This document shows, one piece after another, positions 1 through 64,000 of a stretch of 64,000 nt of DNA. The notes beneath the pieces are model-generated. The model saw nothing but the letters and a program-made list of their open reading frames with translations. It had not been told where the DNA came from and did not search any database. This DNA comes from Polaribacter haliotis. Lineage in GTDB: Bacteria; Bacteroidota; Bacteroidia; Flavobacteriales; Flavobacteriaceae. Made by a program: the position numbers and the translations under genes. The DNA lies in the NCBI RefSeq assembly GCF_014784055.1, contig NZ_CP061813.1, positions 2,366,001 through 2,430,000 of the forward strand, given 5' to 3'. Position 1 is the first letter of the stretch. Every line of letters starts with the position of its first letter.

Positions 1-1098
1 GGAAAACCAGATACAAAAGTAGCGCTTCAAATTTATAGAAAAAGCAACGATTCTCTTTTTACGGTTGATGTAACTCGCGGAAAAGTAAATATAAAAAGCG
101 TCGATTTAGCCTACATGATTAACGATTCTATCGGTTATATAAAGTTAGATCGTTTTGCCAGAAATACCTATTCCGAATTTAAAGCGTCTTTAGACAATTT
201 AATGGACGATGGAATGACAGATTTGGTTTTAGATCTTCGTGATAATGGTGGTGGCTTTATAGACATTGCCAATCAAATTATTGATGAATTTTTAGAAGAT
301 GATAAATTAATTGTTTTTACAAAAAACAATAAAGGTCAAATTGACGAGTCTTTTGCAACTTCAAAAGGAGATTTCGAAAAAGGTGGTTTATATATTTTGA
401 TAAATGAAAACACAGCATCCGCTTCCGAAATTGTAGCAGGTGCTTTACAAGATAATGATAAAGGTACCATTATTGGACGTAGATCTTTTGGAAAAGGTTT
501 GGTACAAATAGAAATGGATTTGGGCGATGGTTCTGCAGTTCGTCTAACAACAGCTCGTTATTTTACTCCAACAGGTCGTTCTATTCAAAAACCTTACGAT
601 CACGAAGGCAATAAAAACTATTATAAAGATTATCAAAAAAGAATTACAAGTGGAGAATTGTTAAGTAAAGACAGTATAAAAGTAGTAGATTCTTTAAAAT
701 ACACCACTCCAAAAGGAAAACTTGTTTATGGTGGAGGAGGAATTATTCCAGATGTTTTTGTAGCAATAGATACCACTTCTTATATGTCGAGTTTTTATTT
801 TAATACGATTAACGATTTTGCTTTCGATTATGTAGATAATAATCGTAAAAAGTTAGAAAAATGGAAAGTAGATTCTTTTGTTGACGATTTTGATAAAGAT
901 GATGCAGTTTTCGATTCTTATTTAGGTTCGATTAAAGACAAGGTTACACCTTCATTTAAAACAAAACAGAGCATTCAAAGATATTTAAAAGCATCGATTG
1001 CAAATGTACTTTTTGGCGATGTTGGTTTCTACAGAATTATTCACGAAGAAGATAAAATGCTTCAAAAAGTGTTGGAGTTGGAAAGTAAAGAGGAATAA
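1..1098 (+). CDS. S41 family C-terminal processing peptidase, 5' truncated by the window
   Basis: The frame is open from the first base, so the gene begins upstream; the Met codon at 115 is internal. The first 38 codons look like the end of a PDZ domain, followed by the S41 protease core. Counting from that Met, the SASE segment gives Ser102 and the FGKG segment gives Lys127. Their 25-residue spacing is that of the Ser/Lys dyad of Prc/CtpA proteases. These enzymes cut envelope proteins near their C-termini in the periplasm. The C-terminal ~130 residues are helical and typical of Bacteroidetes members. It lies 15 bases before the LpxH-like gene and may be co-transcribed with it. The family call is firm; the substrate is unknown. 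Confidence 0.93.
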   Translation, partial: GKPDTKVALQIYRKSNDSLFTVDVTRGKVNIKSVDLAYMINDSIGYIKLDRFARNTYSEFKASLDNLMDDGMTDLVLDLRDNGGGFIDIANQIIDEFLEDDKLIVFTKNNKGQIDESFATSKGDFEKGGLYILINENTASASEIVAGALQDNDKGTIIGRRSFGKGLVQIEMDLGDGSAVRLTTARYFTPTGRSIQKPYDHEGNKNYYKDYQKRITSGELLSKDSIKVVDSLKYTTPKGKLVYGGGGIIPDVFVAIDTTSYMSSFYFNTINDFAFDYVDNNRKKLEKWKVDSFVDDFDKDDAVFDSYLGSIKDKVTPSFKTKQSIQRYLKASIANVLFGDVGFYRIIHEEDKMLQKVLELESKEE

Positions 1099-1113
1099 CG
1101 TTTCTTTGTACCA

Positions 1114-1878
1114 ATGATTAAAATATCAACTTCTACAGACAAAAAAGTCTATTTTGCTTCCGACCAACATTTAGGTGCGCCTACTCAAGAAACCAGTTTT
1201 CCAAGAGAAAAAAAGTTTGTGGCTTGGTTAGATGAAGTTAAAAAAGATGCAGAAGCTATATTTTTACTGGGCGATTTATTCGATTTTTGGTTCGAATATA
1301 AAACCGTAATTCCAAAAGGATTTGTTAGAGTTTTAGGGAAATTAGCAGAAATAAAAGATAGTGGAATTCCTATTTATTTTTTTGTGGGAAATCACGATTT
1401 ATGGATGAACGATTATTTCGAGAAAGAACTAAACATTCCTGTGTATCATTCTCCACAAGAATTTCTCATCAATAATAAAAAGTTTTTAATTGGTCATGGA
1501 GATGGTTTAGGCCCTGGAGACAAAGGGTATAAACGTATGAAAAAAGTCTTTACATTTCCGTTATTCAAATGGATGTTTAGATGGTTGCACCCAGATTTGG
1601 GAGTTAAATTAGGGCAATATATGTCCGTAAAAAACAAAATGATTTCTGGTGATGAAGATGCTAAGTTTTTAGGCGAAGAAAACGAATGGTTGGTTTTATA
1701 TTGCAAGAAAAAACTGACAGAACAACATTTCGATTATTTTATTTTCGGACATAGACACCTTCCTTTAGAAATAAAATTGCAAGAAAACAGCCAATATATT
1801 AATCTTGGAGACTGGATTAAATACTACACTTTTGGCACTTTTAATGGTACTGACTTCAAATTAACAGAGTTTAACTAA
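1114..1878 (+). CDS. lpxH: UDP-2,3-diacylglucosamine diphosphatase (LpxH-like metallophosphoesterase)
   Basis: This 254-residue calcineurin-like phosphoesterase has the full set of metal-ligand motifs: Asp17/His19, Asp54 in GDLFDFW, Asn93-His94-Asp95, His128 in GHGD, and His213/His215 in GHRH. The long GDLFDFW segment and the GHGDGLGPGD stretch are typical of LpxH-type enzymes. In lipid A synthesis LpxH cleaves UDP-2,3-diacylglucosamine to lipid X at the inner face of the membrane. It follows the S41 peptidase gene by 15 bases. No Shine-Dalgarno sequence is visible, which is normal for this phylum. The family is sure; the LpxH assignment is likely, because other phosphoesterases share the fold. 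Confidence 0.86.
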   Translation: MIKISTSTDKKVYFASDQHLGAPTQETSFPREKKFVAWLDEVKKDAEAIFLLGDLFDFWFEYKTVIPKGFVRVLGKLAEIKDSGIPIYFFVGNHDLWMNDYFEKELNIPVYHSPQEFLINNKKFLIGHGDGLGPGDKGYKRMKKVFTFPLFKWMFRWLHPDLGVKLGQYMSVKNKMISGDEDAKFLGEENEWLVLYCKKKLTEQHFDYFIFGHRHLPLEIKLQENSQYINLGDWIKYYTFGTFNGTDFKLTEFN

Positions 1879-1922
1879 ATGCAACGTTAAATACGCTATT
1901 TTCATTTAAACCTTTAACCTTG

Positions 1923-1947
1923 TTTTAACAAAATAATTTTGTTAAAA
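1923..1947. promoter_or_regulatory. 25-bp palindrome ahead of the Bat operon
   Basis: Two perfect 12-base arms (TTTTAACAAAAT and ATTTTGTTAAAA) flank a single central A. The site ends three bases before a TAGCTTTG -7 box and covers the region where a -33 element would lie. No poly-T tract follows and no gene ends close by, so an operator is more likely than a terminator. The cognate regulator is unknown. Confidence 0.5.
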
Positions 1948-1950
1948 TTG

Positions 1951-1958
1951 TAGCTTTG
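1951..1958 (+). promoter_or_regulatory. Candidate -7 box of the Bat operon promoter
   Basis: TAGCTTTG matches the Bacteroidetes TAnnTTTG -7 consensus and lies 37 bases before the MoxR start codon. No convincing TTG -33 element sits at the usual 17-23 base spacing, because that region is occupied by the palindrome at 1923-1947. This fits a regulated promoter. Confidence 0.45.
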
Positions 1959-1995
1959 TTTGCATTAAAAAAATTAACACCTAATACACAATACA

Positions 1996-2985
1996 ATGGA
2001 TGTAGATGTAAGAGCTATTAACGAGAAAATTGAAAGAGAAAGTGCCTTTATAGACATTCTTACTTTAGAGATGAATAAAGTAATTGTTGGGCAAAAACAA
2101 ATGATAGAAAGTTTGTTAATTGGTTTGCTTGGAAATGGACATATTCTTTTAGAAGGGGTTCCTGGTTTGGCAAAAACCTTAGCAATTAATACATTATCTA
2201 AAGCAGTTCAGGCAAGTTTTAGTAGAGTACAATTTACACCAGATTTATTACCTGCAGATGTTGTTGGAACCATGATTTACAACATGAAACAGAATAGTTT
2301 CGAAATTAAAAAAGGACCTATTTTTGCAAATTTTGTATTGGCAGATGAGATTAACAGAGCGCCTGCAAAAGTACAATCTGCTTTATTAGAAGCGATGCAA
2401 GAACGCCAAGTTACTATTGGAGATACTACTTTTAAATTAGAAGAACCATTTTTAGTAATGGCAACTCAAAACCCTGTAGAACAAGAAGGTACATATCCTT
2501 TACCAGAAGCACAAGTCGATCGTTTTATGTTGAAGGTAGTAATTGATTACCCTAAATTACAAGACGAGCAAATTATTATGCGTCAGAATTTAACTGGAGA
2601 TTATTCAACAGTAAACCCAGTTATTTCTACAGAGCAAATTTTAAAAGCAAGAGAAGTTGTAAACGAAGTTTATATGGACGAGAAAATCGAAAAATATATT
2701 CTCGATATTATTTTTGCAACTCGTTATCCAGAAAAATACAACTTACCACAATTAAAAGATTTAATAAGTTTTGGAGCTTCGCCTCGTGGAAGTATCAACT
2801 TAGCAAAAGCGGCGAAATGTTATGCCTTTATTAAAAGAAGAGGATATGTAATTCCAGAAGATGTTAGAGCTGTTGTTGGCGATGTTTTACGTCACAGAAT
2901 AGGAATTACCTACGAAGCTGAAGCAGAAAATGTAACATCTGTAGATATTATTAACTCGATTATTAATGAAGTTGAAGTACCATAA
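1996..2985 (+). CDS. MoxR family AAA+ ATPase, first gene of the Bat operon
   Basis: This 329-residue AAA+ protein has a Walker A motif GVPGLAKT at residues 54-61 and a Walker B at about 113-118 (Asp117-Glu118). The following TQNPVEQEGTYPLPEAQVDRF stretch is characteristic of MoxR. MoxR ATPases act as chaperone-like partners of von Willebrand A (VWA) proteins, and here it leads an operon with a DUF58 protein and two VWA membrane proteins. In Bacteroides the equivalent locus was linked to aerotolerance. A candidate promoter and palindrome lie just upstream. The gap to the next gene (124 bases) is occupied by an interspersed repeat. The family call is very secure. Confidence 0.95.
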   Translation: MDVDVRAINEKIERESAFIDILTLEMNKVIVGQKQMIESLLIGLLGNGHILLEGVPGLAKTLAINTLSKAVQASFSRVQFTPDLLPADVVGTMIYNMKQNSFEIKKGPIFANFVLADEINRAPAKVQSALLEAMQERQVTIGDTTFKLEEPFLVMATQNPVEQEGTYPLPEAQVDRFMLKVVIDYPKLQDEQIIMRQNLTGDYSTVNPVISTEQILKAREVVNEVYMDEKIEKYILDIIFATRYPEKYNLPQLKDLISFGASPRGSINLAKAAKCYAFIKRRGYVIPEDVRAVVGDVLRHRIGITYEAEAENVTSVDIINSIINEVEVP

Positions 2986-2990
2986 AGAAG

Positions 2991-3102
2991 AGTTGGCAGT
3001 AAAATTAGTAGGCAGTAGGCAGTCGCTTACTAAATTCTAATTTTACTAAATCCTTTCACTATAAACTATTGACTGAAGACTGCAAACTGAAGACTGCCTA
3101 CT
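2991..3102. repeat. Interspersed repeat with inverted GGCAGT ends
   Basis: The left end carries three spaced GGCAGT units (2991-3025). The right end carries their reverse complement, ACTGAAGACTGC twice and then CTGCCTACT (3072-3102). The whole fills the gap between the MoxR and DUF58 genes. Related ends bound the repeat at 27932-28149. It looks like a non-coding, MITE-like or palindromic interspersed element. No ORF or transposase is inside. Confidence 0.6.
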
Positions 3103-3109
3103 TAAAAAA

Positions 3110-3979
3110 ATGGATACTAAAGAAATACTAAAAAAAGTTCGTAAAATAGAGATTAAGACACGTCGTTTGTCTGATCATATTTTTGGAGGTGAATATCATT
3201 CATCATTCAAAGGACGTGGTATGACTTTTTCTGAAGTAAGACAATACCAATTTGGCGACGATGTTAGAGCCATCGATTGGAATGTTACTGCACGTTATAA
3301 CGAACCTTATATTAAAGTTTTCGAAGAAGAACGCGAATTAACCATGCTATTAATGGTAGATATTTCTGGCTCGGAATCTTTTGGAACATCAACACAGTTT
3401 AAAAAAGATACGATTACAGAAATTGCTGCAACATTGGCTTTTTCTGCTACTCAAAATAACGATAAAGTGGGTTTAATTCTATTTTCTGATGATATAGAAC
3501 TTTATATTCCTCCTAAAAAAGGGAAAAGTCACGTTTTAAGAATTATTAGAGAATTAATTGAATTCAAACCTAAAAGTAAAAAAACGAATATTTCTGTTGC
3601 CTTGAAATTTTTATCAAGTGTAATGAAAAAGAGAGCGATTGTTTTTATGTTATCAGATTTTATGGACGATGATTATGAAAAAACTATAAAAATTGCCGCT
3701 AAAAAACACGATTTAACAGGAATTCGTGTTTTTGATAAACATGATGAAGAAATTCCGAATTTAGGAATGGTACCCATGTTAGATGCAGAAACTGGGAATG
3801 TGCAGTTGATAAACACAGCATCAAAATCAACAAGAACAAGTTACAAAGCAAATGCTTTACGCTTGCAAGATTACTATATAAATACTTTTAAAAGAAGTGG
3901 TGCTGGTACAATTAGCACAAGAGTGGATGAGAGTTATGTAAAAAAATTACTAGGTTATTTTAAACATAAAGGGAGGTAA
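3110..3979 (+). CDS. DUF58 domain protein of the Bat operon
   Basis: This 289-residue protein shows the DUF58 signature around residues 30-75: GRGMTFSEVRQYQFGDDVRAIDWNVTAR, with the conserved R-x-Y-x-x-G-D-D-x-R-x-I-D-W pattern. It is followed by a VWA-like fold with DISGS at the metal site (about residues 84-88). DUF58 proteins are soluble partners of MoxR ATPases, and the gene order MoxR-DUF58-VWA is conserved. The ATG at 3110 follows immediately after the interspersed repeat, so its native leader seems to have been displaced. The molecular role within the Bat system is not established. Confidence 0.92.
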   Translation: MDTKEILKKVRKIEIKTRRLSDHIFGGEYHSSFKGRGMTFSEVRQYQFGDDVRAIDWNVTARYNEPYIKVFEEERELTMLLMVDISGSESFGTSTQFKKDTITEIAATLAFSATQNNDKVGLILFSDDIELYIPPKKGKSHVLRIIRELIEFKPKSKKTNISVALKFLSSVMKKRAIVFMLSDFMDDDYEKTIKIAAKKHDLTGIRVFDKHDEEIPNLGMVPMLDAETGNVQLINTASKSTRTSYKANALRLQDYYINTFKRSGAGTISTRVDESYVKKLLGYFKHKGR

Positions 3980-3980
3980 A

Positions 3981-4175
3981 GAAGCCCTTCTTAATCTTCC
4001 CAAAGGGAAGAAACACTCAATTGAAAAGTGTGTGAAATAAAATTGAAAAGAATCAAAATAAAGAAAAATTAAAAGTTGAAAACAAGAAATATAAATATCA
4101 ATTTTCAAAAAAGTGATAAAAAAGTACAGGCTAAACGTCCTTTCTCTTTTGGAGAGAGGATTGAGGTGAGAGGCT
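3981..4175. repeat. Repeat pair with opposed ends between the DUF58 gene and the next gene
   Basis: The left end (3981-4011) is a reverse-oriented copy of a unit with a perfect TCTTCCC/GGGAAGA hairpin (3995-4011). The right end (about 4136-4175) is a forward, degenerate copy with CTCTTTTGGAGAG followed by GATTGAGGTGAGAGG. The AT-rich middle contains several TTGAAAA units. The same unit recurs at 7954-8090. The right copy is read through in frame by the next gene. Confidence 0.6.
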
Positions 4176-5083
4176 TTCTCTTTTTTCTTTTTTCTCTATT
4201 CTTTTTTTCTGGTTTTGCACAAGAAGGAATGGTAAAAGCAGAAATTGATACTACTAACATTAGAATTGGTGAGCAATTTCAATTGAAAATTTCTGTAGAT
4301 GAAACTCAGAATGTAATTATTCCAAAATTACGTTTAAATGGTTTGGAGGTTATCGATTCTACTAAAGTTGATACTCTTAAAAACTCACTCATCAGAAGGT
4401 ATATTTTAACTGGTTTCGATAGTGGCGCATTTTACATTCCTCAACAACAAATATTTGTAAAAAATAGAGCATATTTTACAGATTCTTTATTAGTTAATGT
4501 AGCTACAGTGGCTATAGATACGACTAAAGTGAAAAAATTTCCGATTAAATCTATCAAAAAAGAACCTTATACTTTCGACGATTTTAAAATCTATTTTTAT
4601 ATTCTTTTAGCTGCTTTGGCAATTATAGGTTTCTGGATTTATTGGTTTGTTATCAGAAAAAGAAAAGAAGAAATTGAAGCACCAACTTATAGAACATTGC
4701 CTCCTTACGAAGAAGCTATTTTAAGGTTGAGTGAATTGGACGAAAAATTATTGTGGCAGAACAATAAAGTAAAAGAATATTATAGTGAATTAACGGAAAT
4801 TGTGCGTGGTTATATAGAACGTGAGTTAAATGTACCTGCTTTAGAAAACACGACAGACGAAGTTCTAGAAATGATTAGAGATTTCAAAAAGTCAGATACA
4901 ATACAAACTTCGCAAGACACTTTAGATAAATTAAGAAGTCTATTGAGAGAAGCAGATTTGGTGAAGTTTGCAAAATCGAAACCTTTGGCTTTAGAGATTG
5001 AAGAAGATAGAAAAGATGCACAAGAAATTGTGAGTAATTTAAAACCTAAACCAATTATTGAAGAAAATGATGAATTGGAATAA
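4166..5083 (+). CDS. Bat operon membrane protein of unknown function
   Basis: A signal peptide (RGFLFFLFSLFFFSGFAQ) is followed by a beta-rich extracytoplasmic domain reminiscent of part of BatD. One transmembrane helix follows (about residues 144-165 from the chosen start), with a basic RKRKEE stop-transfer. The helical cytoplasmic tail begins PPYEEAILRLSELDE. The frame has no ATG before the signal peptide. The longest reading starts at a TTG (4076) and gives a 33-residue hydrophilic leader made partly of repeat DNA. GTG at 4166 gives a normal short signal peptide and is preferred here, but with doubt. It overlaps batA by 17 bases. Many flavobacterial Bat operons have such a gene here; its function is undescribed. 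Confidence 0.75.
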   Translation: MRGFLFFLFSLFFFSGFAQEGMVKAEIDTTNIRIGEQFQLKISVDETQNVIIPKLRLNGLEVIDSTKVDTLKNSLIRRYILTGFDSGAFYIPQQQIFVKNRAYFTDSLLVNVATVAIDTTKVKKFPIKSIKKEPYTFDDFKIYFYILLAALAIIGFWIYWFVIRKRKEEIEAPTYRTLPPYEEAILRLSELDEKLLWQNNKVKEYYSELTEIVRGYIERELNVPALENTTDEVLEMIRDFKKSDTIQTSQDTLDKLRSLLREADLVKFAKSKPLALEIEEDRKDAQEIVSNLKPKPIIEENDELE

Positions 5084-6077
5084 TTTCGAGTTTTATAATC
5101 CTGAATTTCTGTGGCTGTTAATTTTAATTCCACTTTTGGCAGTTTGGTATTTCTTTATGCGTAAAAAAGACGCTGCAGTTTTAACCATGCCAAGTGTAAA
5201 AGGTTTTAAAGTAGAATCTTCTATTTTATCGAAATTAAAACCTCTTTTATATTTGTTAAGATTGTTGGCTTTGGCGGCAATAATTGTGGCTTTAGCAAGA
5301 CCAAGAAATGTATCTGTAAGCAAGAAAACAAAAACAAATAAAGGAATTGATATTGTTATGGCAATTGATGTTTCTGCAAGTATGTTAGCAAGAGATTTAA
5401 AGCCAAATAGATTAGAAGCACTTAAAAAAGTAGCGATAGATTTTGTAGACAGAAGACCAAATGACAGAATAGGAATCGTAGTTTACGCAGGTGAAAGTTT
5501 TACACAAACACCAATTACAAGCGATAAAAGCATTGTAAAAAGAACCATTTCCGAATTAAAATGGGGCCAATTAGAAGGCGGAACTGCCATTGGAATGGGT
5601 TTAGGTTCTGGAGTTAATAGACTCAAGGAAAGTAAAGCAAAAAGTAAAGTAATTATTTTGTTAACAGATGGTGTAAATAATTCTGGAAATATAGACCCAA
5701 GAACTGCAACAGAATTGGCAAAAGAGTTGAAAATTAAAGTCTACACAATTGGAATTGGAACCAATGGAATGGCAGATTTTCCTTGGAGTAAAGACCCAAG
5801 AACAGGAAAATTAAATTTTAGAAAACAACAGGTAGAGATAGATGAAGCTTTATTAAAAGATATTGCTACAGAAACTGAAGGGAAATATTTTAGAGCGACA
5901 GACAATTCATCTTTAAAAGAAATTTATGATGAAATTGACACACTCGAAAAAACAAAAATAGAGGAGTTCAAATACTATAATTATCAAGAAAAATTCAGAA
6001 TTTTTGTCTTTTTTGCTCTTGGTTTATTGGTATTAGAGTTCTTGTTGAGAAACACAATATTTAAGAGTTTTATATAA
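5067..6077 (+). CDS. batA: BatA, VWA domain membrane protein
   Basis: Two N-terminal membrane segments (about 13-30 and 58-77) precede a VWA domain with an intact MIDAS motif DVSAS at about 101-105 and a TDG motif later. A C-terminal transmembrane helix (FRIFVFFALGLLVLEFLL) closes the protein. This TM-TM-VWA-TM layout is that of BatA. The earliest possible start is a TTG at 5058; the ATG at 5067, overlapping the previous gene by 17 bases, is the likelier one. BatA and BatB are thought to form a membrane complex with MoxR and other Bat proteins. The biochemical function is unsettled. Confidence 0.92.
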   Translation: MMNWNNFEFYNPEFLWLLILIPLLAVWYFFMRKKDAAVLTMPSVKGFKVESSILSKLKPLLYLLRLLALAAIIVALARPRNVSVSKKTKTNKGIDIVMAIDVSASMLARDLKPNRLEALKKVAIDFVDRRPNDRIGIVVYAGESFTQTPITSDKSIVKRTISELKWGQLEGGTAIGMGLGSGVNRLKESKAKSKVIILLTDGVNNSGNIDPRTATELAKELKIKVYTIGIGTNGMADFPWSKDPRTGKLNFRKQQVEIDEALLKDIATETEGKYFRATDNSSLKEIYDEIDTLEKTKIEEFKYYNYQEKFRIFVFFALGLLVLEFLLRNTIFKSFI

Positions 6078-6079
6078 AA

Positions 6080-7126
6080 ATGTACAGAATAGAAGAACCA
6101 ATTTATTTTTATCTACTCGCAATTATTCCAGCAATAGTTGTGTTATTTCTATTGGTTTTATGGTGGAAAAAAAGAACACAGCGTAAATTTTCTGATGCAG
6201 ATTTACTTCAGAAATTAGCGCCAAACTCATCAACATTCAAATCGGTTTTAAAATTGGTGATGTTATCAATTGGAATTACTTTTTTAGTAATTTCTTTGGT
6301 AAACCCAAAAATGGGAACTAAACTAAAAACGGTAAAAAGAGAAGGTGTAGATATTGTTTTTGCTTTAGATGTTTCCAAAAGTATGTTGGCAGAAGATATT
6401 GCCCCAAATCGTTTGGAAAAATCGAAACAAATTATCTCTAAAATTATTGATAAATTAGGTTCAGATAGAGTCGGAATTATTGTGTATGCAGGTAATTCGT
6501 ACCCACTTTTGCCAATTACAACAGATCATGGAGCTGCGAATATGTTTTTGCAGAATGCAAACCCAGATATGGTTTCCAGCCAAGGAACAGCAATTAGCGA
6601 AGCCTTAGAGCTGGCAAAAACATTTTATAATAATGATGAACAAACAAATCGTTTTCTAATTATTATTTCAGATGGTGAAGATCATCAAGAAGAAACAAAA
6701 CAAGTTGCACAAAATTTAGCAAACGAAGGTGTAAAAATTTATGCTGTTGGTGTTGGAACGGAAAATGGAGGTCCAATTCCTATTCGTGTAAATAATTCTG
6801 TTGTTGGTTATAAAAAAGATAATAAAGGTGAAACTGTTATCACCAAAAGAAACGCCGAGGTTTTAGAAGAAATCGCAGATATTGCCAACGGAAAATATTT
6901 GGATGGAAATGTAACCGAAAATCCTGTAAGTGCAATTGCAGATATTATTGCAAATGCAGAAAAAAATGAATTTGAAACGAAACAATTTTCAGATTATAAA
7001 GATCAATTTCAGTGGTTTTTGGCATTAGGATTGCTATTCTTAGTTTTAGATATTTTCTTATTTGATAAGAAAACAAAATGGCTAAGAAAAGCAGATTTAT
7101 TTAATGAAGAAAAGAATAAAAAATAA
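6080..7126 (+). CDS. batB: BatB, VWA domain membrane protein
   Basis: This 348-residue paralogue of BatA starts two bases after its stop. Membrane helices lie at about 10-28 and 58-75, then a VWA domain with DVSKS at 97-101 and ISDGED for the distal metal contacts. A final transmembrane helix ends near residue 328. Translation is probably coupled to batA. BatB pairs with BatA in the Bat complex; the VWA faces the periplasm by the usual topology. No key residue is missing. Confidence 0.93.
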   Translation: MYRIEEPIYFYLLAIIPAIVVLFLLVLWWKKRTQRKFSDADLLQKLAPNSSTFKSVLKLVMLSIGITFLVISLVNPKMGTKLKTVKREGVDIVFALDVSKSMLAEDIAPNRLEKSKQIISKIIDKLGSDRVGIIVYAGNSYPLLPITTDHGAANMFLQNANPDMVSSQGTAISEALELAKTFYNNDEQTNRFLIIISDGEDHQEETKQVAQNLANEGVKIYAVGVGTENGGPIPIRVNNSVVGYKKDNKGETVITKRNAEVLEEIADIANGKYLDGNVTENPVSAIADIIANAEKNEFETKQFSDYKDQFQWFLALGLLFLVLDIFLFDKKTKWLRKADLFNEEKNKK

Positions 7127-7127
7127 G

Positions 7128-7952
7128 ATGAAAAAATTAAAATACACACTTATTATCTTTCTATTGCTCTTTTCAACAAAAGAAATAGTAGCACAAAAAG
7201 ATACGATAGCATTGCAAAGAAAAGCAAGAACAATGTTACGTCAAGGAAATGAATTGTACCAAAAACAGCAATTTACAGATGCTTCTGTGGCGTACCAAAA
7301 AGCGTTGGGGAACAATTCTAATTACGATAAAGCTTCTTATAATTTAGGAAATGCTTTTTATCAAAATAAAAACTTCAAAGAAGCAATTCCACAATACGAA
7401 TTAACAGCAAAAACTGCAACAGATAAGTTTACGAAGGCAGAAGCGTTTCATAATATTGGAAATGCACAAATGGAAGCAAAAAACTATCAAGGTGCTGTAG
7501 ATGCTTATAAAAGTTCCTTGAGAAATAATCCTAATGACGATGAAACTCGTTATAATTTGGCAGTCGCTCAAAAAATGTTAGATAAAGAAAATCAGCAAAA
7601 TAAAGACGACAAAAACAAAGATAAAAAGGACGATAAAGACAAGGAAAACAAAGACAAAGACGACAAGAATAAAGATAAAAATAAAGACAAGAAAGACGGA
7701 GACGATAAGGATAAAAAGGACGAGGACAAAGATAAAGACGGAAAAGGCGATAAAGACAAGGACAAAAACAAAGATCCTAAAAAAGACGATAAAAAAGAAC
7801 AACAAAAGCCAAAACCAAAACAGGGTCAAATGACTCCTCAGCAAGTAAAACAGTTATTGGAAAGTTTAAATAACGAGGAGAAAAAAACCCAAAAGAAAAT
7901 GAATGCTAAAAAGGCAAAGGGTAAAAAAATAAAACAAGAAAAAGATTGGTAA
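7128..7952 (+). CDS. batC: BatC, TPR protein with a lysine/aspartate-rich tail
   Basis: A signal peptide (MKKLKYTLIIFLLLFSTKEIVAQ) is followed by about three TPR units (residues 30-155). Then comes an extremely charged low-complexity stretch of some 75 residues built from Lys-Asp and Asp-Lys-Asn steps. The end, MTPQQVKQLLESLNNEEKK...KQEKDW, is typical of BatC. The ATG at 7104 inside batB would add eight residues and spoil the signal peptide, so 7128 is chosen, one base after the batB stop. The repetitive tail gives a long antisense open frame, which is an artefact. Likely a periplasmic scaffold of the Bat complex. Confidence 0.9.
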   Translation: MKKLKYTLIIFLLLFSTKEIVAQKDTIALQRKARTMLRQGNELYQKQQFTDASVAYQKALGNNSNYDKASYNLGNAFYQNKNFKEAIPQYELTAKTATDKFTKAEAFHNIGNAQMEAKNYQGAVDAYKSSLRNNPNDDETRYNLAVAQKMLDKENQQNKDDKNKDKKDDKDKENKDKDDKNKDKNKDKKDGDDKDKKDEDKDKDGKGDKDKDKNKDPKKDDKKEQQKPKPKQGQMTPQQVKQLLESLNNEEKKTQKKMNAKKAKGKKIKQEKDW

Positions 7953-7953
7953 T

Positions 7954-8090
7954 AAGCCCATCTTTACTTCTTCCCAAAGGGAAGAAAACACATACTTTAA
8001 GTTTTATATAAAAAAGATTTAAAGAAAGTTAGAAAACGGAAAAATTAAGATAAGAGTGTCTCTCCCCTTTGGGGAGATTAAGAGGGGCAA
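7954..8090. repeat. Repeat pair with opposed ends between batC and batD
   Basis: The left end is a reverse copy with a perfect 8-base hairpin TTCTTCCC/GGGAAGAA (7968-7986). The right end is a forward copy with TCTCCCC/GGGGAGA (8061-8077) followed by TTAAGAGGGGC. Compared with the unit at 3981-4011, the stem bases differ in a compensatory way while GATTAAGA is kept. It interrupts an otherwise tightly packed operon by 140 bases. It may act as an RNA hairpin that tunes batD expression; that is inference. Confidence 0.62.
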
Positions 8091-8092
8091 AT

Positions 8093-9853
8093 ATGAAGTT
8101 GAAATTTTACATATCGATATTGCTTTTTGTTTTAACGACAAGCTTAGTTGCGCAAGAAGCAACAATTCAAGCAAAAGTTAGTAAAAATAAATTAGGTTTA
8201 AACCAACGTTTGCGAATTGTGTTTTCGATAAACAAACAAGGTGGAGAAAATTTTACACCTCCAAACTTTACTAATTTTAGAGTTGTTGGTGGCCCAAGCC
8301 AATCTGTAAGCCAATCTTGGGTAAATGGAAAAACCACTTTTTCTCAGTCTTACACATACATCATTCAACCAACTAGAAAAGGAGAACTTTCTATTGGTAC
8401 TGCAAGTGTTAAAATTGGTGGAAAAACAATAAAAACAGATCCTATAAAAATTATCGTTTTAGATGCTGTAGAGATTCCTAAAGATCCAAACGACCCAAAT
8501 TATGTGGCACAACAAAATATTCATTTAGTGGCAGAAATTTCTAAATCGAGACCTTATGTTGGCGAAGGAATTTATGTTGAATATCGTTTATATGTTAGTG
8601 AAAATGTAAGTGTTTACGATACAAATGTTACAGAAGCACCAAAATATAATGGATTTTGGAATCAGGATATTAAAATAAATGGTTATCCCGTTAAAATGGG
8701 AAAATACAATGGTGAGGATTACAGGTATATTGTTTTACAAAAAGCTTTATTAATTCCTACAAAATCGGGTAAACTAGAAATCGAACCCATGAAAATGGAC
8801 ATAATTATTGGTGTTCCAACAGGAAGAGCAGATTTCTTTGGAAATGCAATTACCAGTAATGTTCGTAAAGAATTTGCATCAGAAAAAAAATTAATTCGTC
8901 CTAGAAGTCTTCCTTTAGAAGGCAAACCAGCAAACTTTACAGGCGCTGTTGGAGAATTCGATTTTAAAGTTTCTTTGAGTAAAGAAATTTTGAAGGCGAA
9001 TGAAACTTCCGAAATTAAAGTCGCAGTTACTGGAAAAGGAAATTTAAAATTATTCGAATTACCAAGTGTAGAAACTCCTGTAGAGTTAGAAATTTATCAA
9101 CCAGAAAGAAAAGAAAAAGTAAATGTTTATTCTAGTGGAATCTCTGGTTCTGTAACAGATTCTTATACTGTTGTGCCACAATACAAAGGAAAATATAAAA
9201 TTCCAAGTACTTCTTTTTCTTACTTTAACCCTAAAGAAGGAAAATACAAAACAATTGATACTGAAGATTTATTTGTAGATGTACAAGAAGGGAAAGAACT
9301 GGTAATTGTTGACAGTACTTCTGTAAATAAAAGAGATGTAATTTCAACTGGTGAAAATTTTAGATATATTGCTACGAAAACCACTTTTGAACCTGCTGAA
9401 AAGTCAGACTTCTTTAAATCGAACTTGTTTTATATTTTACTTTTATTACCATTAATTGCAATTCCAATCGGAATATTTATTGGCAAAAGAAATGAAGAAA
9501 GAAGTAACGATATTGTTGGAAATAGAACAAGAAAAGCTGAGAGATTAGCTAAAAAATATTTATCAGAAGCGCAAAAGCAATTAGGTAAAAAAGAAGCTTT
9601 TTATGAGGCTTTAGAACGTGCACTTCATAATTACTTAAAAGCAAAGTTAGGCATCGAAACTTCTGAAATTAGTAAAGAAAGAATTACTGAAATTTTAGAA
9701 AGTAAGAAAGTGGAATCTAGCACAATTCATCAATTTATTGAGGTTTTAAAGAGCTCAGATTTTGCAAGATATACACCATTTACAGCCACTCAAATGAAAG
9801 AAGAATTTGAGCGTGCAAAAGAAGTTATTGTTCAATTAGATAAACAATTATAA
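8093..9853 (+). CDS. batD: BatD, oxygen tolerance protein
   Basis: This 586-residue protein has a signal peptide (MKLKFYISILLFVLTTSLVAQ) and a long periplasmic beta-rich part beginning EATIQAKVSKNKLGLNQRLRIVFSI. One transmembrane helix lies near residue 450 (FYILLLLPLIAIPIGIFI), followed by a helical cytoplasmic tail. A TTG at 8069 would extend the frame into the repeat and add eight odd residues; the ATG at 8093 gives a clean signal peptide. BatD is a core component of Bat operons. Its precise role is unknown. Confidence 0.92.
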   Translation: MKLKFYISILLFVLTTSLVAQEATIQAKVSKNKLGLNQRLRIVFSINKQGGENFTPPNFTNFRVVGGPSQSVSQSWVNGKTTFSQSYTYIIQPTRKGELSIGTASVKIGGKTIKTDPIKIIVLDAVEIPKDPNDPNYVAQQNIHLVAEISKSRPYVGEGIYVEYRLYVSENVSVYDTNVTEAPKYNGFWNQDIKINGYPVKMGKYNGEDYRYIVLQKALLIPTKSGKLEIEPMKMDIIIGVPTGRADFFGNAITSNVRKEFASEKKLIRPRSLPLEGKPANFTGAVGEFDFKVSLSKEILKANETSEIKVAVTGKGNLKLFELPSVETPVELEIYQPERKEKVNVYSSGISGSVTDSYTVVPQYKGKYKIPSTSFSYFNPKEGKYKTIDTEDLFVDVQEGKELVIVDSTSVNKRDVISTGENFRYIATKTTFEPAEKSDFFKSNLFYILLLLPLIAIPIGIFIGKRNEERSNDIVGNRTRKAERLAKKYLSEAQKQLGKKEAFYEALERALHNYLKAKLGIETSEISKERITEILESKKVESSTIHQFIEVLKSSDFARYTPFTATQMKEEFERAKEVIVQLDKQL

Positions 9854-9855
9854 AA

Positions 9856-10614
9856 ATGAAAAAAATACTGTTTTTATTTTTGATAATCGCTAGTTCTGTA
9901 AATGCTCAGAATGTAGATAGTTTGTTTGTTTCCGCAAATGAATTGTACAAAAACGGACAATTCGAAGAAGCTATTGAAAAATATAAGAAGATTGAATCTG
10001 AGAAAGTAATTTCATCAGAATTATATTACAATTTAGGGAATGCTTATTACAAATTAAATAAGGTAGGGCCTACTATTTTCTATTATGAAAAAGCATTAAA
10101 AATAGATCCTTTAAACGAAGATGTAAAAAATAATTTAATCTTTGCAAAACGTTTGGCTCTAGATAATATTGAAGAAGTTCCAAAAACCGTTTTTCAAAGG
10201 TTCAACACAAATTACCTTCAGAAATTATCTTACAATCAATGGGCAATAATTGTGGTGGTGCTTTCTTTAGTGGCTTCCCTATTATTTTTACTATTTTACT
10301 TTGCATATACTCCAAGAAGAAAAAGAACTTATTTTACAATAAGTGCCATCTGTTTTATTCTTTTAATTGCTACCCTTTTTATAACATATAGCCAATATAA
10401 TCAAACAAAAAATAATATTGAAGCCATAGTTTTTGCTGAAAAAACAGAAGTCAGAAATGCACCAACTTTAAATGCTGAAGAAGTTTTTACATTACATGAG
10501 GGTACAAAAGTTGTTGTTTTAGACACTATAGATAATTGGAAAAAGATTAAGTTAATAGATGGTAAGATTGGTTGGATAATTTCAAGTGAAATAAAACTGT
10601 TGAATAATTTTTAA
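9856..10614 (+). CDS. batE: BatE, TPR and SH3 domain protein
   Basis: This 252-residue protein starts two bases after batD. It has a signal peptide, two or three TPR units (about 20-100), two transmembrane helices (about 134-153 and 160-178), and a C-terminal bacterial SH3 domain (about 190-250) with the ALYD-like pattern V-R-N-A-P...I-D-N-W-K-K-I. This is the usual final gene of Bat operons. No clear terminator follows; the next candidate promoter is at 10648. Confidence 0.9.
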   Translation: MKKILFLFLIIASSVNAQNVDSLFVSANELYKNGQFEEAIEKYKKIESEKVISSELYYNLGNAYYKLNKVGPTIFYYEKALKIDPLNEDVKNNLIFAKRLALDNIEEVPKTVFQRFNTNYLQKLSYNQWAIIVVVLSLVASLLFLLFYFAYTPRRKRTYFTISAICFILLIATLFITYSQYNQTKNNIEAIVFAEKTEVRNAPTLNAEEVFTLHEGTKVVVLDTIDNWKKIKLIDGKIGWIISSEIKLLNNF

Positions 10615-10647
10615 TTTTATTTTAACAAAAAAATAAAAAACCTTTCT

Positions 10648-10655
10648 TATGTTTG
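10648..10655 (+). promoter_or_regulatory. Candidate -7 box before small protein A
   Basis: TATGTTTG matches TAnnTTTG and lies 25 bases before the TTG start at 10681. The paralogous gene at 16202 has TATCTTTG at nearly the same distance (22 bases), which supports both. No clear -33 element is seen. Confidence 0.42.
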
Positions 10656-10680
10656 TTTGTTTTTAAAAAATAATGAACTT

Positions 10681-10989
10681 TTGAAAGTAAGAATCGCAAT
10701 TTTCTTTTCTGTTTTATTCGTTAGTCTTATAGTGACTCCAACTATTATTAGTTTAACGGATTCATCACAAGATATTTCTTATTTTTTAAATTTTAGTGAG
10801 GAAGAAGAAGAGAATAAAGGAAAAGGAGAATCTAATAAAGATACAAAACTAAAAATACATTCTTCAAGCTTTATAAATGTTGTTTTGACTAACGTATTTA
10901 AGTCGAACAAAAACATTTGTTTTTATTCTAAGAACTACATTTTTGAATTTTCTAAAGTTACCACTCCACCACCCAAGTTTGTACTATAA
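10681..10989 (+). CDS. Small membrane or secreted protein A, linked to SulP
   Basis: This 102-residue protein has an N-terminal hydrophobic segment (KVRIAIFFSVLFVSLIVTPTIISL). An acidic patch (SEEEEEN) follows, and a tail ends near TTPPPKF. No known domain is recognised. It is paralogous to the gene at 16202: both have KVRIA, P-T-(I/L)-I-S, D-Q-D-I-S, an EEE(E/D) run, a downstream N-Y-I and a PP near the end. Both begin with TTG; the only nearby ATG (10672) runs into a stop after three codons. It is 88 bases upstream of a SulP transporter, the same arrangement as its paralogue. An accessory subunit of the transporter is inferred, not shown. Confidence 0.72.
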   Translation: MKVRIAIFFSVLFVSLIVTPTIISLTDSSQDISYFLNFSEEEEENKGKGESNKDTKLKIHSSSFINVVLTNVFKSNKNICFYSKNYIFEFSKVTTPPPKFVL

Positions 10990-11039
10990 TTTAGAATTAG
11001 TATAACAAAAGATCAATTTTATTTATTAAAAACAAAACT

Positions 11040-11058
11040 CTAGGCAACCTATGCCCAG
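11040..11058 (+). promoter_or_regulatory. Leader hairpin before SulP A
   Basis: CTAGGCA pairs with TGCCCAG (six of seven pairs) across a five-base loop, ending 19 bases before the ATG at 11078. The SulP B leader has a hairpin of the same size, loop and distance but different sequence (16563-16581). The upstream in-frame ATG at 11051 falls in the hairpin and is probably not the start. Confidence 0.5.
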
Positions 11059-11077
11059 AGAGAAAATATATATATAT

Positions 11078-12661
11078 ATGTTTAAACACATTAAAAACGA
11101 TTTGCCAGCAAGTATAGTGGTATTTTTCGTAGCATTACCATTATGTTTAGGTATTGCATTAGCAAGTGGAGCTCCTCTTTTTTCAGGGTTAATTGCAGGA
11201 ATTATTGGAGGTATTGTAGTAGGAGGCTTAAGTGGCTCTAAAATTGGAGTAAGTGGACCAGCAGCTGGTTTGGCAGCAATTGTATTAACAGCAATTGGTA
11301 CTTTAGGTGGTTATGAAAACTTTTTAGTTGCTGTAGTTTTGGGAGGAATAATTCAAGTAATTTTTGGTGCTTTAAAAGCAGGAATTATTGGTTATTATTT
11401 TCCATCTTCCGTAATTAAAGGAATGTTAACAGGTATTGGAATTATTATTATTTTAAAACAAATTCCACACTTTTTTGGATATGATGCAGAAGCAGAAGGA
11501 GCAGATAGTTTTATAGAAGCTTCAGGAGAAAATACATTTTCTGCAATTTTAAATATTACAGACAATATTACTTTAGGGTCTACAATTATTGGTTTTATAG
11601 GATTGGGAATCTTATTACTTTGGAGTAATGTTTTATCTAAAAAAGGAAAAGTGTTTCAGATAATTCAAGGGCCATTAGTAGCAGTGGTTGCTGGTATTGT
11701 ATATTATTTCTTTACTACCGAAAATTCTAAATATGGTATTAACTCAGAACATTTAGTAAGCGTTCCTGTACCAGATAGTTTCGATTCTTTCTTGGGGCAG
11801 TTTAGCTTCCCGAATTTTGGTGCAATTACAAATCCACAAGTTTGGGTAACAGCATTTACAATTGCTCTGGTTGCAAGTTTAGAAACTTTATTATGTGTAG
11901 AAGCTACAGATAAGTTAGATCCGCACAAAAACGTAACTCCAACAAACAGAGAATTATTAGCACAAGGAACAGGAAACGTAATTTCTGGTTTAATTGGTGG
12001 TTTGCCTATTACACAAGTTATTGTAAGAAGTTCTGCAAATATTCAATCTGGTGGTAGAACGAAGTTATCTGCAATAATTCATGGTTTTTTATTATTAATT
12101 TCTGTGATTTTAATTCCTACTTTACTAAATAAAATACCTTTATCTGTTTTAGCAGCAATATTATTAGTCGTTGGTTATAAGTTAGCAAAACCAACTGTAT
12201 TTAAAGAAATGGTTCAGTTAGGTTGGAAACAATGGATACCATTTTTTGTGACTGTAATTGGTATTGTTTTCGCAGATTTATTAATAGGTATTGCCTTAGG
12301 TTTAGCAGTTGGTATTGTTGTAATTTTAATTAAGAGTTTCCAGAATTCTCACTTTTTACACATAGAAGATAAGAGTAATGGAAAACACAGAATTAAAATG
12401 ACATTGGCAGAAGAAGTTACTTTCTTTAATAAAGGTGCTATTTTAAAAGAATTAGACAGTTTACCAAAGGATACTTTCTTAGAATTAGATGTTAGAAAAA
12501 CTAGATATTTAGATAACGATATTATCGAAATTTTAGAAGATTTTGCATTCAAGGTAAAAGAAAGAAATATAGATATTCAATTGATTTCGGAAAGAGGAAT
12601 TGTAGAAAACCCTCCAAGTTATATCGAATTTTTTAACCTAAGACCTAAAAAATCTGCATAA
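11078..12661 (+). CDS. SulP family anion transporter A (probable bicarbonate importer)
   Basis: This 527-residue protein has the SulP core of about 10-14 membrane segments and a C-terminal STAS-like domain (about residues 430-520). The motif GSKIGVSGPAAGLAAIV near residue 50 belongs to the substrate-binding region. It is nearly identical to SulP B at 16600 over its first 160 residues, and the shared MFKHIKND start supports ATG 11078. SulP proteins carry sulfate, bicarbonate or other anions. Proximity to a carbonic anhydrase gene favours bicarbonate (BicA-like), but sulfate cannot be excluded. Confidence 0.86.
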   Translation: MFKHIKNDLPASIVVFFVALPLCLGIALASGAPLFSGLIAGIIGGIVVGGLSGSKIGVSGPAAGLAAIVLTAIGTLGGYENFLVAVVLGGIIQVIFGALKAGIIGYYFPSSVIKGMLTGIGIIIILKQIPHFFGYDAEAEGADSFIEASGENTFSAILNITDNITLGSTIIGFIGLGILLLWSNVLSKKGKVFQIIQGPLVAVVAGIVYYFFTTENSKYGINSEHLVSVPVPDSFDSFLGQFSFPNFGAITNPQVWVTAFTIALVASLETLLCVEATDKLDPHKNVTPTNRELLAQGTGNVISGLIGGLPITQVIVRSSANIQSGGRTKLSAIIHGFLLLISVILIPTLLNKIPLSVLAAILLVVGYKLAKPTVFKEMVQLGWKQWIPFFVTVIGIVFADLLIGIALGLAVGIVVILIKSFQNSHFLHIEDKSNGKHRIKMTLAEEVTFFNKGAILKELDSLPKDTFLELDVRKTRYLDNDIIEILEDFAFKVKERNIDIQLISERGIVENPPSYIEFFNLRPKKSA

Positions 12662-12672
12662 AAAAAACAATT

Positions 12673-13431
12673 ATGAATAATAAATGTAAAATTTTAGTGC
12701 TTGCAGATGTTGATAAATCAACATCTGAAATTCTTAAAAAAGGAGTGGATTTAGCAAATGTAGTTCAAGGAGAAATTGATTTTTTCTGCGTAAAAAAGCC
12801 TACAGATGTTGTGGAAAAAGAGAGTCAGCTTTCTGCAATGAGATCTATTAATAAAACATTTATAGAAACAGATAATCAAATTAAAAAAATGATTAATGAT
12901 GTTTCTGTAAATAGTATTCCTATAAATCATAAGATTTCATTTGGAAATTTAAAAGATGAAATTAGATATCAAATAAAAGAAACAAAACCAGATATTGTTC
13001 TCTTAGGGAAAAGAAAGTCTAAAATATTGTCTTTTTTTGGAGATAATGTTATCAATTTAATTTTAAAAGAATTTAATGGCACTATTTTAATTGTTTCCGA
13101 AGAAAACCCATTAGAAGCAAAAGAAGAAATTTCTTTAGGGCTGTTAAATAACGTAAATTTATCAGAAAATAGATTTATGGAAACTTTAGCTTCTTATTCT
13201 AACAAACCTCTTAAATCTTTTCAAATAAATCCTGTTGAAAAGAAAATATCTAATCCTAATAATACTGTAGAATTTGTATTTGAGGGTGGAGATAATACAA
13301 TTAAGAATGTGAATAACTATTTATCTAAAAATAAGATTGACTTATTGTTTCTAAATAGAGAGAAAGAAACAAAATCTAAGATTGGAGGCATATTAAATAA
13401 TTTAAATTGTTCTTTAATGGTAAGTAATTAG
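12673..13431 (+). CDS. Universal stress protein (UspA family), tandem domain
   Basis: This 252-residue protein has an N-terminal Usp-like domain (CKILVLADVDKSTSEILKKGVDLA; PDIVLLGKRKS) and a more diverged second half that ends KIGGILNNLNCSLMVSN. The gene starts 11 bases after SulP A and so is probably in its operon. The glycine-rich ATP-binding motif of canonical Usp proteins (G-2x-G-9x-G-S/T) is not obvious, so nucleotide binding is uncertain. Usp proteins next to transporters often regulate them; that role here is inferred. Confidence 0.75.
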   Translation: MNNKCKILVLADVDKSTSEILKKGVDLANVVQGEIDFFCVKKPTDVVEKESQLSAMRSINKTFIETDNQIKKMINDVSVNSIPINHKISFGNLKDEIRYQIKETKPDIVLLGKRKSKILSFFGDNVINLILKEFNGTILIVSEENPLEAKEEISLGLLNNVNLSENRFMETLASYSNKPLKSFQINPVEKKISNPNNTVEFVFEGGDNTIKNVNNYLSKNKIDLLFLNREKETKSKIGGILNNLNCSLMVSN

Positions 13432-13517
13432 AAATTAAATTGCTTTTTAAAAATAAGCTTGTGTTAAGAATAGAATGATTAACTTGGTGTTTACTAATTA
13501 ATCAATTTAAAAAAGTA

Positions 13518-15386
13518 ATGAAAAAATTATTTTCAAATATTAAAGGAGATGCTTTCGGTGGAATAACTGCTGGAATTGTAGCATTACCATTAGCTTTAGC
13601 ATTCGGTGTATCATCTGGATTGGGGCCAAGTGCGGGTTTATATGGAGCTATATTTATTAGTTTTTTCGCTGCTCTTTTTGGAGGAACAAACACTCAAATT
13701 TCTGGGCCAACTGCACCAATGACAGCAGTAAGTATGGTGGTTATTGCAGGTATTATTGCCGCAAACGATGGTGATGTTACCAAAGCTTTACCAGCAATTT
13801 TAACTGTTTTCTTATTAGCAGGACTGTTTCAAATTATTTTAGGAGTTATTGGTTTAGGAAAATACATTCGATATATTCCATACCCAGTAGTTTCTGGTTT
13901 TATGACAGCGATTGGTGTTATTATTTTATTAACGCAAATATTACCTTCTGTAGGATATTATCCGAAGGAAGATATCGAATTTGTAAGTACATTTAAACCA
14001 CAAGCCGAAGAAGTAATTTTAGAAAATATTTTAAAAGAAGAAGCTGGAGAAGGTATTTTAGTACTTGAAGATTTTAAAGAAACCATAGCTAGAGCCAACA
14101 AAATTACACCTGCAGATATTTTAAAAGAATCGGAAACATTAGCCGCAAAAGAAACATCTGGTGTATTAGGTGCTATTAAAGCTTTTCCAAGGGCAATACA
14201 GAATATTAGTTGGTTAGAATTATTATTAGCTTTAGGAACCATTTTTATTATTTATGGCTTTAAACGGGTTACTACTAAAATTCCTAGTACATTAGTTGCA
14301 TTAATTGTAATGTCTGGAATTGCAGTTGGTTTTGGTTTAGATTATAGGACTATCCAAGAAATTCCTAGTGGAATTCCAGAAATTAAATGGGAAATTTTCT
14401 CAAATTTTTCTTTAGGAAGTCTAACTCCATATATATTTACAGCCTTAACATTAGCTCTTTTGGGAGCCATAGATTCACTTTTAACAAGTGTTGTTGCAGA
14501 TAATATGACTAAAACAAAGCACAAACCAAATAAAGAATTGGTAGGGCAAGGAATTGGAAATAGTATAGCCGCGTTATTTGGAGGTATTCCTGGAGCTGGT
14601 GCAACTATTAGAACAGTTGTAAATATTAATGCTGGTGGAAAAACCAAGCTTTCTGGAATGATCGCTGGTATTATGTTATTAATAATAATGTTAGGTTTAG
14701 GACCTGTAGCATCTAAGATTCCAGCTGCAGTTTTAGCAGGAATTTTAATTACAGTTGGTATTGGAGTTATGGATTATAAAGGGTTAAAAGCAATACCATA
14801 TTTGCCAAAAGACATTAAAATTGGTCCAATTAAACTAAGTTCGGAAGTTTTAATTATGATGGTTGTTTTATTACTATCTACTTTTTGGAACTTAGTATAT
14901 GCAGTTGGTATTGGGTTGGTAATTGCTTCTTTGATGTTTATGAAGAAAATTGGGGATTTAACAGCAGAAAGATCTGACGTAAAATCTTTAAAAGAAGAAT
15001 CTTGGGCAGATGAGTATGATTTCCCTGAAAATCTTAAAGAGGAAGTTTTTATCAAGCACATAAAAGGACCTTTATTTTTTGGTTCTACTAGTGATTTTCA
15101 AGCACTGTCACTCCAAATTCCTGAAACTGCGAAAACAGTTATTTTAAGATTAGGAAGAATGCAATATATGGATCAATCTGGGTTGTATGCCATGGAAGAT
15201 ATGTTGCAAGATTTAAAGAAAAAGAATATTGAAGTCTTGTTTGTTAATTTATTAAAACAACCAAGATATATGATGGAACGAATAGATATCATTCCAGATT
15301 TTATACCTACAGAACACATATTTAAAAATTTTGACACTTGTGTGAAGTGGGTAAAAGAAAATGTAAAAGACGAATTTAAAAATTAA
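13518..15386 (+). CDS. SulP family transporter with a full STAS domain
   Basis: This 622-residue SulP protein is from a different subfamily than SulP A and B. The core motif is TQISGPTAPMTAVSMV near residue 60. It has an unusual insertion of roughly 65 residues (about 152-220), rich in Glu and Lys, between membrane segments. A full STAS domain follows at about 515-610, including MDQSGLYAMEDM near the usual phosphorylation site. It is followed after five bases by the carbonic anhydrase gene, the arrangement seen in bicarbonate-acquisition operons. Bicarbonate transport is probable on that context only. Confidence 0.87.
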   Translation: MKKLFSNIKGDAFGGITAGIVALPLALAFGVSSGLGPSAGLYGAIFISFFAALFGGTNTQISGPTAPMTAVSMVVIAGIIAANDGDVTKALPAILTVFLLAGLFQIILGVIGLGKYIRYIPYPVVSGFMTAIGVIILLTQILPSVGYYPKEDIEFVSTFKPQAEEVILENILKEEAGEGILVLEDFKETIARANKITPADILKESETLAAKETSGVLGAIKAFPRAIQNISWLELLLALGTIFIIYGFKRVTTKIPSTLVALIVMSGIAVGFGLDYRTIQEIPSGIPEIKWEIFSNFSLGSLTPYIFTALTLALLGAIDSLLTSVVADNMTKTKHKPNKELVGQGIGNSIAALFGGIPGAGATIRTVVNINAGGKTKLSGMIAGIMLLIIMLGLGPVASKIPAAVLAGILITVGIGVMDYKGLKAIPYLPKDIKIGPIKLSSEVLIMMVVLLLSTFWNLVYAVGIGLVIASLMFMKKIGDLTAERSDVKSLKEESWADEYDFPENLKEEVFIKHIKGPLFFGSTSDFQALSLQIPETAKTVILRLGRMQYMDQSGLYAMEDMLQDLKKKNIEVLFVNLLKQPRYMMERIDIIPDFIPTEHIFKNFDTCVKWVKENVKDEFKN

Positions 15387-15391
15387 AAATT

Positions 15392-16021
15392 ATGAGAACA
15401 TTAGCATTAAACAAAAACGCACAAGACAACCTAAATCCAAATGATGTTTTAACAAACCTTTTGGACGGAAATAGAAGATTTATAAATAATACTTTAGAAA
15501 ATGTAGATTATAACGCTTTAGTAAAAGACACTGTTGGTGGCCAATATCCAAAAGCAGTTGTTTTATCTTGTATCGACTCAAGAGTACCTGTAGAGCAAGT
15601 ATTTGACCAAACTATTGGAGATATTTTTGTAGCGAGAGTTGCTGGTAATTTCGAGAATACAGATATTTTAGGAAGTTTAGAATATTCTTGTGCAGTTGCT
15701 GGAAGCAAACTAGTTTTAGTATTAGGTCACGAAAGTTGTGGTGCTGTAAAAGCGGCTTGCGATGGTGTTGAGTTAGGTAATATAACTGCCATGTTAGATA
15801 ATATTATTCCTGCAGTTAAAAAGTCTTCGGAAGAAGTAGATGGCGAAGCAAATTCTTCAAATAAAGAATTTGTTGCTAAAACTGTTGAAAATAATGTGTT
15901 GTTAACTATTGATAGAATCAGAGAAAAAAGTTCAATTCTTCAAGAAATGGAAGACAATGGAGATATAAAAATAGTTGGTGGTGTTTATTCTTTACAAACT
16001 GGAGAAGTAACTATGTTGTAG
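15392..16021 (+). CDS. Beta-class carbonic anhydrase
   Basis: This 209-residue enzyme has the zinc ligands and catalytic dyad of beta-carbonic anhydrases: Cys60, Asp62 and Arg64 in SCIDSR, and His113 and Cys116 in GHESCG. It interconverts CO2 and bicarbonate, probably in the cytoplasm since no signal peptide is visible. It lies five bases after a SulP gene, so the two are probably co-translated. A strong terminator follows at 16061. The enzyme call is very secure. Confidence 0.96.
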   Translation: MRTLALNKNAQDNLNPNDVLTNLLDGNRRFINNTLENVDYNALVKDTVGGQYPKAVVLSCIDSRVPVEQVFDQTIGDIFVARVAGNFENTDILGSLEYSCAVAGSKLVLVLGHESCGAVKAACDGVELGNITAMLDNIIPAVKKSSEEVDGEANSSNKEFVAKTVENNVLLTIDRIREKSSILQEMEDNGDIKIVGGVYSLQTGEVTML

Positions 16022-16060
16022 TGCTCTATTAGAAAAAAACAAAACTTATATTCAACAAAA

Positions 16061-16086
16061 AACCCGAGATAAATCTCGGGTTTTTT
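16061..16086 (+). terminator. Rho-independent terminator after carbonic anhydrase
   Basis: A perfect 8-base stem CCCGAGAT/ATCTCGGG with an AA loop (16063-16080) is followed by six T residues and preceded by A residues. The same hairpin recurs at 18215-18240 after SulP B. Confidence 0.9.
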
Positions 16087-16171
16087 ATTTTTATAAGGTT
16101 TTTTCTATTATAATTTAAAAAAATGAGTTTTTCTTTATGTTTGCTTTAACACATTTTAATTTGCCTAATGT

Positions 16172-16179
16172 TATCTTTG
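16172..16179 (+). promoter_or_regulatory. Candidate -7 box before small protein B
   Basis: TATCTTTG matches TAnnTTTG, 22 bases before the TTG start codon at 16202 and after the terminator at 16061, so a new transcript is expected here. The -33 element is not clear. Confidence 0.5.
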
Positions 16180-16201
16180 CATTCAATTAAAATAACCCTT
16201 T

Positions 16202-16498
16202 TTGAAAGTTAGAATTGCACTTTTTTTTACTTTTTTATTCTTAGGAATAATCGCTGCTCCAACTTTAATAAGTTTCATGGACAAAGACCAGGATATTTCT
16301 GTTTTTCTTGCGCTTAATGAAGAAGAAGATACAACTGGAAGCTCAATAAGTGAAGGATTAAAAGTGTATGCACCTTTTAATGTGGCTTTATTTCTTCGAG
16401 AAATAATCCAAAAAGAAGAAAACTTAGCCTACAATACTACAAATTATATCTCTCAATATCCTATTATTTTAACACAACCTCCAGAGACTTTGTCGTAA
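16202..16498 (+). CDS. Small membrane or secreted protein B, linked to SulP
   Basis: This 98-residue paralogue of the protein at 10681 has an N-terminal hydrophobic segment KVRIALFFTFLFLGIIAAPTLISF, then DKDQDISVFLALNEEED, and a tail ending near TQPPETLS. Like its paralogue it starts with TTG and has no in-frame ATG near it. It lies 101 bases upstream of SulP B. The repeated pairing of this small protein with a SulP gene suggests a functional link such as an accessory or regulatory subunit. I recognise no domain. Confidence 0.72.
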   Translation: MKVRIALFFTFLFLGIIAAPTLISFMDKDQDISVFLALNEEEDTTGSSISEGLKVYAPFNVALFLREIIQKEENLAYNTTNYISQYPIILTQPPETLS

Positions 16499-16514
16499 TT
16501 TTTCCATTTTATTA

Positions 16515-16533
16515 TGAAGTCATTTTGACTTCA
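16515..16533 (+). promoter_or_regulatory. Hairpin between small protein B and SulP B
   Basis: TGAAGTCA and TGACTTCA form a perfect 8-base stem around TTT. No T-tract follows, so it is a processing, stability or attenuation hairpin rather than a plain terminator. No counterpart is seen in the SulP A leader. Confidence 0.4.
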
Positions 16534-16562
16534 ATCACACAATTTATTTTAAAAATCAAATT

Positions 16563-16581
16563 CTGAACAATATATGTTCGG
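16563..16581 (+). promoter_or_regulatory. Leader hairpin before SulP B
   Basis: CTGAACA pairs with TGTTCGG (one T-G wobble) around a five-base loop, ending 18 bases before the ATG. Stem length, loop size and distance match the SulP A leader, while two pairs are G-C there and A-T here. Confidence 0.5.
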
Positions 16582-16599
16582 AACAAAAAACACGTCCCC

Positions 16600-18186
16600 A
16601 TGTTTAAACACATAAAAAATGATTTACCTGCAAGTATAGTAGTATTTTTCGTAGCATTACCATTATGTTTGGGTATTGCTCTCGCAAGTGGAGCCCCGTT
16701 ATTTTCTGGAATTATCTCAGGAGTAATTGGAGGAATAGTAGTTGGAGCCTTAAGTGGTTCTAAAATAGGAGTTAGTGGTCCAGCAGCTGGTTTAGCTGCA
16801 ATTGTTTTAACTGCAATAGGCACATTAGGAGGTTATGAAAACTTTTTAGTAGCTGTTGTTTTAGGAGGAATTATTCAATTAATATTCGGTTTATTAAAAG
16901 CTGGAGTTATTGGATATTATTTTCCTTCTTCAGTAATTAAAGGAATGTTAACCGGAATTGGAATTATTATCATTTTAAAACAAATTCCGCACTTTTTTGG
17001 ATATGATGTAGAACCTGAAGGTGCAGATAGCTTTATAGAAAGTTCTGGCGAAAATACTTTCTCTGCAATATTTAATATTTTCGAACATATAACTACAGGA
17101 TCTTTAGTAATTGGTGTTATTGGTTTCTTATGTATTCTTTTTTGGGATAATATTTTAGCCAAGAAGGCGAAATTTTTTACTGTAATACAAGGTCCATTAG
17201 TTGCTGTAGTTTTAGGAATTCTATATTTTATATTCACAAAATCTAACGACGTATTTGGTATTACAGAAACACACTTGGTTAGTGTGCCAATTCCTAATGA
17301 TATTGCCTCATTTTTAGGTCAGTTTAGTTTTCCTAATTTTTCCGCTATTACAAATATAGATGTTTGGATAACTGCATTTACAATTGCATTAGTTGCAAGT
17401 TTAGAAACACTTTTATCTGTGGAGGCTTCCGATAAAATAGATCCAGATAAAAATGTAACGCCAACAAATAGAGAGTTAATTGCACAGGGAACAGGTAATG
17501 TAGTTTCTGGTTTAATTGGTGGTTTGCCTATCACACAGGTTATTGTAAGAAGTTCTGCGAACATACAGTCGGGTGGTAAAACAAAGTTATCTGTTATTTT
17601 ACACGGTGTTTTATTATTAATTTCTGTAATATTAATTCCTAAGCTATTAAATAAGATTCCACTTTCTGTATTAGCGGCTATTTTATTAATTGTTGGTTAT
17701 AAATTAGCAAAGCCAACTGTATTTAAACAAATGTATACATTGGGTTGGAAACAATTTGTACCATTTATGGTAACAGTTCTTGGTATTGTGTTTACAAATT
17801 TATTAGTCGGAATTAGTTTAGGTTTGGTAGTAGGAATTGTTGTTATTTTATTAAAAAGTTATCAAAATTCTCACTTTTTACATATGGAAGACAAAAGCAA
17901 TGGAGTTCATAAAATTAAAATTACTTTGGCAGAAGAAGTAACATTTTTTAATAAAGGAGCGATTTTAAAAGAACTAGATTGTTTACCAGAAAATTCTCAA
18001 TTAGAAATAAATGTTTTAAAAACAAGGTATTTAGATAATGATATTATAGAAATTTTAGAAGATTTTATCTTTAAAGCAAAAGAAAAAAATATAGAAATAG
18101 AATTGGTTTCCGAAAAAGGTGCTTTTAAAAATCCTGCAAGCTTTATAGGTTTCTTTGCAAATAAAAGAAAACACAAAGCTGCTTAA
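16600..18186 (+). CDS. SulP family anion transporter B (probable bicarbonate importer)
   Basis: This 528-residue paralogue of SulP A has the same start MFKHIKND, the same SGPAAGLAAIV motif near residue 50 and a C-terminal STAS-like domain. Most differences lie in loops and in the STAS part. It forms a self-contained unit with small protein B and a terminator at 18215. The copy looks like a duplication of the upstream pair around the UspA-SulP-carbonic anhydrase genes. The substrate is inferred from context. Confidence 0.86.
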   Translation: MFKHIKNDLPASIVVFFVALPLCLGIALASGAPLFSGIISGVIGGIVVGALSGSKIGVSGPAAGLAAIVLTAIGTLGGYENFLVAVVLGGIIQLIFGLLKAGVIGYYFPSSVIKGMLTGIGIIIILKQIPHFFGYDVEPEGADSFIESSGENTFSAIFNIFEHITTGSLVIGVIGFLCILFWDNILAKKAKFFTVIQGPLVAVVLGILYFIFTKSNDVFGITETHLVSVPIPNDIASFLGQFSFPNFSAITNIDVWITAFTIALVASLETLLSVEASDKIDPDKNVTPTNRELIAQGTGNVVSGLIGGLPITQVIVRSSANIQSGGKTKLSVILHGVLLLISVILIPKLLNKIPLSVLAAILLIVGYKLAKPTVFKQMYTLGWKQFVPFMVTVLGIVFTNLLVGISLGLVVGIVVILLKSYQNSHFLHMEDKSNGVHKIKITLAEEVTFFNKGAILKELDCLPENSQLEINVLKTRYLDNDIIEILEDFIFKAKEKNIEIELVSEKGAFKNPASFIGFFANKRKHKAA

Positions 18187-18214
18187 AAGTTTTATGATCT
18201 TTATAATACAAAAA

Positions 18215-18240
18215 AACCCGAGATAAATCTCGGGTTTTTT
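18215..18240. terminator. Bidirectional terminator after SulP B
   Basis: CCCGAGAT/ATCTCGGG stem, A-rich before and T-rich after, in the 55-base gap between convergent genes, so it can serve both strands. It is the same hairpin as at 16061-16086. Confidence 0.9.
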
Positions 18241-18241
18241 A

Positions 18242-18634
18242 TTATTCGTAATTTGCTTGTTTTGCTTTGGTTAATCTTCCTTCCCAGGATCTACCTCCTA
18301 AAGTAGAAGTATAGTAGATTTTTTTCCCTCTTACCTTATCTACCTTTATATGCATTCTTGTACCCATTTTAAATGGAAAGTTTGGCAACGTACTTTCTTG
18401 GATGATTAAATAATATTCGCAATCGTTAATCCATTCGATATCCGATTTTATAAAATGTTTTCTTTTGTTATGGTACTCTACATGTTTATTTTCTTTAAAA
18501 ATAACTACCACATTATTACTTCCATTTTTATATGAAAATGTATTGTTTTTTAAGATTGTACAATCTTTTTTTGAACTAGAAGACATTAGTGCAAAAGAGC
18601 ACAAAATAGCTAAAAGGAAGTAAAATTTTTTCAT
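18242..18634 (-). CDS. Hypothetical secreted protein
   Basis: This 130-residue protein has an N-terminal signal peptide (MKKFYFLLAILCSFALMSSSS) and a small, probably beta-rich domain. The pattern (strands around NNVVVIFKENKHVEYHN, YYLIIQE, KIYYTSTLGG) resembles small lipocalin-like proteins. The Cys at 25 and the later Cys of DCEYYL could form a disulfide; there is no proper lipobox. It converges on SulP B. Function unknown. Confidence 0.7.
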   Translation of the reverse strand: MKKFYFLLAILCSFALMSSSSKKDCTILKNNTFSYKNGSNNVVVIFKENKHVEYHNKRKHFIKSDIEWINDCEYYLIIQESTLPNFPFKMGTRMHIKVDKVRGKKIYYTSTLGGRSWEGRLTKAKQANYE

Positions 18635-18678
18635 TATTATTATTTTAATGTCGCAATTTAAACAAAATGCAACATAGT

Positions 18679-19194
18679 TTAAACTATATCTTCAGAGGAT
18701 TTTTCCTCTTTTTCTTCTTTAATAATTGAGGGGAAAATAGTTGGGGCTATTTTTTTTACAGGTTCAAATAAGATAGACTCTTTAATTGTTTCTTTTTCAA
18801 TAAACGGAATTGTATCGTTCATTTTACCAAAAAAAATAAAAACTACACTTAAAATTAAACCAATCTTTAGAGCTCCAAAAACACCACCTAAAACTTTATT
18901 AATAATACCTAATGAAGCAAAATCTGCTAATTTTGTAAGCATTTTACCTAATAAAGCTATAATTATTATAATTACAACAAAGGTTGCAGCAAAAGCAACT
19001 AAAGAAATATATTCTTGTTCCCAAGATACGGATTCTTTTAAAAAATCTCCAATAAAATGTGAGAAATGTATCGCTCCATAAACACCACCTATTAAAGCTA
19101 CTAAAGAAGCAACCTCTACAAAAAGCCCTTTCATTATACCTCTAACGAAGCCAAATAGTAGTAATGCAGCTATAATAATATCGAAAATATTCAT
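18679..19194 (-). CDS. cvpA: CvpA family membrane protein
   Basis: This 171-residue protein has four membrane segments: about 3-20, 27-45, 62-85 and 104-125. The sequence begins MNIFDIIIAALLLFGFVRGIMKGLFVEVASL, the hallmark of CvpA (colicin V production) proteins. A TTG one codon upstream is less likely than the ATG at 19194. The C-terminal tail is acidic and cytoplasmic. CvpA proteins are linked to envelope homeostasis; the mechanism is unclear. Divergent from the gene at 19276. Confidence 0.88.
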   Translation of the reverse strand: MNIFDIIIAALLLFGFVRGIMKGLFVEVASLVALIGGVYGAIHFSHFIGDFLKESVSWEQEYISLVAFAATFVVIIIIIALLGKMLTKLADFASLGIINKVLGGVFGALKIGLILSVVFIFFGKMNDTIPFIEKETIKESILFEPVKKIAPTIFPSIIKEEKEEKSSEDIV

Positions 19195-19275
19195 CAAAAA
19201 AATTTCTTCAAACCTACATCTTTTTTTTAAAATTTAAAAATGGCGGTTGTATCTTTACAGCAAATTTCAATTACT

Positions 19276-19632
19276 ATGCCAAAAATAAGTAACTTAAAAG
19301 AAAAATGGGATTTCTTAACAGAGAAATTAACCAATCAATTTGCAGATGGAGATGAGTTAAATATGGATGGCATTATATATTTAATAGGTGTACAAGAACT
19401 TGGGCAAGCTCATAGAACTTTTAAAAAAGACGAAAAAGTAAATTTAATGCACATTGCTATTTGTAAATTACTAGAACCTTATGGTTATTATGAATTCGAT
19501 TTTTTTGATGATGAGGGCTGGCCACATTATAAAGTTCTTACAGAATTACCAAATTTAAAACCAGGAGAACAAACTGTTTTAATGAAAGAAGCGATTATTA
19601 ATTATTTTGATGCCTTAAAATATTTTGAATAA
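19276..19632 (+). CDS. Conserved hypothetical flavobacterial protein
   Basis: This 118-residue, soluble, acidic protein begins MPKISNLKEKWDFLTEKL and contains GVQELGQ and YGYYEFDFFDDEGWPHYK. No known fold is recognised. The frame is open from an ATG at 19240, but a TATCTTTA element (19250-19257) sits inside that extension. The ATG at 19276 gives a more natural start and a short leader. No signal peptide. Function unknown; likely a conserved cytoplasmic protein of the family. Confidence 0.7.
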   Translation: MPKISNLKEKWDFLTEKLTNQFADGDELNMDGIIYLIGVQELGQAHRTFKKDEKVNLMHIAICKLLEPYGYYEFDFFDDEGWPHYKVLTELPNLKPGEQTVLMKEAIINYFDALKYFE

Positions 19633-19639
19633 TATTTTT

Positions 19640-20434
19640 TTATGTAACACTCATTTTTCTAACCAAAATAGAAATTAATTTTGGGAAAAACCTTTTTGTA
19701 TATACCCCTAATTTCTCTTTTGCTCCTGCTATATAAACTTCCTCTTTTTTATTTTCTATTGCATTAATCATTAATTTTGCTAAACGTTCTGGAGACATTC
19801 CATTTCCAGTAGCAACATCCATTTTACCTTGTGGAGTTCCATCTCCAGTTAAGGCATTTTTAGAAACGTTTGTATTTATAAAGCCAGGACAAACCAAAGT
19901 TACAGCAATATTATTTTTGTGATTTTCTGCTCGTAAACAATCGAAAAAACCATGTAGAGCATGTTTGCTAGCTGCATAACTAGATCGTAAAGGAGTTCCT
20001 ATTTTACCAACAATACTTGTGGTTACTACAAACTGTCCGCTTTTATTTTTTATAAAATGTGGCAAAAGTGCTTTTGTAAGCGCTACTGTTCCCAAATAAT
20101 TAATATCCATAATTCGTTTATCCACCGAAATTTGCGTGTTTTCTACGAGCGAACGTTGGCTAATTCCTCCATTGTTTATTAAAATATCTATTTTTCCAAA
20201 TGTAGCAATCGCTTCAACTGCTTTGGTTTGTAAATTATTATAATCCTCTAAATCAAGTGTAATAATTTTTACATTTTCGTTGTTTTTACATTCGTTTTTA
20301 ACCAATTCTAAGGCTTCTTTTTTTCTTGAAGAGAGAATTAATTTGGCATTTTTATCAGCAAATGCAATTGCCAACGCTTTTCCAATTCCAGATGATGCTC
20401 CAGTAATCCAAATTACTTTGTTAGAAAAACTCAT
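19640..20434 (-). CDS. SDR family NAD(P)-dependent oxidoreductase
   Basis: This 264-residue short-chain dehydrogenase has the cofactor motif TGASSGIGKA at about residues 11-20, NNGG at about 87-90, Ser at about 140 (VTTSIVG) and the catalytic YAASK at about 153-157. The active-site set is complete. A basic, hydrophobic C-terminus (FFPKLISILVRKMSVT) may associate with membrane. It converges on the gene at 19276. The substrate cannot be told from sequence. Confidence 0.9.
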   Translation of the reverse strand: MSFSNKVIWITGASSGIGKALAIAFADKNAKLILSSRKKEALELVKNECKNNENVKIITLDLEDYNNLQTKAVEAIATFGKIDILINNGGISQRSLVENTQISVDKRIMDINYLGTVALTKALLPHFIKNKSGQFVVTTSIVGKIGTPLRSSYAASKHALHGFFDCLRAENHKNNIAVTLVCPGFINTNVSKNALTGDGTPQGKMDVATGNGMSPERLAKLMINAIENKKEEVYIAGAKEKLGVYTKRFFPKLISILVRKMSVT

Positions 20435-20481
20435 TTATCGTATTTTTATGCCACAATATACCCTTTTTGATTGAGAAATAG

Positions 20482-20489
20482 TACTTTTG
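20482..20489 (+). promoter_or_regulatory. Candidate -7 box for the TlpA-like pair
   Basis: TACTTTTG matches TAnnTTTG in the divergent gap, 51 bases before the ATG at 20541. A convincing -33 element at correct spacing is not seen. Confidence 0.35.
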
Positions 20490-20540
20490 GTATGCTTCTT
20501 GAAAATAGGTTTACAAGAACAAAAAAATCAATATTAAAAA

Positions 20541-21905
20541 ATGAAAAAATTACTCGCATTTATATTTTTAATTTCCTCTTTAGCGCAAGCACAGCATACA
20601 GTTAATGGAACAATGACGAATGCTTTGGAAACAGATTGGGTTATTTTATATAAAATTGAAGGAGCAAGACAGCAATTTGTACAAAACTCTACCATTAAAA
20701 AAGATACTATTGTTATTGATGGGAATAAACAAGCAATTGGTACTTTTCAGTTTCAATTACCAGAAACTTCTAGAGCTGGTTTTTACAGAATTACGTATAG
20801 AACAACCAACCCAAGTTTTGTTGATTTTATTTATAATAAAGAAGATGTAAGTTTTACGTTTCATCCAGATTATCCAGAGCAATCTGTTACATTTTCTAAG
20901 TCTAACGAAAACATTATTTATAAAAATTATCTAACCGAAATTTCTAAAGCACAGCAGAAATTGGATTCACTTCAAATTACTGCGATTAAGAAGCCTAGTT
21001 TAGATTTAAAAACTGATTATAAAACTGCTTTTAATAACGTAAATACAATTCAGAAAACGTATCTAAAAAACACAAACGGAATGTATGTACAGCCTTTTAT
21101 AAAGGCAACTTTAAGAGCAAATCCTTCCGAAATAAAAACAACTGCGAAAGACTATATGTCTAATATGACAACTACTTTTTTCGACAATATGAATTTTAAA
21201 GATAAAACACTTATAAACTCTTCGTTTTTAGTCGATAGAATTACAGATTACGTTTTCTATATCAATTATTCCGAAAATAAAGAAGCGCAACAAAAACTAT
21301 ATAAAGAGTCTATAAAAACAGTGCTTTCTAAAATAGAAAACCCTCCATTTAAAAAAGATATTATAGAATTTTTAGTGGCACAGTTCGAAAATACTAGAAA
21401 TTTAGATTTAATTGATTTCCTTTTTGAAAATTACTACGAAAAACTTCCTGAAGGTTTACAAAATAAAGAGTATTTAAAAGAGAAAAAAGCACTTTTTGCT
21501 ACTGAAATTGGTAGAACTGCACCCGATTTTTCTTGGAAAGAAAATGGTATAAACTTAAAACTTTCTACTTTAAACGATGCTGAAAAGTATGTATTGGTTT
21601 TTTGGAGTACAGATTGCTCTCATTGTTTAAAAGAAATTCCATTATTGCATAAATTTATGCAAGACAAAACAGATGTAAAAGTGGTTGCTTTTTCTTTAGA
21701 AAGAAACGATTTTGGTTGGAAAAACATGAAAGCAACTTTACCAACTTGGCACCATGTTTTAGGGTTGAATAAATGGGAAAACAAAATTGCGAGAACGTAT
21801 AATATTATGTCTACACCAACTTATTTTATTTTAGATAAAGACAAAAAAATTATCGCAAAACCAGAAGAATTAAAAGACGTAACTCAATTTTTTGCTAAAA
21901 AATAA
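20541..21905 (+). CDS. TlpA-like thioredoxin with an N-terminal DUF4369-like domain
   Basis: This 454-residue protein has a signal peptide (MKKLLAFIFLISSLAQAQ) and a beta-rich N-terminal domain of about 100 residues (HTVNGTMTNALETDWVILYKIEG) like DUF4369. A helical middle follows, then a C-terminal thioredoxin fold from about residue 320 with the redox motif Cys-Ser-His-Cys in FWSTDCSHCLKEIP. It probably acts in the periplasm on disulfides of envelope or cytochrome proteins. Its stop overlaps the ATG of the next gene by one base, so the two are coupled. Confidence 0.88.
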   Translation: MKKLLAFIFLISSLAQAQHTVNGTMTNALETDWVILYKIEGARQQFVQNSTIKKDTIVIDGNKQAIGTFQFQLPETSRAGFYRITYRTTNPSFVDFIYNKEDVSFTFHPDYPEQSVTFSKSNENIIYKNYLTEISKAQQKLDSLQITAIKKPSLDLKTDYKTAFNNVNTIQKTYLKNTNGMYVQPFIKATLRANPSEIKTTAKDYMSNMTTTFFDNMNFKDKTLINSSFLVDRITDYVFYINYSENKEAQQKLYKESIKTVLSKIENPPFKKDIIEFLVAQFENTRNLDLIDFLFENYYEKLPEGLQNKEYLKEKKALFATEIGRTAPDFSWKENGINLKLSTLNDAEKYVLVFWSTDCSHCLKEIPLLHKFMQDKTDVKVVAFSLERNDFGWKNMKATLPTWHHVLGLNKWENKIARTYNIMSTPTYFILDKDKKIIAKPEELKDVTQFFAKK

Positions 21906-22396
21906 TGCTTAAAAAGTTTATTTTAATTTTTACTCTTTTCATTTCTCTTTCTGGTGTTAGTCAACAAAATTTTAAAGTGAATGATAATGCTCCAGATTTT
22001 AAATTGTGGCTTTTAGATGGTCGCAAAATTACCCAAGAAGATACTAAAGGAATGGTTGTTGTTTTTAAATTTTGGTTTACTTCTTGTTTGCCTTGTTTAA
22101 CTGATATTCCAAAGTTAAATAAACTAAATAAAGAGTTCGAAAATCGTGATGATATTTTATTTGTAGCACCAGCTTTAGATAGAAAACCAACAATTGAAAA
22201 ACTTTTGAAAGTACATCCTTTCAATTTTAAAATCGCCTATTCTGCAATGGATGTGAGTCGAAAATTCAACAAAAAACAAATATATCCTTCTTATTTTGTA
22301 ATCGACAAGAAAGGAAAATTCTTTTATATTGATAGTGGAAGTAAAAAATCTGAATTTAAAGATTTAAGGAATGCTATTTTAGAAGTTTTAGAGTAG
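21905..22396 (+). CDS. TlpA family disulfide reductase
   Basis: This 163-residue thioredoxin-fold protein has a signal peptide (KKFILIFTLFISLSGVSQ) and the motif Cys-Leu-Pro-Cys in FWFTSCLPCLTDIPKLN. The cis-Pro loop is near YPSYFVIDKKG. It is translationally coupled (TAATG overlap) to the larger TlpA-like protein, so the two may work in series in periplasmic thiol redox. A bidirectional terminator follows. Confidence 0.9.
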   Translation: MLKKFILIFTLFISLSGVSQQNFKVNDNAPDFKLWLLDGRKITQEDTKGMVVVFKFWFTSCLPCLTDIPKLNKLNKEFENRDDILFVAPALDRKPTIEKLLKVHPFNFKIAYSAMDVSRKFNKKQIYPSYFVIDKKGKFFYIDSGSKKSEFKDLRNAILEVLE

Positions 22397-22408
22397 TTTT
22401 ATCCTCAA

Positions 22409-22453
22409 ATAAAAAAGGCTGTTCAACATAAATTTATGTGAACAGCCTTTTTA
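22409..22453. terminator. Bidirectional terminator between convergent genes
   Basis: GGCTGTTC/GAACAGCC with an inner palindrome ACATAAATTTATGT forms a long stem with one bulged A, flanked by A and T runs. It lies between the thioredoxin gene and the surface-protein gene. Confidence 0.9.
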
Positions 22454-22469
22454 GTAAATTTCCTTTTTT

Positions 22470-24629
22470 CTAATTCTTTATAAACTTTTTGGTTGAGATT
22501 CTATTGTTTTCAGTAATCACTTTCAACATATAAATACCTTTAGAAAAGTTGCTGACGTCTATTTTATCAGAAATACTTTCTAAGATTTTTTGTCCCTGTA
22601 AATTATAAATAATTACTTTTTTAACTTCAGAAGTTATACGAATATTTAATATTGAAGAAACAGGATTTGGGTAAATTGAGATTTTATCATCATTTAAAAA
22701 ATTATCTACACTTAAAGAAGAAGAGCCAAATTCATAAGCGCCCATATCTACAGTTGTATTAAAAACTCTTTGATTTCCTAACAAATCTGTTGTAATTGCA
22801 TTTGGTACCAAAGAGTTATCACCAGAATCGATTGCTGGGGAACTTGCTTGTAGTGTAAAGTCGTTATTTGAAGCGTCAGTAAATAATGGATCTTGATTTA
22901 TACTTGCTAAAAATCCGCCTTCTATAATATTATTTTGAGCTGTTGGACTCTGACCAACATTAGCAAAACTACTACCAGAATTACCATAAACAACAGAGTT
23001 TGCAATTACAGCTTTTTGGGCATTGTTTAAATTAAAAACAGTAGTATTTCCATTGTTTTTAGAAAAAGTTGAATTTATAATTTTTACATTTAAGTTATTA
23101 ACATGAGAACTATTCGCAGATAATGTTATTGCTGAAGCTTCATTAATTGTTGTGTTGTCATACACTAAACAGTTTACTAAACTACCATAACTTTTTATTC
23201 CAAAGGCACTAGCAGAATATCTAATTGTTGAGAAATCTATTGAATAGTTATTTCTAATTATGGTGTTTTCGAAATTTATATCTGTTAAAGTATTAGATGC
23301 GCCACAAGGATTAGAAGAATAAAGTGCTGCCATACCAATTGCAGAATTATTTTCAATAACACAGTTTTTAATTTTTATAATTATTGCTCTTCCTGCACTA
23401 TCTGGATTTGCATAAATTGCTGCTCCTCTTTCTTTAATGTATTGCTGTGTTTGGTCTGTTGCACAATCTAAATCTCTATCTGTTGAATTTGAATTTCCTC
23501 CAGAAATTGTAAAACCATCTAATTCGCCTCCATTAGAAAAATTACCTTTTACAGTTACTACATGATATGCATTGTCTTGTCTTGTTGTTTCTACTGTTGT
23601 AATTGTAGTATTATCATCTGCATTTAAATCTCCAGATAAAATTGTTGAATTTGTATTTATATCTCTTTCCGACAGCGAAGTTTCTGAACCGTTAAAGCCA
23701 CCATAAATAAACAATGGTTTTTTTAATAAAAATGTCTTATCTCTTGTAGTTTGTTGGCTTGTTACTGCAAATGCTGTTGGCAAATAAGTACCAGAAGCAA
23801 CCCATAATTGATCGTTATTACTAGCACTGTTTATAGCACTTTGTAGGTTAGTAAAAGCATCTGCCCAAGAACTACCATCGTTATTTCCTGTGGCATTTTG
23901 GTTTACATAAATAACATCTGGACTTCTATTTAAAAATATAGAATATACTTCTAAAGGTGTTAACTCCCTATTAAAAATCTCAATATCGTCTATATTACTA
24001 AAATAACCTTGAGAACCAGATAATGGAGAAAGTCTAAAAGTAGCATTAGAACTTAAAAAATTACTACTATTACTAGCATCTACACCATTAGATAAGTTGG
24101 AGTGTAAAACACCATCAATATAAACTCTATTATCATAACCACTAGGACTATGTTTAATTGTAAATACAACTTGATGCCAATCTCCATTATAAATAGCTAA
24201 ACCAGATTGAGAACTTTGGTTATCATCTCCATTGTTTTTAAATCTTGCAATTAACGTATTACTAGGACCAGTTCTCATAGAAAAACCATCTCCAGAAGAA
24301 TCAAATATATCAAAAATACGTTGGTTACCAGAAGTAGGTGCAGAACCTTGTACCCAAAAACTAATACTAATTTCATTATTTGTACCTGTAAATTTATATC
24401 CGTTTCTAGAAATTGCATTCGATCTAATAGCTGCATTAGCCACATTAAACCTATCGATTTTTAATAAATTTGATGCAACTGTACCACCAGTTAAATCTCC
24501 TGTTCCAGGGTTTGCAAGGTTTGTTAAATCGCCATTTGTAAATCGATATTCTGCAATATGATCTGTTGGTAATTGCGCAAATGAGAAACAACTAACAAGA
24601 AGTAGTAGTTTAAGTAAAATTGTTTTCAT
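22470..24629 (-). CDS. Type IX-secreted surface protein, LamG and parallel beta-helix domains
   Basis: This 719-residue protein has a signal peptide (MKTILLKLLLLVSCFSFAQ) and a LamG/concanavalin-like domain (about 25-235; YNGDWHQVVFTIKH). A right-handed beta-helix of the choice-of-anchor Q type follows (about 240-635; VYVNQNATGNNDGSSWADAFTNLQ). The C-terminus is a type A sorting domain (about 650-719; SIYPNPVSSILNI... SKGIYMLKV) for export by the type IX system. Probably a surface adhesin or glycan-binding protein; no enzyme motif is evident. Upstream repeats match those ahead of the adjacent LytTR system. Confidence 0.9.
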   Translation of the reverse strand: MKTILLKLLLLVSCFSFAQLPTDHIAEYRFTNGDLTNLANPGTGDLTGGTVASNLLKIDRFNVANAAIRSNAISRNGYKFTGTNNEISISFWVQGSAPTSGNQRIFDIFDSSGDGFSMRTGPSNTLIARFKNNGDDNQSSQSGLAIYNGDWHQVVFTIKHSPSGYDNRVYIDGVLHSNLSNGVDASNSSNFLSSNATFRLSPLSGSQGYFSNIDDIEIFNRELTPLEVYSIFLNRSPDVIYVNQNATGNNDGSSWADAFTNLQSAINSASNNDQLWVASGTYLPTAFAVTSQQTTRDKTFLLKKPLFIYGGFNGSETSLSERDINTNSTILSGDLNADDNTTITTVETTRQDNAYHVVTVKGNFSNGGELDGFTISGGNSNSTDRDLDCATDQTQQYIKERGAAIYANPDSAGRAIIIKIKNCVIENNSAIGMAALYSSNPCGASNTLTDINFENTIIRNNYSIDFSTIRYSASAFGIKSYGSLVNCLVYDNTTINEASAITLSANSSHVNNLNVKIINSTFSKNNGNTTVFNLNNAQKAVIANSVVYGNSGSSFANVGQSPTAQNNIIEGGFLASINQDPLFTDASNNDFTLQASSPAIDSGDNSLVPNAITTDLLGNQRVFNTTVDMGAYEFGSSSLSVDNFLNDDKISIYPNPVSSILNIRITSEVKKVIIYNLQGQKILESISDKIDVSNFSKGIYMLKVITENNRISTKKFIKN

Positions 24630-24693
24630 AATTTTTGTATTTATTGTTTATGAAACAAAAATGCTTACTTATCTACTTTAATTTGAATACAAA

Positions 24694-24722
24694 TTTCTGA
24701 AACCAAGGTTTCAACTTCTGAA
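24694..24722 (-). promoter_or_regulatory. Candidate LytTR binding repeats upstream of the surface-protein gene
   Basis: TTTCTGAA at 24694 and CTTCTGAA at 24715 are direct repeats 21 bases apart, 65-93 bases upstream of the start codon at 24629. They resemble the TTTCTAAAA repeats, also 21 bases apart, ahead of the kinase gene (27508-27538). LytTR regulators bind such repeats about two helical turns apart. A palindrome TGAAACC-AA-GGTTTCA (24698-24713) overlaps. Confidence 0.5.
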
Positions 24723-24726
24723 CCGA

Positions 24727-25476
24727 TTATATATTTTGCACAATAGTTAAAAATTCTTCTTTTTTATCATTAGAAATAGAAACTGTTTTATCATTTTCCA
24801 TAACAATATAACCTCCATCTTTTTTAATATAGTCTTTAATAAATGATAAATTTATAAGATGAGATCTGTGAGGTTTGTAAAAATATTTTATTTTTTGAAG
24901 AGACTCTACAAAGAACTTTAAAGGTTTACTTACTAAAATAGTTCCGTTATTAACAGTTGCAACTTTTGTGTACATGCCATCTGCTTCTAACATAATAATT
25001 TCGTTGAAGTTTACAAATTTTATACCATCTGCATTTGGCAAACCTATCTTTTTAAAGTTAGATTCTTGTAAGCTCTTTTTTAATTCTGTAAGTCTTTTAT
25101 TTATTTGAGAATTTCCTATAAAACCAATTGCTTTTTCTACAGCTTCTTTAATTTTATTAGGACTTACTGGTTTTAATAAATAATCTATTGCAGATAATTG
25201 AAAAGCTTGTATAGCATATTCACTGTAGGCTGTAGTAAAAATTATTTCGAAGTTATGCACCTCTTTTTCAATAAAATTTAAAATTTCTAAACCAGAATGT
25301 TCTGGCATTTCAATATCTAAAAAAACAATAGCTGGTTGCTCTTTTTTTATTAACTCTACACCAGAAAGTAAATCTTCTGCTTCAAAAATTTTGGTAATTT
25401 TTGGGCAGTTCTCTTCAATAAGAATATTTAAAACTCTTCTTGCTTTTTTTTCATCATCAATAATTAATGCTTTCAT
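24727..25476 (-). CDS. LytTR family response regulator
   Basis: This 249-residue protein has a receiver domain (about 1-120) with phosphoacceptor Asp54 in FLDIEMPEHSG and the acidic pair Asp7-Asp8. A C-terminal LytTR DNA-binding domain (about 145-245) carries MLEADGMYTKV and YFYKPHRSHLINL. It starts one base after the stop of the upstream sensor kinase gene, so the two form an operon and a likely pair. Probable targets are its own operon and the surface-protein gene directly downstream. Confidence 0.94.
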   Translation of the reverse strand: MKALIIDDEKKARRVLNILIEENCPKITKIFEAEDLLSGVELIKKEQPAIVFLDIEMPEHSGLEILNFIEKEVHNFEIIFTTAYSEYAIQAFQLSAIDYLLKPVSPNKIKEAVEKAIGFIGNSQINKRLTELKKSLQESNFKKIGLPNADGIKFVNFNEIIMLEADGMYTKVATVNNGTILVSKPLKFFVESLQKIKYFYKPHRSHLINLSFIKDYIKKDGGYIVMENDKTVSISNDKKEEFLTIVQNI

Positions 25477-25477
25477 T

Positions 25478-27451
25478 TTATGTTAGAATCGGTATTTTTA
25501 AAATTACTTTAGTTCCTGTTGCTGTATTGTTTTCTTTTAAATCTAAAATAGTTACACCTATCTTTTTCTCACGTCCATAGTTTAATAAATCTAAACGTTC
25601 TGTTGTTGCTTTTAAGGCAAATGATTTGTGTTGTTGTTCTCTTTTCTGATTAATAGATTTAGATTTCTCTCTACCAATTCCATTATCTTCTATGATACAT
25701 TCTATTATTTTATCAGAATATTTTGAAATTGAAATTGTTAAAACTCTGTTCTCTTTTTTATGTAGCAAACCATGTTTTAATGCGTTTTCTACATAGGGCT
25801 GAATTAACATTGTTGGTATTTTAATGGTTTCTGAATTTGCTTTTTCATCCACCTGAAATGTATACGTTAACTGTTCTTCGAAACGTAGTTTTTCGAGTTC
25901 TAAATATAAGTTTAAGTTGTGTACTTCTTCTGGAATTGTAATATAACCTGTGTCGCTAAAATGTAAGTAATTACGAATTAAATCTGCAAATTTTGCTAAA
26001 TAATCACTAGCTAAATTTTTCTGATTTAACACAATATATTCTTGAATAGAGTTTAAAGCGTTAAAAATAAAATGCGGATTCATTTGTGCTTTTAAGGCTT
26101 TTAATTCAGAATCTTTATATTGTTTTTCTATTGCCAATCTCTTTTGTGTTTCTTTTAATTCTATGCTAATTAATTCTGCTCGTTTTTTTGCTTTTAATCG
26201 ACTAAAATAAAACAAAGAAGCTAGTAAAATTAGTCCTCCAATAATAAGAGATCCTAAAAATAAGTTTCTGTTTTTTTGACTTTCTAATTGGGTTATTGCA
26301 ACTTGTTTTTCTGCTACTTCTTTTTCACGTTTTGTTTTTTCAGTTTCATATTTAACTTCTAAATCAGAAAAAGTTTTTAATTTTTCAATGCCAATTAAAG
26401 AATCTTTTAAAACCATTTCTTTTTTGTAATATTCTAAAGATTTCTTGAAGTTATTACTCTCTTGGTAAAGTTCAGATAAACCTTGATAACTTTTTTGAAG
26501 TGTAGCTATATCGCCTGATTTTTCGATAAAATTATTTGAGCTTAAAAAATACTTTTCAGCATCTTTTAATCTTCCTTGATCTTTTAAAGAATAGGCAATA
26601 TTTTGGTAAGTTTCTTGTATTCCTAAACTATCATTAAGTTGTTTTCTAATTTCTAATGATTTATTAAAATACTTAAAAGATTCTTTATAATTCTTATTTT
26701 TAGAATAAGCAGTACCTAAACTTAAATAAATCTTTGCCAAGCTTCTGGGCCTTTTATTTAATTTTTCTGCATCTAATCCATATAGAATTGACTTATTAAA
26801 ATCACCTTGTTTCCATTTAGATATAGATAAATTAAGACTAATATCACCCAATAAAGTTTTGTTCTTTTTTGCCAATGAGTCATTATAGATAGATTCCCAA
26901 TAAAAATCTGCTTTTTCACTATTGTCCATTTTACTATAAAGAACAGCAATGTTAGATTTTATTTGAAGTGCTTGCATCTTTTTCTGATCTCCTTGTGTTT
27001 CTAAAAATGAAGCAACATCATTATAATATTTAATTGCGTTTACATAATCTCCTCTCATTTGATAAATTGCAGCCATAGAACTTTTAGAAATACATATTCC
27101 CATTTTATGGTCTATTTCTTCAAAAGCACGCATTGCTTTTTTACTTTGCTGCATTGCAGAATCTAATTGATTCGTTTTAGTGTAATACACCGCTAATTCC
27201 CTTATAGCAACTGCATTTTTTTCTTTATCATTAATTTTCTCACTATGTTTTAACGCTTTTTTTATAAAGTGCAAATGAACAACTGGATTTCCTCTTCTAT
27301 AATATTTAGTCATTTCAGTTAGTTTAGCCATTATAAGGCTATCACTTTTTATAGAAGATAATACGTTTTGTAAACTATCAATTTCTTTTTGCTGTGCAAA
27401 AGAATTTTGACAAAAAACCGAGATGAGAAAAACAAAAACAACCTTTTTCAT
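25478..27451 (-). CDS. TPR-containing sensor histidine kinase (LytS-like, His_kinase family)
   Basis: This 657-residue protein has a signal peptide (MKKVVFVFLISVFCQNSFAQ) and about eight TPR units in the periplasm (about 40-370). One transmembrane helix (about 397-415) is followed by a coiled coil and the His_kinase motif with His in KAQMNPHFIFNALNSI. The ATPase domain has QPYVENALKHGL and IIEDNGIGR. The earlier TTG at 27472 would ruin the signal peptide. The TPR sensor plus LytTR regulator is common in Bacteroidetes; the signal is unknown. Confidence 0.93.
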   Translation of the reverse strand: MKKVVFVFLISVFCQNSFAQQKEIDSLQNVLSSIKSDSLIMAKLTEMTKYYRRGNPVVHLHFIKKALKHSEKINDKEKNAVAIRELAVYYTKTNQLDSAMQQSKKAMRAFEEIDHKMGICISKSSMAAIYQMRGDYVNAIKYYNDVASFLETQGDQKKMQALQIKSNIAVLYSKMDNSEKADFYWESIYNDSLAKKNKTLLGDISLNLSISKWKQGDFNKSILYGLDAEKLNKRPRSLAKIYLSLGTAYSKNKNYKESFKYFNKSLEIRKQLNDSLGIQETYQNIAYSLKDQGRLKDAEKYFLSSNNFIEKSGDIATLQKSYQGLSELYQESNNFKKSLEYYKKEMVLKDSLIGIEKLKTFSDLEVKYETEKTKREKEVAEKQVAITQLESQKNRNLFLGSLIIGGLILLASLFYFSRLKAKKRAELISIELKETQKRLAIEKQYKDSELKALKAQMNPHFIFNALNSIQEYIVLNQKNLASDYLAKFADLIRNYLHFSDTGYITIPEEVHNLNLYLELEKLRFEEQLTYTFQVDEKANSETIKIPTMLIQPYVENALKHGLLHKKENRVLTISISKYSDKIIECIIEDNGIGREKSKSINQKREQQHKSFALKATTERLDLLNYGREKKIGVTILDLKENNTATGTKVILKIPILT

Positions 27452-27507
27452 ATTATAAAATAAGTATTGCAAAAATGATTAAAACAGACATATTTTGCTG
27501 TTACAAC

Positions 27508-27560
27508 TTTCTAAAAGTACGTTTTTAGTTTCTAAAAGAAAAAAAGTGTTTCCTAAAAAT
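27508..27560 (-). promoter_or_regulatory. Phased TTTCTAAAAG repeats upstream of the kinase-regulator operon
   Basis: TTTCTAAAAG occurs at 27508 and 27529, exactly 21 bases apart. A degenerate third copy TTTCCTAAAA at 27549 overlaps the stop of yraN. The first two lie 57-87 bases upstream of the kinase start codon. The two-turn spacing and the LytTR regulator in this operon suggest an autoregulatory site. Confidence 0.55.
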
Positions 27561-27912
27561 AAAGAAATGCATCTTCTAAATGCTCCAGTTTAGTTCCTTT
27601 TTTATTGATTAAAATTGCAATAATATCAAACCGAACTTCTACATCTAAATCCTTCTCAACCACATAATAATCAATTGCAGATACTAATAATTTTATTTTT
27701 TTGGGTGTAATAAAATCTTGCGGATCTCCAAAATAATCGGAACTTCTGGCTTTTACTTCAACACAAACTAAAAAATCTCCTTTTCGAGCAATAATATCTA
27801 CTTCTGCTTTTAAATAACGATAGTTTTTTTCGAGAATTTTATAGTCGTTTTTTAATAGAAATTCTACCGCTAATTTTTCTCCTTCTTTACCAAGTTCGTT
27901 GTGTTCTGCCAT
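27553..27912 (-). CDS. yraN: YraN family (UPF0102) endonuclease-like protein
   Basis: This 119-residue protein has the YraN pattern: LGKEGEKLAVEFLLKNDYKILEKNYR, then the nuclease-like core EVDIIARKGDFLVCVEVKARSS (Asp and Glu-x-Lys of a restriction-endonuclease fold). The family's cellular role is unclear; a part in DNA processing has been proposed. The ATG at 27912 is preferred over a TTG at 27927, whose extension would run towards a repeat. It overlaps a degenerate copy of the LytTR-type repeat at its end. Confidence 0.9.
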   Translation of the reverse strand: MAEHNELGKEGEKLAVEFLLKNDYKILEKNYRYLKAEVDIIARKGDFLVCVEVKARSSDYFGDPQDFITPKKIKLLVSAIDYYVVEKDLDVEVRFDIIAILINKKGTKLEHLEDAFLYF

Positions 27913-27931
27913 TTTGTTAGTCGTCAATCTT

Positions 27932-28149
27932 CAGTTGGCAGTGAGCAGTCAAAAATTTTGTAGATTTAAAATTTGTGCTTTTAATTACCAAAGTGTTAAT
28001 TTACAGATTATTATTTAATTTTGAAGGAATTAAAACATAGTCAAGTTAATTTTGCCACGAATTCTACAGATTAATTCGTGAAATTTTTTTCAAAATAAAA
28101 ACGCTAATCTAATCCGTAAATTTTACTGAATACTGTTCACTGCCAACTG
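27932..28149. repeat. 218-bp repeat with 18-bp inverted ends
   Basis: CAGTTGGCAGTGAGCAGT (27932-27949) is matched at 17 of 18 positions by the reverse complement of 28132-28149. Inside are AT-rich DNA and a hairpin CACGAATT/AATTCGTG (28056-28080). The right end lies within the LD-carboxypeptidase coding sequence. The same GGCAGT ends bound the element at 2991-3102. No ORF inside; a non-autonomous interspersed element is likely. Confidence 0.65.
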
Positions 28150-29098
28150 CCAACTGTACATTTCTTCCAAAAATCAACGCTCTATTATCGGCTTCATGTC
28201 CTGCAGGAAAATCGAATAAAACAGGAATATCTTCTGGAACAACATCTAAAATTAATTGCTCAATAGAACTTCCCCATTTTGTGGAATTCTTTTTTATTAA
28301 AGACATATTACCAACAATTACAGCATTTACTTTTGTAAAATATCCAGCTCTTTTTAAACTCTGTAACATTCTATCAATGGAATATTTGTATTCGCCAATT
28401 TCTTCAATAAATAGAATTTTATTATCAGTATTCAATTGGCTTTTAGAACCTAACATCGATGTTAAAATGGCAATATTTCCTCCAACAAGTTCTCCTTCAA
28501 TAATTTTTAATGAATTTGTTCTATTGTATTTTGATGATGTAATTTTATAAGAAATTTCTTCTCCAAAAAGCACTTTTTTAAAACTTGCAATTGTCTGCAT
28601 AATTTCTACTGGCTTTTGCTCTAAACTTGTTGCCATCATTCCATGAATTGTTTCTACGCCTAAATTATTTATGTGATTGTGAAACGCAGTAATATCCGAA
28701 TATCCAATTACCCATTTTGGCTGTTTTTTAAACTTCGTAAAATCTAACATATCTAAAATTCTAACAGAACCATAACCACCTCTTGCAGCCCAAATTGCTT
28801 TAATATTCGGGTTGTCTAAAGCTTGCTGAAAATCTTCACAACGTTCGCTATCTGTTCCAGCAAAATGATTATTCTGATTGAACATATTCTTCCCTAAAAC
28901 CACTTTTAAGCCCCAACTTTCTGCTAATTTCTTGGCTTTTGTAATGGTTGCTTGTCTGTTTTTTAGAATTCCTGCAGGTGCAACAATTGCAATTGTATCT
29001 CCCACTTTTAAATAAGGTGGAGTTATTAATTTTTCTTGTGCATTTATTGATGAAAAAATCATCATAAAAAATGCTGTAAATACTATAAACTTCTTCAA
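28109..29098 (-). CDS. LD-carboxypeptidase (S66 family)
   Basis: This 329-residue exported protein has a signal peptide (MKKFIVFTAFFMMIFSSINAQ), then the S66 pattern: DTIAIVAPAG near 34, AARGGYGS near 104, and the nucleophile Ser in GYSDITAFH near 128. The C-terminal Glu/His region ends FPAGHEADNRALIFG. The enzyme trims the terminal D-Ala from peptidoglycan tetrapeptides. Translation seems to begin at TTG (29098), since no ATG precedes the signal peptide. The last ~17 residues are encoded partly by the interspersed repeat, yet still fit the family's end. Confidence 0.9.
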   Translation of the reverse strand: MKKFIVFTAFFMMIFSSINAQEKLITPPYLKVGDTIAIVAPAGILKNRQATITKAKKLAESWGLKVVLGKNMFNQNNHFAGTDSERCEDFQQALDNPNIKAIWAARGGYGSVRILDMLDFTKFKKQPKWVIGYSDITAFHNHINNLGVETIHGMMATSLEQKPVEIMQTIASFKKVLFGEEISYKITSSKYNRTNSLKIIEGELVGGNIAILTSMLGSKSQLNTDNKILFIEEIGEYKYSIDRMLQSLKRAGYFTKVNAVIVGNMSLIKKNSTKWGSSIEQLILDVVPEDIPVLFDFPAGHEADNRALIFGRNVQLAVGSEQYSVKFTD

Positions 29099-29188
29099 AA
29101 TTTGTATTGTTTCTTGGTTCTAAAAATCAAAATATCTTCTTAATGTAAATGTATCTATTTTCAATGACTTTTAAAACTCGGTTTTTTG

Positions 29189-29196
29189 TACTTTTG
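29189..29196 (+). promoter_or_regulatory. Candidate -7 box for metG
   Basis: TACTTTTG fits TAnnTTTG and lies 38 bases ahead of the metG start in the divergent gap. The -33 region (ACTTTTAA) is a poor match to TTTG. Confidence 0.4.
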
Positions 29197-29234
29197 CACT
29201 TCAAAAATTAGTCCAAAATTAATATACAGAACAC

Positions 29235-31289
29235 ATGAGTGCTCCAAAAAGATATACAATTACAGCTGCTTTACCTTACACAAATGGTCCTATTCATATT
29301 GGGCATTTGGCAGGTGTTTACGTTCCTGCAGATATTTATGCGCGTTATTTACGTTTAATAGGTAAAGATGTTGCCTATATTTCTGGTTCAGATGAACATG
29401 GTGCTGCAATACCAATGAGAGCAAAGAAAGAAGGTGTTTCTCCACAAGTTATTATCGATAAATATCATGGAATTATCAAGCAATCTTTCATAGATTTCGG
29501 AATTTCTTTCGATAATTACTCAAGAACTTCGTCTAAAATTCATCATGAAACTGCTTCAGAATTTTTCATCAAAATGTATAATGATGGTGAGTTTATTGAA
29601 GAAGTGTCTGAACAATTATATGATGCAAAAGCAAACCAATTTTTAGCTGATAGATTTGTTGTTGGAACTTGCCCAAAATGTGGTTTCGAAGAAAGTTATG
29701 GAGACCAATGTGAAAACTGTGGAACTTCGCATAACGCAACAGATTTAATCAACCCAAAATCGGCAATTACTGGAAATGTACCAACAGTAAAAGAAACAAA
29801 ACACTGGTTTTTACCTTTAGATAAGCACGAAGATTTTTTACGTGAATGGGTTTTAGAAGGGCATAAAAAAGACTGGAAACCAAATGTTTACGGACAAGTA
29901 AAATCTTGGGTAGAAGATGGTTTAAGACCAAGAGCTGTAACCAGAGATTTAGATTGGGGAATTCCTGTTCCTGTAAAAGGTGGCGAAGGAAAAGTATTAT
30001 ATGTTTGGTTTGATGCACCAATTGGCTACATTTCATCCACCAAAGAATGGGCTGCAAGAGAAGGGAAAAACTGGGAAGATTATTGGAAAAAAGACGATAC
30101 CAAATTGGTTCATTTTATTGGGAAAGACAATATTGTTTTTCACTGTATTATTTTTCCAAGTATGTTAAAAGCACATGGAGATTATATTTTACCCGATAAT
30201 GTGCCTGCCAATGAATTTTTAAATTTAGAAGGAAATAAATTATCAACTTCTAAAAATTGGGCAGTTTGGTTGCACGAATATTTGGAGGAATTTCCAAATC
30301 AGCAAGATGTTTTGCGTTATACGTTAACTGCAAATGCTCCCGAAAGTAAAGACAACGATTTTACTTGGAAAGATTTTCAAGCAAAAAATAATAACGAATT
30401 GGTGGCCATTTTTGGTAACTTTATCAATAGAGTTGTGGTTTTAACGAATAAATATTACCAAGGAATTATTCCTGCTCCAAACGATTTTTCTGAAATTGAT
30501 GAAGACGTTTTAGCAGCTGTTAAAGAGTTTCCAATTTCAATAGGAAAATCTATAGAAAGATATCGTTTTAGAGAAGCTTCTCAAGAATTAATGAGTTTAG
30601 CAAGACTTGGTAACAAGTATTTAGCAGATGAAGAACCTTGGAAAGTAATAAAATTAGATGAAGAACGTGTAAAAACAATTATGTATGTTGCATTGCAAAT
30701 TTCTGCAGCTTTAGCAGTTTTATCTGAACCTTTTTTGCCTTTTACTTCAACTAAATTAAAATCAATTTTAAATATTGATAAAACCCTTTCTTGGGAAAAT
30801 GTAATAGAGAAAGATATTTTAATTTCTGATGGTCATCAAATTAACAAAGCAGAGTTATTATTCTCTAAAATTGAAGACAAAACCATCGAAGAACAGCTAC
30901 AAAAATTGATTGCAACTAAAAAAGCAAACGAACAAGATAAAAAAACGATTGTTCCACAAAAAGATACGATTGATTTTGAAGATTTTACAAAATTAGATAT
31001 TAGAATAGGAACCATTTTAGAAGCAGAAAAAGTACCAAAGACAAAAAAACTTTTAAAATTAAAGGTTGATGTTGGTATTGATACTAGAACAATCGTTTCA
31101 GGTATTGCAGAGAGTTTTTCACCTGAAAATATCATTGGTCAGCAGGTTTCTGTGTTGGTAAATTTGGCTCCAAGAAAAATTAAAGGTGTAGAAAGCCAAG
31201 GAATGATTTTAATGACAGATACTCCAGATGGAAAATTGGCTTTTGTAGAACCAGAACAACAAGTTAAAAACGGACAAGAGGTTAGTTAA
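29235..31289 (+). CDS. metG: Methionyl-tRNA synthetase
   Basis: This 684-residue class I synthetase has [14 protein letters not shown] (HIGH motif, about 14-27), a zinc knuckle of four Cys (CPKC...CENC, about 144-160) and NKLSTSKNW (KMSKS motif, about 334-342). A C-terminal EMAP-type tRNA-binding domain (about 575-684; [26 protein letters not shown]) follows. The full length matches the long Bacteroidetes form. Its stop overlaps the start of the next gene by one base. Confidence 0.97.
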
Positions 31290-32191
31290 TGCTAAAAATA
31301 GCATATCATCCAATATACAAACACGAATTACCAGAAGGTCATCGTTTTCCAATGGAAAAATATGACCTTTTACCACAACAATTAATTTACGAAGGAACTT
31401 GTGTAGAAGAAAACTTCTTCGAACCTGAAATTCCGAATAACAAACATTTTTTTTCAGTTCACGACCCAGAATATTTCTTTGATTTATTAAATATGCAGCT
31501 TTCACAAAAAGTGGCAAGAAAAATAGGTTTTCCTGTTTCAGAAGTACTAATAGAAAGAGAAATGATTATTGCAGATGGAACCATGAAAGCGTCTGAATTT
31601 GCAATTAAAAATGGAATTGCAATGAATATTGCTGGGGGAACGCATCATGCATTTTCGAATCGTGGAGAAGCTTTTTGTATGTTAAATGACCAAGCAATTG
31701 GAGCAAAATATCTTCAGAATAAAGGATTGGCTAAAAAGATTTTAATTGTAGATTTAGATGTGCATCAAGGAAATGGAACTGCAGAAATCTTTCGGAATGA
31801 CAAATCTGTCTTTACATTTTCTATGCATGGAAAAAGCAATTATCCTTTTATTAAAGAAAAAAGCGATTTAGACATTCCTTTAGAAAATGATACTGAAGAT
31901 TACGAATATTTATCAATCTTAAAAAACACACTTCCCAAACTCATTAATATAGAAAAACCCGATTTTATTTACTATTTGTGTGGTGTAGATGTTCTTAAAA
32001 CAGATAAACTGGGTAAACTTGGACTTACTATTGAAGGTTGCAAAGAACGAGACAGATTTGTATTAGAAACCTGCTTCAACAATGCAATTCCTGTGATGTG
32101 TTCTATGGGTGGAGGCTACTCTAAAGATATTAACATTATTGTAAATGCACACGCAAATACCTTTAGATTAGCCCAAGAGATATATTTTTAA
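31289..32191 (+). CDS. Histone deacetylase family hydrolase
   Basis: This 300-residue zinc hydrolase has GGTHHAFSNRGEAFCMLND (the paired His of the active site), DLDVHQGNGTAEIF (Asp and His zinc ligands) and GVDVLKTDKLGKLGLT (second Asp ligand). It resembles bacterial deacetylases acting on small molecules such as acetylpolyamines or acetoin-pathway substrates. It is translationally coupled to metG through an ATG/TAA overlap, a common pairing in flavobacteria. The substrate is unknown. Confidence 0.92.
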   Translation: MLKIAYHPIYKHELPEGHRFPMEKYDLLPQQLIYEGTCVEENFFEPEIPNNKHFFSVHDPEYFFDLLNMQLSQKVARKIGFPVSEVLIEREMIIADGTMKASEFAIKNGIAMNIAGGTHHAFSNRGEAFCMLNDQAIGAKYLQNKGLAKKILIVDLDVHQGNGTAEIFRNDKSVFTFSMHGKSNYPFIKEKSDLDIPLENDTEDYEYLSILKNTLPKLINIEKPDFIYYLCGVDVLKTDKLGKLGLTIEGCKERDRFVLETCFNNAIPVMCSMGGGYSKDINIIVNAHANTFRLAQEIYF

Positions 32192-32267
32192 ATGCATCCA
32201 CTTTTTTTGCTTTTGAGTTACATTTATAAGGAATTCCGTCGTTTCTTTGTAGCAACCAAAAAAAATA

Positions 32268-32729
32268 ATGATGAAAAAATTAATGATTTTTATATTTGCA
32301 CTAACACTTTTTTCTTGTGGTGCATCTAAAACTGTAAGATCCAAAGAGAAAACTATAAAAGGAAATTGGGTTCTCAATAAAATTACTTACAGTAAGACAG
32401 GCGACTATAATGTAACCTTATTTAACGACGCTTCTAAAGAATGTTTAGAAGGTAGTACTTGGAAATTTGTGCCAAATAATAATTCTGGAGTTTACACAGT
32501 AAGTAACCAAGATTGTAGATCTGGAGAAAGAGAATTCGCTTTTGTAATTCAAGAAATTAACGAAGTTTCTGGTTATTACGATTTCTTATTAAAGCCAAAA
32601 GATAACGAAAACAATATTGGTTTTAGAGTAGAATTAGCTCAATTATCTGAAGATTTTATGACTTGGCAACAGAATTTAACCATAAATGGTACTCCTTTTA
32701 TTATTAACATGAACTTTACTAAACAATAA
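32268..32729 (+). CDS. Lipocalin-like lipoprotein
   Basis: This 153-residue protein has a lipoprotein signal (MMKKLMIFIFALTLFSCG; Cys17). A lipocalin-like beta-barrel follows, recognisable from KGNWVLNKITYSKTG near the start and regularly spaced strands. Two further Cys (ASKECLEGS, NQDCRSG) could form a disulfide. It is followed after five bases by an OmpA-type lipoprotein gene, so the two probably form an operon. Ligand unknown; likely anchored in the outer membrane. Confidence 0.8.
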   Translation: MMKKLMIFIFALTLFSCGASKTVRSKEKTIKGNWVLNKITYSKTGDYNVTLFNDASKECLEGSTWKFVPNNNSGVYTVSNQDCRSGEREFAFVIQEINEVSGYYDFLLKPKDNENNIGFRVELAQLSEDFMTWQQNLTINGTPFIINMNFTKQ

Positions 32730-32734
32730 ATATT

Positions 32735-33442
32735 ATGAAAAAATTAATCAAAAAAATATCGGTTTTTACGTTAGCAGTTACACTAACACTAGGTTTTTCT
32801 AGTTGTGAAGCTACTAAAAACGCAAATAACAAACAAAAAGGTGGTGTAATTGGTGCTGGAGCAGGAGCCATTATTGGTGCTATTATTGGAAACAATGTTG
32901 GAAGTGGAAAAAACGGAAAACTTGGAGCTGTAATTGGTGGTGTAATTGGTGGTGGAGCTGGAGTTTTAATAGGTAAGAAAATGGACGACCAAGCAAAAAG
33001 AATTGAAACAGAAGTTCCTGGAGCTAAAGTAGAAAGAGTAGATAATGGTATTGTTGTTACTTTTGATGAGAATAGTGGAGTTTACTTCGATACAAACAAA
33101 TCTAACATAAACACAAAATCTCAGGCAACATTAGACAGACTTGCGAATGTATTTTCTGAATTTCCTGATACAAACATTTTAGTTGTTGGACATACAGATA
33201 GTAGTGGAAAAGCAGCTTATAATATGACTTTGTCCGAAAAAAGAGCAAAATCTGTAACAAACTTTTTAGTAAATAAAGGTTTAGCTAACAGTCGTTTTAA
33301 TACACTTTGGTATGGAGAAGACCAACCAAAATACGACAATACAACTGCAGAAGGAAGAGCAAAAAACAGAAGAGTTAACGTAGCAATTGTACCAAATGAT
33401 AAAATGATTGAAGACGTTAAAAAAGAAACCGGAGAAAACTAG
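32735..33442 (+). CDS. OmpA family lipoprotein with glycine zipper
   Basis: This 235-residue protein has a lipoprotein signal (LTLGFSSCEA), a Gly/Ala/Ile-rich zipper (about 36-85; GGVIGAGAGAIIGAIIGNNVG) and a C-terminal OmpA peptidoglycan-binding domain (about 110-225). The latter has YFDTNKSNI, VVGHTDSSG and LSEKRAKSVTNFL. It probably ties outer membrane to peptidoglycan; the zipper suggests membrane insertion or oligomerisation. A strong terminator follows. Confidence 0.93.
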   Translation: MKKLIKKISVFTLAVTLTLGFSSCEATKNANNKQKGGVIGAGAGAIIGAIIGNNVGSGKNGKLGAVIGGVIGGGAGVLIGKKMDDQAKRIETEVPGAKVERVDNGIVVTFDENSGVYFDTNKSNINTKSQATLDRLANVFSEFPDTNILVVGHTDSSGKAAYNMTLSEKRAKSVTNFLVNKGLANSRFNTLWYGEDQPKYDNTTAEGRAKNRRVNVAIVPNDKMIEDVKKETGEN

Positions 33443-33461
33443 AAATTAGATATATTCCTAT

Positions 33462-33491
33462 AAAAAAAGTCGCTTTTCAGCGACTTTTTTT
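33462..33491. terminator. Bidirectional terminator
   Basis: AAAAAAAGTCGCT/AGCGACTTTTTTT with a TTTC loop lies between the convergent OmpA and DUF3095 genes. Confidence 0.92.
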
Positions 33492-33511
33492 ATGCTTAAT
33501 AATTTAAAATT

Positions 33512-34690
33512 TTACTGCCAAAAATACTCTTTATAGTTATTTAGTTTTCTTTTTAATTCTCCTGCTGCACTTGTATAACCACCTTCTGTTCCATCTACAA
33601 AATGAATGTGTTTTTCGTCTCTATCTTCAATATAACAAGACATTATAGAGGCATAAGTAGCATGCATTCCATAAATAATTTTCCTATCCGACTCTAAAGA
33701 ATCTAACAATAATTTTAACTTTCCAATTTGTTTATCTGTTCCAGAAAAAACAGTATTTATAGAACCATCTAACATAATTGTGTCCGATAATTGCGAAACT
33801 TTAAATAAATACTCCTTTCCTTCTTTGAAGAACTTAAAATAAAATTTCCCTAGTTTGGTAATTAACCAATTCTTAATTAAATATTTTCTATCGAATTTTC
33901 CCAAACGAGCATACATCTCTCTTTTTATTTTGCTATAAGAAGTATTCAATTCTAATTTAATGGTGGTAATTGGTGTGCGTTCGCTTAATTCTCCAAAAAT
34001 GTAATCTACTTCGTCCATTATTTGTGTAAATATTTCGGCTTGTTTCGATTCATTTTTACACATTACCAACAAACAAATTACTTTTTTTTCTTCGTCTTTT
34101 GGTTCTATTTCATCCCACCTACATTCCATTCCTTCTAAGTCTATAGAAATGTCTGTTTCTTTACTATCTAAAGTATCTACAAAATTATCTTTTATAGATT
34201 TTTCTGCAAATTTTAATCCATTACCAATTACAACTGGTGTAATTAAAAAATTATTAAGCTTTAACTTCGCAATTCTAAGTGTAGCTCCGCTTTTATAAAC
34301 ATCGCTCACCTCCATTTTACCAACTCGCAAAATAAGATCGAAATTCTTTTTTACGTGTTTACTATAGTTTTCTAAAGCAGTAAAAACTTCTTGAAACAAC
34401 TCACTAGGAACAATAAAAGTTGCACCATCTCCACCAAAAAAATAAGGTATTGATACGTTTTTATTAAGAGTTTTAATTTTATTTAAAACAGTAATAATAC
34501 TTCCTGTCGCAACTAAATTAACATCGTTATGTAATCCCATATTAATTGCTGATGTAGAGTCTAAAATATCGGTTACAATTACAAACCAATTACTTGGAAC
34601 AGTATTAAAGAAATTTTCGTTCTTTAATAGCTCTCTTAATGCAATTTGATGATGATTTAAATTCTTATAAAAACCTTTATTATCTAACAT
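33512..34690 (-). CDS. DUF3095 family protein (nucleotide-cyclase-like)
   Basis: This 392-residue protein matches DUF3095: WFVIVTDILDSTSAINMGLHNDVNLVATGSIITVLN (about 41-76) and PYFFGGDGATFIVP (about 82-95). These resemble the metal-binding Asp region and the GGDG turn of class III cyclase or GGDEF-like folds. A second domain (about 290-390) holds the HFVDGTEGGYTSAAGELKRKL stretch. No cyclase activity is proven for the family. Divergent from the AraC-type gene at 34788. Likely a cytoplasmic signalling protein; product unknown. Confidence 0.82.
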   Translation of the reverse strand: MLDNKGFYKNLNHHQIALRELLKNENFFNTVPSNWFVIVTDILDSTSAINMGLHNDVNLVATGSIITVLNKIKTLNKNVSIPYFFGGDGATFIVPSELFQEVFTALENYSKHVKKNFDLILRVGKMEVSDVYKSGATLRIAKLKLNNFLITPVVIGNGLKFAEKSIKDNFVDTLDSKETDISIDLEGMECRWDEIEPKDEEKKVICLLVMCKNESKQAEIFTQIMDEVDYIFGELSERTPITTIKLELNTSYSKIKREMYARLGKFDRKYLIKNWLITKLGKFYFKFFKEGKEYLFKVSQLSDTIMLDGSINTVFSGTDKQIGKLKLLLDSLESDRKIIYGMHATYASIMSCYIEDRDEKHIHFVDGTEGGYTSAAGELKRKLNNYKEYFWQ

Positions 34691-34787
34691 AAATTTTTTG
34701 GAAAAAAGCGCTACTATTTCTTTTTGTAAATGTATGTATTATTTATTATGTAATAATCTATTATCTTAGCATAGTAATTCCCCATAT

Positions 34788-35354
34788 ATGAAAGTATTTA
34801 TAAAATTCGATTTTACCTCCATTTGTAATAAAGTTCTTAACGACAAACTACAAGAACTAAATATCAAATACAAAACATTAAGTTTTGGAGAAATCGAGTT
34901 TTTAGAGAAAGTTTCCAAAGAGCAATTAAATACTCTAAATACCTCTTTAGAAGAATATGGAAGCGAAATTGTTGAGAACCAAAAAAGTATTTTAGTTCAA
35001 AAAATTAAAGACACAATTACAGATATGGTTTTTAATGAAGATAGTAATATAAACGTAAAAAGTTCTGTTTATTTATCCGAAAAATTAGAACATAGTTATG
35101 GGTATTTATCTAACCTATTTTCGGAGGTTACTTTTACATCCATAGAAAACTTTATTATTCTTCAAAAAATAGAATATACCAAACAATTAATAACAAAAAA
35201 CGAACTAAAACTTACTGATATCGCTTACAAATTAAACTATTCTAGTGTGGCTCATTTAAGCACACAATTTAAAAATACAACAGGTATTACACCTTCTGCA
35301 TTCCAGAGAATTATTACCAAAAGAAGAGAATTAACCAATAAATTAAAAAACTAA
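34788..35354 (+). CDS. AraC family regulator with a small N-terminal alpha/beta domain
   Basis: This 188-residue protein has an N-terminal ~60-residue alpha/beta domain (MKVFIKFDFTSICNKVLNDKL), like a ferredoxin or HMA fold without metal Cys pairs. A C-terminal AraC helix-turn-helix pair follows (about 85-180; LTDIAYKLNYSSVAHLSTQFKNTTGITPSAFQR). It is followed after three bases by a response regulator gene and then a kinase, forming an operon. A transcription regulator in that signalling system; targets unknown. Confidence 0.88.
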   Translation: MKVFIKFDFTSICNKVLNDKLQELNIKYKTLSFGEIEFLEKVSKEQLNTLNTSLEEYGSEIVENQKSILVQKIKDTITDMVFNEDSNINVKSSVYLSEKLEHSYGYLSNLFSEVTFTSIENFIILQKIEYTKQLITKNELKLTDIAYKLNYSSVAHLSTQFKNTTGITPSAFQRIITKRRELTNKLKN

Positions 35355-35357
35355 TTT

Positions 35358-35804
35358 ATGCAAGAAGATCACGTTTTTATTGTTTTGGCAGATGATGATG
35401 AGGATGACAGATTGTTTTTCGAAGAAGCTTTCGAAGAACTAAAAATAAACACAAAGGTTGCAACTTATAACGATGGTGTAGAACTAATGAATTATTTAAG
35501 TAGCGAAACAGATTCTTTACCAAATATTCTTTTTTTAGATTTAAACATGCCAAAAAAATCTGGGCTAGAATGTTTGCTGGAAATTAAAAACAACGAACGT
35601 TTTAAAGACATTGCAATTGCTATTTATTCTACTTCTGCATCCGAAGAAGATATAGAAAACACCTTTGTAATGGGTGCAAATATTTACATTAAAAAGCCAG
35701 ATGATTTTAAAAAATTGAAAAAAATATTGTCGAATGTTGTTACTATAAATTGGCAATATCATACGAGTGGATTAAATAAAGATAACTTTTTATTACGTTT
35801 ATAA
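35358..35804 (+). CDS. Single-domain response regulator (Rcp1-like)
   Basis: This 148-residue receiver domain alone has Asp13-Asp14 (ADDDEDD), phosphoacceptor Asp61 (LFLDLNMPKKSG), Ser/Thr in YSTSASEED and Lys in IKKPDDF. The pattern is that of Rcp1-type regulators with no output domain. It sits between the AraC-type regulator and the CHASE3 kinase; one base separates it from the kinase. It probably relays phosphate within this module. Confidence 0.94.
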   Translation: MQEDHVFIVLADDDEDDRLFFEEAFEELKINTKVATYNDGVELMNYLSSETDSLPNILFLDLNMPKKSGLECLLEIKNNERFKDIAIAIYSTSASEEDIENTFVMGANIYIKKPDDFKKLKKILSNVVTINWQYHTSGLNKDNFLLRL

Positions 35805-35805
35805 A

Positions 35806-37590
35806 GTGAAAAGAACAATTTTAAAATCGGAACGTTTTCTAAAGTCTATTTTTGGTCTTAGTCTTTTTGCAATACTTTGTATGGGTGGTTTTGCCTACCA
35901 ACACACTCAAAAACTAGTAATGTCTTTTGAGATGGTACAACATACTTACGAAGTTAATGTAGAATTAGAACAAATTCTTTCTTATTTAAAAGATGCAGAA
36001 ACAGGGCAAAGAGGCTTTCTTATTACAAAAGACACTGTTTTTTTAGAGCCTTATTATTCTAGTAGAGAGAATTCTAATAATAGTTTTGCCAGATTAAAAG
36101 AGCTAACAATAAATGATGAAATACAACAAAGTAATCTAAAAAATCTAAGTATTTTAATTGGTGATAATCTAAGTATTTTCGATAAAAGTTTAAAATATGC
36201 TAATAAAAACGGTACAAATACTAAAGGTTTCTATGCTCTATTAAATGAAGGTAAAGAAACGATGGATAATATTCGAGTATTAATTAATGAAATGATTACC
36301 CATCAAAACGAACTTCTTGAAATTAGAAAAAAACTAAGTGACCAAAGTTTAACAAATACACCTTTAGTTATTTATTCTGTTTTAATAATTACGTTATTGC
36401 TTCTATTACTTACTTATTCTAAAATTAATAAGGATTTAAAAGTTCTTAAAAAGAAAAATATCCAATTAGAAATTTTTAAAGAATCTACAAATCAATCGGA
36501 AATTGTAAATAAGCATGGAAATTGGACGTTTTTTATCAATGAAAATAGATTCGAATATTCAGACAATTTATACCGTCTTTTAGGAGAACAACCACAATCT
36601 TTTCCTTCTACAATAGAAAATTTTTTAGAATTTGTACATCCAGAAGATGTAGATCAGTTGCAAGAAGACGTAGATAAAATGATGAAAGAAGAAAACCTTC
36701 CTTTTATCTTTTACAGAGTTGTGCAAAAAAACGGAAATATTCGTCATTTTAAAGCTTATGGAAAAATAATTGTAAACAACGATAATCAAAAAAGATTGTT
36801 AGGAACAACCACAGATATTACAGATGAAGTAGAAAGCTACAAATTGTTAGAAGAAAGAAATCTTGAGCTAGAGCAAAATAATAAAGAATTATCTTCTTTT
36901 AACCATGTAGCCAGTCACGATTTGCAAGAACCTTTGCGAAAAATACAAACATTTATCTCTAGATTAGAAGACAAAGAAGTAGATAATTTATCTGAAAAAG
37001 GAATTTTATACTTAAACAGAATAAAAACTGCAGCATCGAGAATGCGTTTGTTAATAGACGATTTATTGCAATTTTCTAGAACAAATAAATCGGAAGAAGT
37101 TTTGGAGGTTACCAATATGAATCTTATTTTAGAAAATGCAAAGCAAGAATTGGCAGAAACTATTTCAGAAAAAGAAGCAAAATTTACAGCAGATGCAATT
37201 CCTGTAATGGAAGTTATTCCTTTTCAAATTCAGCAATTATTTATAAACTTAATTGGTAATTCTCTTAAATATAGTAAAGAAGGTATAAACCCTATTATTT
37301 CTATTTCGCATTCTATTGTAAAAGCAGACGATAATTTAAATTTAAAAAAACCAAAATTTAGCAATTATCATAAATTAACTTTTACAGATAATGGAATTGG
37401 TTTCGACCAAGAATATGCAGAGAAAATTTTTGTGCTATTTAGCAGATTACACAACAAAAACCAATATTCTGGAACAGGAATAGGACTTTCTATTTGTAAA
37501 AAAATTGTAGACAATCACCAAGGTTATATCTTCGCAAAAGGCGAGCTTGATAAGGGTGCAAGTTTCGAAGTTTTTCTTCCTTTAAAATAA
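35806..37590 (+). CDS. CHASE3-PAS sensor histidine kinase
   Basis: This 594-residue kinase has transmembrane helices at about 12-30 and 184-203 enclosing a CHASE3 sensor with LKDAETGQRGFLIT (61-74). A PAS domain (about 235-340), a HisKA box with His371 (NHVASHDLQEPLRK) and an HATPase domain (GIGFDQEYAEKIF, GTGIGLSICKKIV) follow. The start is GTG, one base after the upstream stop; the next ATG would remove most of the first helix. Phytochrome-like kinases often share this core. The signal is unknown. Confidence 0.94.
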   Translation: MKRTILKSERFLKSIFGLSLFAILCMGGFAYQHTQKLVMSFEMVQHTYEVNVELEQILSYLKDAETGQRGFLITKDTVFLEPYYSSRENSNNSFARLKELTINDEIQQSNLKNLSILIGDNLSIFDKSLKYANKNGTNTKGFYALLNEGKETMDNIRVLINEMITHQNELLEIRKKLSDQSLTNTPLVIYSVLIITLLLLLLTYSKINKDLKVLKKKNIQLEIFKESTNQSEIVNKHGNWTFFINENRFEYSDNLYRLLGEQPQSFPSTIENFLEFVHPEDVDQLQEDVDKMMKEENLPFIFYRVVQKNGNIRHFKAYGKIIVNNDNQKRLLGTTTDITDEVESYKLLEERNLELEQNNKELSSFNHVASHDLQEPLRKIQTFISRLEDKEVDNLSEKGILYLNRIKTAASRMRLLIDDLLQFSRTNKSEEVLEVTNMNLILENAKQELAETISEKEAKFTADAIPVMEVIPFQIQQLFINLIGNSLKYSKEGINPIISISHSIVKADDNLNLKKPKFSNYHKLTFTDNGIGFDQEYAEKIFVLFSRLHNKNQYSGTGIGLSICKKIVDNHQGYIFAKGELDKGASFEVFLPLK

Positions 37591-37731
37591 GTTTTTATTT
37601 TTTAACACGATTTTTCCTCTATTTCTATAGTTAAAGCAGAAATTAATGGTAATTCTATAAGTTCTATAACTAATTATATAACACTAAAGCATTATTATTT
37701 TACATCTTTGTACGACAAAACAAAGCATAAA

Positions 37732-38304
37732 ATGAATTTCAACAAAAAAATACTAATTAGCTCTCTTCTTGGTGTTTTTATACTTGCATCAAGTTCTTTT
37801 TTAGTAATTTCTTGCGATACAAACAATAATGGTAAAACTGAAGAGGACAATAATGCTAATAAAGAAGCAAAAATTAATAAAAGCCAAAAAGAGGCAAAAT
37901 TATTAGTTATGGCTTCCGAAAATTATATAGACTTAATTAACTATAGCAATTACGTTAAAGATAAAGATTCCGTAAGCGAAAACACAAAAGCTTTCTTAGA
38001 GTCTTTTGAAGCAAATACAACAGAACGTTTAACGAATTTAAAGGAACTCTCTAAATATGAATTAGTTCTAGTACCAAGCAGTACAAATACTTCTTTTTTT
38101 GATCATAAAAACCCAGACGAAAAAGAATTAAATCAAAATATATATTTAGAAAAATTATATGAAATGGTTAATAACCAAATTAATTTAATGAATACACTTT
38201 CGGAAGAATCAAAGAAAATTTCCATTAGTATTTTAGCTAGTGAAGCAGAAGATTTCTTAATAGAGCACAATAAAAATATAAAAAGTATAATCGATAAAAG
38301 TTAA
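37732..38304 (+). CDS. Helical lipoprotein, possibly DUF4142-like
   Basis: This 190-residue protein has a lipoprotein signal (KKILISSLLGVFILASSSFLVISC; Cys near 28) and an Asn/Lys-rich linker. A mostly helical domain follows, with two repeated features (NTKAFLESFEANTTERLTNLKELSKY and LASEAEDFLIEHNKNIKSI) that recall DUF4142. The similarity is weak. The TTG at 37708 lies in a probable promoter (ACATCTTTG), so the ATG at 37732 is chosen. It is followed by a tiny membrane peptide gene. Probably an envelope stress lipoprotein. Confidence 0.7.
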   Translation: MNFNKKILISSLLGVFILASSSFLVISCDTNNNGKTEEDNNANKEAKINKSQKEAKLLVMASENYIDLINYSNYVKDKDSVSENTKAFLESFEANTTERLTNLKELSKYELVLVPSSTNTSFFDHKNPDEKELNQNIYLEKLYEMVNNQINLMNTLSEESKKISISILASEAEDFLIEHNKNIKSIIDKS

Positions 38305-38311
38305 ATAAATT

Positions 38312-38464
38312 ATGAAAACTTTATTATACACAATTACTATTCTTGTAATAATAATTTGGGCCTTAGGCTTCTTTGTATATGCAGTTGGGTCTTTACTAAT
38401 TCATTTATTATTAATACTATCTGTAGTTCTTGCGATTGCAGGTTATAAAATTAAAAATTCTTAA
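38312..38464 (+). CDS. Small Lmo0937-like membrane peptide
   Basis: This 50-residue peptide runs MKTLLYTITILVIIIWALGF and continues FVYAVGSLLIHLLLILSVVLA before a basic end YKIKNS. Two transmembrane helices flank a short Gly-containing turn. The pattern W-x-x-G-F-F-x-x-x-V-G-x-L-I-H-x-L-L is that of the Lmo0937/DUF5670 family of small membrane proteins. It starts seven bases after the lipoprotein gene and precedes a terminator, so it is a real operon member. Often found with stress proteins; function unknown. Confidence 0.85.
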   Translation: MKTLLYTITILVIIIWALGFFVYAVGSLLIHLLLILSVVLAIAGYKIKNS

Positions 38465-38511
38465 AACTTTAATTAACCAATACTTCTTGGTGCTGACAAA
38501 AAAAATAGAAT

Positions 38512-38551
38512 AAAAAGTAGCGTAGATTTTAAAAAACCTACGCTACTTTTT
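38512..38551 (+). terminator. Terminator after the regulatory operon
   Basis: AAAAAGTAGCGTAG pairs with CTACGCTACTTTTT around a 12-base AT loop, 47 bases after the small membrane peptide. Confidence 0.9.
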
Positions 38552-38582
38552 GCTTTTTATAACTTTATAAAAAATATACCTC

Positions 38583-38616
38583 AAAAAAAAACCACCTTTA
38601 AAAGATGGTTTTTTTT
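38583..38616 (-). terminator. Terminator for the minus-strand gene at 38638
   Basis: An A-rich run, AACCA-CTTT/AAAG-TGGTT stem and T-run; on the minus strand it follows the stop at 38638. It may work both ways. Confidence 0.7.
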
Positions 38617-38637
38617 GCATAATAATATGTTTTAAAT

Positions 38638-38946
38638 TTATTTATCAACTTTTTTTAAATTTACTATTTTTTTGTCTTTATAATTAATATTGAATTTTTT
38701 TCCAACATAATCTCCAGCAACCAAATCGTATTTTTTCTTCACTTCTAAATTCATATCTTCAAATTGAAGTGCATTTCTTTCTGAGTCTGTAAAAAAATAA
38801 TAGTTCCCTTCTGCTCCATCGAAAGTTGCAGTAATTTCTTTTTCAATATTTAATCTATCAATTTTACTTAATGTAGAAGAATTTGTTTTTACACCTGCAT
38901 TAAAAACAACTGAAAGAAACATATATATAGGAATCAAATTTTTCAT
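38638..38946 (-). CDS. Hypothetical exported protein
   Basis: This 102-residue protein has an N-terminal hydrophobic segment (LIPIYMFLSVVFNAGVKT) as a signal peptide. The beta-rich domain (EITATFDGAEGNYYFFTDSE, DLVAGDYVGKKFNINYK) looks like a small OB- or DUF-type fold. No Cys and no catalytic pattern. Its own terminator follows. Function unknown. Confidence 0.65.
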   Translation of the reverse strand: MKNLIPIYMFLSVVFNAGVKTNSSTLSKIDRLNIEKEITATFDGAEGNYYFFTDSERNALQFEDMNLEVKKKYDLVAGDYVGKKFNINYKDKKIVNLKKVDK

Positions 38947-39281
38947 AACTATTAAATTTTATAATTATTTTTTTGTTAATGTAAATTTAAAATCAAATTA
39001 AACAATAAATGTTATACAATTTCTTTAAAATCTTATATAATTTCTAATTAGATTATAGTTTTTAAATAAAAATAATTATTAAACACCTGTAAAACAGTCT
39101 ATTAAAACTAAATTAACGTTAGTTTTATAATAAAAAATGAAATCTTGTAACAAAAAAAAAAAATTGTGTAACAAAAAAAGTCAAATACGGTTGTTTCTTT
39201 GTAGTATCATTTTAAACAAGTGTTAAACAAAATTAATCTGATAAAAACAAAAATTATATTAACCTATAAAACCAACCAATT
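38947..39281. other. 335-base AT-rich intergenic region
   Basis: No credible gene is seen. It holds A-runs, repeated TGTAACAAAAAAA segments (about 39146-39180) and a TTTCTTTGTAG element near 39193 that may belong to the promoter of the AraC-family gene. The same TTTCTTTGTA appears upstream of other genes (for example near 32242), so it may be a -7 variant. Both neighbouring genes start away from here. Confidence 0.5.
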
Positions 39282-40298
39282 ATGATTACTGTAAATTCTA
39301 AATTAAACGGCTTAAATTTATTCTTTAATAAATTACAAAAAGAAATTGGGGGCACATTAAATACTGTTGCAGGAGAAAACATACTTACTGTAAATAACAA
39401 AGTAGGTAATGGTACTATTCGTTCTATTAGTTTAGAAGATGGTATTAGTTTATTAGAGTTTAATATAAATGCTAAAAAAGATTTACAAATTAGTATAGAC
39501 TCTAATGCTGGTTCGCACATTAATTTTGTGTACTGTTCTAAAGGAAAAGTATCTCATTCTTTTGATAAAAAAGAAAGTGTAAATACAATTGAAACTTTTC
39601 AAACAAGTATTATTTCGAACGTAGTTTCGCAAAAAAATACTATTAATTTGTTTGAAGGAGTAGAAACAAATACAACCATAATTTCTGTAAATACAGCAGT
39701 AAAAAAAGGAAATGTTTCTTCTATTAATGCGACTTTAAAAGACGCTTTTATTACAAATAAAACAGAAGATTACATTTATTTAGGTTCTTACAACTTAAAA
39801 ATTGCAGAAAATATTAAACAATTAAGAGCAATTGATAATGAAGGTATCGTAAAAGCTTTATTAACAAAAGGAATTGTAAACTTAATTTTAGCTTTAGAAA
39901 TTGAGCAACATAAAAAAGATTTAACAAACCCAGAAATTACATCTTCTTCGTTAACAAAAAGCGAAATGGAGTTGATAAAAGAATTAACGGATTACGTTAA
40001 CAACTATCCAGATATGGACCATAGAGTAAACGTTTTAACTCGTAAAATCGGTTTAACTGCTGCAAAAGTGCAGGAAGGTTTTAAATTAATGCATGGCTTA
40101 ACAGTTTGTGAATATGTAAGAACTGTACGTTTAAAAAGATCGGAAGAGTTAATTGTAAATACAGATTTAAGTATTTCTGAAATCGTGTATAGTTTAGGTT
40201 TTTCTAGTCGTAGTTATTTTTCTAAAAAGTTTAGAGAAATGTTTAACTGTTCTCCAAGTAACTATAAAAAGAAAAATAGGTTAGCTGTATCAGCATAA
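39282..40298 (+). CDS. AraC family transcriptional regulator
   Basis: This 338-residue protein has an N-terminal cupin-like sensing domain (about 20-150; SISLEDGISLLEFN, SHINFVYCSKGKVSH). A C-terminal AraC DNA-binding domain (about 238-330) carries KIGLTAAKVQEGFKLMHGLTVCEYVRTVRL and DLSISEIVYSLGFSSRSYFSKKFREMF. It resembles the Bacteroidetes group of AraC regulators that sense small molecules. Preceded by a long AT-rich region, so probably a single-gene transcript. Targets unknown. Confidence 0.92.
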   Translation: MITVNSKLNGLNLFFNKLQKEIGGTLNTVAGENILTVNNKVGNGTIRSISLEDGISLLEFNINAKKDLQISIDSNAGSHINFVYCSKGKVSHSFDKKESVNTIETFQTSIISNVVSQKNTINLFEGVETNTTIISVNTAVKKGNVSSINATLKDAFITNKTEDYIYLGSYNLKIAENIKQLRAIDNEGIVKALLTKGIVNLILALEIEQHKKDLTNPEITSSSLTKSEMELIKELTDYVNNYPDMDHRVNVLTRKIGLTAAKVQEGFKLMHGLTVCEYVRTVRLKRSEELIVNTDLSISEIVYSLGFSSRSYFSKKFREMFNCSPSNYKKKNRLAVSA

Positions 40299-40352
40299 TA
40301 TATATCTAATGATCTTTCATTAGCCACTATCGTGTAAAGACACAAATAAAAT

Positions 40353-40410
40353 TTGAAAAAGAAAAAAAAAGTTGACGTTGAAAAAGAAAGTTGAAAAAGA
40401 AAAATGAAAA
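40353..40410. repeat. Short tandem TTGAAAAAGAAA units
   Basis: Three imperfect units of GTTGAAAAAGAAA lie between the AraC-family gene and a terminator. Similar TTGAAAA stretches fill the middle of the repeat at 3981-4175, which hints at a relic of that element type. Confidence 0.45.
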
Positions 40411-40411
40411 C

Positions 40412-40446
40412 AAAAATCTCAAGATGTATATCTTGAGATTTTTTTA
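40412..40446. terminator. Bidirectional terminator
   Basis: AATCTCAAGAT/ATCTTGAGATT stem with A-run before and T-run after, between convergent genes. Confidence 0.9.
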
Positions 40447-40472
40447 TTTATAACCGTTTTTAAAGATAAAAA

Positions 40473-42626
40473 TTATCCCAAAATATTACTTTTCTTCAAC
40501 TCATTTACAAAAGGCTGACTGTACATTCTCTTCCCTAAAGCTGCATTAATTGCATTTGCAACTGCACCTCCAGCAGGTGGTAAACCTGGTTCTCCTAAAC
40601 CTGTTGGCGATAAATTATTTTCCACAAAATGTACATCCACTTTTGGAGTTTCACCCATTCTAATTAATCTATATGTATCGAAGTTTTTATACTCTGGTTT
40701 TCCGTCTTTAAAAGAAAAATCGGAATACATTGCATGTCCAATGCCATCAATTACACCACCTTCTACTTGGTTTCTTGCTCCTGTTGGGTTTACAACAACA
40801 CCACAATCTACAGCAACTGTTACTTTTTTAATTACAGGAATTCCGTCTTTTAATTCTATTTCTGCAACTTCTGCAACATGAGTATTATGGCTGTAATAAG
40901 CTGCAAAACCTTGGTATGTTCCTTCGGAATTTTTACCCCAATTCGATTTCTCTCTTACCAATTTAATCGTGTCTTCCATTCTTTGTCCAGAATACTCGAT
41001 TCTTTTATCGTCCGTATTTTTTACATTTTGAAGCAAATCTAAACGCAATTGAATCGCATCTACATTTAATTCTGTTGCTAATTCGTCAAAGAAACTTTGT
41101 TCTGCAAATGCCAAAAAGTTGGTGTAAGGTGCTCTCCAAGCTCCAGTGGTAATGTTACTTTTATAATTGCCAGTTTCCACTTTATAATTTGGAATACAAC
41201 CAGCAGGAAAAAAGTTAGGAATTAAACCATACATATTGCCATTTACAGCTGCTTCTTTTAAGTGATATCCTGTAACTTTTCCGTCTTTTAAAGCCGCTTT
41301 TATTCTGTACTTTATTGCAGGTCTGTAGGTTCCTGCAGTCATATCATCTTCTCTTGAAAAGACTACTTTTATTGGTTTTTTTGCCAAATTAGAAATTTCT
41401 GCAGCTTCCAAAGCAAAATCTCCATACAATCTTCTACCAAAACCACCACCCATTCTTGTCATTTCTAAATGGATTTCGTCCACTTTTCTTTCCAACAATT
41501 TTGCGACTCTATTTGCAGTCCATTGTGGGGTTTGAATTGGCCCCACTAAATGAATTTTATCTGCAGTTACATCTGCATAAAAATTCATAGGTTCCATACA
41601 ATTGTGTGGCAAAAATGGCGAATTATAGGTTCTTTCAATTACTTTATCTGCAGTTGAAAATGCCTTTTTTACATTTCCATCTTCTCTTCGAACTTCAAAT
41701 TCTTTTCCGTTTAAAATTTTGTTTAAAATTTTATCGTGTTTTTCTGTACTTTCTGCTTTCGAATCTGTTTTCCAAGTCGCAGAAAGTGCTTTTTTTCCTT
41801 TCAATGCTGCCCAAGTAGAATTTGCCAAAACTGCAATTTTGTCACCGAAATTAATAACATCCGAAACTCCATTTACGGCTTTTGCTTTTGCATCATCAAA
41901 AGCATCTAATTTTTGTCCAAAAGCTGGTGGTCTTAAAACAGATGCATATACCATTCCTTCAGCTTTATAATCCAAGCCAAAAAGCGATTCTCCTGTAATA
42001 ATTTTATCAATATCTACATTTACAATTTCTTGTCCGATAATTGTAAAATCTTTCGCTTCTTTTAATTCTACTTTTCCTGGAACTTCTAATAAAGCAGCTT
42101 CTTTTACAACATCTCCATAACCTAATTTCTCTCCTTTTTCATTGTTAATTATTCCTTTTGAAGCTTTTAAGGTAGAGGCATCTACATTCCATTTTGCAGC
42201 TGCTGCATTTACTAGCATTTGTTTTGCAGTTGCTCCAGTTTGTCTTAAAGGTTCCCAACTAAAACGTAAAGATTGGCTTCCTCCTGCAACTTGTCTTGTA
42301 TAATTATTCGTGTCTAAAATTCCTTGAGAAACCGTTACATTTTTCCATTCTACATCTAATTCTTCTGCAATAATCATGGGCATAGACGTTTTTACTCCTT
42401 GCCCTATTTCTGGATTTGGAGAAAAAATAGTCACATAACCTTCATCAGAAATTTTTATAAATGCATTAAAATCGTTGAAGTTTAAACTGGCAATATCCAC
42501 AGGCATTTCTGCCTCTTTTTTACACGCTGTTAATAGATTAAAACCAATTAATAATCCACCACTTGCCAAAACTGATGTTTTTAAAAAACCTCTTCTGCTA
42601 AAATTATCTTTTTTATGTAGTTTCAT
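40473..42626 (-). CDS. Molybdopterin-binding oxidoreductase large subunit (isoquinoline 1-oxidoreductase beta-like)
   Basis: This 717-residue member of the xanthine oxidase family has an N-terminal twin-arginine motif (SRRGFLKTS, Arg11-Arg12) and a signal that may end at a lipobox-like TAC. It therefore probably acts in the periplasm. Molybdopterin contacts include GGGFGRR and GLGEPGLPPAGGAVANAI near the end, where the active-site Glu lies. The order of domains fits IorB-like enzymes. It is one base from the iron-sulfur subunit gene. Substrate unknown (aldehyde or N-heterocycle). Confidence 0.92.
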   Translation of the reverse strand: MKLHKKDNFSRRGFLKTSVLASGGLLIGFNLLTACKKEAEMPVDIASLNFNDFNAFIKISDEGYVTIFSPNPEIGQGVKTSMPMIIAEELDVEWKNVTVSQGILDTNNYTRQVAGGSQSLRFSWEPLRQTGATAKQMLVNAAAAKWNVDASTLKASKGIINNEKGEKLGYGDVVKEAALLEVPGKVELKEAKDFTIIGQEIVNVDIDKIITGESLFGLDYKAEGMVYASVLRPPAFGQKLDAFDDAKAKAVNGVSDVINFGDKIAVLANSTWAALKGKKALSATWKTDSKAESTEKHDKILNKILNGKEFEVRREDGNVKKAFSTADKVIERTYNSPFLPHNCMEPMNFYADVTADKIHLVGPIQTPQWTANRVAKLLERKVDEIHLEMTRMGGGFGRRLYGDFALEAAEISNLAKKPIKVVFSREDDMTAGTYRPAIKYRIKAALKDGKVTGYHLKEAAVNGNMYGLIPNFFPAGCIPNYKVETGNYKSNITTGAWRAPYTNFLAFAEQSFFDELATELNVDAIQLRLDLLQNVKNTDDKRIEYSGQRMEDTIKLVREKSNWGKNSEGTYQGFAAYYSHNTHVAEVAEIELKDGIPVIKKVTVAVDCGVVVNPTGARNQVEGGVIDGIGHAMYSDFSFKDGKPEYKNFDTYRLIRMGETPKVDVHFVENNLSPTGLGEPGLPPAGGAVANAINAALGKRMYSQPFVNELKKSNILG

Positions 42627-42627
42627 T

Positions 42628-43086
42628 TTATAGGTTTTTAGATGCTAATTTTACTGCTTTTTCAATTCTGTTGTAAGAAGCGCATCTGCAAATATTTCCA
42701 TGCATTGCTTCTCTAATTTCTTCATCAGAAGGACTCTTATTTTCCGCTAAAAATGCGGAAGCTGTCATAATTTGTCCTGCTTGGCAATACCCACATTGTG
42801 GCACATCTAGTTCTTTCCAAGCTTCTTGTACTGGATGTTTTCCATCTTTAGATAAACCTTCTATCGTTGTAATTTTTACATCATTTAAAATAGAAACCTG
42901 CATTTGGCAACTTCTGGTGGCAACACCATCTATATGCACTGTACAAGCGCCACATTGTGCAATTCCACAACCAAATTTTGTACCTACTAAATCGAGTTCA
43001 TCTCTTAAAACCCATAATAAAGGTGTGTCTTCATCAACAGAAACAGCTCTGTCTTTTCCGTTAATATTTAATGTGTAGTTAGGCAT
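42628..43086 (-). CDS. (2Fe-2S)-binding subunit of a molybdenum hydroxylase
   Basis: This 152-residue protein has the two clusters of the family: plant-type ferredoxin ligands Cys40, Cys45, Cys48, Cys60, and the four-helix domain ligands Cys98, Cys101, Cys133, Cys135 (CGYC...CRC). It transfers electrons from the molybdenum subunit encoded next. No signal peptide, so it is probably co-exported with the Tat-bearing partner. No cytochrome subunit gene is nearby. Confidence 0.95.
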   Translation of the reverse strand: MPNYTLNINGKDRAVSVDEDTPLLWVLRDELDLVGTKFGCGIAQCGACTVHIDGVATRSCQMQVSILNDVKITTIEGLSKDGKHPVQEAWKELDVPQCGYCQAGQIMTASAFLAENKSPSDEEIREAMHGNICRCASYNRIEKAVKLASKNL

Positions 43087-43234
43087 AAGTAGGTGTTTTA
43101 AAAATTACTTTGGGAAGTTACAAAATTTTAAACTTCAATTATTTAAATGCTGAAAAGATTTGGATTCCTTTTATCATTTTAACAAAAAAACCAATATAAA
43201 TTAAACTATATTTAGTTTTTGAAGTCTAAACATC

Positions 43235-44611
43235 ATGAAATCAACACACATACAGCATTTATATAATAGAATTGGTTTTGGAATCACGCCAAAGGAAATT
43301 ACGCGTTTATCAAAAAAAAATAAACAAGATATTGTTGATGAAATTTTTTCTACTTCAGAAAAAATAACTCCTTTAAAAATTGATACTTCTTTTTTAGAAG
43401 ATGTTAAACCGAAAGATTTAAAAGACCGAGATAAAAAGCGAGAACTTCAAAAAATAAATAGAAAAAAAGTAAATGATTTTTCTGTTGCTTGGTTTGAAAG
43501 AATTCTAAATCCGAAAGAAATCTTTAGAGAAAAAATGACCTTGTTTTGGGCGAATCATTTTGTATGTGAGAGCAGAAATAACATTCGTTTCATTGAAAAT
43601 TATAACAACGTTTTACGAGAAAATGCGTTCGGAAATTTTGGCGATTTCACAAAAAAAGTTTCTAAAGAATCGGCTATGTTAGGTTATTTAAATAACAAAC
43701 AAAATCGCAAGAAAAGCCCAAATGAGAATTTCGCCAGAGAATTAATGGAGCTTTTTACATTAGGACAAGGAAATTATACTGAAACCGATATTAAAGAATC
43801 TGCAAGAGCTTTTACGGGTTATAACCATAATTTTTATGGGAAATTTGTGATGAAAAATAAACATCATGATGAAAATGAAAAAACGTTTTTTGGAAAAACT
43901 GGCAATTTTTCTGGAGACGATATTATTGATATCATTCTCGAAGAAAAACAATGTGCACGATTTATTTCAGAAAAAATATATACCTATTTTGTTAATGAAA
44001 ACATTAACAAAAAACATATAGAGGAAATGGTTTCGGTTTTTTATAAAGATTATAATATCGAGAAATTAATGCGTTTTATACTCCTTTCTAATTGGTTTTA
44101 TGAGAATGTAAATATTGGAACAAAAATAAAATCGCCTTTAGAATTTTTAGCAGGAATCCATACAATTGTTCCTTTTAATTTCGAAAGACCAAAGCAAATT
44201 CTATTAATTCAAAAACTTTTAGGACAAGTTTTAATGCGACCACCAAATGTGGCTGGTTGGCAAATTGGTAAAAATTGGATCGATTCTAATACCATGGTTC
44301 GTCGTTTGCGTTTGCCTTCCATTTTATTGAATAGTGCAGAAATCACGTATTCAGATACTGGAGATGAAGAAACAATGGTTAGCGATTTAAAATCGAAAAA
44401 ACTCAAAAGAAAAGCGTTTATAAAAACGAAAGTAGACTGGAATTCGTTTGAGAAAAATTATAAAACAACATCTAATAAAGAATTGATTTCTTTATTGCTA
44501 ACTAATAAAATACTTCCAGGAACAAGAGAATTATTACTAGAAAATTCTAACATTCCAAAAAAAGATTTTTGTATTCAGTTAATGTCAATTCCAGAATATC
44601 AACTTTGTTAA
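43235..44611 (+). CDS. DUF1800 family protein
   Basis: This 458-residue protein opens HLYNRIGFGITPKEI and contains LFWANHFVCE, NENFARELMELFTLG and RPPNVAGWQIGKNWID, all signatures of DUF1800. It has no clear signal peptide. DUF1800 genes are nearly always followed by DUF1501 genes, as here after ten bases. The pair is widespread in Bacteroidetes and Planctomycetes with no established function. Divergent from the molybdenum hydroxylase genes. Confidence 0.92.
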   Translation: MKSTHIQHLYNRIGFGITPKEITRLSKKNKQDIVDEIFSTSEKITPLKIDTSFLEDVKPKDLKDRDKKRELQKINRKKVNDFSVAWFERILNPKEIFREKMTLFWANHFVCESRNNIRFIENYNNVLRENAFGNFGDFTKKVSKESAMLGYLNNKQNRKKSPNENFARELMELFTLGQGNYTETDIKESARAFTGYNHNFYGKFVMKNKHHDENEKTFFGKTGNFSGDDIIDIILEEKQCARFISEKIYTYFVNENINKKHIEEMVSVFYKDYNIEKLMRFILLSNWFYENVNIGTKIKSPLEFLAGIHTIVPFNFERPKQILLIQKLLGQVLMRPPNVAGWQIGKNWIDSNTMVRRLRLPSILLNSAEITYSDTGDEETMVSDLKSKKLKRKAFIKTKVDWNSFEKNYKTTSNKELISLLLTNKILPGTRELLLENSNIPKKDFCIQLMSIPEYQLC

Positions 44612-44621
44612 ACCTAAGAAT

Positions 44622-45812
44622 ATGAAACGTAGAGATTTTTTAAAACAGACTTCTTTTGCCTCTGGAATGTTTTTTGTTCCGCAATTTTTAAAAGCTTTTG
44701 AACAACAACTTCCAAAGACTTTTAGTCATAAAAAAGTGGTTATTATTCAGTTAAAAGGTGGTAATGATGGTTTAAATACAGTTGTGCCTTTTGGGAACGA
44801 TTTGTATCATCAACAAAGAAAAAATATTGCTTTAAAAGAAAGTGATGTTTTAAAAATCTCTGATGAAGTTGGTTTGCACAAAAGCCTAAAATCTTTGCAG
44901 AATTTATACAATAAAGGGTTTGTAAGTATTATAAATAATGTTGGGTATCCAAACCCAAATTTATCGCATTTTAGGTCTACAGATATTTGGCAAACAGCCA
45001 GCGATAGTAATGAATATTTGCAAAATGGTTGGGTGGGTCGTTATTTAGATGTTACAAAATCTTCTTCTGTAAAAGCAATTGAAGTAGACGAATCTTTGTC
45101 TTTATTACTAAAAGGAAAAACGCAAAATGGTTTGGCAGTTACAGACTCTAAAACGTTGTTCAATTCACTTCGTGAACCGTTTTTTAAAAATGTAATTCAT
45201 CATAATTCAGATGCGCATTTAAGTGAACATAATTTGGGGTATTTGTACAATACTTTAATTGATGCAAAATCGTCTTCGAAGTATATTTTCGAGAAGACAA
45301 AAACGAAATCTGCTTCTAACAATTATCCTAAAAACTTGTTTGGAAAACAGTTAAAAACCATTTCTCAGTTTATAAATTCTGGTTTAGAAACTCAAGTTTA
45401 TTATGCAGGTTTAACTGGTTTTGATACGCATGCAAATCAGCCAAATACGCAAGCAAGATTGTTACAAACCTATGCAGAAAGTATGGAGGTTTTTGTAGAA
45501 GATTTGCAAAAAAATAACAATTTCGAAGATGTTCTAATTCTTACTTTTTCTGAATTTGGAAGGCGTGTAAAACAAAACGAATCTCAAGGAACAGACCATG
45601 GAACTGCGAATAATGTTTTTGTAATTGGTAAAAATTTAAAGAAACAAGGTTTGTATAATAATTTGCCAAATTTAGGTGATTTAGATGCAAATGGAAATTT
45701 AAAATACGAAATAGATTTTAGAGAAATCTATGCTACAATTTTAGACAAGTGGTTGCAAGTGGATGATAAAGCAATTTTGAATAAATCGTTTTCTAAATTG
45801 AGTTTTGTTTAA
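44622..45812 (+). CDS. DUF1501 family exported protein
   Basis: This 396-residue protein has a twin-arginine-type signal (MKRRDFLKQTSFASGMFFVPQFLKAF). The sulfatase-like DUF1501 fold follows: KVVIIQLKGGNDGLNTVVPF at the start, LTGFDTHANQ, and EFGRRVKQN...GTDHGTANNVFVIG near the end. It is partnered with the upstream DUF1800 gene. The metal-ligand-like Asp and His are present, but activity is unknown. Confidence 0.93.
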   Translation: MKRRDFLKQTSFASGMFFVPQFLKAFEQQLPKTFSHKKVVIIQLKGGNDGLNTVVPFGNDLYHQQRKNIALKESDVLKISDEVGLHKSLKSLQNLYNKGFVSIINNVGYPNPNLSHFRSTDIWQTASDSNEYLQNGWVGRYLDVTKSSSVKAIEVDESLSLLLKGKTQNGLAVTDSKTLFNSLREPFFKNVIHHNSDAHLSEHNLGYLYNTLIDAKSSSKYIFEKTKTKSASNNYPKNLFGKQLKTISQFINSGLETQVYYAGLTGFDTHANQPNTQARLLQTYAESMEVFVEDLQKNNNFEDVLILTFSEFGRRVKQNESQGTDHGTANNVFVIGKNLKKQGLYNNLPNLGDLDANGNLKYEIDFREIYATILDKWLQVDDKAILNKSFSKLSFV

Positions 45813-45818
45813 TTTTTT

Positions 45819-46235
45819 ATGAATCATAAAACGCTAAACTTTCAAAATAAAATAATAAATAAACCAAAACTACTTTTTTTAATTGATGCTTTTGGTGCAC
45901 TTATTACTGCATTTTTTTTGTCTGTTGTTTTGGTAGAATTAAATGTTTATTTTGGAACACCAACTGATATTTTATACATTTTAGGAGCGATTGCATTCTT
46001 ATTATTTTGCTATTCTATAAGTTGTTCTTTCTTTGTAAAAACGAATTGGAAACCATTTTTAAGAGGTATTATAATTGCAAATACCTTTTATATTTTTCTT
46101 TCTTTAGTATTGCTTTTTACTTACTTTAAAACAATAACTTCTTTGGCTATTATTTACTTTACTTTAGAATTTATTATTATTTCTTACCTTATTTATCTTG
46201 AATATAAGGTGTTTTTGAAAATAGACAAAGCATAA
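45819..46235 (+). CDS. Hypothetical four-helix membrane protein
   Basis: This 138-residue protein has four predicted transmembrane helices (about 18-42, 50-72, 82-102, 108-128) and basic cytoplasmic ends. It starts six bases after the DUF1501 gene and may share its transcript. No motif is recognised. Confidence 0.72.
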   Translation: MNHKTLNFQNKIINKPKLLFLIDAFGALITAFFLSVVLVELNVYFGTPTDILYILGAIAFLLFCYSISCSFFVKTNWKPFLRGIIIANTFYIFLSLVLLFTYFKTITSLAIIYFTLEFIIISYLIYLEYKVFLKIDKA

Positions 46236-46316
46236 ATTATTTATAAAATATTAAATTTTAAGAGCAATTTAGAATTTCATTTTTAACTACTTTAGCAATT
46301 CAATCATTATTTATTT

Positions 46317-47294
46317 ATGAAAAAAATTCCCTTAATACTTTTATTTTTTATTGCTTTTTCGAGTTGTAAAAATTCAGAAAAAACAAAAAAAACTGACATT
46401 TCAAAAATTGAAAAGAAAGAAATGTACACCATTTCTAACGATTCTTTAACGGTTTCTGTAAAGTCTTTTGGTGCTGAATTAACAAGTATTAAAAAAGCAT
46501 CGAAGGAATATCTTTGGCAAGGTAATCCTGAGTTTTGGAAACATCAATCGCCTACTTTATTTCCTATTGTTGGTCGATTGGTAGATCATGAATTCACCCA
46601 TAAAGATTCTTTGTATAAAATGAATTTTCATGGTTTTGCGTGGAAAAGTGAATTCAATTTGATTAAAAAAACTGCAACAAGCCTTACTTTTGAATTGCTT
46701 CCTTCAGAAAATTCCAGAAAACAATATCCTTTTGAATTCAAACTACAAATCGAATATGTACTTAATGGAAATAGTTTAGACTTAAATTATTATGTAAAAA
46801 ATCCTGCTGAAAAAAAAGATTTATATTTTTCAATTGGTGGGCATCCAGCTTTTAATATTCCTATAAAAACTGGACAACAAAGAGATGAATATCAGCTTAT
46901 TTTTGATACCAATGCAATGCCAACTTCCAGAGATAAAGAAAGTGGATTGTTTGTAGATACTTATACTCAGTTTTTCGATAAAGGTGGCGTTTTACAAATT
47001 AAAGACAGCACTTTTATTGAAGGTGCTTTGGTGTTTAATCCGAATCCGTTTTCGAAAGCAACATTGGTTCACGAGCCTACAAAAGAGGAATTTTTTACGA
47101 TTCATTTTAAAGATTTCCCATATGTAGGTATTTGGTCTCAAAAAGACCCAAAAACACCATTTATTGCGATTGAACCTTGGTTTGGAGTTGCAGACGACAT
47201 TCATCATAATAAAGAATTTACACAAAAAGAAGGAATCCAAATTTTGAAACCTAAAGAGGTGTTTCGTGCTGGTTTTTCTGTGGAGATTTATTAG
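46317..47294 (+). CDS. Aldose 1-epimerase family lipoprotein
   Basis: This 325-residue protein has a lipoprotein signal (LILLFFIAFSSCK; Cys18) and then a mutarotase fold: SVKSFGAELTSIKK, LFPIVGRLVDHEF, GFAWKSEF, IGGHPAFNIP (catalytic His) and ACIEPW-like AIEPWFGVADD. Family members are usually cytoplasmic and lack a signal. Here the enzyme would sit in the periplasm or outer membrane. It may act on sugars released by the esterases encoded further on. Confidence 0.88.
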   Translation: MKKIPLILLFFIAFSSCKNSEKTKKTDISKIEKKEMYTISNDSLTVSVKSFGAELTSIKKASKEYLWQGNPEFWKHQSPTLFPIVGRLVDHEFTHKDSLYKMNFHGFAWKSEFNLIKKTATSLTFELLPSENSRKQYPFEFKLQIEYVLNGNSLDLNYYVKNPAEKKDLYFSIGGHPAFNIPIKTGQQRDEYQLIFDTNAMPTSRDKESGLFVDTYTQFFDKGGVLQIKDSTFIEGALVFNPNPFSKATLVHEPTKEEFFTIHFKDFPYVGIWSQKDPKTPFIAIEPWFGVADDIHHNKEFTQKEGIQILKPKEVFRAGFSVEIY

Positions 47295-47307
47295 AATTCC
47301 TAAACTT

Positions 47308-47340
47308 GACTTTCTTAAAAAAAATCGCTAAATTCGTTTA
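47308..47340. repeat. Degenerate end of a cassette-type repeat
   Basis: GACTTTCTT and GCTAAATT, spaced by an A-run, echo the same two blocks in the element at 48018-48120, which has them in the same order. Together they flank the DUF6624 gene. Confidence 0.4.
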
Positions 47341-47413
47341 ACTACTGATATAAAACATTGAAACTTTCCATATCATTATTGTTATGGGTAAGTTGAACAC
47401 AACAATTAGCAGA

Positions 47414-48013
47414 ATGAATTACAACGAAATTGCAGAAAAAATAATCGAACTGAAAAATGCTGATTTGGAATTTCGTGAAAAGCTAATTGAAAGTGGAAAA
47501 CTTGGTGAAGGCTACAATAAAGAAATGGCTAAAATTCACAACAAAAATGCCAAAACTCTAAATGAAATAATAAACAAAATAGGTTATCCAACGCTTGACA
47601 AAGTTGGCAAAGATGCAAATGAAGCGGCTTGGTTGATTATTCAACATTCTATCGGGCAACCTAAATTTATGAAGAAATCGGCAGAAATGCTTAAAAAAGC
47701 TGTTCAAGAAAACAAAGCTGACCCAATTAGTCTTGCATATTTGGCTGACCGAATATCTGTGTTTGAAGATAAACCCCAACTCTATGGAACTCAATTTGAT
47801 TGGGACATTAATGGAGAAATGAATCCTAATCAAGTTGATGATATAGAAAAAGTAAATCAACGTAGAAAAAATCTTGGGTTCAATTCAATTAAAGAGCAAA
47901 TTGAGATTATGCAAGAAAGAGTAAGAAAAGAAAATCAAATACCGCCAAAGGATTTTGAAAAAAGAAAAAAAGAATCCTACAAATGGAGAAAATCTGTTGG
48001 TTGGATAAAATAA
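47414..48013 (+). CDS. DUF6624-like protein, probable mobile cassette gene
   Basis: This 199-residue soluble protein has a helical N-terminal part (MNYNEIAEKIIELKNADLEFREKL) and then NEAAWLIIQHSIGQP, LAYLADRISVFEDKPQLYGTQ and ERRK-like patterns typical of DUF6624. The ATG at 47384 would add ten residues that look like leader DNA, so 47414 is preferred with some doubt. Codon use has more C and G than neighbours. It is flanked by repeat blocks (47308 and 48018), suggesting acquisition as a cassette. No enzymatic role is known. Confidence 0.8.
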   Translation: MNYNEIAEKIIELKNADLEFREKLIESGKLGEGYNKEMAKIHNKNAKTLNEIINKIGYPTLDKVGKDANEAAWLIIQHSIGQPKFMKKSAEMLKKAVQENKADPISLAYLADRISVFEDKPQLYGTQFDWDINGEMNPNQVDDIEKVNQRRKNLGFNSIKEQIEIMQERVRKENQIPPKDFEKRKKESYKWRKSVGWIK

Positions 48014-48017
48014 AAAA

Positions 48018-48120
48018 TGCCCCTAACAGCGTGTATAATTAATGGCTGGTTCTCGCCTACTTACAAAAATCCTCGCGGACTTTCTTTTCGATTTTTATTT
48101 GCTAAATTAGGTACTTAAAA
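48018..48120. repeat. Cassette-associated structured repeat
   Basis: The element begins TGCCCCTAAC at the gene's stop and ends near ATTAGGT, a loose inverted match as in integron attC boundary boxes. Within lie GGCTGGTTCTCGCC and a hairpin AAAATCC-TCGC-GGACTTT. It is richer in G and C than its surroundings. I know similar sequences from other flavobacterial genomes after small ORFs, but copy number could not be checked. Function is inferred only. Confidence 0.5.
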
Positions 48121-48144
48121 ATCCATCTAAATCACAAAAAGATT

Positions 48145-48909
48145 ATGCATAAATTATTACTTTCTACTTTACTAATCTTTATGTTTTTTGGATGCAAAAA
48201 TAAAGAAAACGATACTAAAATAACCACCAAAAATATTGTTGAAGTTTCAAAAAACTTAGCTTCATTGGAAGTTAAAAAAGAAGAAGAATGGTGGCTAAAA
48301 AGACACCAAACAATATTAAGTAGATTAAATCCAGATTCCGAATTGATACTTATTGGAAATTCAATTCTTCATTCTTTAGATAATAAAGACCGAGAAGAAG
48401 TTTGGGATAAATACCTTGATTCCTACAAAACAATAAATATGGGAATTTCTGGTGACAGGACAGAAAATGTAATTTGGAGACTTAAAAACGGCTCTCTTGA
48501 AAACATAAACCCAAAAGTAGCAGTTCTATTAATTGGTACGAATAATACAGATGGCAACCACTATCTTACGATAAGTACGCCTGAAGAATTAGCTGAAGGC
48601 ATAAAAAAAATATGTACTATCATAAATGAAAAACTACCAAACACAAAAATTCTTTTAATGGGAATTTTACCTTATGGCTATAAACCAAATCATAGAGATA
48701 ATATAAACAAGGCTACAAATAAAATTATTTCGAAATTTCCAGAAAAGAATTCACTGATCCATTATGTAGATATTGGCCCTATTTTTTATAACGAAAAAGG
48801 AATGGCTAGAAGAGATTTAATGCCAGATTTTCTGCATCCGAATAAAGAAGGTCATTTAGAAATGTTTAAGGCTCTTGAAGATAAAATTAATGAATTGATG
48901 GTTAAATAA
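48145..48909 (+). CDS. SGNH/GDSL hydrolase lipoprotein
   Basis: This 254-residue protein has a lipoprotein signal (LLIFMFFGCK) and the four SGNH blocks: LIGNSILHS (nucleophile Ser), NMGISGDRTENV (Gly), LIGTNNTDG (Asn) and DFLHPNKEGH (Asp and His). It resembles acetylhydrolases of the PAF-AH type. Likely an extracytoplasmic carbohydrate or lipid esterase. It follows the cassette-like repeat and precedes a second esterase. Confidence 0.9.
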   Translation: MHKLLLSTLLIFMFFGCKNKENDTKITTKNIVEVSKNLASLEVKKEEEWWLKRHQTILSRLNPDSELILIGNSILHSLDNKDREEVWDKYLDSYKTINMGISGDRTENVIWRLKNGSLENINPKVAVLLIGTNNTDGNHYLTISTPEELAEGIKKICTIINEKLPNTKILLMGILPYGYKPNHRDNINKATNKIISKFPEKNSLIHYVDIGPIFYNEKGMARRDLMPDFLHPNKEGHLEMFKALEDKINELMVK

Positions 48910-49045
48910 AATATATGCTAATCTGATTATTTATATGCTTGGTCAATAAAAAAACTGTAAATTCGAAGCTTTAAATCAGTATAAAATTTACTAATTATTT
49001 TAGATATTTGGGTTTGATAATAGGAAGATAATAAGCTTGCACAAA

Positions 49046-49882
49046 ATGAAAAAACTACTTTTTATATTAATATTTCTACTAATTACCTCTTGTAAAATCA
49101 CGAGAAATGTAGAAAAATCAAGTAAAGATCTAAGAACTATAAATTTCCCTAAAAAAGAGATTAAAGTTTCAAAATCTTTAGACAAAGAAAATATTTGGGT
49201 TTATATTATGGCAGGACAATCTAATATGGCTGGCCGAGGTTTTGTAGAACCAAAAGACACTATAAGTAATACCAGAATTCTTACGATAAATTCTAAAAAT
49301 GAAATAATTTACGCCAAAGAACCTTTACATTTTTATGAACCTTCTGGAACTGGACTAGATTTAGGAATGTCTTTCGCAAAAGAAATAATTACAAGAATTC
49401 CAGATTCTATTTCAATTTTAATGATTCCGACAGCTGTTGGTGGAAGCTCGATTGAGCAATGGATAGAAAATAAAAAGCATAGAAATATTAAACTTCTTGA
49501 TAATTTTAAAAATAAAGTAGAAGTCGCAAAAACTTATGGCATAATTAAAGGTGTATTATGGCATCAAGGAGAAAGTGACACAAATAATCAAATATTAATT
49601 GATAATTATGGTAAAAACCTTTATTCACTATTCGCTAAATTTAGACAATTTGCAGGTAATGAAGAACTACCCATTATAGTTGGAGAATTAGGAAGCTATT
49701 CTACTAATAAAGAAAATTGGAGAAAACTGAATGAAAAAATAATTAATTATGTAAAAACAGACCCTAATGTGAAAGTAGTTAAAACATCTGATTTAACTGA
49801 CAAAGGAGATAAACTGCATTTTGATTCAAAAAGCATTAGAATTTTAGGAAAAAGATATGCAAAACAAATTATAAAGCACTAA
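49046..49882 (+). CDS. Sialate O-acetylesterase-like (SASA domain) lipoprotein
   Basis: This 278-residue protein has a lipoprotein signal (LLFILIFLLITSCK; Cys17). The SASA family motifs are IMAGQSNMAGRG (nucleophile Ser), GGSSIEQW and LWHQGESDTN, plus a late Asp/His region (DKLHFDSKS). The ATG at 49046 is preferred over a TTG at 49037. Enzymes of this family remove acetyl groups from glycans. Its end overlaps the convergent next gene by four bases. Confidence 0.88.
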   Translation: MKKLLFILIFLLITSCKITRNVEKSSKDLRTINFPKKEIKVSKSLDKENIWVYIMAGQSNMAGRGFVEPKDTISNTRILTINSKNEIIYAKEPLHFYEPSGTGLDLGMSFAKEIITRIPDSISILMIPTAVGGSSIEQWIENKKHRNIKLLDNFKNKVEVAKTYGIIKGVLWHQGESDTNNQILIDNYGKNLYSLFAKFRQFAGNEELPIIVGELGSYSTNKENWRKLNEKIINYVKTDPNVKVVKTSDLTDKGDKLHFDSKSIRILGKRYAKQIIKH

Positions 49883-51021
49883 TTATACTGCACTTTTCGA
49901 ATAATACGCATCGCTTCTTTATAATTAATATAAGTTGTTTTATCTTCTAAATCTCGAATGTAATTCTTTGCTTTTTTCAAATGTTCTGCAACATCTAAAA
50001 AACCGTGTAAATAGCAAATTAAATAATTGGTTGGCAATCGTAAAACATCTATATATTCAGTTTTAGAAAGTGGTTTATTTTCTTCTATTTTTTTTACAAT
50101 AGTATTGCAATTATTATAGATATGATTTATAATTTCTACATCAAATTTTGGAGGTTCAAATAAAAATTCTTTTACAATATCGTGTTTGCCATTGTTCTTA
50201 AAATTGATAATTGTTTTTTCTAAAGGATAGTATTTTTCCTGTTTTTCTAAACCTAAATAAATGTATTCAGTAACAATAAAAGAATTGTTATTATAAATAA
50301 TTTGAACATCATCTAAAGCAGAAAAAAAGAGTTTTACTTGCTCGTTTATCAGCTCTATATCTACTCTAGAGAAAAATTCTTCATTATTAATAATTTTACT
50401 TTTCCCTGCCCAACACAACACAAATTGCTCGTTAAAAACTTTGTATTGTGGGTTGTATTCTGGCTTGTGATTGTTCATAAAATCGAACACGCCATTTAAC
50501 GTCTGTTCTAAATTATTACTTGCATTTTTTTCAATGGCATCTACAATTTCTTTGTTGGTATTTCTAAGCTCGAAATTATCTCCTAAAAATGGCATGGAAT
50601 TACTACCTCTTCTGTAAAAAATGGTGTTTTTCTTATATTTCCAAGCGTTTTTTAAAAGTGATGTTATTTTATTATTCGGATAAATAGTAACCAAACCAAC
50701 TACTTTATGTCTTGGCAAACGTGGAAAAGGCACATTTTCATATTCAATTTTTGGTGGGTTTTTTAAATAGGCATTTACCAAATTCTGAATTTTAGAATCA
50801 TCGAAAAAATCGACACCCAGAATTTTATTTTCTTCGTCTTCTACACCAATTACAATAAAAGAATTGTTATTTGGGTTGGAATTAGAAAGCGCGCACACAT
50901 GTTTTAAAAACTTGGCTTTTCCTATTTTAGAATCGAATGATAAGAGTTGCTTTTTATCATAAAAACTATTCTCATCATTATGAGAAAGTAGGTTTTTGAT
51001 AAGCAAGCGTTTATTTATCAT
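49879..51021 (-). CDS. Schlafen-like AlbA_2 domain ATP-binding protein
   Basis: This 380-residue protein has the AlbA_2 (divergent AAA_4) domain over about 15-130: KKQLLSFDSKIGKAKFLKHVCALSNSNPNNNSFIVIGVEDEENKILG, then a helical C-terminal domain. Such proteins are labelled putative DNA-binding or ATP-dependent helicase-like without proven activity. It lies two bases upstream of nothing known on its 3' side and one base after the HD gene, so it is co-transcribed with it. Role unclear. Confidence 0.8.
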   Translation of the reverse strand: MINKRLLIKNLLSHNDENSFYDKKQLLSFDSKIGKAKFLKHVCALSNSNPNNNSFIVIGVEDEENKILGVDFFDDSKIQNLVNAYLKNPPKIEYENVPFPRLPRHKVVGLVTIYPNNKITSLLKNAWKYKKNTIFYRRGSNSMPFLGDNFELRNTNKEIVDAIEKNASNNLEQTLNGVFDFMNNHKPEYNPQYKVFNEQFVLCWAGKSKIINNEEFFSRVDIELINEQVKLFFSALDDVQIIYNNNSFIVTEYIYLGLEKQEKYYPLEKTIINFKNNGKHDIVKEFLFEPPKFDVEIINHIYNNCNTIVKKIEENKPLSKTEYIDVLRLPTNYLICYLHGFLDVAEHLKKAKNYIRDLEDKTTYINYKEAMRIIRKVQYN

Positions 51022-51022
51022 T

Positions 51023-51658
51023 TTAATTGTAAAGATTTAATTCTCTTTGTAAATTTTCTCTTGCTTGTTCTTCAAATAAATTTTTATATTTCTCCGTAAA
51101 ATACAACTTCTCTCTGTCTAAGAATCCTTGTAAAACTTTCTTTCTTGCTGGTCTGTATAAAAAGTTAGGAAACATTTTATATTCCTTTCTTATCTTTTGT
51201 GTATAGGTTTGGTAAACTTCCCAATCTTGGCCAAAAATCGCCAGATCGAAATCTAACAAATAAGCGTTATCTAAATCTCCTTTTACAAGTATTTTATGTT
51301 TTTTTGTGGATAGAATTAATTTAGAAATTTTGTCTTTTTTCAATTCTTTAAGATTGAAATTTTTAAGTTTTTTTAGAGCATATTTTGCGCTCCTTTTTTC
51401 GTTTCTTTTAGATCTCGATTTATAAATAATATCATGAAACCAAATAGCGAAAAGTAACTCATCAAAATCATTTATTAACTCTTCGTTTTCTTTGGCTAGA
51501 TTTAGCATAAATTCGATATGATTCAAATTATGATAATGTCTATTTCTTTCTGAATAACGTTTCTTTATTTTTCTACCAACTGCATTCAATAAAGTAAAAT
51601 CCTGACAATACTTTTGCCCTAATTCTAACCAATTTTTATGTAAGTTTATGGTATTCAT
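51023..51658 (-). CDS. HD superfamily metal-dependent hydrolase
   Basis: This 211-residue protein has RHYHNLNHI (first His), AIWFHDIIYKS (His-Asp pair) and DFDLAIFG (last Asp), the metal ligands of HD-domain phosphohydrolases of the predicted metal-dependent type. No signal peptide. It is in a minus-strand run with the SDR and Schlafen-like genes, each one base apart. Substrate unknown. Confidence 0.88.
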   Translation of the reverse strand: MNTINLHKNWLELGQKYCQDFTLLNAVGRKIKKRYSERNRHYHNLNHIEFMLNLAKENEELINDFDELLFAIWFHDIIYKSRSKRNEKRSAKYALKKLKNFNLKELKKDKISKLILSTKKHKILVKGDLDNAYLLDFDLAIFGQDWEVYQTYTQKIRKEYKMFPNFLYRPARKKVLQGFLDREKLYFTEKYKNLFEEQARENLQRELNLYN

Positions 51659-51659
51659 T

Positions 51660-52415
51660 CTATGAATTTTTATTCATTATTGTAGCACTTGCTTGTGCTG
51701 TTGGGTACACTACCAAATCTTCGATATTTACGTGATATGGCCTTGTAACTACAAAGTGAATAATATCTGCAATGTCTTCAGCCTGCAAGGCTTTATAGCC
51801 AGCATAAACCGATTTTGCTTTCTCTGTATCTCCCTTAAAACGAACTTCCGAAAACTCTGTTTCTACAGCTCCAGGATGAATTGCAGAAACACGAATGTTA
51901 TGTTTATTCAAATCGATTCTCATACCTTTATTTAAAGCGTCAACTGCATGTTTAGATGCACAATATACATTTCCATTAGGATAGACTTCTTTTGCAGCAA
52001 TAGAACCAATATTTACAATAAAACCACTATTTCTTTCTGTCATTTGTGGAATTATGGCCTTGGAAACGTATAATAATCCTTTTACATTAATATCCATCAT
52101 TGCATCCCAATCGTCTATATTTCCATCTTGTATGGTGGACAAACCATGTGCGTTTCCAGCATTATTTATTAGAATATCTATTTGTTGAAAATCTTTTGGA
52201 AGCGATTTTATAGCTTTTTCAACTTCATTTCTTTTAGAAACATCGAATTGTAAAGTTGTTACTTGGGTAAGTTTACTTAATACTATTTGAAGTTCTTGTA
52301 AACGATCTGCTCTTCTTCCACAAAGAATTAAACGAATGTTATTTTTCGCAAAAATTTCTGCGGTTGCTTTTCCAATTCCAGAAGTTGCGCCTGTAATAAA
52401 TGCTGTTAATTTCAT
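51660..52415 (-). CDS. SDR family NAD(P)-dependent oxidoreductase (YdfG-like)
   Basis: This 251-residue short-chain dehydrogenase has TGATSGIGKA near 8-17, NNAGNAHG near 86-93, Ser in NIGSIAA near 138 and YCASK near 151-155. It resembles YdfG-type serine/3-hydroxy acid dehydrogenases. It is the first gene of a tightly packed trio with HD and Schlafen-like genes. Catalytic residues complete. Confidence 0.92.
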   Translation of the reverse strand: MKLTAFITGATSGIGKATAEIFAKNNIRLILCGRRADRLQELQIVLSKLTQVTTLQFDVSKRNEVEKAIKSLPKDFQQIDILINNAGNAHGLSTIQDGNIDDWDAMMDINVKGLLYVSKAIIPQMTERNSGFIVNIGSIAAKEVYPNGNVYCASKHAVDALNKGMRIDLNKHNIRVSAIHPGAVETEFSEVRFKGDTEKAKSVYAGYKALQAEDIADIIHFVVTRPYHVNIEDLVVYPTAQASATIMNKNS

Positions 52416-52509
52416 TTTTACTTTCTAAATTAATTATCTTTAAAAGTAAATAAATGAATCTATAGAAATGGATATTTCTCTTTAGAATTTTCGTTAAATT
52501 ATAAACAAA

Positions 52510-52537
52510 GAAAAAACCGCCCTCCTCAGAGCGGTTT
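52510..52537 (-). terminator. Terminator for the lipoprotein gene at 52597
   Basis: AAAACCGC/GCGGTTTT stem with a 10-base loop and T-run on the minus strand. A second perfect hairpin TTGATTATC-GAGA-GATAATCAA (52547-52568) lies between it and the gene. Confidence 0.85.
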
Positions 52538-52596
52538 TCCTTTCGATTGATTATCGAGAGATAATCAACCAAAAATCAACTAACCAAACTTTATTT

Positions 52597-53523
52597 TTAA
52601 TTCTTTTTAATCTTTGTTTTTCTTTCTATTTTAGTACGTTTTCTGTTGTTATTCCTTACAGAAGGTTTTGCTTTTTTAGCAGATTTTGTACTCTTTAAAT
52701 ATTGTACAAATCCTCTTCCAGAAAAGTCGTAAGTCGTTTCAGAATCTACGTTATACAATCGTACTTTTCCATCATTTATAACGCTTAACTCGAACTCTTC
52801 TATATCTCCACCATCATAATTAAGTGTTAAAATCTTTAGGTCTTCATAACCTATTACATCGAACACTTCATACCCACCAACGTAACTCCAATTTATATTT
52901 GCAATTTGCGTGCCAAAGTTATCTTGTGAGCTATAAAATGTGGTATTATTTTCTGGTGTGAATTGTAAGAAATTTTCATCATCAAAAGCATTAGGAACTC
53001 CACCATTTGTTGCTACTTTTTCCCAAGCTTCATATTCTTGTAAGAAATATTCGATATTCTCATAGAATAATTTATCATAATCAAAAGTATTTGTTTGATA
53101 TCCTATTAAATAATAAGTTACGTTTTGTCTAAAATTATACAATCTTATTTCGTTGTTTGAAGTAACTGTAACTTCGAAATCGTTTCTTCCATCTAAATCG
53201 TGGTTCGTTTCTAACAAACCCGAAAAAGCATTATAGGTTCCAACATCTATTCCTAAACCATTTCCAGTGATTCCAATATCTGCAATATTGTTATTTGCAT
53301 ATAATGTTCCATTTAAAAATGATAAGGTAAATGCTTTAGATACATAAGGAATGTCTCCATTACCAATTGTTCTATGATAATCTACGTACCATAAATCGTA
53401 GCCAGAAACGACTTCTTCTAGAGAGATTTGGTTGTCTCTAAAGTCGTCTTCAAATACTGTGGTACATGAGCTTAATAATGCTCCTGTGATTATAATTGTA
53501 AAAAGTAGTTTTAAAGATTTCAT
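52597..53523 (-). CDS. Flavobacterial lipoprotein of unknown function
   Basis: This 308-residue protein has a lipoprotein signal (LLFTIIITGALLSSCTT; Cys20) and a beta-rich middle (SLEEVVSGYDLWYVDYHRTIGNGDIPYVSKAFTL). The C-terminal 40 residues are strongly basic (KRTKIERKTKIKKN). As I recall, relatives are sometimes mislabelled as nicotinic acid mononucleotide adenylyltransferase; nothing here supports that. A sigma54-like promoter lies about 33 bases upstream. Confidence 0.78.
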   Translation of the reverse strand: MKSLKLLFTIIITGALLSSCTTVFEDDFRDNQISLEEVVSGYDLWYVDYHRTIGNGDIPYVSKAFTLSFLNGTLYANNNIADIGITGNGLGIDVGTYNAFSGLLETNHDLDGRNDFEVTVTSNNEIRLYNFRQNVTYYLIGYQTNTFDYDKLFYENIEYFLQEYEAWEKVATNGGVPNAFDDENFLQFTPENNTTFYSSQDNFGTQIANINWSYVGGYEVFDVIGYEDLKILTLNYDGGDIEEFELSVINDGKVRLYNVDSETTYDFSGRGFVQYLKSTKSAKKAKPSVRNNNRKRTKIERKTKIKKN

Positions 53524-53555
53524 AAGCTTTCGTTTTATGGTTATGCTTATGAATA

Positions 53556-53572
53556 TTCAAATTACGTGCCAA
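53556..53572 (-). promoter_or_regulatory. Sigma54-like promoter
   Basis: On the minus strand TTGGCACGTAATTTGAA aligns with the TGGCACGNNNNTTGCW consensus with the correct ten-base gap between GG and the -12 G; the -12 dinucleotide is GA rather than GC. A similar site is at 54138-54154. Confidence 0.5.
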
Positions 53573-53576
53573 AAAT

Positions 53577-53603
53577 AAAACCGCTAAAGATTTAGCGGTT
53601 TAT
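53577..53603 (-). terminator. Terminator for the lipoprotein gene at 53626
   Basis: AACCGCTAAA/TTTAGCGGTT stem with a GA loop and A/T flanks. Confidence 0.88.
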
Positions 53604-53625
53604 ATATTGATTATCAGATATATAA

Positions 53626-54114
53626 CTATTGTTGTTTTGCTGAAGGAAAAAAGGTAGGTTGTGTTTTTTTGATGTCTTTTATCATGTAATAATGCACTTT
53701 GTCTCCTTTTTTATAAGTTAAAACAGCTTCGTTTTCTTTTAAATCGAATTTCGTATTTTCTATATTAGGAGGCGTATTTTTTAATTCTTTTGTAGGATCT
53801 GCATCTAAAATAAGATCTCTTTTTTCTTTTGTTGAAGTACTAAAATGACCAATTAAAATGGTTTTATCTCCGTCTTTAGAAACTTCTACTTTCGTTTCTT
53901 TTTGCTGAAAAAATAGTGATTCAAACTCAATTTCTGATGCATTTGAAATATGTATTTCTAATTTTGTTCCACTTACTCCTGGTTGCCCACCTTTCCAGTT
54001 ATTATAAACTGCTTTTTCTATTTTAAAAGAAGGATTTTTAACAAATTTACTGCTTCCACATTGAGAGAAGCCTAGTATAATTGCAAATATGGATACTATT
54101 TTCATGATTTTCAT
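53626..54114 (-). CDS. Small lipoprotein of unknown function
   Basis: This 162-residue protein has a lipoprotein signal (KIVSIFAIILGFSQCGSS; Cys19). The beta-rich body (KAVYNNWKGGQPGVSGTKLEIHI) ends KTQPTFFPSAKQQ. The pattern of an N-terminal W-x-x-G-x-P followed by strands is seen in other small flavobacterial lipoproteins. A sigma54-like site lies 24 bases upstream of the start. Function unknown. Confidence 0.72.
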   Translation of the reverse strand: MKIMKIVSIFAIILGFSQCGSSKFVKNPSFKIEKAVYNNWKGGQPGVSGTKLEIHISNASEIEFESLFFQQKETKVEVSKDGDKTILIGHFSTSTKEKRDLILDADPTKELKNTPPNIENTKFDLKENEAVLTYKKGDKVHYYMIKDIKKTQPTFFPSAKQQ

Positions 54115-54137
54115 TTTACTGTATTTTTTCTAATATG

Positions 54138-54154
54138 TTCAAATGTAATGCCAA
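54138..54154 (-). promoter_or_regulatory. Sigma54-like promoter
   Basis: On the minus strand TTGGCATTACATTTGAA shares 13 of 17 bases with the site at 53556, including TTGGCA and ATTTGAA, with the same GG-to-GA spacing. It precedes a lipoprotein gene. Confidence 0.48.
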
Positions 54155-54309
54155 GGTAAACTTTTATTTGTTTTTATTAAAAAATACTTCTTTTGATTTA
54201 TTTGAAATTCTATTGAGAAATAGTTTAATTGAAAAGAAGTTAGCAATAAAATCTATTTTAAAAAAAGAGAAGCTCTTAGAAGTTTTAAGTTAATTTTTAT
54301 GCCTTTAAG

Positions 54310-54345
54310 CTAAAAAACCCTCCATTTCTGGTGGGTTCTTATTCT
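54310..54345 (-). terminator. Terminator for ssb
   Basis: AACCC-CCA/TGG-GGGTT stem with TTTC loop; on the minus strand it follows the ssb stop and ends with T residues. Confidence 0.78.
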
Positions 54346-54364
54346 TTTTAAAAATTAAGTTTAT

Positions 54365-54700
54365 TTATTTACTTCCCAACATTAAAATTTCGTTACAAAC
54401 AACTTCTGTAACATAACGTTTGTTCCCTTCTTTATCGTCGTAACTTCTTGTGGTTAATTTCCCTTCGACTGCAACTTCACTTCCTTTGTCTAAATATTTC
54501 TCGATAATTTCTGCGGTTTTGTTCCATGCAACCACATTGTGCCATTGCGTATCTGTAATTTTCTCTCCTTGAGAATTTTTATAACTCTCGTTTGTAGCGA
54601 TAGAAAATTTTGCTAATTTCTTTCCACTTTCTAAAGCGATAATTTCTGGTGTGTTTCCTAAATTTCCAATTAACTGTACTTTGTTTCTTAACGTATTCAT
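54365..54700 (-). CDS. ssb: Short single-stranded DNA-binding protein
   Basis: This 111-residue OB-fold protein has NKVQLIGNLGNTPEII, TQWHNVVAWNKTAEIIEKYLDKGSEVAVEGKL and YVTEVVCNEILML, the SSB core. It lacks the acidic C-terminal tail (DDIPF-type) through which housekeeping SSB recruits repair proteins. So it is probably a secondary SSB. Divergent from a zinc-ribbon gene across a region with phased repeats. Confidence 0.92.
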   Translation of the reverse strand: MNTLRNKVQLIGNLGNTPEIIALESGKKLAKFSIATNESYKNSQGEKITDTQWHNVVAWNKTAEIIEKYLDKGSEVAVEGKLTTRSYDDKEGNKRYVTEVVCNEILMLGSK

Positions 54701-54805
54701 AAGATAAGGTTTTACGCACTTTTTTTATTTTTAAGTGCTTGTTTATATTTTGTAATTGTCAATCTGTTTGACGTTGCAAAGTTGCGACACGATTACAGTT
54801 TTATT

Positions 54806-54859
54806 CGGTTGCAAAACAATTACTTTCGGTTGTAATTATTTGTAGTCGTTTGTAAACGG
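54806..54859. promoter_or_regulatory. Phased CGGTTG repeats between ssb and the zinc-ribbon gene
   Basis: CGGTTGCAAAA (54806), CGGTTGTAATT (54827) and CGTTTGTAAACGG (54847) are about 21 and 20 bases apart, on one helical face. Extra GTTGC units lie at 54773 and 54781. TATATTTA (54871-54878), 18 bases after TTTG (54849-54852), is a candidate promoter for the downstream gene. Confidence 0.5.
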
Positions 54860-54882
54860 ATAATTTATCGTATATTTATCGA

Positions 54883-55236
54883 ATGGAAACCAAAGAATGT
54901 TTAGAATGTAAAGAACCTGTAAAAGGTAGAGTAGATAAGAAATTCTGTTCCGATTATTGTAGAAATGCCTATAATAATCGTGTAAATAAAGACAGTAAAA
55001 ACCTCATTAGAAACATTAATAATCGTCTAAGAAAAAATTATAAAATTTTATCCGATTTAAACGTTTCTGGAAAAACAAAGGTTACCAGAACTAAATTATA
55101 TGACAAAGGTTTCGATTTTCAGTTTTTTACTTCTATCTATAAAACCAAAACAGGAAATACCTATTTTTATATTTATGATGAAGGATATTTGGCTTTAGAT
55201 AACGAAATGTTTTTGTTGATTAAAAGAGATGCTTAA
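54883..55236 (+). CDS. Zinc-ribbon protein of unknown function
   Basis: This 117-residue protein opens METKECLECKEPVKGRVDKKFCSDYCRNAYNNRVNKD. The four Cys (6, 9, 22, 26) form a likely zinc ribbon as in DUF2116-type proteins. A basic helix and a C-terminal beta domain follow. If TATATTTA is the promoter, the mRNA would be nearly leaderless. It is next to ssb and might bind nucleic acid, but that is inference. Confidence 0.75.
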   Translation: METKECLECKEPVKGRVDKKFCSDYCRNAYNNRVNKDSKNLIRNINNRLRKNYKILSDLNVSGKTKVTRTKLYDKGFDFQFFTSIYKTKTGNTYFYIYDEGYLALDNEMFLLIKRDA

Positions 55237-55247
55237 ACTTAAGAACT

Positions 55248-55640
55248 ATGAAAATAAATTATCACAAAAAATTTACGAGAACAAACCTAATTATTGGTTT
55301 ATTTTGGACACTCTTTGCTTTTGTATCTGTTTTCTTTTTAAATGAAAATCCGAAATGGCATAACTATACTTGGCTTGCATTTGGAGCAGTTTATTTAGGA
55401 ATGTATTTTTATTATACCAAAAATAGTTACTTAGTTCTAAAAGATGGCTTTTTAAAACAAAATTGGCCATTTGGTAAAAAGATTTTAATTATTGAAATCA
55501 CAAAAATTAAATATTTTGCTGGAGACTATATCATAGAAACCCGCAATAAAAAAATTACGATTAATGGCAATTTGGCCGATAAAAACTCTCTTGATAAATT
55601 AAATGAAGAGTTAAAAAAAAGTAATTTGAAACTTTACTAA
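55248..55640 (+). CDS. Hypothetical membrane protein with a PH-like domain
   Basis: This 130-residue protein has two transmembrane helices (about 13-32 and 38-56) followed by a small beta domain (YLVLKDGFLKQNWPFGKKILIIEITKIKYFAGDYIIET), which resembles bacterial PH-like (bPH) modules. It begins 11 bases after the zinc-ribbon gene and is probably in its operon. Function unknown. Confidence 0.75.
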   Translation: MKINYHKKFTRTNLIIGLFWTLFAFVSVFFLNENPKWHNYTWLAFGAVYLGMYFYYTKNSYLVLKDGFLKQNWPFGKKILIIEITKIKYFAGDYIIETRNKKITINGNLADKNSLDKLNEELKKSNLKLY

Positions 55641-55641
55641 A

Positions 55642-56109
55642 CTACAACCAAGTATTTCCATCTACTTTAATCGCTGCTTTTAAAACATCTTTCTGACTTA
55701 ATTGCCCAATTAATTTTCCGTTTTCGACAACAGGAAATCTACGTCTGTGAGAACTAATAAACTTAAATGCTGCATCAAAAACATTCATATCTTTATCAAT
55801 CGTATCTACGTCTGTAACCATATATTTTCCAACAGTATTGTTGATGTCAGTTGGCATATTATAATACTTACTTTCAGAAATATGTTTAATACAATCTGTT
55901 TCAGAAATAATACCAATTAATTCGTTTTTATCGTTTACAACAGGTCCACCAGAAATTTTATGGGTAATTAATTGTTCGATTACATGATCCAAAGAATCTT
56001 CCGCTTTAAAAGTTATTAAATTGGTAGTCATATAATCTGAGACTAAAATTTGCGATGCCTCTTTTGCTTGGCTTGTATCTCTTTTTCCTTGAAAACTCTT
56101 AATTCCCAT
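55642..56109 (-). CDS. CBS domain protein
   Basis: This 155-residue protein has two CBS motifs: about 24-85 (VSDYMTTNLITFKAEDSLDHVIEQLITHKISGGPVV) and 94-150 (VGKYMVTDVDTIDKDMNVFDAAFKFISSHRRRFPVVENGKLIGQLS). CBS pairs bind adenine nucleotides and regulate partners. There is no fused enzyme domain. It converges closely (one base) on the gene at 55248. Confidence 0.93.
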   Translation of the reverse strand: MGIKSFQGKRDTSQAKEASQILVSDYMTTNLITFKAEDSLDHVIEQLITHKISGGPVVNDKNELIGIISETDCIKHISESKYYNMPTDINNTVGKYMVTDVDTIDKDMNVFDAAFKFISSHRRRFPVVENGKLIGQLSQKDVLKAAIKVDGNTWL

Positions 56110-56215
56110 AATAGTATGTTTTTTGGTTGAACGAAAGTTAGCAAATTTTCTGTTTCATTTTACTTTTTATTGAAGTTTTTTTTATTTCTTACTTTTATAG
56201 AAACTAAACTACCTA

Positions 56216-58513
56216 ATGAAAAGATTTTCTACCATTGTTTCTGTTCTTATTATTTTGGGGGTTATTTATTGGAGTTTTTCTGATGCAAAACCTTCTCTAG
56301 AAAGCCATACAACAAATGTTGAAACGGATTTTTCTATCGATAATGCCCTTCAACATTTAAAAAATATTAGTAAAAAAGCACATTTTGTTGGAACTGAAGA
56401 ACATAAAGAAGTTCAAAATTATATTAAAAATGAACTTACCAAATTAGGTTTAGAAACAGAAATTCAAACACAAACTGCCATAAATACAAAATGGTTTGCG
56501 GCTACAACTACCGAGAATATTATTGCACGTATTAAAGGTTCTGGAAATGGAAAAGCGTTAATGCTTTTAACTCATTACGATTCTAACCCACATTCTTCTT
56601 TGGGTGCAAGTGATGCAGGTTCTGGAGTGGTAACTATTTTAGAAGGAATAAGAGCTTTTTTAGCGAAAAACCAAACTCCAAAAAACGATATTATTATTTT
56701 AATTTCGGATGCTGAAGAATTGGGTTTATTAGGAGCACAAGCTTTTGTAGACGAACATCAATGGACAAAAGATGTTGGTTTGGTTTTAAATTTTGAAGCC
56801 AGAGGAAGTGGAGGTCCTTCTTATATGTTAATGGAAACGAATGGAAAAAACAGTAAATTACTATCGGAATTCATATCTGCAAAACCAAATTATCCTGCAA
56901 CCAATTCGTTAATGTATTCCATTTATAAAGAATTACCAAACGATACAGATTTAACTGTTTTTAGAGAAGGAGCAAATATAAATGGATTCAATTTTGCGTT
57001 TATTGGCGATCATTTCGATTATCATACAGCACAAGATTCTTACGAACGTTTAGACAGAGAAACGCTCTTACACCAAGCAGATTATTTTACAACCACTTTA
57101 AATTATTTTTCAAATTCTAATTTAACAAACTTAAATTCTGATGAAGATTTCGTCTACGTAAATTTTCCGTTTATAAAATTATTGAACTATCCTTTTTCGT
57201 GGGTTTTTCCAATGTTAATAATTGCTTTACTGTTATTTATAATCTTATTATTTTTCGGGTTTTCGTTGAATAAAATATCAGTAAAAGGCGTTCTTAAAGG
57301 TTTTGTTCCCTTTTTAGTTTCATTAATTTTGTGTGGTGGAATTTCTTTTGGGCTGTGGAAATTATTATTGTTAATTCATCCACATTATGCTGATATTTTA
57401 CACGGATTCACTTATAATGGTTACACATATATTCTTGCCTTTGTATTCTTAAATTTATGGTTGCTTTTCACGATTTATAAAAAAACTTCAAAAGAAGAAA
57501 AAACAACTAACTTATTAATTGCACCAATTTTTATTTGGTTCATCATCAATTTTATAATCAATAGTTATTTAAAAGGAGCTGGTTTTTTTATAATTCCTGT
57601 TTTTTCTGGATTGTTAATTTTATCAATCTCCATTTTCTTAGATTTAGAAGACAAATCGAAACGTATTTTATTTACTATTTTATCCATACCAACCATTTAT
57701 ATTTTTGCGCCTTTAGTAAAAATGTTTCCTGTTGGCTTGGGTTTAAAAATACTATTTGTAAGTGCTGTTTTTATAGTGTTGGTTTTTGGTTTGATGGTTC
57801 TTACATTTCATCAAAAAAAATCGTTTTGGACACAAAAATGGTCTGGAATTTTAGCCATTTTATTTTTCGGAATTGCAACTTACAATAGTGGTTTTTCTAT
57901 TGATAATAAGAAACCTAATAGTTTGGTTTACATCCAAAATTCAGATGCTAAAACTGCTTATTTTGGAACCTATAACAACACTTTAGATAGTTATACTGAA
58001 CAAATTTTTAAAGACGATTTCGTTAAAGGCGGAATAGAAAACGCAGAAACCAAAAGTAAATATAACACTCGTTTTAAATTTCATAAAAAAACAACTTTTA
58101 AAAATATTTCAAGTGCAGAAATAAGTATAGAAATAGACACTATTATTGGCGCAAAACGATTTTTAGAGTTGGCAGTTATTCCTAATAGAAAAATTAATAA
58201 AATAGAATTTCTTACCAAAAATGCGCTTAAAATTCAGCAGTTTAAAGTGAATGATGTTTTGGTAAATAATGGGAAATCTTATGAAGTTAAAAACGGTACT
58301 TTTCTAATTTATCATTTAGGAAATGAAGACGAAGAAGTTGTACTTTCTTTTGCTATAAAAGCAACTGAAAAATTAGATTTAGTTATCAATGAGATTTCTA
58401 ACGATTTACTCAGCAATGAAAACTTCAATATAAAACCACGAACAGAAGAAATGATGCCAATGCCTTTTGTGACCAATGATGCGATTATTATTACCAAAAA
58501 ATTGAAACTGTAA
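56216..58513 (+). CDS. M28 family metallopeptidase with a polytopic membrane domain
   Basis: This 765-residue protein begins with an N-terminal membrane anchor. The M28 zinc peptidase domain (about 40-300) follows: LLTHYDSNPHSSLGASDAGSG (His, Asp), SDAEELGLLGA (Glu-Glu), LNFEARGSGGPS and FDYHTAQDSYERLD (His). About eight membrane helices (about 320-560) and an extracytoplasmic beta domain complete it. This is the Fxna/ERMP1-like layout seen in Bacteroidetes. Probably cleaves peptides outside the cell membrane. Confidence 0.93.
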   Translation: MKRFSTIVSVLIILGVIYWSFSDAKPSLESHTTNVETDFSIDNALQHLKNISKKAHFVGTEEHKEVQNYIKNELTKLGLETEIQTQTAINTKWFAATTTENIIARIKGSGNGKALMLLTHYDSNPHSSLGASDAGSGVVTILEGIRAFLAKNQTPKNDIIILISDAEELGLLGAQAFVDEHQWTKDVGLVLNFEARGSGGPSYMLMETNGKNSKLLSEFISAKPNYPATNSLMYSIYKELPNDTDLTVFREGANINGFNFAFIGDHFDYHTAQDSYERLDRETLLHQADYFTTTLNYFSNSNLTNLNSDEDFVYVNFPFIKLLNYPFSWVFPMLIIALLLFIILLFFGFSLNKISVKGVLKGFVPFLVSLILCGGISFGLWKLLLLIHPHYADILHGFTYNGYTYILAFVFLNLWLLFTIYKKTSKEEKTTNLLIAPIFIWFIINFIINSYLKGAGFFIIPVFSGLLILSISIFLDLEDKSKRILFTILSIPTIYIFAPLVKMFPVGLGLKILFVSAVFIVLVFGLMVLTFHQKKSFWTQKWSGILAILFFGIATYNSGFSIDNKKPNSLVYIQNSDAKTAYFGTYNNTLDSYTEQIFKDDFVKGGIENAETKSKYNTRFKFHKKTTFKNISSAEISIEIDTIIGAKRFLELAVIPNRKINKIEFLTKNALKIQQFKVNDVLVNNGKSYEVKNGTFLIYHLGNEDEEVVLSFAIKATEKLDLVINEISNDLLSNENFNIKPRTEEMMPMPFVTNDAIIITKKLKL

Positions 58514-58592
58514 GTGTTTCTTTGTGTAAAATGTTTGGTTGAACATTTCCTAAAAAAAGTATCTCAATTTCTAAAATTGATTTTCTAAAAGC

Positions 58593-58600
58593 TATTTTTG
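58593..58600 (+). promoter_or_regulatory. Candidate -7 box close to an ATG
   Basis: TATTTTTG fits TAnnTTTG and ends four bases before the ATG at 58605. Transcription would start at or near that codon, giving a leaderless or nearly leaderless mRNA. The -33 element is weak. Confidence 0.3.
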
Positions 58601-58604
58601 CAAT

Positions 58605-59543
58605 ATGCTAAAAGTCCAAAATATTTCTTTCAGTTATTCCAAGAAAAAACCTGTTTTAAGTGACTTCAATTTCACTTTAAATGAAGGAGAACATTTATGT
58701 ATTATGGGCGAAAGTGGTTGTGGAAAATCGACACTTTTAAAAGCAATTTATGGTTTATTAGATGTGCAAAAAGGGACTATTTTTTGGAAAGAAAATCAGG
58801 TTTTAGGTCCAAAAGAACATTTGGTTCCAGGAATGGATTTCTTTAAGTATGTAGCGCAAGATTTCGATTTAATGCCTTTTATTTCTGTATCTGAAAACAT
58901 TAAAAAACACCTGTCTCGTTTTTATCCTGAAGAAAGCGAAAAACGAACACAAGAATTATTGGAAGTCATAGAAATGAAAGCTTTTGAAAACACGAAAGTC
59001 AAAAATTTAAGTGGCGGACAAAAACAACGTGTGGCAATTGCAAGAGCGCTCGCAAAAGAGCCTGAATTATTATTGTTAGATGAACCTTTTGGACAAATAG
59101 ATAACTTCAAAAAAAACTCTTTAAGGAGGCGTTTATTCGCTTATTTAAAAGAGAATAATATTGCCTGTATTGTTGCAACTCACGATAAAAATGATGCACT
59201 TTCATTTGCGGATAAACTAATTGTAATTCAGCATCAAAAAATAATTGCCAACGATTCTCCAAAAGATATTTACAACTACCCAAAAGAGAAATATGTTGCA
59301 TCTTTATTTGACGATGTAAATGAAATATTAATTGATGGAAAAACTGTTTTGTTATATCCTCATCAAATAAAGATAGTAGAAAACTCTAATGAAAAAGCAA
59401 CTATAAAAAACTCGTATTTTAAAGGTCCTTTTTGGTTATTGGAAGCTGAATTTAAGAATCAGAAAGTATTTTTTAATCATCAAACCAATCTCGAAGGAAA
59501 CACTCAAATAAACCTTTTATTTGATGTTAATTTATCAAAATAA
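58605..59543 (+). CDS. ABC transporter ATP-binding protein
   Basis: This 312-residue ATPase has Walker A GESGCGKST (about 34-42), signature LSGGQKQR (about 132-139), Walker B LLLLDEP (about 151-157) and the H-loop ATHD. It is followed by a C-terminal extension (about 220-312) like a regulatory TOBE-type domain of Fbp/Pot importers. No permease gene is adjacent. A stand-alone ATPase working with a distant permease is likely. Confidence 0.92.
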   Translation: MLKVQNISFSYSKKKPVLSDFNFTLNEGEHLCIMGESGCGKSTLLKAIYGLLDVQKGTIFWKENQVLGPKEHLVPGMDFFKYVAQDFDLMPFISVSENIKKHLSRFYPEESEKRTQELLEVIEMKAFENTKVKNLSGGQKQRVAIARALAKEPELLLLDEPFGQIDNFKKNSLRRRLFAYLKENNIACIVATHDKNDALSFADKLIVIQHQKIIANDSPKDIYNYPKEKYVASLFDDVNEILIDGKTVLLYPHQIKIVENSNEKATIKNSYFKGPFWLLEAEFKNQKVFFNHQTNLEGNTQINLLFDVNLSK

Positions 59544-59576
59544 AAAACTTCCTAAAAGAAAGCTTATTTTTAAAGT

Positions 59577-60776
59577 ATGAAAAAAAAAGTATCGATTATT
59601 GGAGGTGGATCTTCAGCACTTTTTGTTGCTTCTTTTTTAGACACTAAAAAGTTCGATGTTACTATTTACGAGAAAAATAAAACCTTAGGAAGAAAGTTTT
59701 TAGTAGCAGGAAAAGGTGGATTTAACTTAACACATTCAGAAAATATTACTGATTTTATTGAACGTTACACACCTTCTGAATTTCTAAAAAAAGCCTTATT
59801 AAATTTCGATAATAATCATTTTAAAGATTGGCTTGAAGAAATAGGAATTGAAACTTATATAGGCAGTAGTAAACGAATTTATCCAGAAAAAGGCATCAAA
59901 CCCATTGAAGTTTTAAATGCGATTATTTCTACTTTAGAAAAGAAAAATGTTGCCATAAAATACAACCACACTTGGTTGGGTTTTAATGCTGAAAATGAAT
60001 TGCTGTTTAATAAAAATCAAATTGTAAATTCAGATTATACCATTTTTGCTTTGGGTGGAGGAAGCTGGAAAGTAACAGGATCTGATGGAACTTGGTTAGA
60101 TGTTTTCAGAAATAAAGGTGTTTCAACAACACCTTTTCAAGTTTCTAATTGTGCTTTTGGTATTAATTGGAATTCGGAATTCATCAAAAATTTTGAAGGA
60201 AATCCTTTAAAAAATATTGCTATTACTTGTGATAATAAAAAACAGAAAGGCGAAGCTGTAATTACAAAATTCGGACTCGAAGGAAACGCAATTTATGGAT
60301 TAAGTCCGCAAATTAGAGAGGCATTAGAATCCAATAAAAAAGCGCAAATTTATATCGATTTAAAACCAACTTTTACTTTAGATATTCTTACACAAAAAGT
60401 AAAACAATCTACTTATAAAAACACGACTCAAGTTCTAAAAAAGGAGCTAAAACTAAGTGAAGTCCAAATTGGATTATTAAAAAATTATCTCACAAAAGAG
60501 GCCTTTTTAAATGAAGATTTATTGATAAAAAACATCAAAAACTTTCCTTTAGAAATTACAGAAACCGCTAATTTAGATGAAGCAATTTCTACAGTTGGTG
60601 GAATTTCTTTAAATGCAGTTGATCATAATTTCGAGCTTAAAAATTTACAAAACCACTTTTGTATTGGAGAAATGTTAGATTGGGATGCTCCAACTGGTGG
60701 TTATTTATTGCAGGCTTGTGCAAGTATGGGTGTTTTGCTTGCAAAAAATCTAAATGAAAAAATTACTGAATTTTAA
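59577..60776 (+). CDS. HI0933/BaiN family flavoprotein
   Basis: This 399-residue protein has an N-terminal dinucleotide-binding motif IGGGSSALFVASFL, then KFLVAGKGGFNLTHSE and GSKRIYPEKG. A conserved C-terminal VGGISLNAVDHNFELKNLQNHFCIGEMLDWDAPTGGYLLQACASMG block follows. These are the signatures of the HI0933-like FAD oxidoreductases. Substrate unknown. Its end overlaps the next minus-strand gene by 14 bases. Confidence 0.93.
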   Translation: MKKKVSIIGGGSSALFVASFLDTKKFDVTIYEKNKTLGRKFLVAGKGGFNLTHSENITDFIERYTPSEFLKKALLNFDNNHFKDWLEEIGIETYIGSSKRIYPEKGIKPIEVLNAIISTLEKKNVAIKYNHTWLGFNAENELLFNKNQIVNSDYTIFALGGGSWKVTGSDGTWLDVFRNKGVSTTPFQVSNCAFGINWNSEFIKNFEGNPLKNIAITCDNKKQKGEAVITKFGLEGNAIYGLSPQIREALESNKKAQIYIDLKPTFTLDILTQKVKQSTYKNTTQVLKKELKLSEVQIGLLKNYLTKEAFLNEDLLIKNIKNFPLEITETANLDEAISTVGGISLNAVDHNFELKNLQNHFCIGEMLDWDAPTGGYLLQACASMGVLLAKNLNEKITEF

Positions 60777-61212
60777 GAATTTTTATTGAATTTCCATTAA
60801 AATTAAAACTTTCATTTTCTTGTTTTCCTAACAACAGTTTTCCAATCGGAGAAGAAACAGAAATCGCAAAAAAATCTTTATCGAAAGCTGTTAGCTTGCC
60901 TGTGGAAATTGATAGAAAATAATTGGCTTTTTCTGTAAAAATAATACTTCCTAAATGTACATTTTTAGATTGTTTGGAAACATCAATTCTATTTAAAATT
61001 TCTTTCATTTGAGAAATTCCTGCCAATTGCTGGCCCGCTTTTTCCATTTCTAACTGTAACATTGCTCTACCTGTTTCGTGTTTGTCGCCAGCAGAACTTT
61101 TCGTTTCCGATTGCAATGCTTTCTGGTTAGAAGAAATTACCTCTTCTACATTCTGTAAACGTTTGTTCACAAACGCTTCACATTGCTTAAAAAGTTCTTC
61201 TTTTAAATTCAT
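60763..61212 (-). CDS. GreA/GreB C-terminal domain-like protein
   Basis: This 149-residue protein has an N-terminal coiled coil (LKEELFKQCEAFVNKRLQNVEEVI...) and a C-terminal FKBP-like domain of the GreA/B type (GSIIFTEKANYFLSISTGK, SPIGKLLLGKQENESFNFNG). It lacks the acidic tip of true transcript-cleavage factors in an obvious form. Relatives are sometimes labelled 3-oxoacyl-ACP synthase because of neighbouring genes; the sequence does not support that. The ATG at 61212 is one base after the transferase stop. Confidence 0.8.
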   Translation of the reverse strand: MNLKEELFKQCEAFVNKRLQNVEEVISSNQKALQSETKSSAGDKHETGRAMLQLEMEKAGQQLAGISQMKEILNRIDVSKQSKNVHLGSIIFTEKANYFLSISTGKLTAFDKDFFAISVSSPIGKLLLGKQENESFNFNGNSIKILKIQ

Positions 61213-61213
61213 T

Positions 61214-61774
61214 CTATAAAGTAAATGCAAAAGCTCCGTAATTTCCATGATGAGAAATTGAGCATGATTTTGTTAGTTTTTGTTCTTTATGATAATATAT
61301 TGGAGCACCAATTGTAGTTTTTCTTTTTTCTATTTCTTCTGATGGAATTCCGGTTTTTTCAGCAAGTTTTAGCTTAATGTCATTATCAACATTTTTTGAT
61401 GAACCAATACTTGAAAATATTTCTATTTTTTCTTGATGACTCTTTGCAATTGTATGAATATAAGATGTATTAATAACTGTTGTTGTATAAAATTTTAAAT
61501 CTTCAAAAATTACAAATCCTTCATTTTTGGAAGTTATAGAACATTCAAATTTTTTAGGCGCAAAAAAACGTTTTTCAACTTGTTGAGTAAAGCATTTATA
61601 AGCAGATTCTTTCATGGACCAAAATTGCCAAACTTGTAAAAAAGAATCACTGGCATTTAAAATAATCTCTTGTTCTTTTTTTGTGAATTGCTTTTCTAAA
61701 AACCCTTTTCGTTGCCAATTACTTTCGGTTTTAGCGAATTTTAAATCCACAATATCGTTACCAATATTAGGCAT
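61214..61774 (-). CDS. 4'-phosphopantetheinyl transferase
   Basis: This 186-residue protein has the family motifs GNDIVDL (near 5-11) and FWSMKESAYKCF (near 51-62). It transfers phosphopantetheine from CoA to the Ser of an acyl carrier protein. It overlaps the ACP gene by eight bases, so it is most likely dedicated to it. Compact length fits AcpS/Sfp-like small forms. Confidence 0.88.
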   Translation of the reverse strand: MPNIGNDIVDLKFAKTESNWQRKGFLEKQFTKKEQEIILNASDSFLQVWQFWSMKESAYKCFTQQVEKRFFAPKKFECSITSKNEGFVIFEDLKFYTTTVINTSYIHTIAKSHQEKIEIFSSIGSSKNVDNDIKLKLAEKTGIPSEEIEKRKTTIGAPIYYHKEQKLTKSCSISHHGNYGAFAFTL

Positions 61775-62018
61775 TCATTTTTTCTTGAATAATTGCTACA
61801 GTTGCTTTTACAGACAACATTTTCTCCATAGAATCGTTGTCTATTTCTATCTTAAATTCGTCTTCTACATCTAAAATAATATCTACCAAATTTGCAGAAT
61901 TTATTTCTAAATCTTTGATGAAATCTGTTTCTTCAGACATGTTTTTAAAACCTTCTTCATTCTGAACATAAGGTTTTACAATTGTAGTTAGTTTACTTAT
62001 TATTTCTTCTTTAGTCAT
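61767..62018 (-). CDS. Acyl carrier protein
   Basis: This 83-residue ACP has Ser41 as the probable phosphopantetheine site in DLEINSANLVDIILDVEDEF, where the usual DSL is NSA. An upstream in-frame start (62054) would overlap the ketosynthase gene; the ATG at 62018, one base after that stop, gives normal ACP length. It works with the ketosynthase and dehydratase of this cluster. Confidence 0.92.
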   Translation of the reverse strand: MTKEEIISKLTTIVKPYVQNEEGFKNMSEETDFIKDLEINSANLVDIILDVEDEFKIEIDNDSMEKMLSVKATVAIIQEKMNA

Positions 62019-62019
62019 T

Positions 62020-63294
62020 TTATTTTGAATATTTTTTAAAGATAACACAAGCATTTACATCACCAAAACCAAAGCTTGCTTTTGCTAAAATATGTACGTT
62101 TTTTTCAATAATTTTAGATGGGATTTTAGCTTCAGAAATCAAATTTAAAATCTCTGGATGAATATCTTCACAGTTAATATTCGGAAAAATAAACTGCTCT
62201 TTTATTTCTAAAACTGAAGCCACAGATTCAATTGCGCCAGAAGCAGACAAACAATGTCCAACCATCGATTTTAATGAATTTATATATGGAAAATCAGTTC
62301 CTTTTCTATTTAAAGCTTTTGTCCAATTTTCTATTTCTAAAGCGTCTTTAGAAGTAGCTGTTAAATGCCCATTTATTACATCTATTTCATCCGCAGAAAT
62401 ATTTGCATCTGCAATTGCGTCTGTAATGCATTTCTGAACAGCTTCTGCATTTGGCGCAGTTAAAGTTCCGCCATTTCTTTGTCCGCCAGAATTTATATTT
62501 CCTCCTAAAACCTCTGCATAAATGGTTGCATTTCTTTCTAAAGCACTTTCTAAAGATTCTAAAACCAAAGCTCCTCCTCCACTTCCTGGAACAAATCCTG
62601 AAGCAGTTTCACTCATTGGTCTGGAGCCTTTTTCTGGACTTTCATTGTGTTTGTAGGTCATTACTCTCATTGCATCGAAACCTCCCCAAGTGTACAAACT
62701 GCTATCGCTTGAACTTCCTACCAACATTCGTTTTGCTTTGCCATTTTTAATGCGCTCAAAACCCATTAACAATGCTTCTGTTCCTGTTGTACAAGCTGAT
62801 GAATTTGTGGTTACTTGATTTCCAAAACCAAGAATTCCACCTAAATATGCCGAAATTCCACTTGCCATGGTTTGCACAACTGACGTACTTCCTAAACGTC
62901 TTACATTTTGGTCGTCAATTTTATAAATTGCTTCTCTAAATTTCTCGATTCCTGAAGTTCCTGTTCCAAAAATAATGCCTGAATCGTAATCTATTTTCGA
63001 GTTTTCGTCCACAGCAAAACCAGCATCTTTCCACGCGTCAATTCCTGCCATAACTCCATATAAAATAGAGGTTGAATTGAAACCACGCAATTGTAAAGGC
63101 GATAAATATTCGCTTATTTTTTCTTCAGAAACTTCTGGAATTCCACCAATACAGCAAGAAAAACCTTTGTCTTTTAAATTCTGATGAAAGGTAATTCCTG
63201 ATTTTCCAGATTTTATGGCTTTTGTGAATTCAGTTAACCCAACACCATTTGGCGCAACAACTCCTAAACCAGTAATTACAACTCTTTTACTCAT
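62020..63294 (-). CDS. Beta-ketoacyl-ACP synthase (KAS II-like)
   Basis: This 424-residue condensing enzyme has the catalytic triad Cys168 (NSSACTTGTEA), His310 (INGHLTATS) and His347 (KSMVGHCLSASGA). Spacing matches FabF. The His310 motif is GHLTAT instead of the usual GTxT form. It condenses acyl groups with malonyl-ACP in fatty acid or aryl-polyene-type synthesis. One base separates it from both its neighbours. Confidence 0.94.
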   Translation of the reverse strand: MSKRVVITGLGVVAPNGVGLTEFTKAIKSGKSGITFHQNLKDKGFSCCIGGIPEVSEEKISEYLSPLQLRGFNSTSILYGVMAGIDAWKDAGFAVDENSKIDYDSGIIFGTGTSGIEKFREAIYKIDDQNVRRLGSTSVVQTMASGISAYLGGILGFGNQVTTNSSACTTGTEALLMGFERIKNGKAKRMLVGSSSDSSLYTWGGFDAMRVMTYKHNESPEKGSRPMSETASGFVPGSGGGALVLESLESALERNATIYAEVLGGNINSGGQRNGGTLTAPNAEAVQKCITDAIADANISADEIDVINGHLTATSKDALEIENWTKALNRKGTDFPYINSLKSMVGHCLSASGAIESVASVLEIKEQFIFPNINCEDIHPEILNLISEAKIPSKIIEKNVHILAKASFGFGDVNACVIFKKYSK

Positions 63295-63295
63295 A

Positions 63296-63736
63296 TTATT
63301 TAGCGATTATCATTCCAGAAATTGTCCCTCTACAAACGAGTTCGTTTTTGGAATTCATCATTTTTACAGAACATTTTAATTTATGAAAGCGAAAATATTC
63401 TTTTGTTGAAATTACAGTAATTTTTTCGTTTGGAAAAACTGGTAAAAAGAAATCTATATTGTTTGAAGTTAATGCTATCTGTGGTTTTTTATCCGAAGAA
63501 ATTTCATTTTTCAATAAAAAAATGCCCAAACAAACCACGCCAATTTGCGCCATGGTTTCTGTTAAAATAACACCTGGCGTTATTGGATTGTCTTCAAAAT
63601 GCCCTTCGTAAAAGAATTCGTTTTCGTTAAATTTGTAGCTTCCTGTAACTCCGTTTTCTGAAATATCAGTAATTTCATCAACAAACAAAAAAGGTTTTTG
63701 ATATGGTAAAAGGTTTATAATTTCTGATGATTTCAT
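63296..63736 (-). CDS. 3-hydroxyacyl-ACP dehydratase-like hotdog protein
   Basis: This 146-residue hotdog-fold protein has LPYQKPFLFVDEI and the active-site stretch YEGHFEDNPITPGVILTETMAQ, which holds the His and Glu of FabZ-type dehydratases. It is the first gene of the ACP cluster. Whether it acts in bulk fatty acid synthesis or on a special product is undetermined. Confidence 0.92.
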   Translation of the reverse strand: MKSSEIINLLPYQKPFLFVDEITDISENGVTGSYKFNENEFFYEGHFEDNPITPGVILTETMAQIGVVCLGIFLLKNEISSDKKPQIALTSNNIDFFLPVFPNEKITVISTKEYFRFHKLKCSVKMMNSKNELVCRGTISGMIIAK

Positions 63737-63740
63737 TCAT

Positions 63741-64000
63741 CTAATTTACGATAAATCGTCCAAAAGATTCTTGAATTTTAATGAAATAAATTCCTTTCGA
63801 TAAAGCATCTATATTTAGTTGACTTGTTTGTGAATTAAAATGCTGCTTCAATAATTGTTTTCCTGTCATATCAAAAACTTCCACCAAACCAATGGTTGCA
63901 TTTTCTGATTTGATATTGATAATTCCTTTATTTGCAGGAATAGGAAAAACGGTAATTCCTTTTGTAAAAAGTGAGTTTGAAATACTTAAAGAAGGACACG
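63741..64000 (-). CDS. Type IX-secreted protein, C-terminal part only
   Basis: The frame is open from the window's right edge and ends at 63743. It encodes GITVFPIPANKGIINI, then VEVFDMTGKQLLKQ and LSKGIYFIKIQ, which is a type A sorting domain for the type IX secretion system. The rest of the gene lies beyond 64000, so its function is unknown. It stops four bases before the start of the dehydratase gene. Confidence 0.85.
   Translation of the reverse strand, partial: CPSLSISNSLFTKGITVFPIPANKGIINIKSENATIGLVEVFDMTGKQLLKQHFNSQTSQLNIDALSKGIYFIKIQESFGRFIVN

Follow-up and report, generated by a model that had tools for sequence, protein, structure and literature searches.

Two short genes in the genome of Polaribacter haliotis, each directly upstream of a SulP transporter gene, belong to a family whose members lie upstream of SulP and/or carbonic anhydrase (CA) genes at every place where we checked their neighbours. 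The linkage between small gene, SulP and CA is far more general than the one duplicated cluster in which it was noticed. As judged from sequence, the small protein probably acts as a cis-acting nascent-chain regulator, that is as a translated leader (uORF), of genes that plausibly serve bicarbonate uptake. This estimate covers cis-acting nascent-chain control only, without the sensed signal.

The duplicated locus and its transporters

The window, meaning the whole stretch of 64,000 nucleotides (64 kb) that was analysed, carries the locus at positions 10648..18240, with the following features:

10648..10655, + strand: -7 promoter element, Bacteroidota-type (TAnnTTTG), 33 nt 5' of the TTG of small gene A
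10681..10989, + strand: small protein A gene (102 aa, TTG start); hydrophobic N-terminus, EEEEE, and PPPK near the C-terminus
11038..11060, + strand: hairpin A, an inverted repeat just 5' of the SulP A start codon, in a position that matches the family
11078..12661, + strand: SulP A, a SulP/SLC26 transporter (PF00916, E 8.5e-63; BicA 6ki1, E 6e-25)
12673..13431, + strand: Usp-like protein (Pfam Usp, E 0.006, below cut-off)
13518..15386, + strand: BicA-like SulP with STAS domain (PF00916 and PF01740; 6ki1, E 4e-87)
15392..16021, + strand: beta-carbonic anhydrase (PF00484, E 1.1e-40; NF011765 over cut-off)
16057..16086, + strand: intrinsic-terminator-like hairpin 3' of CA, as judged from its sequence
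16172..16179, + strand: -7 promoter element (TATCTTTG), 30 nt 5' of the TTG of small gene B, in the genus pattern
16202..16498, + strand: small protein B gene (98 aa, TTG start); QPPE plus three residues at the end
16561..16583, + strand: hairpin B, just 5' of the SulP B start codon; its stem differs from that of hairpin A, yet pairs
16600..18186, + strand: SulP B (PF00916), 80% identical to SulP A
18211..18240, + strand: terminator-like hairpin 3' of SulP B, with the same stem-loop sequence as that after CA

The gene order and coordinates given in the earlier note on this DNA are right, all on the + strand, although its UspA is only Usp-like, and its segment start, 10648, is the first base of the promoter-like element TATGTTTG rather than of the small gene A ORF. 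Its transporters called near-identical, SulP A and SulP B, are indeed a paralogous pair, but at no more than the identity given above. Since a terminator-like hairpin sits between CA and small gene B, the latter and SulP B probably form a unit of their own. An Rfam scan of positions 10560-18300 returned only matches below the gathering score, nearly all of them at the two terminators, and a search for plasmid carriage found no near match to positions 10640-16100.

All three SulP transporters of the window carry the Sulfate_transp domain (PF00916) over the cut-off. The C-terminus of SulP A is STAS-like only, without a Pfam STAS match. The SulP at 13518-15386 is BicA-like: it matches the BicA model NF050096 (E 1.3e-123) with 413 bits, short of the curated cut-off of 880 and hence of equivalog status. 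A bicarbonate role of the SulP and CA genes is plausible, because this full-length SulP matches the BicA structure 6ki1 and because CA recurs downstream. We know of no leader or small partner of such kind for BicA.

A small-gene family upstream of SulP and CA genes

Small proteins A and B are paralogues of about 100 residues, as had been claimed, with 35% identity over 99 aa (E 8e-22; 37% in the alignment). Of the motif DQDIS said to be shared, only QDIS is common to both, A having SQDIS; the PP tail is present on both, with a few residues still following it in each. When a two-sequence profile was run over the organism's own genome, these two were the only strong matches, three further ones having E 0.09 or worse. 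Searches for an identity of the small protein in Pfam, NCBIfam, PHROGs and PDB found none. DUF2946 (PF11162) matched none of 31 or 80 members, and one weak CzcI-like NCBIfam match (E 0.008) was found among the 80.

Of 299 Flavobacteriaceae genomes sampled, 182 gave a match to a first profile of the small gene, which also occurs in relatives that this profile missed. The neighbours of the 150 matches listed were checked, 85 by coordinates and 60 and 5 on DNA, and all 150 lie upstream of SulP and/or CA. The same holds for all 132 distinct small genes checked on DNA. Thus homologues do adjoin SulP genes, as the earlier note had set as a test, and the recurrence of the gene across the family shows that the duplicated units are real and not due to chance. 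The next gene is SulP-A in 95 of the 132, a BicA-like SulP in 17 and CA in 16, while in the other four one same-strand gene intervenes before SulP or CA; SulP or CA lies at most 600 nt downstream in 128. Conversely, the small gene is present at 48 of the 50 SulP-A loci that were examined, the counterexamples being L114 and L115. The SulP-A matches without a listed small neighbour number 65, of which 39 lie outside the examined set, and the counts refer to the listed matches of the first-profile and SulP-A searches. In this inspection of loci the SulP start was wrongly placed at L114, L115, L202, L206, L207 and L216. One locus truncated by a contig end (L107) was dropped from the 154 at which a small gene was found. 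Further counterexamples are L237, where a PP-ending ORF lies 5' of a TonB-receptor-like gene, and L240-L243, weak matches without a PP-ending ORF.

TAnnTTTG, which we take to be the Bacteroidota -7 promoter consensus, occurs at most 70 nt upstream of the small gene in 30 of 41 genus members, compared to 2.5 expected by shuffling, and mostly at -30 to -36. The TTG starts in the genus suggest that the small genes are expressed at a low level.

Anatomy of the small protein and the junction hairpin

The 80 aligned members are 89-103 aa long, and all of them have a hydrophobic N-terminal stretch of 19 residues (KD at least 1.93), followed by a net negative stretch; the median net charge before the hydrophobic part is +1. 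Column conservation, computed over 127 small proteins less than 75% identical, is concentrated in a proline of the membrane segment (126), EEE (121-122) and PPP (124-126), and the middle of the protein is hypervariable, with mostly less than about 1 bit per column and middle segments that are about 21% identical pairwise. Nevertheless, the distance between EEE and PPP is nearly fixed, with a median of 53 and a standard deviation of 2.0 (n=146), or, without alignment, a median of 54 (IQR 54-55) and 128 of 150 proteins within 3. A SulP loop was discarded as a control for constant spacing because it is itself conserved. The constant length could instead come from a folded domain.

PPP lies 3-5 residues before the stop, and PP is found in the last 14 residues of 152 of 153 small proteins but of only 2 of 353 background ORFs. 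The proline codons at PPP vary, with 41 codon triplets among 148, which indicates that the amino acids themselves are selected. In 130 of 153 proteins PPP is preceded by S, T or L, contexts in which stalling is weak in E. coli (PMC4176338), and any pause must therefore be conditional. A Cys/His metal-binding motif is not a feature of the family: CxxC or CxxxC occurs in 2 of 80 members, 47 of 80 have no Cys after residue 20, and His residues are scattered (0-4).

Most small-to-SulP junctions contain a hairpin of about 9 bp that ends at -17 of the SulP AUG and thus adjoins the ribosome site of SulP. Folding z has a median of -2.77 at 124 small-to-SulP junctions, compared to 0.02 at 46 controls, and falls below -2 in 60.5% and 8.7% of them, respectively; 9 of the 133 junctions were excluded for a non-ATG start, an off-start match or a spacer shorter than 60 nt. 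There is no such signal at small-to-CA junctions (median z -0.79, n=16) or at BicA-like SulP genes later in the operon (median z -0.47, n=26), and the hairpin is absent at the two SulP-A loci without a small gene, where the SulP start was wrongly placed. The stems have a fixed position beside SulP and no conserved sequence. The hairpin was rejected as an intrinsic terminator for the small gene since no U-tract follows it on the + strand, and it is unlikely to be a DNA operator since the stem sequence differs among relatives. Covariation gave no clear gain of kept-pair fractions over slid partners, registers shifting in the A+T-rich sequence.

A candidate leader of presumed bicarbonate-uptake genes and its rivals

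A leader of the CutF/CruR kind fits these features better than a subunit does, because of the fixed EEE-PPP spacing, the hypervariable middle, the C-terminal PPP and the hairpin at the SulP start. CutF is an exported uORF of Rhodobacter capsulatus that is degraded after export (PMC9973294), CruR is a DUF2946 uORF of Bordetella pertussis (PMC9426467), and in both the sensor lies 45 residues from the stall motif, a distance that varies by no more than one or two residues in CruR. In our family it is about 53. Like CutF, the small protein has fewer than 150 aa, PP before the stop (within the last 15 residues), a close same-strand downstream gene (less than 1000 nt in the CutF definition) and an intergenic stem-loop at the next start, at SulP but not at small-to-CA junctions. 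Its hydrophobic N-terminal stretch may correspond to the Sec signal peptide of CutF-like proteins. Unlike CutF, it has EEE in place of Cys/His metal motifs and no DUF2946 match, and its targets are SulP and CA, whereas those of CutF-like genes are mostly copper genes and some nickel/cobalt genes; the words sulfate and carbonic are absent from the main text of that paper. From CruR, with its RAPP motif, CxxC copper sensor, Rho-dependent termination and dispensable signal peptide, it also differs, ending in PPP[EKD].

In PMC10987492, Sec/YidC-linked arrest peptides such as SecM, MifM and VemP are likewise small membrane or exported proteins 5' of the regulated gene, sought upstream of protein-localization genes, and uORF clusters ending in proline are found in Bacteroidota; our small gene lies 5' of SulP/CA and not of secA, secDF or yidC, and the word SulP is absent from the main text. 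HYC_CC_PP (NF047658) is also a small Bacteroidota protein with PP near the C-terminus, but is Cys-rich, and its model matches three other places in the P. haliotis genome. Membership was rejected, with 0 of 80 members matching at E 0.01 and an hhalign probability of 0.5% (two sequences only).

In the proposed mechanism, the Sec translocon would engage the hydrophobic N-terminus while the protein is still being made. With the ribosome at PPP, EEE some 53 residues back would then lie close to the translocon's outer face. Membrane potential, pH or a cation would decide whether EEE is drawn out or retained there, which would set the duration of the pause at PPP, and the pause would alter how the SulP/CA genes are translated or transcribed, the hairpin serving as gate. 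By analogy with the SecM force assay, in which acidic stretches release arrest (review PMC6028853), EEE, about 53 residues away from the peptidyl-transferase centre, might specifically be pulled through SecYEG by membrane potential. We consider this voltage-sensing version unlikely; if it held, pausing at PPP would read the proton- or sodium-motive state, or the pH outside, and would determine how strongly bicarbonate uptake is expressed across the Flavobacteria.

Several observations count against a leader. Copy B has only PP at the motif and the L128 protein has lost it, about 40% of the 124 junctions fall short of z -2, and the intergenic length is variable (5-95%: 67-189 nt). The weak stall contexts before PPP, the lack of a clear covariation gain and the missing hairpin signal where CA follows count in the same direction. 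Moreover, since the hairpin begins 48 nt (A) or 62 nt (B) downstream of the small-gene stop, its direct melting by a ribosome paused at PPP is not expected. Finally, the presumably exported part (QDIS to EEEE) is well conserved at the amino acid level within the genus, which an accessory or regulatory subunit would explain as well. This was the function suggested in the earlier note, of which the tie to SulP/CA stands and the subunit has become less supported: an anchored mature protein with a periplasmic acidic tail would bind SulP, perhaps CA, and stabilise or gate bicarbonate transport. It would account for the constant neighbourhood (132/132), the hydrophobic N-terminus followed by a net negative stretch in 80 of 80 and the separate small-gene copy in units A and B, and is possible though rather doubtful. 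In 16 of 132 cases the next gene is CA, a hypervariable middle of fixed length with PPP at the very end is unusual for a binding tail, and the hairpin tied to the small-to-SulP junction is left unexplained. Furthermore, each of the 150 SulP-A matches listed shares 75% identity or more with SulP A, yet small proteins aligned from outside the genus mostly share 20-40% with small protein A.

A combination, in which arrest of a leader controls the operon and its product, once released, acts on the transporter too, would suit the conservation of both the presumably exported part and PPP, but requires two functions and runs against the degradation of CutF, the nearest precedent (PMC9973294); we regard it as highly improbable. 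The hairpin by itself could be a spacer or an mRNA-processing or stability element between a weak small gene and a strong SulP gene, unrelated to the peptide, which is compatible with the other readings as it concerns the hairpin alone. Its fixed position, the lack of a conserved stem sequence and of a U-tract, and the TTG starts agree with such an element, but its absence from the remaining SulP starts and from loci that lack the small gene (two loci only) does not, and PPP and the spacing would stay unexplained. We regard it as distinctly unlikely.

The family, matched by no Pfam or NCBIfam model and as yet unnamed, lies 5' of members of the SulP/BicA bicarbonate transporter and carbonic anhydrase families, presumed bicarbonate-uptake genes, in marine Flavobacteria and relatives. 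A search rule for similar genes would combine a short exported ORF, a sensor motif, a fixed spacer, a C-terminal PP and a hairpin. Should the small protein prove to regulate as a nascent chain, the principle known from CutF and CruR would reach beyond metals to inorganic carbon. It would also provide an acidic-run sensor, with membrane potential, pH or cations as possible inputs, and be a candidate for the control of bicarbonate uptake in these heterotrophs.

The locus and its counterparts in relatives

The window carries two paralogous open reading frames of ~100 residues, small A and small B, each directly followed by a SulP transporter (SulP A and SulP B), in the following arrangement:

10681–18186: small A, SulP A, Usp-like gene, BicA-like SulP with STAS domain, beta-carbonic anhydrase (CA), terminator, small B, SulP B
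18211–18240: second terminator, past SulP B

Small A and small B are 35–37% identical (pairwise comparison and alignment), and the flanking transporters 80%. The solved BicA membrane domain matches the BicA-like SulP with an E-value of 4e-87 and SulP A with 6e-25. Both small genes start with TTG, and a TAnnTTTG promoter-like element begins 30–33 nt 5' of it. Judging from the translations, what is presumably a MoxR/Bat (aerotolerance) operon lies directly 5' of the locus (1996–10614). Furthermore, a second perfect inverted repeat, GAAGTCA/TGACTTC, is found at 16516–16532, 17 nt past the small B stop; by eye, several relatives have a hairpin at the matching site.

The small gene is widespread. 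A two-sequence profile matched 122 of 146 Polaribacter/Tenacibaculum genomes at a loose limit (E <= 1), and among the matches listed only the window genome and one other (G013) have two strong copies. A 31-sequence profile (E <= 0.001) detected it in 182 of 299 genomes of Flavobacteriaceae, corresponding to 127 of 203 genera, and a broader one (E <= 0.01) in 24 of 247 genomes of the class and 30 of 247 of the phylum, the own family counted in. Within Polaribacter/Tenacibaculum (window 10681 and 16202; loci L014–L042 and L083–L110), a script called a TTG start in 38 of 41 small genes; L025 and L030 also use TTG, their scripted ATG being an upstream codon, and L108 starts with ATG. Outside this genus ATG was called by script in 89 of 110.

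The earlier note had placed the small protein directly upstream of SulP, a pairing that holds far beyond the window. After exclusion of one cut locus (L107), the 154 loci reached via the small protein yielded 132 distinct genes beyond the window's two, and the next gene is a relative of SulP A (SulP-A) in 95, a BicA-like SulP in 17 and CA in 16, with one intervening gene in the other 4. By coordinates, 85 of the 150 small-gene matches listed family-wide sit just 5' of a listed SulP-A; the remaining 65 all precede SulP or CA in the DNA (60 + 5). Conversely, 28 of the 30 best SulP-A loci, retrieved by SulP independently of the small gene and with the window's own included, carry it. The same is true for 20 further loci (19 by profile, L206 by eye), drawn from 65 rows without a listed small neighbour, with 39 rows outside the count. 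Thus, it is present at 48 of the 50 SulP-A loci examined and missing at L114 and L115. Among 34 loci inspected from the class and phylum matches, several of which overlap earlier sets, 30 have an ORF ending in PP, located 5' of SulP or CA in 29 cases. The exception, L237, is a longer ORF (C-terminus ITSPPPEFV) before a TonB-receptor-like gene, and is possibly a leader of another kind.

Within the DNA examined, CA alone was found 3' of the small gene in L057 and L162. A gene of ~220–230 codons separates the small gene from SulP or CA in L143, L153, L162 and L182; from its appearance it may be a DUF2490-like outer-membrane barrel, perhaps an outer-membrane route for bicarbonate. L182 (genome G411) has the order small, barrel, CA, small, CA, BicA-like SulP, each small gene being 5' of a CA.

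Conserved ends and a predicted hairpin

An N-terminal hydrophobic stretch is present in 80 of 80 aligned small proteins. It is preceded by a median net charge of +1 and followed by 35 residues that are net negative in all 80, a pattern consistent with N-in, C-out insertion. Of 127 sequences less than 75% identical, 126 keep the proline of this stretch, 121–122 the EEE columns and 124–126 the PPP columns, and most columns of the middle carry less than ~1 bit (~21% pairwise identity). The proline lies 20 residues (sd 0.4) from EEE, and EEE 53 residues (sd 2.0, range 47–58, n=146) from PPP; plain text patterns, independent of the alignment, give a median of 54 (IQR 54–55, range 48–66, 128 of 150 within 3). 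PP occurs within the last 14 residues in 152 of 153 small genes, compared to 2 of 353 background ORFs. In 145 of 153 genes an E, K or D comes right after PPP; the stop follows by 3–5 residues in 144 of 153. Since the proline codons vary freely (41 different triplets at PPP among 148 genes), selection acts on the amino acids.

Small-to-SulP junctions (124 of 133; -60 to -8) fold better than their dinucleotide shuffles, with a median z of -2.77 and 60.5% below -2. As a control, 46 other junctions between same-strand genes, taken from the window and from the 12-kb loci L083–L110, gave a median of 0.02 and 8.7%. Among 91 cases whose z is below -1.5, the predicted hairpin, defined by fold stability and position, has a stem of ~9 pairs capped by a 4-nt loop and reaches as far as -17 (IQR -19 to -16). 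The signal is absent from small-to-CA junctions (median z -0.79, n=16, starts guessed), from BicA-like SulP genes further along the operon (-0.47, n=26) and from the two SulP-A genes lacking a small gene, where the start was placed ~11 nt too far downstream. In a Tenacibaculum clade (L021, L025–L028, L030, L031, L035) the small-SulP spacer is ~170–190 nt instead of ~86, and the hairpin remains beside the SulP start. In Flavobacterium johnsoniae, nucleotides -20 to +20 reportedly tend to be unpaired, an A at -12/-13 boosts translation and, as the authors note, bS1 is positioned to touch -12 to -15 (PMC6847099); by these features, a hairpin ending at -17 would abut the ribosome site.

Subunit or nascent-chain regulator

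The small protein might be an accessory subunit of the transporter, which we consider rather unlikely from the sequences, even though a subunit would also account for the good conservation of the exported QDIS-EEEE region within Polaribacter/Tenacibaculum. The alternative, a small gene acting in cis through its nascent chain on the SulP/CA genes, faces several objections. In 130 of 153 genes PPP comes directly after S, T or L, which make for weak stalling in E. coli (PMC4176338), so the pause would need to be conditional; the proline motif of CutF is likewise described as insufficient on its own (PMC9973294). Moreover, the hairpin starts 48 nt (A) or 62 nt (B) past the small-gene stop, so that a ribosome paused at PPP cannot melt it directly; the model would require an intermediate structure, helicase action of the ribosome or Rho. 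Finally, about four in ten small-to-SulP junctions fall short of a z of -2.

Among the papers listed by searches of the open-licence PMC literature, none describes this small gene or a SulP/CA leader peptide; the main text of the CutF paper contains neither sulfate nor carbonic (PMC9973294). A review of the inorganic-carbon toolkit names SulP transporters, its main text having no word starting with Bacteroid (PMC10880623). Earlier work already reports that proteorhodopsin-bearing Bacteroidetes have a putative bicarbonate transporter along with CA, which suggests that they take up carbon for anaplerosis (PMC4148732, citing the Polaribacter MED152 genome paper).

A cis-acting nascent-chain regulator is the reading we favour and hold to be somewhat probable, because of its CutF- and CruR-like layout, the likely placement of EEE and the pull reported for acidic stretches in general. 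Its parts would follow one another as in CutF: a segment for targeting, a motif resembling a sensor, a spacer of fixed length, the C-terminal proline motif with the stop behind it, then the hairpin and the regulated gene. In CutF, copper on the exported nascent chain lengthens the pause and opens a stem-loop (PMC9973294). CruR is similar, its CxxC-RAPP distance of 45 being constant to one or two residues (PMC9426467). By the estimate of the CutF authors, a distance of 45 residues leaves the sensor within SecY's periplasmic vestibule (PMC9973294); reckoned likewise, 53 would set EEE just outside it. According to a review, acidic stretches passing through SecYEG are pulled by the membrane potential hard enough to free SecM arrest; the potential is not the sole force, as arrest was also released with other residues (PMC6028853).

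The window genome also has three Cys-rich HYC_CC_PP genes (L080, L081, L082) with PP near the C-terminus, which may be a metal-sensing Bacteroidota counterpart of CutF. For the small gene upstream of SulP and CA, candidate signals would be the membrane potential, pH, cations or a cue linked to bicarbonate.
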